From a virus, in the IMG/VR virus record IMGVR_UViG_3300006919_000271, positions 1 through 30,129 of that record: DNA of 30,129 bases; one strand, written 5' to 3'. Of the stretch, positions 1 through 30,129 are shown in pieces (positions within the stretch are counted from its first letter, which is position 1; every line of letters starts with the position of its first letter). The notes under the pieces are model-generated. The model made no database searches. It was not told the DNA's origin and worked only from the letters and a program-made list of their open reading frames with translations. Both the position numbers and the translations under genes were made by a program.

Positions 1-1
1 A

Positions 2-484
2 ATGTTCGCAAAAATAAAAGATAATCTAGGTTTGATAGCAACTGCTATTGCTCTTATGGGAACAATAGGAACAGGTTTATCAACTGCTGGTGAAATAGTA
101 AACACTCTTCAAGGCATAGATGAAAGAATGGTTGGAATAGAAATAGAGTTTGAACAACTCAAACAAGACACAATGGTATCAAATGATATTGCAGTTCTTT
201 ATGAAAAAATAATGTCACTAGAAGCACAAGCTATGCGTTATCAAGAACTTGACCAAACATTAGCTTCAATGTCTACAGAAATATATCAAATCAAAGAAGA
301 TTTAAGAGATAGTGGTTTCGATTTCTCTAACAAAAAATTACTAGAAGAGTGGGAATGGTCTGATGCACAAGCACAGATAATTAGAATAGATACTATTTTA
401 CAACAGGTTCAAAACCAACTTTGGACCTTAGATAGTTTGGAAACAAGGATAGCTTATTTAGAAGCTAATCTTCATGGGCATTAA
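2..484 (+). CDS. Small membrane-anchored coiled-coil protein (possibly 5'-incomplete)
   Basis: I do not recognise this 160-aa protein. Residues about 10-32 form one hydrophobic Gly/Ala/Ile-rich segment, which could be a membrane anchor or a buried helix. The rest is acidic, rich in Leu, Ile, Glu and Gln, and reads as a long coiled coil (about 35-110 and 125-158). The ATG is at the second base of the window, so the frame may continue upstream and this could be the C-terminal end of a larger protein. It lies just before the distal-tail-like gene, where siphoviruses often encode the tape measure or its accessory proteins. A tail-assembly or membrane-contact role is possible, but that rests on position only. 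Confidence 0.6.
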   Translation: MFAKIKDNLGLIATAIALMGTIGTGLSTAGEIVNTLQGIDERMVGIEIEFEQLKQDTMVSNDIAVLYEKIMSLEAQAMRYQELDQTLASMSTEIYQIKEDLRDSGFDFSNKKLLEEWEWSDAQAQIIRIDTILQQVQNQLWTLDSLETRIAYLEANLHGH

Positions 485-486
485 TA

Positions 487-609
487 ATGATTGATAATAA
501 AGAAAAACATTATTTAAAAGCTTGTAAATCAGACTGGAATTGCGGCGAATACTTTTATGGACCTAAATACAGTATGTGCAAACAATGTAGAGACAAGGAG
601 ATGTGCTAA
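487..609 (+). CDS. 40-aa cysteine-rich peptide
   Basis: This short frame starts with ATG 2 nt after the preceding stop and ends in a TAA that shares its last A with the next start (TAATG), so it fits tightly between two genes. The peptide has five cysteines (residues 13, 19, 31, 34, 40), including a C-K-Q-C pair, and is charged and aromatic. The Cys arrangement suggests a small zinc-binding knuckle or a disulfide-linked peptide. There is no clear Shine-Dalgarno sequence before its ATG, so it may depend on translational coupling. The AAGGAG near its 3' end serves the next gene. I know of no family for it. Its reality is supported by fit and composition, not homology. Confidence 0.5.
   Translation: MIDNKEKHYLKACKSDWNCGEYFYGPKYSMCKQCRDKEMC
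595..600 (+). promoter_or_regulatory. Ribosome binding site deciding the start at 609
   Basis: AAGGAG lies 8 nt before ATG 609. This favours ATG 609 over the upstream in-frame GTG at 603, which sits only 2 nt from the Shine-Dalgarno sequence. Confidence 0.8.
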
Positions 610-1859
610 TGGCTAATACTATAACAATAGGAAGAATGACCTTTACTTCACCAGCAAGTATCAGCTTTGCTTCAGTCCAAGATGGTTCAAGAAACTCTAT
701 GGATAGAACAGTAAGTATGAGTGGACGTTTCGTTGCAGACACAGTTGCTGCTGCTAAAACATTAAGAGATGAACTTGTATCAATGGGTAACTCAAACTTA
801 ATTATGCCTTTTACTTATGAAGGTGACGATACTTTCAAAGGGTATACCAAAATTAATGGTGTGACAATAGACAGTAGTAAGTTAGGAACAGGATTATTTA
901 CATATAGTTTCTCACTAGATATTAAAGGTAGAGTATCAGAAATGTTATTTGAATCTAATATGTCCGGGGCTTTATTGACAAACTCACACAGTATTACTTC
1001 TACAACCTATGCACCTTGGCACGCTTTACCAGTTAATGCTTACAACTACTCCCACGATTCAGCACCAGTAGACGGTATCAGAGCTACAGAAAATGGAAAC
1101 GTCGCTTTCTTTTATGACACAGACCTAAGAAGTAGTGCAGCGCAGTGGCTCGTAGAACCAGTAGATTATTATAAAGGCGCATCAAAAATTATTGTAAACA
1201 ACACAACAATGTCCGGGTATCAAGCTCCGAATGCACCTACAGCAGTGACACTTACTAATGGTATAATTAAATTAACATCGGGTTCAACTTCAGACGAAAC
1301 ACGATTCACACTAAGTTTTTATGATAATGGTTCATATGTTAGTAGTAGAGAAATATCAATTAACTATGGAGCATCCAAAACTGAATGGAAGCTATGGAAA
1401 ACAGTTCAGATTCTGAGGAACGAACCTCACGAATGTGTAGTGCGTTTTGCTACCTATTCAGACGATAATGGAGATGGGCGACTCACTGTAGATGTGTCAT
1501 TGAAGAGAGGAGCCCATCACGTTAGCATTGTTTCCAGTATGGGACCAACTGCTGATAGAGCTGCTAGCTCACGCATTAATTTACAAGTAACGGAAGACGG
1601 AGGAACATTTTCAGATAGCACTGGATATATGATAGAGGGTTCAGCTGATGCTGCAGGACAAAAATTTATGATTGGAAGTCCCCAAGGCTATACAGCAGTG
1701 ACGGGAGATAAATTAATTCATCTATCTACAAGTCAATTCAAGACTTTTGTGGGATATGAATACAATGCTACCAGTCCAGCTACAATAGATGCAGCAGACG
1801 CAGTAAGAGACCAATATCTACAAAGTTTATATGAGAATGTTCGATTAGTAAGGGCTTAG
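609..1859 (+). CDS. Distal-tail-like / minor tail protein
   Basis: This 416-aa structural protein starts at ATG 609. Its first ~120 residues are a beta-rich domain with short strands and Ser/Thr-rich turns, ending near G-L-F-T-Y-S-F-S-L-D-I-K-G. The remainder is a larger beta-sandwich-like region with no membrane segment or signal peptide. It sits immediately before a gene with a tail-hub-like N-terminus. That is where siphoviruses put the distal tail (Dit) protein, which forms the ring joining the tail tube to the tail tip. The Dit call rests on gene order, length and the beta-rich pattern. I see no diagnostic motif. A galectin- or carbohydrate-binding-like C-terminal domain would be typical but is not demonstrated. 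Confidence 0.5.
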   Translation: MANTITIGRMTFTSPASISFASVQDGSRNSMDRTVSMSGRFVADTVAAAKTLRDELVSMGNSNLIMPFTYEGDDTFKGYTKINGVTIDSSKLGTGLFTYSFSLDIKGRVSEMLFESNMSGALLTNSHSITSTTYAPWHALPVNAYNYSHDSAPVDGIRATENGNVAFFYDTDLRSSAAQWLVEPVDYYKGASKIIVNNTTMSGYQAPNAPTAVTLTNGIIKLTSGSTSDETRFTLSFYDNGSYVSSREISINYGASKTEWKLWKTVQILRNEPHECVVRFATYSDDNGDGRLTVDVSLKRGAHHVSIVSSMGPTADRAASSRINLQVTEDGGTFSDSTGYMIEGSADAAGQKFMIGSPQGYTAVTGDKLIHLSTSQFKTFVGYEYNATSPATIDAADAVRDQYLQSLYENVRLVRA

Positions 1860-1860
1860 T

Positions 1861-4800
1861 ATGGCAGTAACAACACGATTGATGTCGCCGGGTAACTATA
1901 GCGTTAACTTCTCACAAGAATTCACACCAACAGAAATAATTGAAGCCATTAAAGAATGGGGTCATATTGTTCTTACACCTCAACAAGTCGACGTCACAAC
2001 CTTAGCTGATTCTGATATATTATCTTCAGCAACATACACAGGTATTGTTTTAAACAGAACTCTTGAAGATGGAACTGTAACAGTTAGTGGTCAAGGTCTT
2101 GAACTCTATATGGGTGACGGTGCTGCTAAAGGTATGGTCATTGCCGAATCAAACAATATAGGTAAAGTTCGTGTTTATACAGGAACAACACTTGCAGAAA
2201 CTTTATTTAACTCTACTGCACAAACTAATAAACCATTAGGACTAATGCTTGATGAAGCTGGTAACACACAAGCTATAACACAAGGAACGATAAATAACCC
2301 AGCATCAACTTATACTGGTCAGCATTTCGTAGAGACTGCTTTATCAGCTTTAAAGTTTGTATCAGAAACACTTGATGTAGAATACAGAGTTAATCCACAA
2401 GGAACCTTAGATGCAGGTCCAGCAGCAAACTTATTCAACGGTGTAGGAACTAGTGAGCCAAATACTATAGTTGTTAAATCTGCTTATGGTGAAGACCCAG
2501 CATTAGAGGGTATAGTTCCACAGGGATTGAGAACAGAGTTTGATGCGACTGACTGGGTATCAAGAGTAGACTTTACTGGTGAAGTAGGTTTTTTTGACAC
2601 AGCTACTGATGTGGCTGGTGAAGCAAATCTATCTTCAAACCCATACAAAGACTTACACGGAAATGCTCTTAAAAGAGTTGGGTTAGTTCAAGAACCGGAT
2701 ATTCCAGCAGCTAGTTTGAATGACAGAGCTTCAACTATGCTCAATGAATTATCAAGAGTAAAGAAAGTTCTTAACTTAGATTTAACACAATATGAAGTAA
2801 ATGGTGACTTATCAGCTGGAGACTTTATTTATGCGTTTGACCCGGATATAGGTTTCGTAGATAGCAGTGCAGATGCAACAGCAGAATCAAGAGATTTATA
2901 TGAAGTAACATTCCGTGGTGAAGTCATCAATCCAGTCAAGGTTCGTGTAATAGGTTTAACATTCCCAGTTATTGACGGAATGGGTGTTTACTTTAGAGAT
3001 AAAGATGGCAACTATACAGACCTATCTGAATATGTTCAATATGAAAATGGTTCTGCACAAGTAGAACTTGGTGATGTCATAAGAACTATTGGAGATGACT
3101 TAAGATTCTCTGAGTATTCTTTATCAAGAGAAACAGCAGGTGCATTCTCTATACCGGACTTACCAGCAACACCAACATTACAAGCAGGAACTTATTTAAA
3201 TGCTACTGGAGACTCAGCAGGTTTCCTTAGAGCTGTTGTAGCTAAGCCTACAAATATTGATGGCTCACAGATAACAGATGGTTCTCATTATAGAATAAGA
3301 TACAAAAAGATTACTGATACTCAATACTCATATGCAAACTTCCCTTATACAGGAGTAAGTTCTGAGAGTTTATTGATACAAGACTTAACTGTAGGTTCTA
3401 CTTACGATGTAGGTGTAGCTGTAGTTGATAAATCGGGTTTCAAAAAGATGTCTGCTTATGATGGAACCGGAGAAGATTTATATACAAACTCTTCTAGCGT
3501 TAATGCTAACTATGCAACAAATGCAAGAGTTGAAATAGAAAAAGATGGTCAAGCACCATCAAAACCAAAAGCAGCAACTATTGCAGCAGGACCATTAAGA
3601 GTTCAAGTTACACATTACTTAGGTAAAGATGGAACAGATGGTGGAGGAAATCCTTATGGGAACTTTACTCTAGAAGGTGATGTTGACCACTTAGATGTAT
3701 ATGCAGTAACACAAAGTGGTAACTCAGCAAACTTTACAGTTGCTACATCAAATAAGATTGGTGAAGTAAGGGTTACTTCCGGTAACTTGTTACAACAAAT
3801 ACCAGTCATTGCAACTATAGAACTTGAAGACTCAGAAGATTATTATTTTAGAATTATTGCTGTAGATAAATCCGGTAACTCTTCAGACCCATCAGATGGA
3901 CAAACTGCAACAGCTAACTTAATTGCAGAAGCTAATATTGCCGATGCAACTATAACTACAGCAAAAATAGGCGATGCACAAATAACAACAGCTAAAATTG
4001 GTGATGCTCAAATTACCACAGCTAAAGTAAATGACTTATCAGCAGATAAACTAACTTCCGGAACAATAACTGGTGGAGAGATAACTGTTGGTGGTATATC
4101 TAATACAACTGGATTTATAAAATCTTATAACTTTTCTAGTGGTTCTGCCGGATGGGCAATCAATTCAGATGGTAGTGCAGAGTTCGCAAATGCAATTGTA
4201 AGAGGAACATTAAATGCTAGTGATATAACAGCAGGAACTTTAGACGCTTCCTCTATAACAGTATCAAACTTAAATGCTTCTAATATAAGCACAGGAACTC
4301 TAAATGTAGATAGACTTCCTAGTATTACAACTTCTCAAATAAACTTTGATGCAGGAGATATTGGTGGTGCAGAATCTGCAACTATTCTTGCGACAATAAA
4401 TGCATCCTCAGAAGGATTATCAATAAATGCAGATAGATTAGATTTAAGTGGAACATTATCAGTAGGAGATGCTTTAGACGTAGGTGGTTCTGATGCTTCT
4501 AGTTTTCACGTTGATGTAGACGGAAATATGTGGTTAGGAGCTGGAACTTATGCAGCTGCTCCATTTAAAGTTTCCAATGCTGGTGCTCTAGCGGCTAGTT
4601 CATTTTCTTTGACTGGTGGTAGTGCAACTAACCTAGCTTTAGAATTAGGAACAGATAGCGGTTCGAGTGCTCCGACTGCAGCATCTAGCACAGTTCTAAA
4701 AATAGGAACCTCAACTTTATTTGAAAGAAGTAATAAATTATTTTCTTCTAAACCTTTTGTAGTATTCCCCGATGGAGATGAAGATAATCCTTCTCTCACA

Positions 4801-5895
4801 ATTTCCGGTGATTACGATGAATTGGGCTTCTTTGTAAGCAACTCCACAGACATTGGTGGATACTCAACATTCTCTGCATCAAATGGTGATGATGATATAT
4901 GGTCATTTGATACTTTGTCTACTCAATTTAATGTTAAGGGAGACTTACAAGTAGCAGGAAATTCAAGCCTAAATGGAAACGCCTTAAGTGTAAATGGAGA
5001 TTCCGGTAGCAGTAGCCAATACATTGGTAAAGATTCCGGGGGAACATTAGGATATCACGACTTACCAGCTACTACAGGTAGTTACACAACAAATACAAAT
5101 CAACTGACTGTAAATAATTCAAACTCAGTTATAAACATATCAGTTGGTAATAACTCTAATCAACTTTCAGCAGGACATAACCACCCTTATTTAACTAGCG
5201 TTAGTGAAAACAATCACAACCACTCAAATACACCTAATCACACTCACAACTATGGTGCTGATATAACAGGTGGTCACGACAATGCTGGTCACAATACTGC
5301 TTATGGTTTTTCTAACTTAATACTGGGTAACAACTTATCAACTGCTGCAAATGGAAGTCACACTCACGGATTTAACTCTACAAACTTTTTTGGACAAACA
5401 GGGAATATTGCATCATCGGCGGCTAACTCTGCAGTATTAGCTCACAATTTGGAGCAATCTCACTCTGACGAAAGACTTAAAGAATCTATAACAGATATAA
5501 CACTAGGTCTAGATTTTATTAATAGATTGCAACCTAGAGATTTTGAATGGAAAAGCAGTTATTTAGACTACTTGTATGAAGAAGATGAATCTCATACAGA
5601 TGAGTTAAATGCAAAAAAAATAAAGCGTAAAACCGCAGAGGGTAATACAAGACAAGGTTTTATTGCTCAAGAAGTAAAAACTGCTGTATTTGAAGAGACA
5701 GGTAGTAACAATGCATTCTCCGGAGTTATGTTCGGAGATTATTCAGATTATGATTCTACCATTTCTAGCGATGCAGATGATATAGGAAGAATAGATGCAG
5801 AAAAATTTGTTCCAGTATTAGTGAAAGCAGTTCAACAATTATCAGCTAAGATAGATGTATTAGAAGCAAGAGTTGACGAACTGGAGAATCCATAA
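1861..5895 (+). CDS. Tail hub-fibre fusion with S74 chaperone/autoprotease
   Basis: This 1344-aa protein is modular. Residues 1-420 resemble siphovirus tail-tip hub (Tal-like) proteins. About 430-550 and 563-690 look like fibronectin type III domains. About 690-790 hold short fibre repeats (T-T-A-K-I-G-D-A-Q three times, then I-T-A-G-T-L-type repeats). About 1106-1173 is a His-rich stretch with several HxH motifs, as in T4 gp37, where such motifs bind iron. The C-terminus is a typical peptidase S74 domain: S1202-D-E-R-L-K1207 supplies the Ser/Lys pair at the correct +5 spacing, followed by G-F-I-A-Q-E-V and a terminal coiled coil. S74 domains help fold trimeric fibres and then cut themselves off, so the mature chain probably ends near residue 1201. 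The Tal assignment is weaker than the S74 call. Confidence 0.85.
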   Translation: MAVTTRLMSPGNYSVNFSQEFTPTEIIEAIKEWGHIVLTPQQVDVTTLADSDILSSATYTGIVLNRTLEDGTVTVSGQGLELYMGDGAAKGMVIAESNNIGKVRVYTGTTLAETLFNSTAQTNKPLGLMLDEAGNTQAITQGTINNPASTYTGQHFVETALSALKFVSETLDVEYRVNPQGTLDAGPAANLFNGVGTSEPNTIVVKSAYGEDPALEGIVPQGLRTEFDATDWVSRVDFTGEVGFFDTATDVAGEANLSSNPYKDLHGNALKRVGLVQEPDIPAASLNDRASTMLNELSRVKKVLNLDLTQYEVNGDLSAGDFIYAFDPDIGFVDSSADATAESRDLYEVTFRGEVINPVKVRVIGLTFPVIDGMGVYFRDKDGNYTDLSEYVQYENGSAQVELGDVIRTIGDDLRFSEYSLSRETAGAFSIPDLPATPTLQAGTYLNATGDSAGFLRAVVAKPTNIDGSQITDGSHYRIRYKKITDTQYSYANFPYTGVSSESLLIQDLTVGSTYDVGVAVVDKSGFKKMSAYDGTGEDLYTNSSSVNANYATNARVEIEKDGQAPSKPKAATIAAGPLRVQVTHYLGKDGTDGGGNPYGNFTLEGDVDHLDVYAVTQSGNSANFTVATSNKIGEVRVTSGNLLQQIPVIATIELEDSEDYYFRIIAVDKSGNSSDPSDGQTATANLIAEANIADATITTAKIGDAQITTAKIGDAQITTAKVNDLSADKLTSGTITGGEITVGGISNTTGFIKSYNFSSGSAGWAINSDGSAEFANAIVRGTLNASDITAGTLDASSITVSNLNASNISTGTLNVDRLPSITTSQINFDAGDIGGAESATILATINASSEGLSINADRLDLSGTLSVGDALDVGGSDASSFHVDVDGNMWLGAGTYAAAPFKVSNAGALAASSFSLTGGSATNLALELGTDSGSSAPTAASSTVLKIGTSTLFERSNKLFSSKPFVVFPDGDEDNPSLTISGDYDELGFFVSNSTDIGGYSTFSASNGDDDIWSFDTLSTQFNVKGDLQVAGNSSLNGNALSVNGDSGSSSQYIGKDSGGTLGYHDLPATTGSYTTNTNQLTVNNSNSVINISVGNNSNQLSAGHNHPYLTSVSENNHNHSNTPNHTHNYGADITGGHDNAGHNTAYGFSNLILGNNLSTAANGSHTHGFNSTNFFGQTGNIASSAANSAVLAHNLEQSHSDERLKESITDITLGLDFINRLQPRDFEWKSSYLDYLYEEDESHTDELNAKKIKRKTAEGNTRQGFIAQEVKTAVFEETGSNNAFSGVMFGDYSDYDSTISSDADDIGRIDAEKFVPVLVKAVQQLSAKIDVLEARVDELENP

Positions 5896-6077
5896 TGACA
5901 GTTACATATAGTTTTAATGAACCAGCCCAAGATGCTCGTCATTACCAATCACAAATTCTAATGTATGAAGAACATCAAAGACTAGCTGTAGCAGAAGGTG
6001 AAGATACTACAGATATAGAGGCAAAACTAGCAGAACTTAGGACAGCCTTTCTAGCTGCAGGAGGCAGTTTCGATTGA
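5895..6077 (+). CDS. Small 60-aa tail-module protein
   Basis: The start overlaps the hub-fibre stop by 1 nt (TAATG), and GGAG lies upstream. The protein is acidic and mostly helical: residues 15-55 form an amphipathic, probably coiled-coil helix rich in Ala, Glu and Leu. There is no signal peptide or membrane segment. Its last codons contain the AGGAGG that serves the next gene, so the two are translationally linked. I do not recognise a family. Its place directly after the fibre gene suggests a fibre-assembly chaperone or small structural part, but nothing in the sequence proves this. Confidence 0.65.
   Translation: MTVTYSFNEPAQDARHYQSQILMYEEHQRLAVAEGEDTTDIEAKLAELRTAFLAAGGSFD
6059..6064 (+). 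promoter_or_regulatory. AGGAGG ribosome binding site for a TTG start at 6074
   Basis: A perfect AGGAGG with a 9-nt spacer precedes TTG 6074, which overlaps the previous TGA. It supports use of this non-ATG start. The next in-frame Met is deep in the conserved N-terminus. Confidence 0.75.
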
Positions 6078-6874
6078 AGTTTTCTTTGGGGGGTAAACAA
6101 TCTATAGAATTCAAAACAGACTTTAAAGGTCTTGAAGAGTTTGCACCAGTAAAACCATCTAAATTTTTTCTACCTCATTGGTTTAAAGATATGAATGACT
6201 ATATAGAACAAGATGCTCATCACGAAAAAGGGCAAAAAAATTACTTTGGAAAGAAAAAAGAAACAGCTACTAAATGGAGTGGAGGGACAGTTAAAAGATG
6301 TCCAGCAATTGTAGATTTACTTACTGAAGGTTTCATCATTCCTATGTGGGCAGACTTTCTAATACAAAGAGATATGGAAACATTGGAATGGGATAATAAA
6401 GGGAACACTCAATACGGTATAGACTTTCACGGTAAGGCACAAATAGCTGGATGGAAACTCAAAAAAACAGATTTCCCGGAAGGTGTAAAGTTTGTAAACC
6501 CTTGGAGAATATACACACCACCCGGATATTCAGTAATGTTTATGCCTCCAACATATCAATTTGAGAAAAGATTTACAGTATTGCCGGGAATAGTAGAAAC
6601 TGACTCGTATCATCATATCAACTTCCCAACGATTTGGCACACGACTAAGGATGCTATAATAGAAAGAGGAACGCCGTTCATTCAAGTCATCCCATTCAAA
6701 AGAGATGATTGGTCACATACCACATCTCAAATGAACCAAGAAGACTTTGATAACGATATCCAAGAAAAGAGTGAACTTAACAGCAAGTTTAAAAACTCAT
6801 ACAGAAAGATTACAGGGCGATTAAAAGATGGCAGACATCATAAACGAAGGAGATTCCAAGTTAGAGGTAGTTGA
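6074..6874 (+). CDS. VETD-family phage protein, copy A (inside tail module)
   Basis: This 266-aa protein belongs to a family present at least three times here (also 22553-23398 and 24748-25509). Shared elements in order are: E-F-A-P-x2-P-x5-P-x-W-F near residue 25; K-R-C-P-A-I-V-D then G-F-I-I-P-M-W near 75-92; F-x-N-P-W with T-P-P-G-Y-S near 138-152; G-I-V-E-T-D-S-Y-H near 172; and E-R-G-x-P-F-I-Q-V-I-P-F near 200. The order of the last three blocks recalls the DUF6065 family as I remember it; this was not searched. No function is known to me. Unlike its paralogues it is embedded between fibre genes, and it overlaps the next gene by 47 nt. The basic tail (G-R-H-H-K-R-R-R) lies in that overlap. 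It uses a TTG start. Confidence 0.8.
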   Translation: MKFSLGGKQSIEFKTDFKGLEEFAPVKPSKFFLPHWFKDMNDYIEQDAHHEKGQKNYFGKKKETATKWSGGTVKRCPAIVDLLTEGFIIPMWADFLIQRDMETLEWDNKGNTQYGIDFHGKAQIAGWKLKKTDFPEGVKFVNPWRIYTPPGYSVMFMPPTYQFEKRFTVLPGIVETDSYHHINFPTIWHTTKDAIIERGTPFIQVIPFKRDDWSHTTSQMNQEDFDNDIQEKSELNSKFKNSYRKITGRLKDGRHHKRRRFQVRGS

Positions 6875-8069
6875 TGCCTCTTCTGATGCCTTAGCCAAAA
6901 TAATTGCTGAAATCAATGGTGTTGAAAGAATACATCAGTCCTCAACAATACTTACCTTTACTAATCCAGCTGACCAAATGGAAACTGGAAATGCTACTGA
7001 TGACCAAAATGGTGCAGCATCTACTTTTAACGGATTTACTGTTGCTGATGGAACTATACAAGTTGTATCCGGTAATGGCTCTTCTGTTCCTTTATCTAAT
7101 CTTTATATCGATGGTAAGTCTATTATTTCAGACAAAACTCTGTCGATTGGCACCACAGGACAAAAAGAATTACATTTTGGAACTAACGGAACACAATGGG
7201 TAAAGATAACAGAAAGTGGCTACCTAGACTTTTCTAAACAAACAATCGGTGGTTCTCAAGGAACTGCAGGTCAATATATAAGAAATGCAGGTAACGGAAC
7301 TATTGAATGGGCAACCATAGATAGTAATAACGCTTTTGGAACTCTTACTGTTGGTTCTACTAATTTAGATGCTGGAAGTGTAGGAGATACCTTTACAATT
7401 GCTGCAGGAAACAATATAACACTTACTCCCGATGCCTCTAGTAATACTTTAACAATTGCTGCTAATGCACAGAATATATTTCAAAACATTTCAGTTTCCG
7501 GAGAATCTACAGTAACAGCTGATGGTTCCTCGGATACATTAACCCTTGCAGCAGGTAGTGGAATTACTTTAACAACAAATGCTTCTACAGATACCATAAC
7601 AATTGCATCTAGTGGTGGAGGTAGTGGTTCGACCGAAGATGTTTTCAAAACAATACAAGTTAATGGTCAAGCAGATGTAGTAGCAGATAGCTCAACGGAT
7701 TCACTTACCTTAACTGCCGGAACAGGCATAGAGATAACAACAAGCGATGCAGATGATTCTATAACATTTAGAAATGACGCTTTATATAAATTATCTAAAT
7801 TAGGACATTTAGCTATGGTTGAAGCAAATGGTGATGCTTCAGTTTTACCAGTAAAAAACTACTTTATTAACACTTCTACTTCTTTAAACGTCAATGGTGG
7901 TGGGTCTGTTGTAGGTATGTCTACACGAGCTTTACGTCTGCTAAACTCAGATGGTAGCACATATTCTTTTATGATTATGCCAGCTACAAGCGATGGGGAT
8001 AGTTTAGTCTTTACTTTTACTAAAGCAGATGGGTCAACAGTGACAAAGAATTTAACAATGGCGGCTTAA
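6828..8069 (+). CDS. Tail fibre-like protein with beta-repeats
   Basis: This 413-aa Ser/Thr/Gly/Asn-rich protein has three related beta-repeats at about residues 170-212, 218-262 and 272-314. Each has the form F-x2-I-x-V-x-G then V-x-A-D-S-S-x-D-T-L-T-L-x-A-G-x-G-I, a pattern typical of phage fibre shafts. The N-terminus (1-50) is helical and could attach to the tail or to the preceding proteins. The C-terminal ~90 residues form a non-repetitive cap. The ATG at 6828 lies inside the end of the upstream gene with no strong Shine-Dalgarno sequence, and no nearby in-frame alternative exists. It is a structural adhesin. Its receptor cannot be read from the sequence. Confidence 0.8.
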   Translation: MADIINEGDSKLEVVDASSDALAKIIAEINGVERIHQSSTILTFTNPADQMETGNATDDQNGAASTFNGFTVADGTIQVVSGNGSSVPLSNLYIDGKSIISDKTLSIGTTGQKELHFGTNGTQWVKITESGYLDFSKQTIGGSQGTAGQYIRNAGNGTIEWATIDSNNAFGTLTVGSTNLDAGSVGDTFTIAAGNNITLTPDASSNTLTIAANAQNIFQNISVSGESTVTADGSSDTLTLAAGSGITLTTNASTDTITIASSGGGSGSTEDVFKTIQVNGQADVVADSSTDSLTLTAGTGIEITTSDADDSITFRNDALYKLSKLGHLAMVEANGDASVLPVKNYFINTSTSLNVNGGGSVVGMSTRALRLLNSDGSTYSFMIMPATSDGDSLVFTFTKADGSTVTKNLTMAA

Positions 8070-8072
8070 TAA

Positions 8073-11000
8073 ATGGCAAGTAAAACCCCAATAAGAGGTG
8101 ATTTCAGTGGTTCCGACTTAGTTGGTTTAGCTGAGTTTCAAGCCTCTGATTTCATAGCAATAGCAGATGGTGGAACCGGTGCGGTTACAGCCAGTGGAGC
8201 TAGAACTGCTTTAGGCTTAGCAATAGGCTCAGACATACAAGCTTTTGATGCTCAACTAACAGATATTTCCGGATTAACACCTACAGACTCACACTTCATT
8301 GTTGGTGATGGTTCAAACTTCGTAACAGAGACAGGTTCAACAGCAAGAGCATCTTTAGGATTAGGTAGCTCAGATTCCCCATCATTTAATAATCTAACTG
8401 TTTCCGGTAATCTAACTGTTTCCGGAACCCAAACAATCTTATCAACAGAAACTTTAACAGTTGATGATAACCAAATAGTTTTAAACTCTAACGCTACAGG
8501 TTCAGCTACCGAAAATGCCGGTATAGAGATAGAAAGAGGAGATGATGCAAATGTAACTCTTCTTTGGGATGAAACTAATGATAGATGGACAATAGGCACA
8601 AACAACTTTGTAGCTGCAACATTTATTGGTAACTTAACAGGTAATGTTACAGGAACAGTAAGTTCTCTATCCAACCAAGATACAGATAGTTTATCTGAAG
8701 GTTCTTCTAATTTATACTTTACAAGTGAAAGAGTAGACGACAGAGTCGCAGCCTTACTAGTTGATTCAGCAACTAGTGGTATAGACATATCTTATGACGA
8801 TACAAACAATCAATTAACAATTAGTTCAGACCTTTCTGAAATAGTAGAAGCACTACAAGACAATGTTCAAGGACTGTTTACTGGTGGAACTGGTGTAACA
8901 ACAACATATGATGATAGTGGAAATACACTATCTCTAGCAATAGACTTCTCTGAGTTTGATACAGACAATATTTCAGAGGGTTCTACAAATCTTTACTTCA
9001 CAAACGCTAGAACAGATGCTCGTATAGCAGCAGCAAGTATAGGTGCTTTATCTGATGTAACTTTAAGTTCAACCACTACAGGAGATATTCTTAGATACAA
9101 CGGTTCAGCTTTTGTAAACGAACCATTAAACCTAGGAACTGATACAGAAGGCAACTATGTTGCTGATATTACTGCCGGTGCTGGTCTTGCGACTACAGGT
9201 AGTGCTAGTGAAGGTCAATCTCCTACCTTGTCCGTAAATGTAGATGATAGCTCTATAGAGATAGATACAGATACATTACAAGTAAAAGCATTAGGAATTA
9301 CCGATGGAATGCTTGCTGGTTCTATTAGCAACTCAAAACTTACTAACAATACCATAACTGTTACAGATGGTTCTAACTCTACTGCTACAGCATTAGGTGG
9401 AACAATAACATTTACAGGTGGTGCTGGAGTAGATATAGCAGAATCATCCGGAACATTAACATTTACTGCAGACTTAGGAGAAATCACTACAGACCTCAAT
9501 GAGAGAATCGATGACAGAATCGGTTCCGGTATGGTTGTTGGTGGAGACGGAGTAGATGTAGCTTATGATGATACAGCTAATACATTCACTTTATCTGCTG
9601 ACCTATCAGAAATAACAGAAGCATTTACTGATAAAGTCGGAACTATGTTCAGTGGAGGAACTGAAACACTTATAACAGTAACTTACGATGATACAAATAA
9701 CAGGTTTAACTTAGTAGTTGATAACGACTTAGCCAATTACTCCAATACAAATACAGCTTTCATAACATTAGGAAGTATCTCAGTCACAGATAGTGGTGGA
9801 GATGGTTCTTTATCTTATGATAATTCAAGTGGTGTCATTACCTACACCGGTCCTAGTGCTGCAGAAACAAGAGCACACTTCTCTGCTGGAACAGGAATTA
9901 CTTTATCCAGTGGCGAAATATCTATACCTCAAGCAATAACAACTTCAAGTGATGTTGTCTTTAATCAAGTAACAGCTGACTTAGTTGGTAATGTTACAGG
10001 AAACGTAACAGGAACTGTTTCTTCTTTATCTAATCAAGATACTGATAACTTAACAGAAGGTTCTTCTAATCTCTACTTTACAAATGCTAGAGCCAGAGGT
10101 GCCGTTTCGGTAACAGATAGTGGAGGCGACGGAAGTTTAGCTTATAACTCAACCACAGGCGTAATCACTTACACTGGACCAAGTGCAGCTGAAGTCCAAG
10201 CACATATAACAGCTGGAACTGGTGTCTCAATATCTTCCGGAGAGGTTGCCATAGGTCAAGCTGTAGCAACAACTTCTGATGTCAACTTTGCAACAGTAAC
10301 AACTACAGGAAATGTGACAGTTGGTGGAAACTTAACTGTATCCGGAACTCAAACAATAATTAATACAGAGACATTAACAGTAGACGATAACATAATAATT
10401 CTTAATTCAAATGCTGCTTCTACTCCAACAGAGAACGCAGGTATAGAAGTTGAACGTGGAGATTCGTCTAACAAAACATTATTATGGAATGAAACAGATG
10501 ACAAATGGACAGTAGGTAGTGAGACGTTTGTTGCAGGGACTTTCGAAGGAGCCTTGACTGGAAATGTCACAGGAACTGTATCTAGTATTTCTAACCATTC
10601 AACTTCTGACTTATCAGAAGGAACAAATCTTTATTACACAGATGCTAGAGCACAAGCCTCTATAACTGGAGGAACTGGAATATCTAATACTTCCGGAACC
10701 TTAGCAATAGACTTTTCTGAGTTTGATACAGATAGTATGGTGGAAGGTTCTACCAATCAATATCATACAGCAGCAAGAGCAAGAGCATCAGTATCGGGTA
10801 GCACAGGAATAACTTACAACAGTAGCACTGGTGCAATAAGTATTGATAGCACGGTAGCAACACTTACTGGTTCACAAACATTAACAAACAAAACAATTAA
10901 CTTAGAGGATAGCAATGATGTCATATCAGTAATTATGGTTACTGTAGATAATGCTTCCGGTTCTAACAAATATTTGCTAGATGGAGAAGTAGCTGGAAAC

Positions 11001-14000
11001 ATACAAATAACACCGGGAGTCACTTATAGATTTGATATGTCTGACAACTCTAACAGTAGTCACCCATTTAGGTTTTCAACAGTTTACGACGGAACACACA
11101 CTAGTGGTTCTCAATATACAACAGGTGTAACAACAAGTGGAACTGCAGGTTCTGCAGGAGCTTATGTAGATATTAAAGCAGATGCTTCTACACCGGACAG
11201 ATTGTTCTATTATTGTGGTAATCACTCCGGAATGGGTGGAGGTCTATTAGAAGTTGCAGGTAACTCAATGGTTACTTTTGCAGTTACAGTAGCTAACGTA
11301 AGTGGTAACAAATATCATCTTGATGGAGAAACTGCTGCAAGCGTTCAATTAGTTCCGGGAACAGTTTATAGATTTGACCAAGGAGACAGTTCTAACAATG
11401 GACATCCATTTAGATTCTCTACTACAAAAGATGGAACATTTAACAGTGGTAGCGAATACACAACTCAAGTTTCTACTTCCGGAACTCCGGGAACAGCAGG
11501 TTCATACACACAAATAATTGTAAATGCTGCAACTGCAGACTCTCTTTACTATTACTGCTCTAACCACAGTGGAATGGGTGGAAATGGTGTTGTTTCAGTC
11601 CAAGGATTGTCATTAGCAGATAGTGACACAGACGATTTATCAGAAGGCAGTTCTAACCTTTACTTTACAAACGCAAGGGCTAGAAGTGCAGTTTCTGCAA
11701 CAGACGCAGGTGGAGATGGTAGTTTCGCATATAACTCTTCAACTGGAGTATTCACCTATACAGGACCAAGTGCTTCTGAGACTAGAGCACACTTTAGTGG
11801 TAGCACTGGTATAACTTTAACAAATGGAGCTATAGCGATAGATGGAACAGTATTAACAAGTAGCAATACAACTGATGATGTTACAGAAGGTTCCAGTAAT
11901 CTTTATCACACAACAGCTAGAGCTAGAAGTGCTATCTCGGTAACAGATGCCGGTGGAGATGGAAGCCTTGCTTACAATAGCTCTACAGGGGTTATAACAT
12001 ACACAGGACCTTCTGCAGCAGAAGTTAGAGCTCATATCACTGCAGGAACAGGTGTATCTATAGCATCCGGTGAAGTTGCAATTGGTCAGTCAGTTGGAAC
12101 CTCAGATAACGTAACCTTTAACGATATGACAGTTGCAGGTAATTTAACAGTCAGTGGAACTACAACAACTATAAATACAGAGACTCTTACTGTTGATGAC
12201 AACATAATTGTATTAAACAACAATGCTCCATCAACTCCTACAGAAAATGCAGGAATAGAAATAGAGCGTGGAGACTCTACAAACAAGACTTTTATTTGGA
12301 ATGAATCTACTGATAAATGGACAATAGGTTCAGAAACTTTTGTTGCTGGAACATTCGAAGGTGCATTAACAGGAAATGTAACTGGAGATGTTACAGGTAA
12401 TGCTGATACAGCAACCGCTTTAGCAACAGCTAGAAATATAGGTGGTGTTTCTTTTGATGGAACAGCAAGTATAGATTTACCGGGTGTCAACACAGCTGGT
12501 AATCAAAATACAAGTGGTAGTGCTGCTACCTTAACAACAGCAAGAAACTTTTCATTAACTGGAGATATAACTGCAAGTGCAGTTACTTTTGATGGTTCCG
12601 GTGCCGTAGCTTTAGCTACAACAATAGGTGCAGGTGCTGTTGACTTTGCAATGATTGCAGACACTGTTGATGAAGATGATATGACATCTAACTCTGCAAC
12701 TAAATTACCAACACAGCAATCAGTCAAGGCTTATGTAGATACACAATTAGCTACTAAAGATGCTTTATCAGAACTCAGTGGAGATTCTGATGATATAACC
12801 GAAGGTTCTACAAATCTATTTCATACTTCTGCAAGAGCAGATGCAAGAATAGCATTAGCTAATTTACAAGATTTAGCGAATGTTGGATTCTCTGCACCGG
12901 GTTCTTCTGATAATCAAAAAGTTGTATCTTGGGATGACTCAGCAGGTGCATTCGCATTAGCTTCTGTATCCGGTCTATCCGGTTCGGGTGAGACTAATAC
13001 AGCTGCAAACGTTGGAACTGCAGGTGTTGGTGTATTCAAAGGTAAAGTTGGAGAAGAATTACAGTTTAAGAAAATAAATGCAGGTTCTGCAAAGATAACA
13101 ATTACAGATGATACTTCTAACGATGAAGTAGATATAAATCTTGGAACTGTATCAATAGATGATTTAAGTGATGTAGATATAACAACATCAGCACCTACAA
13201 GTGGTCAAGCTCTTAAATGGGATGGCTCTAACTTTGTTCCGGGTGATGCTAGTTCTAACATTGCACAATTAGGTGATGTCACATTAACTTCATTAGCTGC
13301 AAATCAAGTATTAAGATATAGTGGTTCAGCTTGGTTAAATGTCACATTAGATACAGATGACATTGGTGAAGGTTCTACAAATCAATACCATACAGCAGAA
13401 AGAGTTCAAGATGTTGTTGGTGCTCAATTAGTTACAAATGGTTCTCATACCAATATTACTGCTGCTTATGATGACAGCGGTGATGGTGCTATAGACCTAT
13501 CTATAACTGATGCAGTAATTAGAGGAAAGATATCCGTAACAGATTCCGGTGGAGATGGTTCGTTAGCATATAACAACTCAACTGGTGTAATTACTTATAC
13601 AGGTCCTAGTGCCTCTGAAGTTCAAGCACACATAACAGGAGGAACTGGTGTAACAGTAAGCTCCGGTGAAGTAGCTATTGGACAGGCTGTAGCTACATCT
13701 AGCAACGTAACATTCGCAGATATAGCAGCAACAGGAAATGTAACAATAACTGGTAACTTAGATGTTAACGGAACTACTACAACTGTTGATACTACAAATA
13801 CTACAATCGCAGACAGACTTATAGAATTAGGAACTGGAACAACAGGAACCCCAGCAAATGATATGGGTATTGTTCTTGAAAGAGGTTCTTCAGACAATGC
13901 ATTTATAGGTTGGGACGAAAGTGCAGACAAGTTCATTATGGGAACTGGCTCATTTACAGGAGCAAGCACTGGAGACCTTACAATATCAACAGGAACATTA

Positions 14001-15149
14001 GTAGCAAACTTAGAAGGTAACGCTACAGGAATAACAACAGCTGCTATAACAGGATTAACAGAAGATACTTCTCCAGCAGAAACAGATTTAATTGTTGTTT
14101 ATGATGGAAGTGCTGGTGCCTTAAAGAAAGTAGCTAAGTCTAACTTTGCAGGTTCAGTTACCTTTAGCGTAAATGATGAAATGCCTCTTACACTTGCAGA
14201 TGCAAGCTCAGACCCAATACAATTTAGTAACGTTGGAACATCCGGAACAGACTTAGATTTAGTTCTCGCTGATGGAACAACAGACCCAATAAATATTACA
14301 GGAACTTCAAACTCTTCAACAGTATTCAGAGATGGAGATACAGACACATTCGTTGCAGTAGAAACTTCTAATTCAGATGATGACAAGATAAGAATGAACA
14401 CTGCAGGCACTGAAAGGCTAACAATAGAAGCTGATGGTGTAGTAGATATAAAATCAGCAAAACTCAAAATTAATAGTGGAGCTGGAACAAACGGTCAAGT
14501 ATTAAGCACAGATGGTGCAGGAACAATTAGTTGGGTAGATAATGGTGGTTCTGTAGCCATAAATGATGTAACCGATGTAGATACAACAGGTTTAGCTACA
14601 GGTGATAGCTTGGTTTACGATGGCTCTAACTTTGTCCCTCAAAGAAATATCATATTAGAAGATGATGATGGAGATACAAAAATACAAGTCGAGGAAGCTA
14701 CTGATGAAGATACAATAAGATTTGATACTGGTGGCACAGAAAGAATGACTATTACTGGCACAACTATTGATGTTAAAGGTAATAATTTAAAAAACTATAG
14801 TGAAACAAATGTTGCAGTCACACAATCTACTGGAACTGTAGCTATAGATTTATCTAGTGGTAATACAGGAGAGATTACACTAAGTGCCAATGTTACAGAT
14901 ATTGACTTTACAAACGTTCCTACAAGTGGAACCTCTACATTTACTATGAAAGTTACACAAGATGGAACTGGCTCTAGAACTATGGCTATAAATGCTATAA
15001 CTGTTAATGGTGGGGGCAACGTTACAGGTAAGACAGTAGAAGGAGATGGACTTACTCTTAGCACAGGAGCTAACGATGAAGATATAGTCACTTTCTTATT
15101 CTTCAATGCAGGAACACCGTTTATCAACGCTTTATTGGATTTCTCATAA
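8073..15149 (+). CDS. Giant repetitive tail fibre with tandem cupredoxin-like domains
   Basis: This 2358-aa protein is the largest in the window and is almost free of Cys and Trp outside a few modules. It is built of repeated beta-rich units. One unit (L-T-V-S-G-T-Q-T-I, E-T-L-T-V-D-D-N, E-N-A-G-I-E, F-V-A-x-T-F) starts near nt 8391, 10306, 12130 and, diverged, 13740. A second (S-V-T-D-S-G-G-D-G-S-L-A-Y, G-V-I-T-Y-T-G-P-S-A) occurs near nt 9775, 10100, 11690, 11935 and 13530. Residues about 945-1180 are two tandem copies of a different domain with plastocyanin-like copper ligands. The last ~120 residues are a non-repetitive cap. It starts 3 nt after the previous stop without an evident Shine-Dalgarno sequence. 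The role is a long fibre or adhesin shaft. Long reverse-strand frames within it are codon-bias shadows. Confidence 0.9.
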   Translation: MASKTPIRGDFSGSDLVGLAEFQASDFIAIADGGTGAVTASGARTALGLAIGSDIQAFDAQLTDISGLTPTDSHFIVGDGSNFVTETGSTARASLGLGSSDSPSFNNLTVSGNLTVSGTQTILSTETLTVDDNQIVLNSNATGSATENAGIEIERGDDANVTLLWDETNDRWTIGTNNFVAATFIGNLTGNVTGTVSSLSNQDTDSLSEGSSNLYFTSERVDDRVAALLVDSATSGIDISYDDTNNQLTISSDLSEIVEALQDNVQGLFTGGTGVTTTYDDSGNTLSLAIDFSEFDTDNISEGSTNLYFTNARTDARIAAASIGALSDVTLSSTTTGDILRYNGSAFVNEPLNLGTDTEGNYVADITAGAGLATTGSASEGQSPTLSVNVDDSSIEIDTDTLQVKALGITDGMLAGSISNSKLTNNTITVTDGSNSTATALGGTITFTGGAGVDIAESSGTLTFTADLGEITTDLNERIDDRIGSGMVVGGDGVDVAYDDTANTFTLSADLSEITEAFTDKVGTMFSGGTETLITVTYDDTNNRFNLVVDNDLANYSNTNTAFITLGSISVTDSGGDGSLSYDNSSGVITYTGPSAAETRAHFSAGTGITLSSGEISIPQAITTSSDVVFNQVTADLVGNVTGNVTGTVSSLSNQDTDNLTEGSSNLYFTNARARGAVSVTDSGGDGSLAYNSTTGVITYTGPSAAEVQAHITAGTGVSISSGEVAIGQAVATTSDVNFATVTTTGNVTVGGNLTVSGTQTIINTETLTVDDNIIILNSNAASTPTENAGIEVERGDSSNKTLLWNETDDKWTVGSETFVAGTFEGALTGNVTGTVSSISNHSTSDLSEGTNLYYTDARAQASITGGTGISNTSGTLAIDFSEFDTDSMVEGSTNQYHTAARARASVSGSTGITYNSSTGAISIDSTVATLTGSQTLTNKTINLEDSNDVISVIMVTVDNASGSNKYLLDGEVAGNIQITPGVTYRFDMSDNSNSSHPFRFSTVYDGTHTSGSQYTTGVTTSGTAGSAGAYVDIKADASTPDRLFYYCGNHSGMGGGLLEVAGNSMVTFAVTVANVSGNKYHLDGETAASVQLVPGTVYRFDQGDSSNNGHPFRFSTTKDGTFNSGSEYTTQVSTSGTPGTAGSYTQIIVNAATADSLYYYCSNHSGMGGNGVVSVQGLSLADSDTDDLSEGSSNLYFTNARARSAVSATDAGGDGSFAYNSSTGVFTYTGPSASETRAHFSGSTGITLTNGAIAIDGTVLTSSNTTDDVTEGSSNLYHTTARARSAISVTDAGGDGSLAYNSSTGVITYTGPSAAEVRAHITAGTGVSIASGEVAIGQSVGTSDNVTFNDMTVAGNLTVSGTTTTINTETLTVDDNIIVLNNNAPSTPTENAGIEIERGDSTNKTFIWNESTDKWTIGSETFVAGTFEGALTGNVTGDVTGNADTATALATARNIGGVSFDGTASIDLPGVNTAGNQNTSGSAATLTTARNFSLTGDITASAVTFDGSGAVALATTIGAGAVDFAMIADTVDEDDMTSNSATKLPTQQSVKAYVDTQLATKDALSELSGDSDDITEGSTNLFHTSARADARIALANLQDLANVGFSAPGSSDNQKVVSWDDSAGAFALASVSGLSGSGETNTAANVGTAGVGVFKGKVGEELQFKKINAGSAKITITDDTSNDEVDINLGTVSIDDLSDVDITTSAPTSGQALKWDGSNFVPGDASSNIAQLGDVTLTSLAANQVLRYSGSAWLNVTLDTDDIGEGSTNQYHTAERVQDVVGAQLVTNGSHTNITAAYDDSGDGAIDLSITDAVIRGKISVTDSGGDGSLAYNNSTGVITYTGPSASEVQAHITGGTGVTVSSGEVAIGQAVATSSNVTFADIAATGNVTITGNLDVNGTTTTVDTTNTTIADRLIELGTGTTGTPANDMGIVLERGSSDNAFIGWDESADKFIMGTGSFTGASTGDLTISTGTLVANLEGNATGITTAAITGLTEDTSPAETDLIVVYDGSAGALKKVAKSNFAGSVTFSVNDEMPLTLADASSDPIQFSNVGTSGTDLDLVLADGTTDPINITGTSNSSTVFRDGDTDTFVAVETSNSDDDKIRMNTAGTERLTIEADGVVDIKSAKLKINSGAGTNGQVLSTDGAGTISWVDNGGSVAINDVTDVDTTGLATGDSLVYDGSNFVPQRNIILEDDDGDTKIQVEEATDEDTIRFDTGGTERMTITGTTIDVKGNNLKNYSETNVAVTQSTGTVAIDLSSGNTGEITLSANVTDIDFTNVPTSGTSTFTMKVTQDGTGSRTMAINAITVNGGGNVTGKTVEGDGLTLSTGANDEDIVTFLFFNAGTPFINALLDFS
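8391..13990 (+). repeat. Diverged in-frame repeats within the giant fibre gene
   Basis: At least four copies of a ~90-aa unit and five copies of a ~65-aa unit alternate in frame. Copies are similar in protein but differ at many third codon positions, so the duplications are old or kept diverse. They provide substrate for recombination that changes fibre length or domain content. Confidence 0.85.
10914..11610 (+). other. Two tandem plastocyanin-like (type 1 copper) domains inside the giant fibre
   Basis: Two ~115-aa units share Y-R-F-D, H-P-F-R-F-S and Y-Y-C-x-N-H-S-G-M-G-G. Candidate copper ligands are H997, C1048, H1051 and M1054 in the first unit, and H1111, C1162, H1165 and M1168 in the second. 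Both have 51 residues between the first His and the Cys, then C-x2-H-x2-M. Plastocyanin uses His, Cys, His and Met in the same order (H37, C84, H87, M92). The ligand set is visible in the sequence. Copper binding is inferred. Confidence 0.6.
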
Positions 15150-15667
15150 TGATAGGTGCAAGTAAAGTCAATTTTGGTTTAGCAAATGCCGTTGAAGAAA
15201 TACCGGCATACAGATACTTAAGATGGTATATAACCTCAACTAAAACTAGCGGTAATTATATGCAAGCATCAGAGTTTCAATTTTTAAATAGTTCTAATAG
15301 CAGAATAGGTTTATCAAACCCAAGCTCTGAAGGTAGTTCGCCAGCAAATGAGCAAAACTATCACGCAAATGACAACAATACAGGAACGAAGTGGCTTAGT
15401 TTAGGTTTTATAAGCAATTCAGTGGCTTGGTTAAAATTTGACTTAGGTTCGGGGCAAACACCAATAACTAAAGGTATTAAAGGTTATCGATGGTATACAG
15501 CAAATGACCATGCGGGAAGAGACCCGGATTATTGGGTAATACAAGGAAGTGTCGATAACTCTAACTGGACTACAGTTCACGGACCAATAAGCACAAGTGT
15601 AACTGGTAATAGAAATAGTTTGGCGTATAATTCGCCAACAGCGTTTAGTGGTGTGCTTGGTTTTTAA
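15149..15667 (+). CDS. Discoidin / F5/8 type C-like carbohydrate-binding protein
   Basis: This 172-aa protein starts in a TAATG overlap with the giant fibre stop. Its layout matches the F5/8 type C (discoidin) fold: R-Y-L-R-W-Y-I near the start, A-S-E-F-Q-F, then A-N-D-N-N-T-G-T-K-W-L-S, W-L-K-F-D-L-G, Y-R-W-Y-T-A-N-D, and D-P-D-Y-W-V-I-Q-G-S-V-D-N-S-N-W. Such domains bind sugars or lipids on surfaces. No signal peptide is present, as expected for a virion part. It is probably a receptor-binding or decoration protein attached near the fibre tip. The family match is good by eye and the ligand is unknown. Confidence 0.75.
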   Translation: MIGASKVNFGLANAVEEIPAYRYLRWYITSTKTSGNYMQASEFQFLNSSNSRIGLSNPSSEGSSPANEQNYHANDNNTGTKWLSLGFISNSVAWLKFDLGSGQTPITKGIKGYRWYTANDHAGRDPDYWVIQGSVDNSNWTTVHGPISTSVTGNRNSLAYNSPTAFSGVLGF

Positions 15668-15682
15668 GGAGAACTAATAGTG

Positions 15683-15742
15683 ATGATTAAAGTTGGTATA
15701 ATTATAGTGTTTAACAATTCAAGGATTAACGATGGCAAATAG
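15683..15742 (+). CDS. Possible 19-aa hydrophobic mini-ORF
   Basis: AAGGAG (15666-15671) precedes a GTG/ATG pair (15680/15683) opening a 19-20 aa frame with the core V-G-I-I-I-V-F. It ends inside the start region of the gene at 15732. It could be a coupling leader or chance. TATAAT at 15697-15702 in the same stretch suggests this 64-nt gap may instead be a promoter region. Confidence 0.25.
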   Translation: MIKVGIIIVFNNSRINDGK

Positions 15743-16190
15743 ACAACATTTAATACGTGTAGCTACAACAGCCGGTGGTGACACCAATGGATTAGCTGAA
15801 TTTGCAGCAGGTTCAACAGAAGGTGGACCATTAATTCCAGCTTACACAACTACTGAAAGAGGAAATATTGCCTCTCCAGCTAGTGGTATGGTTATATATA
15901 ACTCTACAGACTCACGTCTTCAAGTATATACAGGCTCAAGTTGGCAAGTATTAGAACAAGGTGACGTTACAGGTGTCACAACAGCAGCTACTTCCGGTCT
16001 TAATGGAGGAGCAGATTCCGGTGCAGTCACACTAGTAGTTGACGCATCAAGACTTACAGACGGAACATCAATTGATGTGGATGAAGACAACGATTTAGTA
16101 ATGTTATACGATAATTCCGCTAGTGCAATGGTAAAGGTAAAAGCTCAACAGCTTCATACTACAGAAGCACTTCAGTGGATGGGATTATAG
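15732..16190 (+). CDS. Fibre-associated structural protein
   Basis: This 152-aa protein begins at an ATG with AAGGA seven nt upstream. Residues 35-75 contain the motif T-x-E-R-G-N-I-A-S-P-A-S-G-M-V-I-Y-N-S-T followed by L-Q-V-Y-T-G-S-S-W-Q-V-L. This is a common element of phage tail fibres and bacterial surface proteins, where it forms a short beta-structure around a Trp. The C-terminal half has strands like those of the giant fibre, including D-L-V-M-L-Y-D-N-S-A-S-A-M-V-K-V, which recalls a segment near nt 14090 of that gene. It is probably a small fibre, or a displaced fibre tip that pairs with the larger one. Confidence 0.7.
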   Translation: MANRQHLIRVATTAGGDTNGLAEFAAGSTEGGPLIPAYTTTERGNIASPASGMVIYNSTDSRLQVYTGSSWQVLEQGDVTGVTTAATSGLNGGADSGAVTLVVDASRLTDGTSIDVDEDNDLVMLYDNSASAMVKVKAQQLHTTEALQWMGL

Positions 16191-16198
16191 GAGAATAA

Positions 16199-16528
16199 AT
16201 GGCTATATATACAGCAGCAGAACTTGCAGAGGTAACTGCGTTAGGAACATCTGAAGCAGAAGTTTTCAGTAATTCTAACAAATGTATCATCAAGCAAATG
16301 TTGTTAGCTAACTATACAGCAACTGATAGAACAGTAGAAGTCAAGGTTATCCCTACTGGGGATACAACTGGTGACCAACATATCATTTTTGGTGATATAA
16401 CTGTTCTTGCTAACACAACCACAACTATTGATTTAGCTATGGTTATACCAGCATCAGCTTCAGTTGCCGCAAAATGTTCAGCAGCATCAGCAGTAAATAT
16501 ACACGTTTCCGGTGTTGAGGTAACTTAA
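16199..16528 (+). CDS. Small beta-sandwich virion protein
   Basis: This 109-aa protein is preceded by GGAG. It is made of alternating hydrophobic strands and Thr-rich turns (K-C-I-I-K-Q-M-L-L-A-N-Y, V-E-V-K-V-I-P-T-G-D, T-T-I-D-L-A-M-V-I-P, V-N-I-H-V-S-G-V-E-V). Small single-domain beta proteins of this sort occur among phage decoration, neck and fibre-base proteins. It has two Cys, no signal peptide and no membrane segment. It lies 8 nt after the previous gene and 1 nt before the next, so it belongs to the same structural operon. I cannot give a specific function. Confidence 0.65.
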   Translation: MAIYTAAELAEVTALGTSEAEVFSNSNKCIIKQMLLANYTATDRTVEVKVIPTGDTTGDQHIIFGDITVLANTTTTIDLAMVIPASASVAAKCSAASAVNIHVSGVEVT

Positions 16529-16529
16529 A

Positions 16530-17840
16530 ATGGCTGAGATTGAAATCCCGGAGCCACTGTTATTAGACAGATTGGGCGGGGAAGAAGTTTATGGTTTTGG
16601 TCAAGACGGAGATGTAACAATAGCAGCAGATACAACCCTAACAAGGGATATGTATTACAACAATCTAACTATCAATGCAAGTTGCACAGTAGACACAAAT
16701 GGATACAGAGTATTCGTTAGAGGAACGTTGGCTTTTACAGACGCTACTTCTCGTATTGGTAGATTCACATCTAAAACAACAGCAGGAACACTTAAAGGTG
16801 GATTTGCTAAAGGTGTAGACGCAACAGATACTCTTGGTGGAGCTTCCGGTGAGCAAAGTGGTTCACACGCTTCCGGAGATGAATTCTTTAAAGGTGATAA
16901 CGAAATGTTTAACCTTACAGTAGCTTTATTAGGAAAAAAATTCGACCCTTCAGATAATACCACTAAGTTTATTGGTGGAGGTTCGGGAGGAGACGACGGA
17001 GCCATCACAGCAAATGCGGGGGCAGGTGCAGATGGTGGAGACTCGGGCTGGGGAGACTACCAAACAGTAGGAGCAGCTGGAGGTAAAGGGTCTGCTGGTA
17101 ATGCAGCAACGGCAGGGACAGGAGCTGTAGGTGGAGGAGTTGTTTTGGTTTTAGCTAAGACAATTACGGGAGCAGGAAGTATTAGAGCAGATGGAGACGC
17201 TGCAACAGCTGCAACAGCAGGTAATGCTGGAACACCAGCACCTAATGCATCAACTCCGGGAAATACTAATCCAACTAATTATGGTTCTAACCCAACTAAC
17301 TATGGGTCAAACTCCGGTTCAAACTCCGGTTCTAACCCTACAAACTATGGTTCAAATAACCCTTCTCCATATTCTTATCCGGGTAACTCGGGTTCTAACC
17401 CACATACACATTATCACTGGCATCCAGTGACAATTAACAACTATTCAACTGGTAGTTATCACTATCACTATGCACATTGGCACCCATATTCAAACCCAAC
17501 GAACTACGGTGCAAACCCGGGAAATAACTATTCATATCCCGGCAACAATTATTCTTATGGTTATTCTTATGGCTACAGTTATCCCGGTAACAACTACTCT
17601 TATGGCGGTAATAATAACCCTACAAATAATCACCCCGGTGGAGCAGGTGGTTCAGCAGGAACAGCTTCAGACGGTTACAATGCGGGTGGAGGAACAGTTA
17701 TACTAGTAACATCAACAAAACCTTTACCATCACTAACTTTGGCTGCAGCAGCAGGAACTGGTGGTTCCGGTAGTGCTAGTGCAGGTTCTGTTATAACAGT
17801 ATTCAATATAGATGCAGACGACACAGACCCAGCAGGTTAA
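16530..17840 (+). CDS. Gly-rich fibre/adhesin with His/Tyr/Asn/Pro-rich low-complexity insert
   Basis: This 436-aa protein shares its N-terminus with the next gene (T-T-L-T-R-D-M-Y-Y-N-N-L, then G-Y-R-V-F-V-R, then G-T-L-K-G-G). About residues 150-235 are Gly/Ala-rich. About 237-370 are low complexity: repeats of N-P-T-N-Y-G-S, Y-P-G-N-N-Y-S-Y and Y-S-Y-G, with two His/Trp clusters (H-T-H-Y-H-W-H-P and H-Y-H-Y-A-H-W-H-P). The C-terminus (G-G-G-T-V-I-L-V) again matches the paralogue. The insert could bind metal or host polysaccharide, or be a flexible spacer. A GAGG precedes the ATG. Long forward-frame shadows overlap the repeats and are not genes. Confidence 0.8.
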   Translation: MAEIEIPEPLLLDRLGGEEVYGFGQDGDVTIAADTTLTRDMYYNNLTINASCTVDTNGYRVFVRGTLAFTDATSRIGRFTSKTTAGTLKGGFAKGVDATDTLGGASGEQSGSHASGDEFFKGDNEMFNLTVALLGKKFDPSDNTTKFIGGGSGGDDGAITANAGAGADGGDSGWGDYQTVGAAGGKGSAGNAATAGTGAVGGGVVLVLAKTITGAGSIRADGDAATAATAGNAGTPAPNASTPGNTNPTNYGSNPTNYGSNSGSNSGSNPTNYGSNNPSPYSYPGNSGSNPHTHYHWHPVTINNYSTGSYHYHYAHWHPYSNPTNYGANPGNNYSYPGNNYSYGYSYGYSYPGNNYSYGGNNNPTNNHPGGAGGSAGTASDGYNAGGGTVILVTSTKPLPSLTLAAAAGTGGSGSASAGSVITVFNIDADDTDPAG

Positions 17841-17850
17841 GGAGTAAATT

Positions 17851-18510
17851 ATGGCAATAACACAAGTAGGAAAAGCAGTATCAGATTTTGAATCTTTCGA
17901 TATCATTCCCGATAGTATTTATGGTTCCGGTATGGACGGAAACGTAACAATATCTAGCAATACAACACTTACTAGAGATATGTATTACAACAACTTACAG
18001 ATTGATGCAGGAATAGTTTTAGACACAGCAGGATATAGAGTTTTTGTAAGAAATAGATTAACAATGGCGCCAACCAGTGCAAACCAAGCAGACACAAAGA
18101 TTGGTAGAGTAGGTGCAGCATCGACATCCGGAACTCTTAAAGGTGGAGCTCAAGCAGCTGCTACAGATTCTTTAGGCGGAAATGGAAATGGTTATACAGC
18201 TACAGCACCAACAGAAGGTGCAAATTATTTTAATCATCCCGACATAGCTATTACAGGTGTTATACAACACGGTGGCTCAACTACAGCTACAGGACTTGTA
18301 GGTGGAGCAGGGGATAATGTTAACTATGGTGGTGGAGTTGTTGTAGTTTGTGCTAGAAAAATACAAGGTCACGGAACAATAGAAGCTAGTGGAGAAACTA
18401 CTACAGGTGGTGGAGTTATATTTATAGTTTCACAGACTATTCCTCTTACTGGTGTGACTACAGATGTTACTGGATATGCGGCAGGGACTGTAAAGACATT
18501 CAAGGTGTAA
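17851..18510 (+). CDS. Fibre/adhesin paralogue without the low-complexity insert
   Basis: This 219-aa protein has a GGAG Shine-Dalgarno sequence. It aligns with the preceding 436-aa protein at both ends: T-T-L-T-R-D-M-Y-Y-N-N-L, D-T-x-G-Y-R-V-F-V-R, G-T-L-K-G-G and D-S-L-G-G near the start, and G-G-G-V-I-F-I-V-S near the end. It lacks the ~130-residue Asn/Tyr/His/Pro segment and most of the Gly-rich region. The pair looks like a tandem duplication followed by insertion in one copy or loss in the other. Its role is probably structural, near the tail tip. No catalytic motif is visible. Confidence 0.75.
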   Translation: MAITQVGKAVSDFESFDIIPDSIYGSGMDGNVTISSNTTLTRDMYYNNLQIDAGIVLDTAGYRVFVRNRLTMAPTSANQADTKIGRVGAASTSGTLKGGAQAAATDSLGGNGNGYTATAPTEGANYFNHPDIAITGVIQHGGSTTATGLVGGAGDNVNYGGGVVVVCARKIQGHGTIEASGETTTGGGVIFIVSQTIPLTGVTTDVTGYAAGTVKTFKV

Positions 18511-18513
18511 CAA

Positions 18514-19419
18514 ATGAGTTCACCTAAATATATCCGTGTTCACCTAGACAGATTTGGTTCAGATACTGAAGAATACAACTTATGGTATTGCCTAGGTATG
18601 GTTTATCCGGATTTCACAAATCCTTTATTTCCTAATAGTTCTTCAGACTTACAACATCCATACTATCCAAGAAAAGCAATAGCTTTTAACGAACAGAAAT
18701 ATGTAGACATTCCTATGGAACAATCTTCTGTAGTTTCTTTCTACATAAAGAGAAAAGACGGATATCACGTTTACAACGGAGAAATAAGTGGAACAGAAGG
18801 TATAGAAACCGGAGGACTAGACCCATTTAAGTATGAAACAGGTTATATGTGGACAGTAGATGTCAATGTAAACCCACAATCAGAAGTGTTTATTAAGGAA
18901 GGTAAACCATATGTCTATAGAGACAATACATACAATGGAATACTTGCTTTTGGAATATCTACAGTAGGTTCATCAGATGATGAATTAGATGAAGATGAAA
19001 CAGCTGAGCAAAAAACAATGGGAAATAAATACAGAATATTTTATGATTTTAAAAACTACTTTGAAATAGATATACCCGAAGAAGCATCCTACGAGTTATG
19101 GGGAGATACTGGTAAGGAACCTTCAGAGTTTCAAATGCTATACTTAAAGGGTAAATCTTATAACAACATAGGAGAAGATAATATGGACTTGTCATTAAGT
19201 GCTGAAGCACTGCAAGAACAGAAAGACGATGCAAAACAGATGTTAGAGTCTGCTATTGCTAATAGTCTCTATAAAATCGGAGAAGACGTAGATGATTTTG
19301 ATGAGGCTGCTTTCTTGGCAGATGTTACAGCTTTCAAAGCTGGCAAAGATATTTCATTTAATCAAACAATTGATTATTTGAAGGTGTGCATAGATAATCT
19401 AAATACAATCAACGGATAA
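18514..19419 (+). CDS. Uncharacterised protein at tail/accessory boundary
   Basis: I do not recognise this 301-aa protein. It starts 3 nt after the fibre paralogue, with AAGG upstream. Residues 1-180 look like a beta-rich, aromatic domain (Y-N-L-W-Y-C-L-G-M-V-Y-P, H-P-Y-Y-P-R-K-A-I-A-F, S-F-Y-I-K-R-K-D-G-Y-H-V-Y-N-G). About 155-170 is an acidic linker. The C-terminal ~80 residues are helical (from A-E-A-L-Q-E-Q-K-D-D-A-K-Q). There is no signal peptide. It could be the last structural gene or the first gene of the accessory cassette. The composition is less Thr/Ser-rich than that of the fibres. Confidence 0.65.
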   Translation: MSSPKYIRVHLDRFGSDTEEYNLWYCLGMVYPDFTNPLFPNSSSDLQHPYYPRKAIAFNEQKYVDIPMEQSSVVSFYIKRKDGYHVYNGEISGTEGIETGGLDPFKYETGYMWTVDVNVNPQSEVFIKEGKPYVYRDNTYNGILAFGISTVGSSDDELDEDETAEQKTMGNKYRIFYDFKNYFEIDIPEEASYELWGDTGKEPSEFQMLYLKGKSYNNIGEDNMDLSLSAEALQEQKDDAKQMLESAIANSLYKIGEDVDDFDEAAFLADVTAFKAGKDISFNQTIDYLKVCIDNLNTING

Positions 19420-19435
19420 AGGTTTAGGGAGGGAT

Positions 19436-19909
19436 ATGCGTAAAATATTTTACGTTCCAAAATCTAAAGACTATATGGATTATGAATCCGAATGGAAAGG
19501 CATAACTGCGCTCATCCAAACTGGATTAAGCGAAAATATAGAACAATTTGTAGATAATCCGGAAGTTGCCCAAATGGTTAACATACCGGAATATTTTAAT
19601 TTAGAAGCACCCAATCACGCTAGTGATAAAGAATACTTTCAAGTAGAGTATTACGACGATTTTGAAGTTCTCAAAAGAGATAAAGCTGACATATCTTTAC
19701 AGGTATGGAAAAAGAACTTAGATAACCCATCACAAGAAGATGTATTGGTGGAAACATACCCAATGAACTTTGAGGTGGGAAGAAAAATATGGATAACCAA
19801 TCATATTCAACTAGACATTGGTTGGTATGATGTAGTTCTTTTAAAAGGCTCAAAAGAGATTGATAGCAAAGAAATGTCAATCTATGAGTATTTTTTAGAG
19901 GAAGAATGA
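19436..19909 (+). CDS. Uncharacterised acidic protein of the accessory cassette
   Basis: This 157-aa protein is preceded by a strong GGGAGGG. It is acidic and aromatic, with a beta-strand-rich C-terminal half (V-L-V-E-T-Y-P-M-N-F-E-V-G, then I-W-I-T-N-H-I-Q-L-D-I-G-W-Y-D-V-V-L-L) resembling a small beta-sandwich. Its stop overlaps the next start by 4 nt (ATGA), so it is coupled to the first oxygenase-like gene. I find no catalytic motif and do not recognise a family. Confidence 0.65.
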   Translation: MRKIFYVPKSKDYMDYESEWKGITALIQTGLSENIEQFVDNPEVAQMVNIPEYFNLEAPNHASDKEYFQVEYYDDFEVLKRDKADISLQVWKKNLDNPSQEDVLVETYPMNFEVGRKIWITNHIQLDIGWYDVVLLKGSKEIDSKEMSIYEYFLEEE

Positions 19910-20619
19910 AACGAAATTTATTTAAAAGTGTAGAACCATACCCAGTTGTTCCCGGTGTTTACACTTGGGAAAATTGTTTAGATGTCCCAAATGGTATTGT
20001 CGATATTATGAACTCAGAAGTCGACGGTTGGAAAGACAGTATTTCTAAAGCAGATGTTAAAAACAATGACTCACTTAAATCAGTGTATGGGGCAAATGGA
20101 CCAATAAGGTTTGACCCGGAAGTTAACTTTCACAAAGAAGAATCAAAAACCTTCTTAAAACAAGTTCAGAGAAATGCTTTGGATAAAGCTGCTGATTATA
20201 TGCAGATATATCCCGATGTAGAGATGGAAGTGAATTGGATGGAAACTTGGCAATACATTACATACAAACCACCAAAGCATATGACATTTCACAGTGATAA
20301 TCACGCAGTAAGAGACCCAAGAACAAATAAACATCATATTGCTCCGTATTTAAGAAGATTTACAATACTTACTTATTTAAATGATGATTTTGATGGAGGT
20401 TCTTTAGTGTTTAGATATTTTCCCGAAGTTGCACCTTACAAACCACCAGCAGGTAGTGTAGTTATTATGCCAAGTGCTTATGTATGGTCACACGCTACAA
20501 CGCCATTATTGAATGGCAGAAAAGCTGCATTCCTAGTTTCTATGAGCAGCCACTATGATGTAGGTTCTGAAGAAACAGGAGCACCAGTTACAGCGTTAGC
20601 AAAGAGGGAGTTAAGATAG
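19906..20619 (+). CDS. 2OG-Fe(II) oxygenase, prolyl-4-hydroxylase type
   Basis: This 237-aa protein has the full facial triad of the double-stranded beta-helix oxygenases: H129-x-D131 (in M-T-F-H-S-D-N-H) and the distal H196 (W-S-H-A-T-T-P). R205, 9 residues later, is positioned to bind 2-oxoglutarate. The intervening R-R-F-T-I-L-T-Y-L-N-D-D-F-D-G-G-S-L-V-F is the usual strand and Gly-rich turn of P4H-like enzymes, and P-P-A-G-S-V-V-I-M-P-S precedes the distal His. Such enzymes use O2 and 2-oxoglutarate to hydroxylate proteins, sugars or small molecules. The substrate here is unknown. It is coupled by overlaps to genes on both sides. Confidence in the fold and active site is high. Confidence 0.88.
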   Translation: MKRNLFKSVEPYPVVPGVYTWENCLDVPNGIVDIMNSEVDGWKDSISKADVKNNDSLKSVYGANGPIRFDPEVNFHKEESKTFLKQVQRNALDKAADYMQIYPDVEMEVNWMETWQYITYKPPKHMTFHSDNHAVRDPRTNKHHIAPYLRRFTILTYLNDDFDGGSLVFRYFPEVAPYKPPAGSVVIMPSAYVWSHATTPLLNGRKAAFLVSMSSHYDVGSEETGAPVTALAKRELR

Positions 20620-21308
20620 TGGAAAACTATACAACTATGGGAAGTGTAGAAATTTACTACGACTTTTTAAACAAAGAGCAATCAAAAAATATTATTGAGT
20701 CTATTGAAGCAATGGACCAAGATAAAGAATTCCCAGCAGGGTTCGAAGATGCAAAAGTTGGTAAAGGTCACAAAGGTGGAGAAATAAGAAGTAATTCATT
20801 GTTTCCTTTGACTCTACATTCAAATATGGACCCAAACCAAAGGGAATATAGAGAAGCAATCAAAAATGGAACAGACACTTATTTTAAAGAATTAAAGGAA
20901 ATACAAGACTTACTATCTAATAAGATGGTTGAGTTTGTTGGAAGATATACAGACAAATATGAATTCAGCATTGACTTTGATGAAGGTTTTACATTGTTAA
21001 GGTATAAAGGTGGTCAAGAGTATAAACCACATTGTGATTATGCACCACACATACCAAGACATTTATCTGCTTTAATTCTTTTGAATCCAACAGAGTATGA
21101 AGGTGGTGGAACATACTTCGAACATTTTGAAGAAAACGTCAAAACAGAAGCACCAGCTTTAATATTATTTCCTAGTAATTATGCATATTCTCATAGAGCA
21201 ATGCCAGTCATTAGTGGAACTAAGTATGCTATTGTAACTTGGTTAGGTCATCCATTCGATACAGATGGAATGCCGGGAATGTATCTACCTCAAGGAGGCG
21301 GTCAATGA
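20619..21308 (+). CDS. 2OG-Fe(II) oxygenase-like protein, second copy
   Basis: This 229-aa protein starts with GTG in a 1-nt overlap, with GGGAG upstream. Active-site residues are H138-C-D140 (Y-K-P-H-C-D-Y), distal H192 (Y-S-H-R-A-M-P-V) and K202, ten residues later, where 2OG oxygenases carry Arg or Lys. S-A-L-I-L-L-N-P and E-Y-E-G-G-G-T-Y-F match the strand plus Gly turn. It differs from the first copy in the Lys and in its N-terminus (M-G-S-V-E-I-Y-Y-D-F-L-N-K-E-Q), which is typical of P4H-like phage enzymes. This is probably a gene duplication with a changed substrate. The substrate is not known. Confidence 0.87.
   Translation: MENYTTMGSVEIYYDFLNKEQSKNIIESIEAMDQDKEFPAGFEDAKVGKGHKGGEIRSNSLFPLTLHSNMDPNQREYREAIKNGTDTYFKELKEIQDLLSNKMVEFVGRYTDKYEFSIDFDEGFTLLRYKGGQEYKPHCDYAPHIPRHLSALILLNPTEYEGGGTYFEHFEENVKTEAPALILFPSNYAYSHRAMPVISGTKYAIVTWLGHPFDTDGMPGMYLPQGGGQ
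21292..21298 (+). promoter_or_regulatory. Ribosome binding site for the start at 21305
   Basis: AAGGAGG with a 6-nt spacer precedes ATG 21305, which overlaps the previous stop as ATGA. It rules out the longer frame opening at 21239 as the main start. Confidence 0.8.
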
Positions 21309-21850
21309 ACGCAACAGGAGTAGATAACTTATTTAAAGGTATTCAGTTTGACGAACTTGAATACTTTATGGATACACAATCACCACATATAGACTCAGAC
21401 AACTGGGAACATAGAGGAACTCACTATGCAAAAGCTGCTGGGGAATTAGATGTTTTACATAAATTCACAACTGATAGAGCTAGAGACATATTTGCAGTTC
21501 ACGATTTACTGCCTACTTCAGCAAGAATACAGTGGTATGAATTTTCACCCGATGGGAAAGAACATTATGATGATGGAGCTATAGAGTATACAATTCTATA
21601 CAACTATTATTCAGAAGAACCAGTAACGTTTATATATCCAAATGGAGAGTTCACTCTAGAAAACAATGAGGCAGTAGCTTATTGTGGACAAGAGCTCTTA
21701 CATCAAAGAAAGAAAACTGAAGGTATTTCTATATGTATATCTTTAGCTTATGCAAAACCTAACAATCCACACTTCGCTTTAGGCGAGTATAATGGGTTAG
21801 GTTATAAATTTAAATCAACCACAGAGGAGATAGAAGAAAATTGGCTATAG
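21305..21850 (+). CDS. Divergent 2OG-oxygenase / cupin-like protein
   Basis: This 181-aa protein has a candidate H87-Y-D89 pair (K-E-H-Y-D-D-G), then the strands Y-T-I-L-Y-N-Y-Y and E-P-V-T-F-I-Y-P, and a distal H133 (L-L-H-Q-R-K-K-T-E-G) followed by basic residues that could bind 2-oxoglutarate. The order and spacing fit a compact double-stranded beta-helix iron enzyme, but the usual Gly-rich turn is weak. It follows two clear 2OG oxygenases and overlaps the next gene by 10 nt, which supports the assignment. A metal-binding cupin without 2OG use is the main alternative. Confidence 0.6.
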   Translation: MNATGVDNLFKGIQFDELEYFMDTQSPHIDSDNWEHRGTHYAKAAGELDVLHKFTTDRARDIFAVHDLLPTSARIQWYEFSPDGKEHYDDGAIEYTILYNYYSEEPVTFIYPNGEFTLENNEAVAYCGQELLHQRKKTEGISICISLAYAKPNNPHFALGEYNGLGYKFKSTTEEIEENWL

Positions 21851-22551
21851 TATCACAATCATTTAGATGTGGACCTACTCTACAATTTGATAATGCAGAT
21901 ATATTTGAAGCAAAAGCAACTGAGTTAGGTCATATTAATCCGTCCTTAGAGTTTTGGCTTAAAGAAAATGCTAGTAGTTTTGACAATGCTTTAGTTATAG
22001 GTGCAGGCTTCGGCTTGTCCTCTAAGCAATTATTAGATGCAGGCGCAGAAGTAACTTCTTTTGAACCTTCACAAGCTAGATTTGACTTACTAGAAGACAA
22101 CTGTGCAGACGGAGACAATTATAGAAAAGCAGCTGGAAAACTAGCAGGAGAAGAGATACTCTACTCTTGGTCAGACAATCAATCACAAGCAGTAGTTGGT
22201 AAAGTTATGGGTAACAATACACAAACTATAGATGTCGTAACAGTCGACAGTTTAGATTTATCTTTAGACTTATTACTTGTTTATGCAAATGGTAAAGAAC
22301 TAGATGTATTAGACGGAGCTTCAGCAACAATGACAGCTAATCCAAATATGAAAATTATAATAGGATGGCAACCGGATACAATTGAGAACATAGACGAAGC
22401 TGTTACTAAATTACAGAGTTATGGTAAAACAGTTTCAATAATTCACTGGGAACCGGAAGGTGACACAATAAGTTTGAAAGAACAATTCACAGGAGCTCAT
22501 CACAATGATTCTCTGAAAGCGGTATATAAAGCAGAATTATTATTGGAGTAG
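21841..22551 (+). CDS. FkbM-like SAM-dependent methyltransferase (atypical)
   Basis: This 236-aa protein starts with TTG 21841, preceded by GAGGAG. It has a Rossmann SAM-binding motif (A-L-V-I-G-A-G-F-G near residues 50-58) and an acidic strand end (T-S-F-E-P-S near 75). Near 145-165, V-D-S-L, D-L-L-L-V and G-K-E-L-D-V-L-D-G-A parallel the FkbM signature. In FkbM proteins that region usually reads K-I-D-V-E-G-x-E; here the acidic D and E are replaced in V-Y-A-N-G-K-E. FkbM enzymes usually O-methylate sugars or natural products. The fold is likely. Activity is uncertain because of the changed signature. It lies in the cassette between oxygenase-like and VETD-family genes. Confidence 0.65.
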   Translation: MAIVSQSFRCGPTLQFDNADIFEAKATELGHINPSLEFWLKENASSFDNALVIGAGFGLSSKQLLDAGAEVTSFEPSQARFDLLEDNCADGDNYRKAAGKLAGEEILYSWSDNQSQAVVGKVMGNNTQTIDVVTVDSLDLSLDLLLVYANGKELDVLDGASATMTANPNMKIIIGWQPDTIENIDEAVTKLQSYGKTVSIIHWEPEGDTISLKEQFTGAHHNDSLKAVYKAELLLE

Positions 22552-22552
22552 T

Positions 22553-23398
22553 ATGAGTAAATGGTGGGAGAAAAAAAAATATAAACGCCTCTTAGAAGAA
22601 AAAGAACATATCGTTGGAGAAGACGAAAAGATATTATTCTTAGCAAATCCGGGGCATTCACATTACGTTGATTTAGCTCCACCTAAGCCAGCAAAAGATT
22701 TTATGCCTTCTTGGTATAAACAATTGCAAAGAGAGTGGACAGAGCTTAGAGATGGGGACCACGGAGTTTGGAAAGATGCAACTTGGAACGGAGTTCCATA
22801 TAAAGACAATTCATTAAAAAAATGTCCTACAGTTAAAGACATTATGTTTAGTGGATATATTATTCCCTTGTGGCTGGACCTAAAAATCAACTTTACGGAA
22901 GAAAGTGGATTTAATTGGTATAATAAACACGCATTCGAAGATACCATAACATATCATAGTCCTCACTCAATAGGTTCTATGCCTATCAATGATGGTTCTT
23001 GGAATACAGCAATGAAATTCTCAAATCCTTGGGACATAATAACACCACCGGGTTGGTCAGTTATGATTATGTCTCCTTGGTATCACAGAAACTGGGAAAT
23101 AGAAATTATGCCTAGTGTTGTTGAAACTGATAGTTATCACCAAATGAATATACCATTCTTATATCACGGAAATGGTGAAAGAACTTTTAGACAAGGAATG
23201 CCGTTAGTTCAAGTAATTCCATACAAAAGAAGTGGTTTTGACTTAGATTCTTATGAGTCTAGGGTTATGGACGAAGATGAGAAATCCTACTATGATAAGA
23301 CTAGAGCTGCTGAAAGAACCAAACAAAATGGTTGGTATCGTTGGCAGACACAACAAAATAAGAAAAAATGGAAAGAAGATGGGATTATAGATGAGTAA
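22553..23398 (+). CDS. VETD-family phage protein, copy B
   Basis: This 281-aa paralogue of the genes at 6074 and 24748 carries the same blocks: D-L-A-P-P-K-P-A-K-D-F-M-P-S-W-Y, L-K-K-C-P-T-V-K-D, G-Y-I-I-P-L-W, F-S-N-P-W, T-P-P-G-W-S-V-M-I-M, V-V-E-T-D-S-Y-H-Q-M-N-I-P, and F-R-Q-G-M-P-L-V-Q-V-I-P-Y. It has a longer basic N-terminus (K-K-K-Y-K-R) and a highly charged C-terminal tail. The ATG has GGAG upstream. The conserved His, Glu, Asp and Trp residues could line an active or binding site, but no known catalytic motif is present. It overlaps the next gene by 8 nt. Confidence 0.8.
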   Translation: MSKWWEKKKYKRLLEEKEHIVGEDEKILFLANPGHSHYVDLAPPKPAKDFMPSWYKQLQREWTELRDGDHGVWKDATWNGVPYKDNSLKKCPTVKDIMFSGYIIPLWLDLKINFTEESGFNWYNKHAFEDTITYHSPHSIGSMPINDGSWNTAMKFSNPWDIITPPGWSVMIMSPWYHRNWEIEIMPSVVETDSYHQMNIPFLYHGNGERTFRQGMPLVQVIPYKRSGFDLDSYESRVMDEDEKSYYDKTRAAERTKQNGWYRWQTQQNKKKWKEDGIIDE

Positions 23399-24230
23399 GT
23401 GTCCAGTGCCTAAAGGATTCAAGATACCAAGACTAACAGATACTTGGTCAGAAAAGTTAAGTTCACATCGTAAGAGTATGCCTACAGTTGCTTTTACACT
23501 ACCTAGACCTAATCAACAATGGGGTCAGTTAGAAAATCAAGACCCACAAAGTTATCACCCACCGATTAACTTTAGGAATCCACAGAAGTTTATTAAAGCA
23601 CCCAATGGTTGCGTATCAACACAGTTTATGCGTAACAGAATGTTTGAAGTTTATTTTCCTTGGTCTTATGTAAAGGTAAAGCTAAGTAAAAACAAATTTA
23701 GTGATGAAGTAGATAGGTTCGCTGGTTTTAACTATCAAGCTAATTATCACGGTGCAGTAAAGCATCACGGTCCATTCAATGACTTAATTATGGAAGAGAA
23801 AGAGGCTTGGGGATATCCCGATAAGCCAGTTATGCAAATATCTATGCCAGTTATGTTATTTACTGATGATGAAGAAGTTTGGATGGATGTAATACCATCA
23901 GATAGAAATGCAGGACAAAATTTACCTATCTCTACTATTCCCGGATTTATGCCTATCTATGGGTGGTCTCGTGGATTATCTTGGGCATTCCAGTGGGAAG
24001 ATATGGATAACCTAGAACTTAATCTAAATCACGATACTGTAATGTTTAACCTACTATTCAGTAAACCAGTGAAGATAGAATATGTAGAGTGGAATGAAAC
24101 TTTTAGTAAAGCTTGGAATCAGATTAGTCAGTCTTCTGTGAATAGAAGAGATACGAATATGCTCTATCCCGACGCACTAGAGAGAAGACCTAAGAAATTA
24201 ATGCCAAAGAAAAAATGGCTGAAGTTCTAA
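23391..24230 (+). CDS. Uncharacterised protein, possible divergent VETD-family member
   Basis: This 279-aa protein starts in an 8-nt overlap. It lacks the literal VETD motif but shows a similar order of blocks: N-F-R-N-P, M-R-N-R-M-F-E-V-Y-F-P-W-S-Y near residues 82-95, P-V-M-Q-I-S-M-P-V-M-L-F then V-W-M-D-V-I-P-S-D, P-I-S-T-I-P-G-F, and N-H-D-T-V-M-F-N-L-L-F-S-K-P. These can be laid against the P-P-G-W-S, G-I-V-E-T-D and P-F-x-x-V-I-P-F blocks of its neighbours. Distant homology is a hypothesis. Otherwise I do not recognise it. The C-terminus is basic (R-R-P-K-K-L-M-P-K-K-K-W) and is read through into the next start. Confidence 0.6.
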   Translation: MSKCPVPKGFKIPRLTDTWSEKLSSHRKSMPTVAFTLPRPNQQWGQLENQDPQSYHPPINFRNPQKFIKAPNGCVSTQFMRNRMFEVYFPWSYVKVKLSKNKFSDEVDRFAGFNYQANYHGAVKHHGPFNDLIMEEKEAWGYPDKPVMQISMPVMLFTDDEEVWMDVIPSDRNAGQNLPISTIPGFMPIYGWSRGLSWAFQWEDMDNLELNLNHDTVMFNLLFSKPVKIEYVEWNETFSKAWNQISQSSVNRRDTNMLYPDALERRPKKLMPKKKWLKF

Positions 24231-24751
24231 TTGTTGATAATCTTTTTCCTCAACCTCTCTTCGATAGGTTAGTAAAAACTTGTAAAAGAAGATACAAAAA
24301 TGCTATTTGGAATGATGAATTCGGTAGATGGGGAATAACAACTGAAGACCAATCTAACGATGGTTCTTGGTTGATGCCTTATGGTATGCGTATATTACCT
24401 AAAGCTAAAGAACTATTCAAAGCAGAAGAACTAGATATAAGTTACATTATGTTTGCACAATACGAAACAGAGAAAGCTAATCTACCTAAACACAAAGATA
24501 ACAATGCTTGCACTTACACCTTAGATGTTTGCTTATACTACGATACACCTTGGGCTATATGGGTAGAAGATAAAGAATACTTTTTAAAACCAAATCAAGC
24601 GTTACTGTTTTACGGAGAAGACCAATTACACTGGAGAGACGACTTTCCGGACCCGGAAAATAATGTAGTAGGTATGATGTTTAACCATTATGTAGAACCG
24701 GAACATTGGTGGCATACAGGTCAAAGAATAATAGACGGGAAAAAACAATGA
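24215..24751 (+). CDS. 2OG-Fe(II) oxygenase-like protein, fourth copy
   Basis: This 178-aa protein has a candidate triad H93-K-D95 (L-P-K-H-K-D-N-N) and H139 (Q-L-H-W-R-D-D-F). Between them lie the strand L-D-V-C-L-Y-Y and P-N-Q-A-L-L-F-Y-G-E-D, which occupies the place of the usual turn before the distal His. An Arg two residues after H139 is too close for the standard 2OG-binding position, so the co-substrate site is uncertain. The N-terminus (V-L-I-V-D-N-L-F-P-Q-P-L-F-D-R-L-V) is typical of phage P4H-like proteins. It begins 16 nt inside the previous gene and ends in an ATGA overlap with the next. Confidence 0.7.
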   Translation: MAEVLIVDNLFPQPLFDRLVKTCKRRYKNAIWNDEFGRWGITTEDQSNDGSWLMPYGMRILPKAKELFKAEELDISYIMFAQYETEKANLPKHKDNNACTYTLDVCLYYDTPWAIWVEDKEYFLKPNQALLFYGEDQLHWRDDFPDPENNVVGMMFNHYVEPEHWWHTGQRIIDGKKQ

Positions 24752-25509
24752 AGTGGATTCAAGGTAACAATATAAGGTTTGCTACACCTAACCCAGCACT
24801 AGTAGAACTTGCACCCCCAGTTCCAGCAGCTCAAATGATACCGGAATGGTTTCAAGCATTAAAGATGGATTTACCAAGAGCAGACCAAAAGCCATTTCCA
24901 GTTATAGGTGAGATAATTAAAAAGTGGTCTTCACACACACTAAAGAAATGTCCAGCAGTAGTAGATTACTTTGCAGAAGGATACATAATTCCTTTGTGGT
25001 CAGACATAATGGTTCAAAGATACGGTCAAGATTTTCACTTTGAGACTAATGGAAACAATGAAGGCTTAGGAAGCGTTATAGAATTTCACGATGAAGCACA
25101 ATTCTCAACTTATCCATTTAAAAGAAATGATTACAGAAGAGCAGTAAAGTTTACAAGTCCTTGGTTCTTTCATACTCCACCGGGTTGGTCAATGTTGTTT
25201 ATGAAACCTTTGATGCATCCACAGGATAACTACACCTTATTCCCCGGCATTGTTGAAACAGATAGTTTTCATCAAGTAAACTTTCCAAGTATATGGCATA
25301 GTGAGGGAGACAGGATACTTGAAAGAGGATATCCGTTCTTACACGTTATACCTTTTAAAAGAAGCAAACATAATCTAGTTGTTGAAGAGTTTACAGACGA
25401 ACATCATAGAGAAAATAATATTGAGTCTTTTACTTTAAGAAGTAAGATGACTGGTGGATATAGAGATTTAACAAGAAAAAACAGGAAGAAACAAACTGGT
25501 AAACTGTAA
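24748..25509 (+). CDS. VETD-family phage protein, copy C
   Basis: I take ATG 24748, which overlaps the previous stop as ATGA; an upstream TTG at 24706 is less likely because paralogue similarity starts after 24748. The 253-aa protein shows V-E-L-A-P-P-V-P-A-A-Q-M-I-P-E-W-F, L-K-K-C-P-A-V-V-D-Y, G-Y-I-I-P-L-W-S-D, F-T-S-P-W, T-P-P-G-W-S-M-L-F-M, G-I-V-E-T-D-S-F-H-Q-V-N-F-P, W-H and E-R-G-Y-P-F-L-H-V-I-P-F-K-R. It is closer to copy A (6074) than to copy B in the C-terminal half. The function is unknown. It lies directly before the ferredoxin gene. Confidence 0.8.
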   Translation: MKWIQGNNIRFATPNPALVELAPPVPAAQMIPEWFQALKMDLPRADQKPFPVIGEIIKKWSSHTLKKCPAVVDYFAEGYIIPLWSDIMVQRYGQDFHFETNGNNEGLGSVIEFHDEAQFSTYPFKRNDYRRAVKFTSPWFFHTPPGWSMLFMKPLMHPQDNYTLFPGIVETDSFHQVNFPSIWHSEGDRILERGYPFLHVIPFKRSKHNLVVEEFTDEHHRENNIESFTLRSKMTGGYRDLTRKNRKKQTGKL

Positions 25510-25511
25510 AT

Positions 25512-25766
25512 ATGAAAGTTTGGATTGACCAAGATTTATGCACTGGCGATGGTTTATGTGCAGAAATATCTCCCGAAGTATTTACAATGAAAAACGATGG
25601 ACTAGCTTATGTCCAAGAACATACTCCTTACCCTAAAGTTTATTCTGCAATAGATGGCAATCCACAAGGTGCTGAAGGCTTAGCGGTAGTTCCTATTGGC
25701 AAAGAAGAGCTAGTAAAAGAAGCAGCTGAAGAGTGTCCCGGAGAGTGCATATTTTACAGTATATAA
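25512..25766 (+). CDS. Small Fe-S ferredoxin, C-x2-D-x2-C type
   Basis: This 84-aa protein starts with I-D-Q-D-L-C10-T-G-D13-G-L-C16 and ends with E-E-C75-P-G-E-C79. C10, C16 and C75 with D13 form the ligand set of single-cluster ferredoxins that hold a [3Fe-4S] cluster, or a [4Fe-4S] cluster with Asp as fourth ligand, as in Pyrococcus furiosus ferredoxin. S-P-E-V-F after C16 is also typical. An insertion of ~20 residues (about 40-60) separates the two halves. Actinobacterial cytochrome P450 partners have the same layout. Here it ends the oxygenase cassette and may deliver electrons to one of its iron proteins or to a host enzyme. C79 is an extra Cys. Confidence 0.8.
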   Translation: MKVWIDQDLCTGDGLCAEISPEVFTMKNDGLAYVQEHTPYPKVYSAIDGNPQGAEGLAVVPIGKEELVKEAAEECPGECIFYSI

Positions 25767-25773
25767 TGTAAGT

Positions 25774-25932
25774 ATGGTAAATAATTACGATTTAGAATGG
25801 GAATTACTCAATAAAAGCAGAGTTGTAGATAGAGCACCTATGTCTATTGTTGATACCCCTAGTGCAGAATATGCTACCAAAAGCGGCACTGATTACAGTA
25901 AAAAAGAAGAAGAAGACGTAAAAACCTCTTAA
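25774..25932 (+). CDS. Hypothetical 52-aa charged protein
   Basis: A 52-codon frame begins 7 nt after the ferredoxin stop and fills the gap before the palindrome. The protein starts M-V-N-N-Y-D-L-E-W-E-L-L and ends in a Lys/Glu-rich tail (K-K-E-E-E-D-V-K). It has no Cys and no hydrophobic segment. There is no strong Shine-Dalgarno sequence (G-T-A-A-G-T only). Codon use resembles that of neighbours. It may be a small cassette gene. No function can be inferred. Confidence 0.45.
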   Translation: MVNNYDLEWELLNKSRVVDRAPMSIVDTPSAEYATKSGTDYSKKEEEDVKTS

Positions 25933-25944
25933 TCACGAATATTT

Positions 25945-25964
25945 TTATGTGTAAATACACATAA
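25945..25964. promoter_or_regulatory. Perfect 20-bp palindrome, likely operator
   Basis: TTATGTGTAAATACACATAA is a complete inverted repeat (9-bp arms, 2-nt centre). It lies 17 nt upstream of a TATAAT, covering where the -35 region would be. It has no following T-tract, so a repressor or activator site is more likely than a terminator. Confidence 0.65.
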
Positions 25965-25978
25965 CTGTCGTATGCGTA

Positions 25979-25987
25979 TGTTATAAT
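25979..25987 (+). promoter_or_regulatory. Extended -10 promoter for the gene at 26021
   Basis: TGTTATAAT (TATAAT at 25982-25987, with an upstream TG) is followed ~34 nt later by ATG 26021, which has its own GAGG. No good -35 is seen, and the palindrome occupies that place, which suggests activator- or repressor-dependent transcription of 26021-27780. Confidence 0.55.
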
Positions 25988-26020
25988 GAACGTAGTAATA
26001 AATAATATATAGAGGTAATT

Positions 26021-26290
26021 ATGACTGATGAAGCAAAGTTAGAAGAGAATGTGCAGCCGCAAATTTCTGCAGAGGAAGTTGTCAACGCATATAATAATCT
26101 TGCTGGCGAAAACGATAAGCTTCGTAAGATGATTGACGATATGGCAATCAAGATTGCAAAGCATACAGTAGAAATCTCGGAAAGAGATGTTGTAATTCAA
26201 ACCCTTAAGGGTATGCTAACTCCGGAACAGGGCAGCGTAGCAGTTACAGATACAATGGGAGAAACAGATGGAAACCAAGAAGAAGAATAG
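26021..26290 (+). CDS. Small acidic coiled-coil protein
   Basis: This 89-aa protein is the first gene after the palindrome/promoter and has a GAGG. Residues 18-70 form a heptad-like helix (V-V-N-A-Y-N-N-L, N-D-K-L-R-K-M-I-D-D-M-A-I-K-I, I-S-E-R-D-V-V-I-Q-T-L). The tail is acidic (N-Q-E-E-E). No enzyme motif is visible. It overlaps the helix-turn-helix gene by 23 nt, so it may be its partner or a scaffold protein. I do not recognise a family. Confidence 0.65.
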   Translation: MTDEAKLEENVQPQISAEEVVNAYNNLAGENDKLRKMIDDMAIKIAKHTVEISERDVVIQTLKGMLTPEQGSVAVTDTMGETDGNQEEE

Positions 26291-26543
26291 TTTCATAGAA
26301 ACTGCACTTGCCGAACGCAAAAAGATGGACTTCGGGGAAAGAAAACTAAAACTTGAAAAAGCTATTGCAATTTTAGTATCCAAGGGTCTTGAAAAAGAAG
26401 CTGAGAACATAGAAACAGTATGTGCTGATTTAGAATTCTCTAATCGCGTTATCCAAAAGGCTCTAGCAGACCATTTCGAAATAGTCTTAAGTGAGTCAGC
26501 CGTGCGTAGATACAGAGTTAAGCATGGCTACGTCCAAGGATAA
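26268..26543 (+). CDS. Small helix-turn-helix DNA-binding protein
   Basis: This 91-aa basic protein is mostly helical. The C-terminal part (residues ~55-91) has an HTH-like pattern: N-R-V-I-Q-K-A-L-A-D-H-F as the first helix, then S-E-S-A-V-R-R-Y-R-V-K-H-G as a recognition helix with three Arg and two Lys. It could be a regulator, possibly of the upstream palindrome, or a DNA-binding partner of the metallophosphoesterase whose start it overlaps by 20 nt. Small terminase subunits also carry such helices, but no large terminase is nearby. Confidence 0.6.
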   Translation: METKKKNSFIETALAERKKMDFGERKLKLEKAIAILVSKGLEKEAENIETVCADLEFSNRVIQKALADHFEIVLSESAVRRYRVKHGYVQG

Positions 26544-27780
26544 AGGTATAACCAATAAGTTTTTAGAAGCAGTAAAAACTGAAAAGGTAAAACAAGCTGC
26601 AATAGTTGCTAAAGATAGAACGGGATGGACTCCCGGTGCTACTTGGGATGAATCAAAAAAAGAAGGAACATTAGTTACTGATTCTATTGTATTTGATGGA
26701 AAGGGTGTCAAAGACTGGGACCCGTTTCTTTTACAAGAGGGATTTGACCCTAAGCACTTCTATATAGACGCTGACACAATGAAGTATAGAACTTGGACTG
26801 GTGTCGGTGGAGACAAGATGGTTCACTACAACGTGACCATAAAAAAACGTCGAACTTCTTATGATGCAGCTTTTCATAAAAAAATCATTGCAGATGCAGG
26901 AAGATTTAAACCTAAAAAGAATTGGAAACCACCAGTAGGCGATAATACGTTCGTAGTGGTTTTTGCAGATTGGCAAACCGGCAAGTCGGAGGGAAAAGGT
27001 CTTGAAGGATTAGTAGAAAGAGTTACTGTAGGAATACAAGAAGCACTTTGGAGATATAACACCTTGACTAAGGCAGGATACAAATTTGATGAAGTATTGT
27101 TCCTATGCCTCGGTGATATCGTCGAGGGGTGCAGTGGATTCTACGAAATGCAAGAATTCTCAGTCGAGCTCTCTAATACTGAGCAAATCCAAGCAGCTTA
27201 TGCTCTTATGAAGACAGCAGTTGTAGAGTTTGCAAAGCTAGGACCTAATGTCAAAATTTTGTCAGTCCCCGGTAACCACGGTGAATTTAGAAATGCAGGC
27301 AAAGCGTTTACCAGTTTTATGGATAATAAAGATTTGCATATAGCTTTTATGCTTGATGAATTCTTTAAGAGTAATCCTAAAGCTTTTCCAAATGTTGAAT
27401 GCATTTATCCAAACCATAGAGATGATGACATTGTCTTGACTTATGAGACAAAAGGTAAAATCATAGGGCTAGCGCACGGTCACCAATTTCGTTCGGGCGG
27501 AGGTGCCTTAGCTGTAGCAAAAGCACAGAGTTGGCATAAAAACCAAATGTATGGAGATTACAATATTGGATTTGCAGATATCTTGGTATATGGTCACTAC
27601 CATCACTTTACAATGATTGAAGACCCAAAGATTATTATTGGCGCTCCAGCATTAGATGGTGGTTCTAAATGGATAGAAAATACCCACGGTAAAAGAACTA
27701 AACCCGGAATCTTAACATTCTGTATTGATGAAAATGGACTGCATAACTTGTATAAGTGTGAAAAAAAGGTGTGGAAATAA
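26524..27780 (+). CDS. Calcineurin-like metallophosphoesterase
   Basis: I take ATG 26524 (418 aa). The calcineurin-like/Mre11-type metal-binding motifs appear in order: V-F-A-D149-W-Q, G-D198-I-V-E, P-G-N251-H252-G, A-H318-G-H, and G-H358-Y-H360. Motif I is D-W-Q instead of the usual D-x-H. The others are intact, so a dinuclear metal site is likely. The ~130-residue N-terminal region (K-D-W-D-P-F-L-L, then a basic K-K-R-R segment) is specific to this phage type and may bind DNA. Such proteins act as phosphodiesterases or nucleases, and actinophages often carry relatives. It is coupled to the helix-turn-helix gene and ends just before the lysis promoter. Confidence 0.85.
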   Translation: MATSKDKGITNKFLEAVKTEKVKQAAIVAKDRTGWTPGATWDESKKEGTLVTDSIVFDGKGVKDWDPFLLQEGFDPKHFYIDADTMKYRTWTGVGGDKMVHYNVTIKKRRTSYDAAFHKKIIADAGRFKPKKNWKPPVGDNTFVVVFADWQTGKSEGKGLEGLVERVTVGIQEALWRYNTLTKAGYKFDEVLFLCLGDIVEGCSGFYEMQEFSVELSNTEQIQAAYALMKTAVVEFAKLGPNVKILSVPGNHGEFRNAGKAFTSFMDNKDLHIAFMLDEFFKSNPKAFPNVECIYPNHRDDDIVLTYETKGKIIGLAHGHQFRSGGGALAVAKAQSWHKNQMYGDYNIGFADILVYGHYHHFTMIEDPKIIIGAPALDGGSKWIENTHGKRTKPGILTFCIDENGLHNLYKCEKKVWK

Positions 27781-27786
27781 TACTAT

Positions 27787-27816
27787 ACTAGTCTTGTAAG
27801 AAAAGTATAAGATAGT
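27787..27816 (+). other. Imperfect inverted repeat between -35 and -10 of the lysis promoter
   Basis: The arms ACTA-G-TCTTGTA and TATAAGA-TAGT pair over 11 bp with one bulged G and one G-U pair, around a 7-nt A-rich loop. It could end the upstream transcript weakly (no T-tract) or bind a regulator on the promoter that it overlaps. Confidence 0.4.
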
Positions 27817-27822
27817 TATAAT
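27794..27822 (+). promoter_or_regulatory. Near-consensus sigma70-type promoter of the lysis module
   Basis: TTGTAA (27794-27799) and TATAAT (27817-27822) are separated by exactly 17 bp, in the 73-nt gap before the lysin gene. Its start, ATG 27854, has AAGGA upstream. Confidence 0.7.
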
Positions 27823-27853
27823 ACTCTGAGTAACACTTAATAGAAGGAACGTT

Positions 27854-28633
27854 ATGGGATTTTATCTCTTAGAGAATGAAAATCCTAATGCTACTTTAAG
27901 AGAAAATAGTAAAAAGGGCTACTATTATCCAAGAAGAAGCCGTGATATACAGGGTATCGTAGTTCATACTGCCGAAGGTGGTAAGGAAGCATTAGGTATA
28001 GCAAAGTATTTTGCTAAAACTGACACACCAGCCTCAGCTCACGTAGTTGCAGATGATAAACAGATTATCAACTTACTGCCCGATGATTACACAGCATTTC
28101 ACATTAGAGGAAGTAACTCTAACTCTCTAGGACTTGAGTTAGGTTATTTTGCTTCTGATTGGGGAACAGATAAAGAATACGAAGATGCTCTTATAGCTAT
28201 GGCAGCTAAATGGTGTGCAGAAAAAGTAGAGCTTTACAATATTACCCCTAGAAGACTTACAAGAGAAGATTGGCTTGCTGGCAAGAGTGGATTTATTTCA
28301 CCAGCTGAACTTGACCCAACAAGAGAAAGTGTTCCGGGAATGAACTTTCCTTGGGAACAATTCTTTACTTTGATTAAAGGTAAGGCTTACAGAAAAGCCA
28401 AGAGGCAAGCACCAAAATGGCAGGGTAAAGTTTTCTATCTAGAAGCACCATTTATGAGTGGAGCAGATATAGAACAATGGCAAGATGCTGCAGGTGGCTT
28501 AACAGTAGATGGGGTTTACGGTAGGAAGAGTAGTAAAAGAAGTATGGAAATACAAAAAAAGAGTGGCTTAGTCCAAGATGGTATGGTGGGACCACAAACT
28601 TGGTATGCAACTTTTGGAATAGTTGAGGAATAA
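27854..28633 (+). CDS. Amidase_2-like lysin with peptidoglycan-binding domain (degenerate active site)
   Basis: This 259-aa protein has an N-acetylmuramoyl-L-alanine amidase (Amidase_2/PGRP) fold at residues ~30-170: G-I-V-V-H38-T-A-E, S-A-H-V-V-A-D-D, F-H-I-R-G-S-N-S-N-S-L-G-L-E-L, then A-E-L-D-P-T-R-E-S-V-P-G and F-P-W. The C-terminal ~60 residues form a PG_binding_1 domain (G-G-L-T-V-D-G-V-Y-G, D-G-M-V-G-P-Q-T-W). In AmpD-type enzymes the third segment reads G-H-x8-K-x-D-P-G. Here the second zinc His position is P150, the catalytic Lys position is E158 and the zinc Asp position is V160. The enzyme may therefore be inactive, or act mainly as a wall binder. It has its own promoter and Shine-Dalgarno sequence. 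Confidence 0.82.
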   Translation: MGFYLLENENPNATLRENSKKGYYYPRRSRDIQGIVVHTAEGGKEALGIAKYFAKTDTPASAHVVADDKQIINLLPDDYTAFHIRGSNSNSLGLELGYFASDWGTDKEYEDALIAMAAKWCAEKVELYNITPRRLTREDWLAGKSGFISPAELDPTRESVPGMNFPWEQFFTLIKGKAYRKAKRQAPKWQGKVFYLEAPFMSGADIEQWQDAAGGLTVDGVYGRKSSKRSMEIQKKSGLVQDGMVGPQTWYATFGIVEE

Positions 28634-29187
28634 TGAAGTTAGAAGTATTAAGAATAAGTTCTCAAGAAGATTCTACAAATGGAATTCTTTTTGATATAAC
28701 TGATGGTGAGCGTAAGTTTTTGTGCTACACCATAGAAGACGAATTTAGAGCTGACAAAGTGAGAGGTGAAACAAGAATACCGGAAGGCGAGTATAAACTT
28801 ACCCTAAGAACTGAAGGTGGCTATCACCAACGTTATACAGCCAAATATGGGGCTTGGCACCGTGGGATGATTTATGTAAATAATGTTCCAAATTTCGAGT
28901 GGATTTTATGGCACACCGGGAACACCGACGAGTCTACGGCGGGATGTCTCATTTTAGGCTCTAGTCAGAATGAAAACATAACTAAGAAAGATGGGTTTGT
29001 CGGAGCGTCAGTTGTGGCGTATAAAAAGGTTTATCCGAGCATTGCAGATGCAATTGAATCGGGTGAAGAGGTTACAGTCAATTATGTTGACTATGACCAT
29101 CGCGAAGGTGGGAGATTCCTACTGCCATTATCACCAAGAACTGGTGCTAGCGGCGGAGGAGTTAAGAAAATACTTAGGAGGTATTAA
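28633..29187 (+). CDS. DUF5675-like protein of the lysis module
   Basis: This 184-aa protein starts in an ATG overlapping the lysin stop, with GAGG upstream. It matches DUF5675 by eye: F-L-C-Y-T-I-E-D-E near residue 35, T-R-I-P-E-G-E-Y-K-L-T-L near 51, and V-P-N-F-E-W-I-L-W-H94-T-G-N-T-D-E-S-T-A-G-C105-L-I-L-G. The His ... Gly-Cys pair recalls L,D-transpeptidase-like (YkuD) sites, so a wall-related role is plausible, but activity is not established. The C-terminus (after residue ~155) is basic and Gly-rich. It sits between the lysin and a holin-like gene. It may supply the wall activity that the degenerate amidase lacks. That is inference. Confidence 0.75.
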   Translation: MKLEVLRISSQEDSTNGILFDITDGERKFLCYTIEDEFRADKVRGETRIPEGEYKLTLRTEGGYHQRYTAKYGAWHRGMIYVNNVPNFEWILWHTGNTDESTAGCLILGSSQNENITKKDGFVGASVVAYKKVYPSIADAIESGEEVTVNYVDYDHREGGRFLLPLSPRTGASGGGVKKILRRY

Positions 29188-29400
29188 ATGCCGGATTACT
29201 GGAGAACCAGTTTAATAAGAGCAGCTAGAACTGCAGCACAAACTTTTGTTGCTGTGATGATGGCTAATCAAGCAGGAATGTTTGAAGCAGATGTTCTGAT
29301 GGCTGCATCAGTTGCAGCAGCGTCAGCACTTGTTTCTGCAATTCAAAATGCGTTAGAAGACGCACCATTCCCATTTATGTCTAAAATTCCTAAAGGATAG
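29188..29400 (+). CDS. Holin-like membrane protein 1
   Basis: This 70-aa protein has a perfect AGGAGG before its ATG and follows the DUF5675-like gene directly. It has a basic N-terminus (R-x5-R-A-A-R) and two short hydrophobic helices (about residues 16-28 and 36-56) split by a short polar turn (A-G-M-F-E-A-D), then a polar tail. This layout (R-A-A-R-T-x-x-Q-T-F-V-A-V, then A-A-S-x-L-V-S-A-I-Q-N-A-L-E-D) is like small actinophage holins of the r1t type as I remember them. Holins open the membrane so the lysin can reach the wall. Confidence 0.75.
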   Translation: MPDYWRTSLIRAARTAAQTFVAVMMANQAGMFEADVLMAASVAAASALVSAIQNALEDAPFPFMSKIPKG

Positions 29401-29406
29401 TCAAGA

Positions 29407-29422
29407 TATAATCGGTTATAAT
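29407..29422 (+). promoter_or_regulatory. Two tandem TATAAT boxes
   Basis: TATAAT occurs at 29407-29412 and 29417-29422, exactly 10 bp apart, just after the first holin-like gene. No convincing -35 sequences are seen, so promoter activity is uncertain. A transcript from either would begin at or just before the hairpin at 29425. Confidence 0.4.
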
Positions 29423-29424
29423 AG

Positions 29425-29460
29425 ATAGAGATGGTCGGGATTTTACCCGACTATTTCTAT
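29425..29460 (+). terminator. 15-bp RNA hairpin upstream of the Cys-rich mini-ORF
   Basis: ATAGAGATGGTCGGG pairs with CCCGACTATTTCTAT around the loop ATTTTA. The stem is continuous over 15 bp if two G-U pairs are allowed, so it pairs fully only as + strand RNA. It is followed by only a short TTA and then GGAGG at 29466. It may be a terminator, or a structure controlling ribosome access to the mini-ORF. Confidence 0.65.
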
Positions 29461-29477
29461 TTATGGAGGTTATATAA

Positions 29478-29534
29478 ATGATTTGTGGATTATGCAGCGG
29501 TGTTTGCTCAAATTGTCCTATTGGGCTGAGTTAA
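29478..29534 (+). CDS. 18-aa CxxC-x3-CxxC micropeptide
   Basis: GGAGG (29466-29470) with a 7-nt spacer precedes ATG 29478. The peptide MICGLCSGVCSNCPIGLS has four Cys at residues 3, 6, 10 and 13, and its TAA shares one base with the ATG of the next gene (TAATG). The strong ribosome binding site belongs to this mini-ORF, not to the downstream gene, which lies 64 nt away and has none of its own. It is therefore probably translated, either as a coupling leader or as a metal- or disulfide-binding peptide. Confidence 0.6.
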   Translation: MICGLCSGVCSNCPIGLS

Positions 29535-29794
29535 TGTCAGACAAAGTTTTAAAAGGTATGTCCTTGTATCTGAATATATGCAAAAGAATAGTTGCTGTTT
29601 TCGTTGCTCAAGGACTTTCAATATTGGGAGCTGGCTCCTTAGTTGGAATAGATGTTTATCAATCAGCGTTACTTGCTGGAATAATGGGGGTAGCTCACGT
29701 CGTAGAGATGTTAGCAAGAAAATTTATAGACGATGGAAAGATTACTTTAGAAGAAGTTAACGAGGTTTTTAATAGCGTTCCTACTAGAAAGTAG
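29534..29794 (+). CDS. Holin-like membrane protein 2
   Basis: This 86-aa protein starts at ATG 29534 in a TAATG overlap with the 18-aa peptide. A longer frame from 29483 exists, but it starts without a ribosome binding site and is out of phase with the peptide. Two hydrophobic helices (about residues 14-34 and 43-60) flank G-I-D-V-Y. The C-terminus is charged, with D-D-G-K-I-T-L-E-E-V-N-E-V-F, which resembles the tails of small actinophage holins. Together with the first holin-like protein it makes a two-component lysis set. One could be holin and the other antiholin. Confidence 0.7.
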   Translation: MSDKVLKGMSLYLNICKRIVAVFVAQGLSILGAGSLVGIDVYQSALLAGIMGVAHVVEMLARKFIDDGKITLEEVNEVFNSVPTRK

Positions 29795-29797
29795 GAT

Positions 29798-30129
29798 ATG
29801 CTCAAAAGATTAAACACGGCACTACGCTTATTAGTAGTAGGTTTATTAATATATCCTTTACCTATTGCTATGGCTGACCACGTTCCAACACAAGCACCTT
29901 ATGGAACAAATGCTAGTAATGATGTTAACGCAGGGACTTTTACTATTGGTATATTAGGTTCAGATGGATTTGAAGATAGTCCACCCGAAAGCTATACAAT
30001 ATTCTTTAGTCAATCTAATGGTGTAACTGAAACAAATAGTTTTTGTGTAACTACTTCTTTTGGACATTCTGCAAACACTTGGCAGTATCACACATTTAGT
30101 CTTGACAACTTAAAGTATTATTTTAATGA
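29798..30129 (+). CDS. Secreted protein, 3' end cut by window
   Basis: An open frame starts at ATG 29798 (AGGA upstream) and runs off the window after 110 codons. The first 26 residues are a typical signal peptide: positive M-L-K-R-L-N, a hydrophobic core L-L-V-V-G-L-L-I-Y-P-L, and a likely cut after P-I-A-M-A before D-H. The visible mature part is Ser/Thr/Asn-rich and beta-like (T-F-T-I-G-I-L-G-S-D-G-F, S-Y-T-I-F-F-S-Q-S-N-G) with one Cys. Exported phage proteins beside holins are often spanin-like or host-surface proteins. No family is recognised. Confidence 0.65.
   Translation, partial: MLKRLNTALRLLVVGLLIYPLPIAMADHVPTQAPYGTNASNDVNAGTFTIGILGSDGFEDSPPESYTIFFSQSNGVTETNSFCVTTSFGHSANTWQYHTFSLDNLKYYFN

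Follow-up and report, generated by a model that had tools for sequence, protein, structure and literature searches.

What does a late phage operon act upon when it combines four oxygenase-like genes with a methyltransferase and a ferredoxin, and lies directly behind the tail-fibre genes? The question is raised by an uncultured marine phage represented by record IMGVR_UViG_3300006919_000271, whose 30,129 nt constitute the window analyzed here and supply all coordinates. Many other phages carry the block too, behind related fibres and with a different enzyme in last place, a pattern that points to chemical decoration of the very fibres with which these viruses grip their hosts.

Organization of the Late Operon

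A tight operon (19436–25766) in the late region encodes OxA, OxB, OxC, OxD, an FkbM-like methyltransferase, two DUF6065 proteins, V3, and a ferredoxin. These genes and their relevant neighbors are as follows.

6074–6874, + strand: D65c, third DUF6065 copy, beside the fibre connector (phrog_7084, 4.6e-77; PF19541, 2.3e-10, over cut-off)
16530–17840, + strand: Fib1, fibre/adhesin, proposed substrate (alignment, composition)
17851–18510, + strand: Fib2, shorter second fibre of the same N-terminal type as Fib1
18514–19419, + strand: U301, between fibres and enzymes (no family matched)
19436–19909, + strand: U157 (relatives in other cassette versions)
19906–20619, + strand: OxA, 2OG-Fe(II) oxygenase, P4H/PKHD type (PF13640, 2.7e-8; triad; PDB 3dkq)
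20619–21308, + strand: OxB, 2OG-Fe(II) oxygenase, prolyl-4-hydroxylase type, GTG start (PF13640, 3.3e-13; PDB 5hv0)
21305–21850, + strand: OxC, divergent oxygenase-like protein, HxD...H (conserved triad; paralogue of OxD)
21841–22551, + strand: FkbM-like methyltransferase, tailoring slot (phrog_8156, 3e-14; GAGxG)
22553–23398, + strand: D65a, DUF6065, family with predicted dUTPase-like fold (phrog_7084, 6.5e-51)
23391–24230, + strand: V3, divergent protein with predicted dUTPase-like fold (model pLDDT 64; VIA Z 8.8)
24215–24751, + strand: OxD, divergent oxygenase-like protein, HxD...H (phrog_2954, 9.8e-13; triad)
24748–25509, + strand: D65b, DUF6065, predicted dUTPase-like fold (phrog_7084, 2.5e-53; model pLDDT 80)
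25512–25766, + strand: ferredoxin, single 4Fe-4S/3Fe-4S type, Acidimicrobiia-like (PF13459, 8.3e-18)

A first-pass annotation of this DNA had noted close packing from 19436 on, with gaps of 13 nt or less; all of its genes lie where it had placed them, and every junction from that position is in fact an overlap or a gap of at most 2 nt. The probable start codons of OxC and D65b are the ATGs at 21305 and 24748, each in a 4-nt overlap with the stop before it. Within this lineage, U301, to which Pfam and PHROG profile searches assigned no family, constantly separates the fibres from the enzymes. Relatives of U157 are present also in cassette versions that carry a GlcNAc-transferase or a halogenase. 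Promoter and terminator scans gave no excess over shuffled sequences.

Oxygenases, Methyltransferase, and Ferredoxin

The first-pass annotation had described two textbook and two divergent oxygenases, and this division agrees with profile searches, in which OxA (35.1 bits) and OxB (50.9 bits) exceed the curated PF13640 cut-off of 27 bits while OxC and OxD pass no curated cut-off. The four HxD...H triads it had listed are likewise present and conserved in alignments. H129/D131/H196 of OxA, H138/D140/H192 of OxB, and H93/D95/H139 of OxD are invariant; in OxC, H87 is invariant and D89 and H133 occur in at least 90% of the alignment. Also invariant are the basic 2OG-binding residues, R205/K206 in OxA and the lysine K202 in OxB. 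In profile searches against the PDB, the nearest solved structures to OxB were prolyl 4-hydroxylases (5hv0/3itq, 1e-8; 5c5t, 2.6e-5), OxA matched only the PKHD hydroxylase 3dkq (0.00099), and OxC and OxD returned nothing significant. Profile comparison identifies OxC and OxD as paralogues of each other (2.9e-16) and gives no match of either to OxB. OxD has a weak PF05118 match below the curated cut-off, in addition to its PHROG family; curated profile searches found no family for OxC. Single-sequence searches found no close relatives of OxC or of the FkbM-like protein, and the alignments of both, which were built from synteny, proved better than such searches. OxB is a conserved core member of the cassette; OxC is missing from some related contigs.

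The FkbM-like protein falls just short of the Pfam cut-off for PF05050 (21.8 versus 22.7 bits) and is also under that for TIGR01444 (29.1 versus 37.7 bits, 1.2e-6). Its match to phrog_8156, a methyltransferase family, accords with the earlier designation, and the SAM motif GAGxG is conserved in the alignment. Across relatives, the tailoring slot is occupied by FkbM, by a PF11397 GlcNAc-transferase, or by a tryptophan halogenase. PF11397 includes Gnt1 of the Skp1 pathway, a glycosyltransferase for hydroxyproline. The substrate of Gnt1 is Skp1 in its hydroxylated form (PMC3515798).

The last gene does encode an Fe-S ferredoxin, as had been annotated (PF13459, 65.3 bits against a cut-off of 22.4), and C10, C16, C75, and C79 are invariant in its alignment. 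Its suggested role as electron supply for the oxygenases is unsupported, because 2OG oxygenases take their electrons from 2OG and need no such donor; members of the family are also encoded by Acidimicrobiia and by many phages that lack the cassette. The ferredoxin is probably an add-on rather than part of the cassette core.

DUF6065 and V3 Are Predicted to Share a dUTPase-like Fold

The first reading had grouped three proteins into a "VETD" family, two of them clear members and one, at 23391, divergent. The clear members stand as DUF6065/phrog_7084 proteins, with D65b (28.7 bits) over and D65a (24.2 bits) under the PF19541 cut-off of 26.6. The divergent one, V3, has no sequence similarity to them, and profile comparison rejects it as a DUF6065 sequence member (probability 0.1%); the modeled folds nonetheless agree. 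For the AlphaFold model of D65b, the best 50 Foldseek rows are all dUTPase or dCTP deaminase, and comparison with a dUTPase by VIA gives Z 10.1 and rmsd 3.4 with 129 aligned. The less confident V3 model likewise matches dUTPases. Since DUF6065 and V3 both model as dUTPase-like, the "VETD" family now has a predicted fold, which is not that of an oxygenase.

Alignments inspected by eye showed that dUTPase motif 5 (Gly-rich, C-terminal) is absent from DUF6065 and that, in this lineage, Glu replaces the Asp of motif 3; the invariant residues are instead C70, H113, K133, and R204 (numbering from 6092). In PDB profile searches, neither DUF6065 nor V3 had a significant match. V3 is confined to this lineage. 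In S-RIM4 and in haloviruses, DUF6065 stands alone, close to a gene for thymidylate synthase or RNR; one DUF6065 was found in Caulobacter and none in four Actinobacteria genomes. A literature search found no paper on DUF6065. The third copy in the window, D65c (34.2 bits, over the cut-off), had been overlooked in the first pass.

The Cassette Recurs Behind Related Fibres

The neighborhood search in marine contigs that had been proposed at the outset recovered the same gene order in about 35 related contigs, and the gene set is therefore far beyond chance; OxC, OxD, V3, and the ferredoxin are variably present among these contigs. Scattered relatives, never found together, would have spoken against a pathway. 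Instead, the combination of Fib1-type fibre, P4H-type (OxB-type) oxygenase, and DUF6065 recurs in 13 OxB clusters with less than 50% identity (one with FkbM as tailoring enzyme, three with GlcNAc-transferase, and nine with halogenase), and, among the 62 fibre loci followed by 4 kb or more of sequence, 61 adjoin a 2OG oxygenase, DUF6065, and a tailoring enzyme, although neither clusters nor loci are independent, because lineages share ancestry, and some contigs were collected with OxB or DUF6065 as bait. Within the FkbM cluster, 9 of 31 also carry a GlcNAc-transferase. In 16 large contigs, the zone up to 10 kb downstream of a fibre holds 9.5% of the bases and 23 of the 33 PF13640 matches; in the eight contigs that were found by the fibre alone and are not unusually rich in 2OG oxygenases, 10 of 12 matches fall in that zone. 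Among distant OxB loci without a Fib1 match, 9 of 32 have no partner gene at all.

In Fib1, N/Y/P/G repeats (at about 17247–17633) surround a segment, HxHYHxH...YHYHYxHxHP (17403–17486), that is invariant in the alignment. The histidine content of the fibre low-complexity segment is 3.7–6.7% in the FkbM class, 0–0.4% in the GlcNAc-transferase class, and 10.6–25.9% in the halogenase class, so that composition separates the enzyme classes without overlap, although the composition classes might be lineage effects. In one contig, the fibre terminates in (FFPPYFPP)n, and three 2OG genes and DUF6065 come directly after it. No relatives of Fib1 were found among 50,697 isolated phages.

A Model for Fibre Modification

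Based on these data, a simple model would be that the late cassette has the tail-fibre/adhesin proteins of the phage itself as targets of post-translational modification, chiefly the low-complexity Pro/Asn/Tyr/His segment of Fib1 (probability roughly 0.6). Modification of virion adhesins had been raised in the first-pass annotation, and the idea is strengthened by the recurrence in divergent clusters and by the way tailoring class tracks fibre composition. OxB and OxA would hydroxylate residues in the fibre repeats, most likely proline in NPT/PGN motifs, and OxC and OxD may contribute further hydroxylations. A tailoring enzyme would then act on the fibre, here the FkbM-type methyltransferase; its counterpart in relatives would be either a hydroxyproline-type GlcNAc-transferase or else a flavin halogenase. 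DUF6065, which nearly always accompanies the enzymes, may be a dUTPase-fold accessory or hydrolase. More tentatively, at slightly less than even odds, fibre tailoring could be modular, with an unchanging core (the repeat-rich fibre, a prolyl-hydroxylase-type oxygenase, and DUF6065 with its predicted dUTPase fold) and an exchangeable methylating, GlcNAcylating, or halogenating enzyme, each matched to fibre composition. A literature search found no paper linking these enzymes to fibres.

Alternatively, the cassette could act on the host, modifying its surface glycans or further macromolecules in superinfection exclusion or takeover, and lie behind the fibre merely as co-late genes. FkbM methyltransferases and PF11397/PF01755-type glycosyltransferases act on glycans too, and some cassettes carry additional methyltransferases; this alternative is nevertheless unlikely, given that OxB has its nearest relatives among protein hydroxylases, that enzyme class follows fibre composition, and that the fibre linkage is maintained over all 13 divergent clusters. 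An insertion hotspot next to the fibres, gathering unrelated accessory genes without joint function, would accord with the variability of fibre regions and with the coming and going of OxC, OxD, V3, and the ferredoxin, but has little probability when the fibre–OxB–DUF6065 core is constant and only the tailoring slot varies.

Two further explanations concern metabolism and nucleic acids. Consumption of 2-oxoglutarate by the oxygenases, steering host nitrogen status and energy, has been proposed for cyanophages (PMC3037559; repeated in PMC9602691); as an account of this cassette it seems very improbable, leaving unexplained the place behind fibres, the tailoring enzymes, and the proline-rich fibre. 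A scheme in which DUF6065 is a dUTPase-fold nucleotide enzyme and the oxygenases act on bases draws on the predicted fold and on the viruses in which DUF6065 adjoins thymidylate synthase or RNR. The altered motif 3 and missing motif 5, together with a block that lacks DNA-modification genes and sits among fibre genes, make it scarcely probable.

Genes for 2OG oxygenases and tryptophan halogenases are numerous in marine phages, and in cyanophages especially. If such enzymes tailor fibres, a great many "auxiliary metabolic genes" would belong to virion chemistry, adhesin diversity would exceed what gene sequence reveals, and recombinant fibres produced in the absence of the cassette would be incorrect. 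The modular version, if true, would amount to combinatorial chemical diversification of phage adhesins through hydroxylation, a prokaryotic counterpart to the hydroxyproline-glycan chemistry of extensins and Skp1. Fibre modification is directly testable on cultured cyanophages, and the predicted DUF6065 fold offers a second handle on the system.

Comparison with Known Systems

The closest fold comparison is with dUTPase and dCTP deaminase, from which DUF6065 and V3 differ in their longer N-terminal and middle segments and in catalytic motifs that are altered or absent. Fib1 shares repeated HxH motifs with the iron-binding fibre tip of T4 gp37; the comparison concerns the motif, which in Fib1 is flanked by Tyr/Asn/Pro repeats. 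OxB has sequence similarity, triad, and 2OG-binding lysine in common with bacterial and viral prolyl 4-hydroxylases (5hv0, 3itq, 5c5t), but its identity to them is low and it resides in an operon with fibre genes.

T4-like cyanophage islands (P-TIM40, S-RIM44, Sf-FR1, S-CREM1) similarly place DUF6065 and then a number of 2OG oxygenases after fibre or collagen-like genes, all within a single late block. They are set apart by a tryptophan halogenase and a larger number of 2OG genes, and FkbM, V3, and the Acidimicrobiia ferredoxin were not seen there. In the literature, such cyanophage genes are usually assigned to the metabolism of the host or to antibiotic protection (PMC3037559, PMC9602691, PMC9964418). 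The Skp1 pathway, in which a prolyl 4-hydroxylase is followed by Gnt1, is eukaryotic and acts on a single Skp1 proline; relatives of the present cassette pair a P4H-type oxygenase with a PF11397 GlcNAc-transferase, and this phage has FkbM in the transferase's place.

The oxygenase block and its fibre

The window (IMG/VR virus record, 30,129 nt, G+C 37.7%) contains every gene named in the first-pass annotation, and the tight joining described there from 19436 was confirmed, all junctions being overlaps or gaps of ≤2 nt. The starts of OxC, an oxygenase-like protein, and D65b, a DUF6065 copy, most likely lie at 21305 and 24748. Profile searches matched the oxygenases OxA and OxB to PF13640, the methyltransferase gene product to FkbM-like enzymes, the products at 22553 and 24748 to DUF6065/phrog_7084, and the ferredoxin to PF13459. 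The four HxD...H triads noted earlier are kept across alignments of OxA, OxB, OxC, and the similarly divergent OxD, which form two paralogous pairs, OxC/OxD and OxA/OxB. A short unlabelled ORF of ~52 aa (25775-25932) lies 3' of the ferredoxin, where relatives often have one of 65-66 aa.

A further DUF6065 gene, absent from the earlier finding, lies directly 5' of a fibre connector (6828) and a 2,358-aa fibre (8073-15149):

6074-6874, third DUF6065 gene (D65c), strongest DUF6065 match of all three copies

Alignment of Fib1, a fibre protein encoded ahead of the block, showed a conserved head and tail and a middle in which NPTNYGS/SYPGNN-type repeats flank an invariant HxHYHxH...YHYHYxHxHP segment. 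In T4 gp37, fibre HxH motifs bind iron (PMC11705849).

Conserved neighbourhood

Viral contigs were searched with D65b, V3 (a divergent dUTPase-like-fold protein), and the ferredoxin as queries, and the ORFs of matches were then labelled. About 35 marine contigs share one order: Fib1, Fib2 (a second fibre), U301 and U157 (two uncharacterised proteins), OxA, OxB, (OxC), FkbM, D65a (the DUF6065 copy at 22553), V3, (OxD), D65b, ferredoxin; OxC and OxD are absent from some. Of 37 distinct loci, 13 carry a PF11397 GlcNAc-transferase adjoining the ferredoxin, and in most of these it is the only gene of the block on the minus strand; examples are:

L006 10802-11653, minus strand, PF11397 GlcNAc-transferase beside ferredoxin
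L002 2283-3293, minus strand, PF11397 GlcNAc-transferase beside ferredoxin
L025 10738-11682, plus strand, PF11397 GlcNAc-transferase beside ferredoxin

In two relatives a 295-aa protein, PAPS-reductase/QueC-type by eye (L026 10999-11883), lies 3' of the ferredoxin.

Because its family is that of Acidimicrobiia, Ilumatobacteraceae, and Candidatus Actinomarina, the ferredoxin points to a marine actinobacterium as host. Its suggested role as electron supply for the oxygenases is not supported, because 2OG enzymes do not need one.

Exchange of the tailoring enzyme

A wider search of phages, with Fib1 and OxB alignments as queries, showed that freshwater and other phages keep the fibre-cassette linkage and swap the tailoring enzyme. 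PF11397 GlcNAc-transferases (1.9e-26) accompany fibres with Tyr/Pro-rich, His-free repeats, and tryptophan halogenases (8e-107 for L161) accompany fibres of 11-26% His; the composition ranges of the tailoring-enzyme classes do not overlap, and the composition classes may follow lineage. Among 62 loci whose sequence extends 4 kb or more past the fibre, 61 combine 2OG oxygenase, DUF6065, and a tailoring enzyme; the loci are spread over 13 OxB clusters at <50% identity. These counts exaggerate independence because loci share descent.

Across 16 large contigs, part of them recovered with OxB or DUF6065 as bait, 23 of 33 PF13640 matches fall within 10 kb downstream of a fibre, a span comprising 9.5% of bases. 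The fraction is 10 of 12 in 8 contigs found by fibre alone, a set that leaves out G015 (ten PF13640 matches). In that contig three 2OG oxygenases, DUF6065, and then another run of P4H-type oxygenases come after a repeat fibre:

L345 4115-6271 (contig G015), minus strand, fibronectin-like fibre ending in (FFPPYFPP)n

A freshwater phage (L110 5381-10246) has a Gly-rich fibre, 2OG-like genes, three other small genes, and then a PF13459-family ferredoxin; DUF6065 is absent from this stretch.

OxB is related to prolyl 4-hydroxylases (1e-8). OxB and OxA would hydroxylate the fibre repeats, with proline the likeliest target, and the tailoring enzyme would act after hydroxylation to methylate, GlcNAcylate, or halogenate the fibre. 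Gnt1 is a PF11397 member. There is a precedent in Skp1, where Gnt1 puts GlcNAc on hydroxylated proline (PMC3515798).

DUF6065 and V3 fold

The DUF6065 model (pLDDT 80) has dUTPase and dCTP deaminase as top matches (Foldseek 2.9e-4, VIA Z 10.1), and the V3 model (pLDDT 64) matches the same fold (Z 8.8). In relatives, GVVDTD...GTPIAQVIPFKR and similar sequences look like motifs 3 and 4 of dUTPase. The window's lineage has Glu at the motif-3 Asp position and lacks motif 5, and therefore dUTPase activity is not claimed. Invariant Cys, His, Lys, and Arg residues in the DUF6065 proteins of phages, cyanophages, and haloviruses suggest an active site that differs from that of dUTPase. In haloviruses HJTV-3 (L116) and HSTV-2 (L044), DUF6065 stands alone beside RNR or thymidylate synthase; genes for tail fibres and adhesins are close by, and the loci lack the oxygenase cassette.

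Comparison with known systems

Several 2OG oxygenases are labelled 'ferrochelatase' or 'DNA endonuclease V' in PHROG (phrog_3531, phrog_2954, phrog_274, phrog_2297), labels that look like misannotation and now also appear in cyanophage records. In the open-access literature, the scope of our search, no paper was found tying these enzymes to fibres. The cyanophage versions have been read as nitrogen and energy metabolism (PMC3037559; PMC9602691), and the halogenase as antibiotic protection (PMC2984593; PMC9964418). Cultured cyanophages have a layout related to that of the window's cassette: S-CREM1 encodes a collagen-like protein, a halogenase, and DUF6065, followed by a run of 2OG genes and JmjC.
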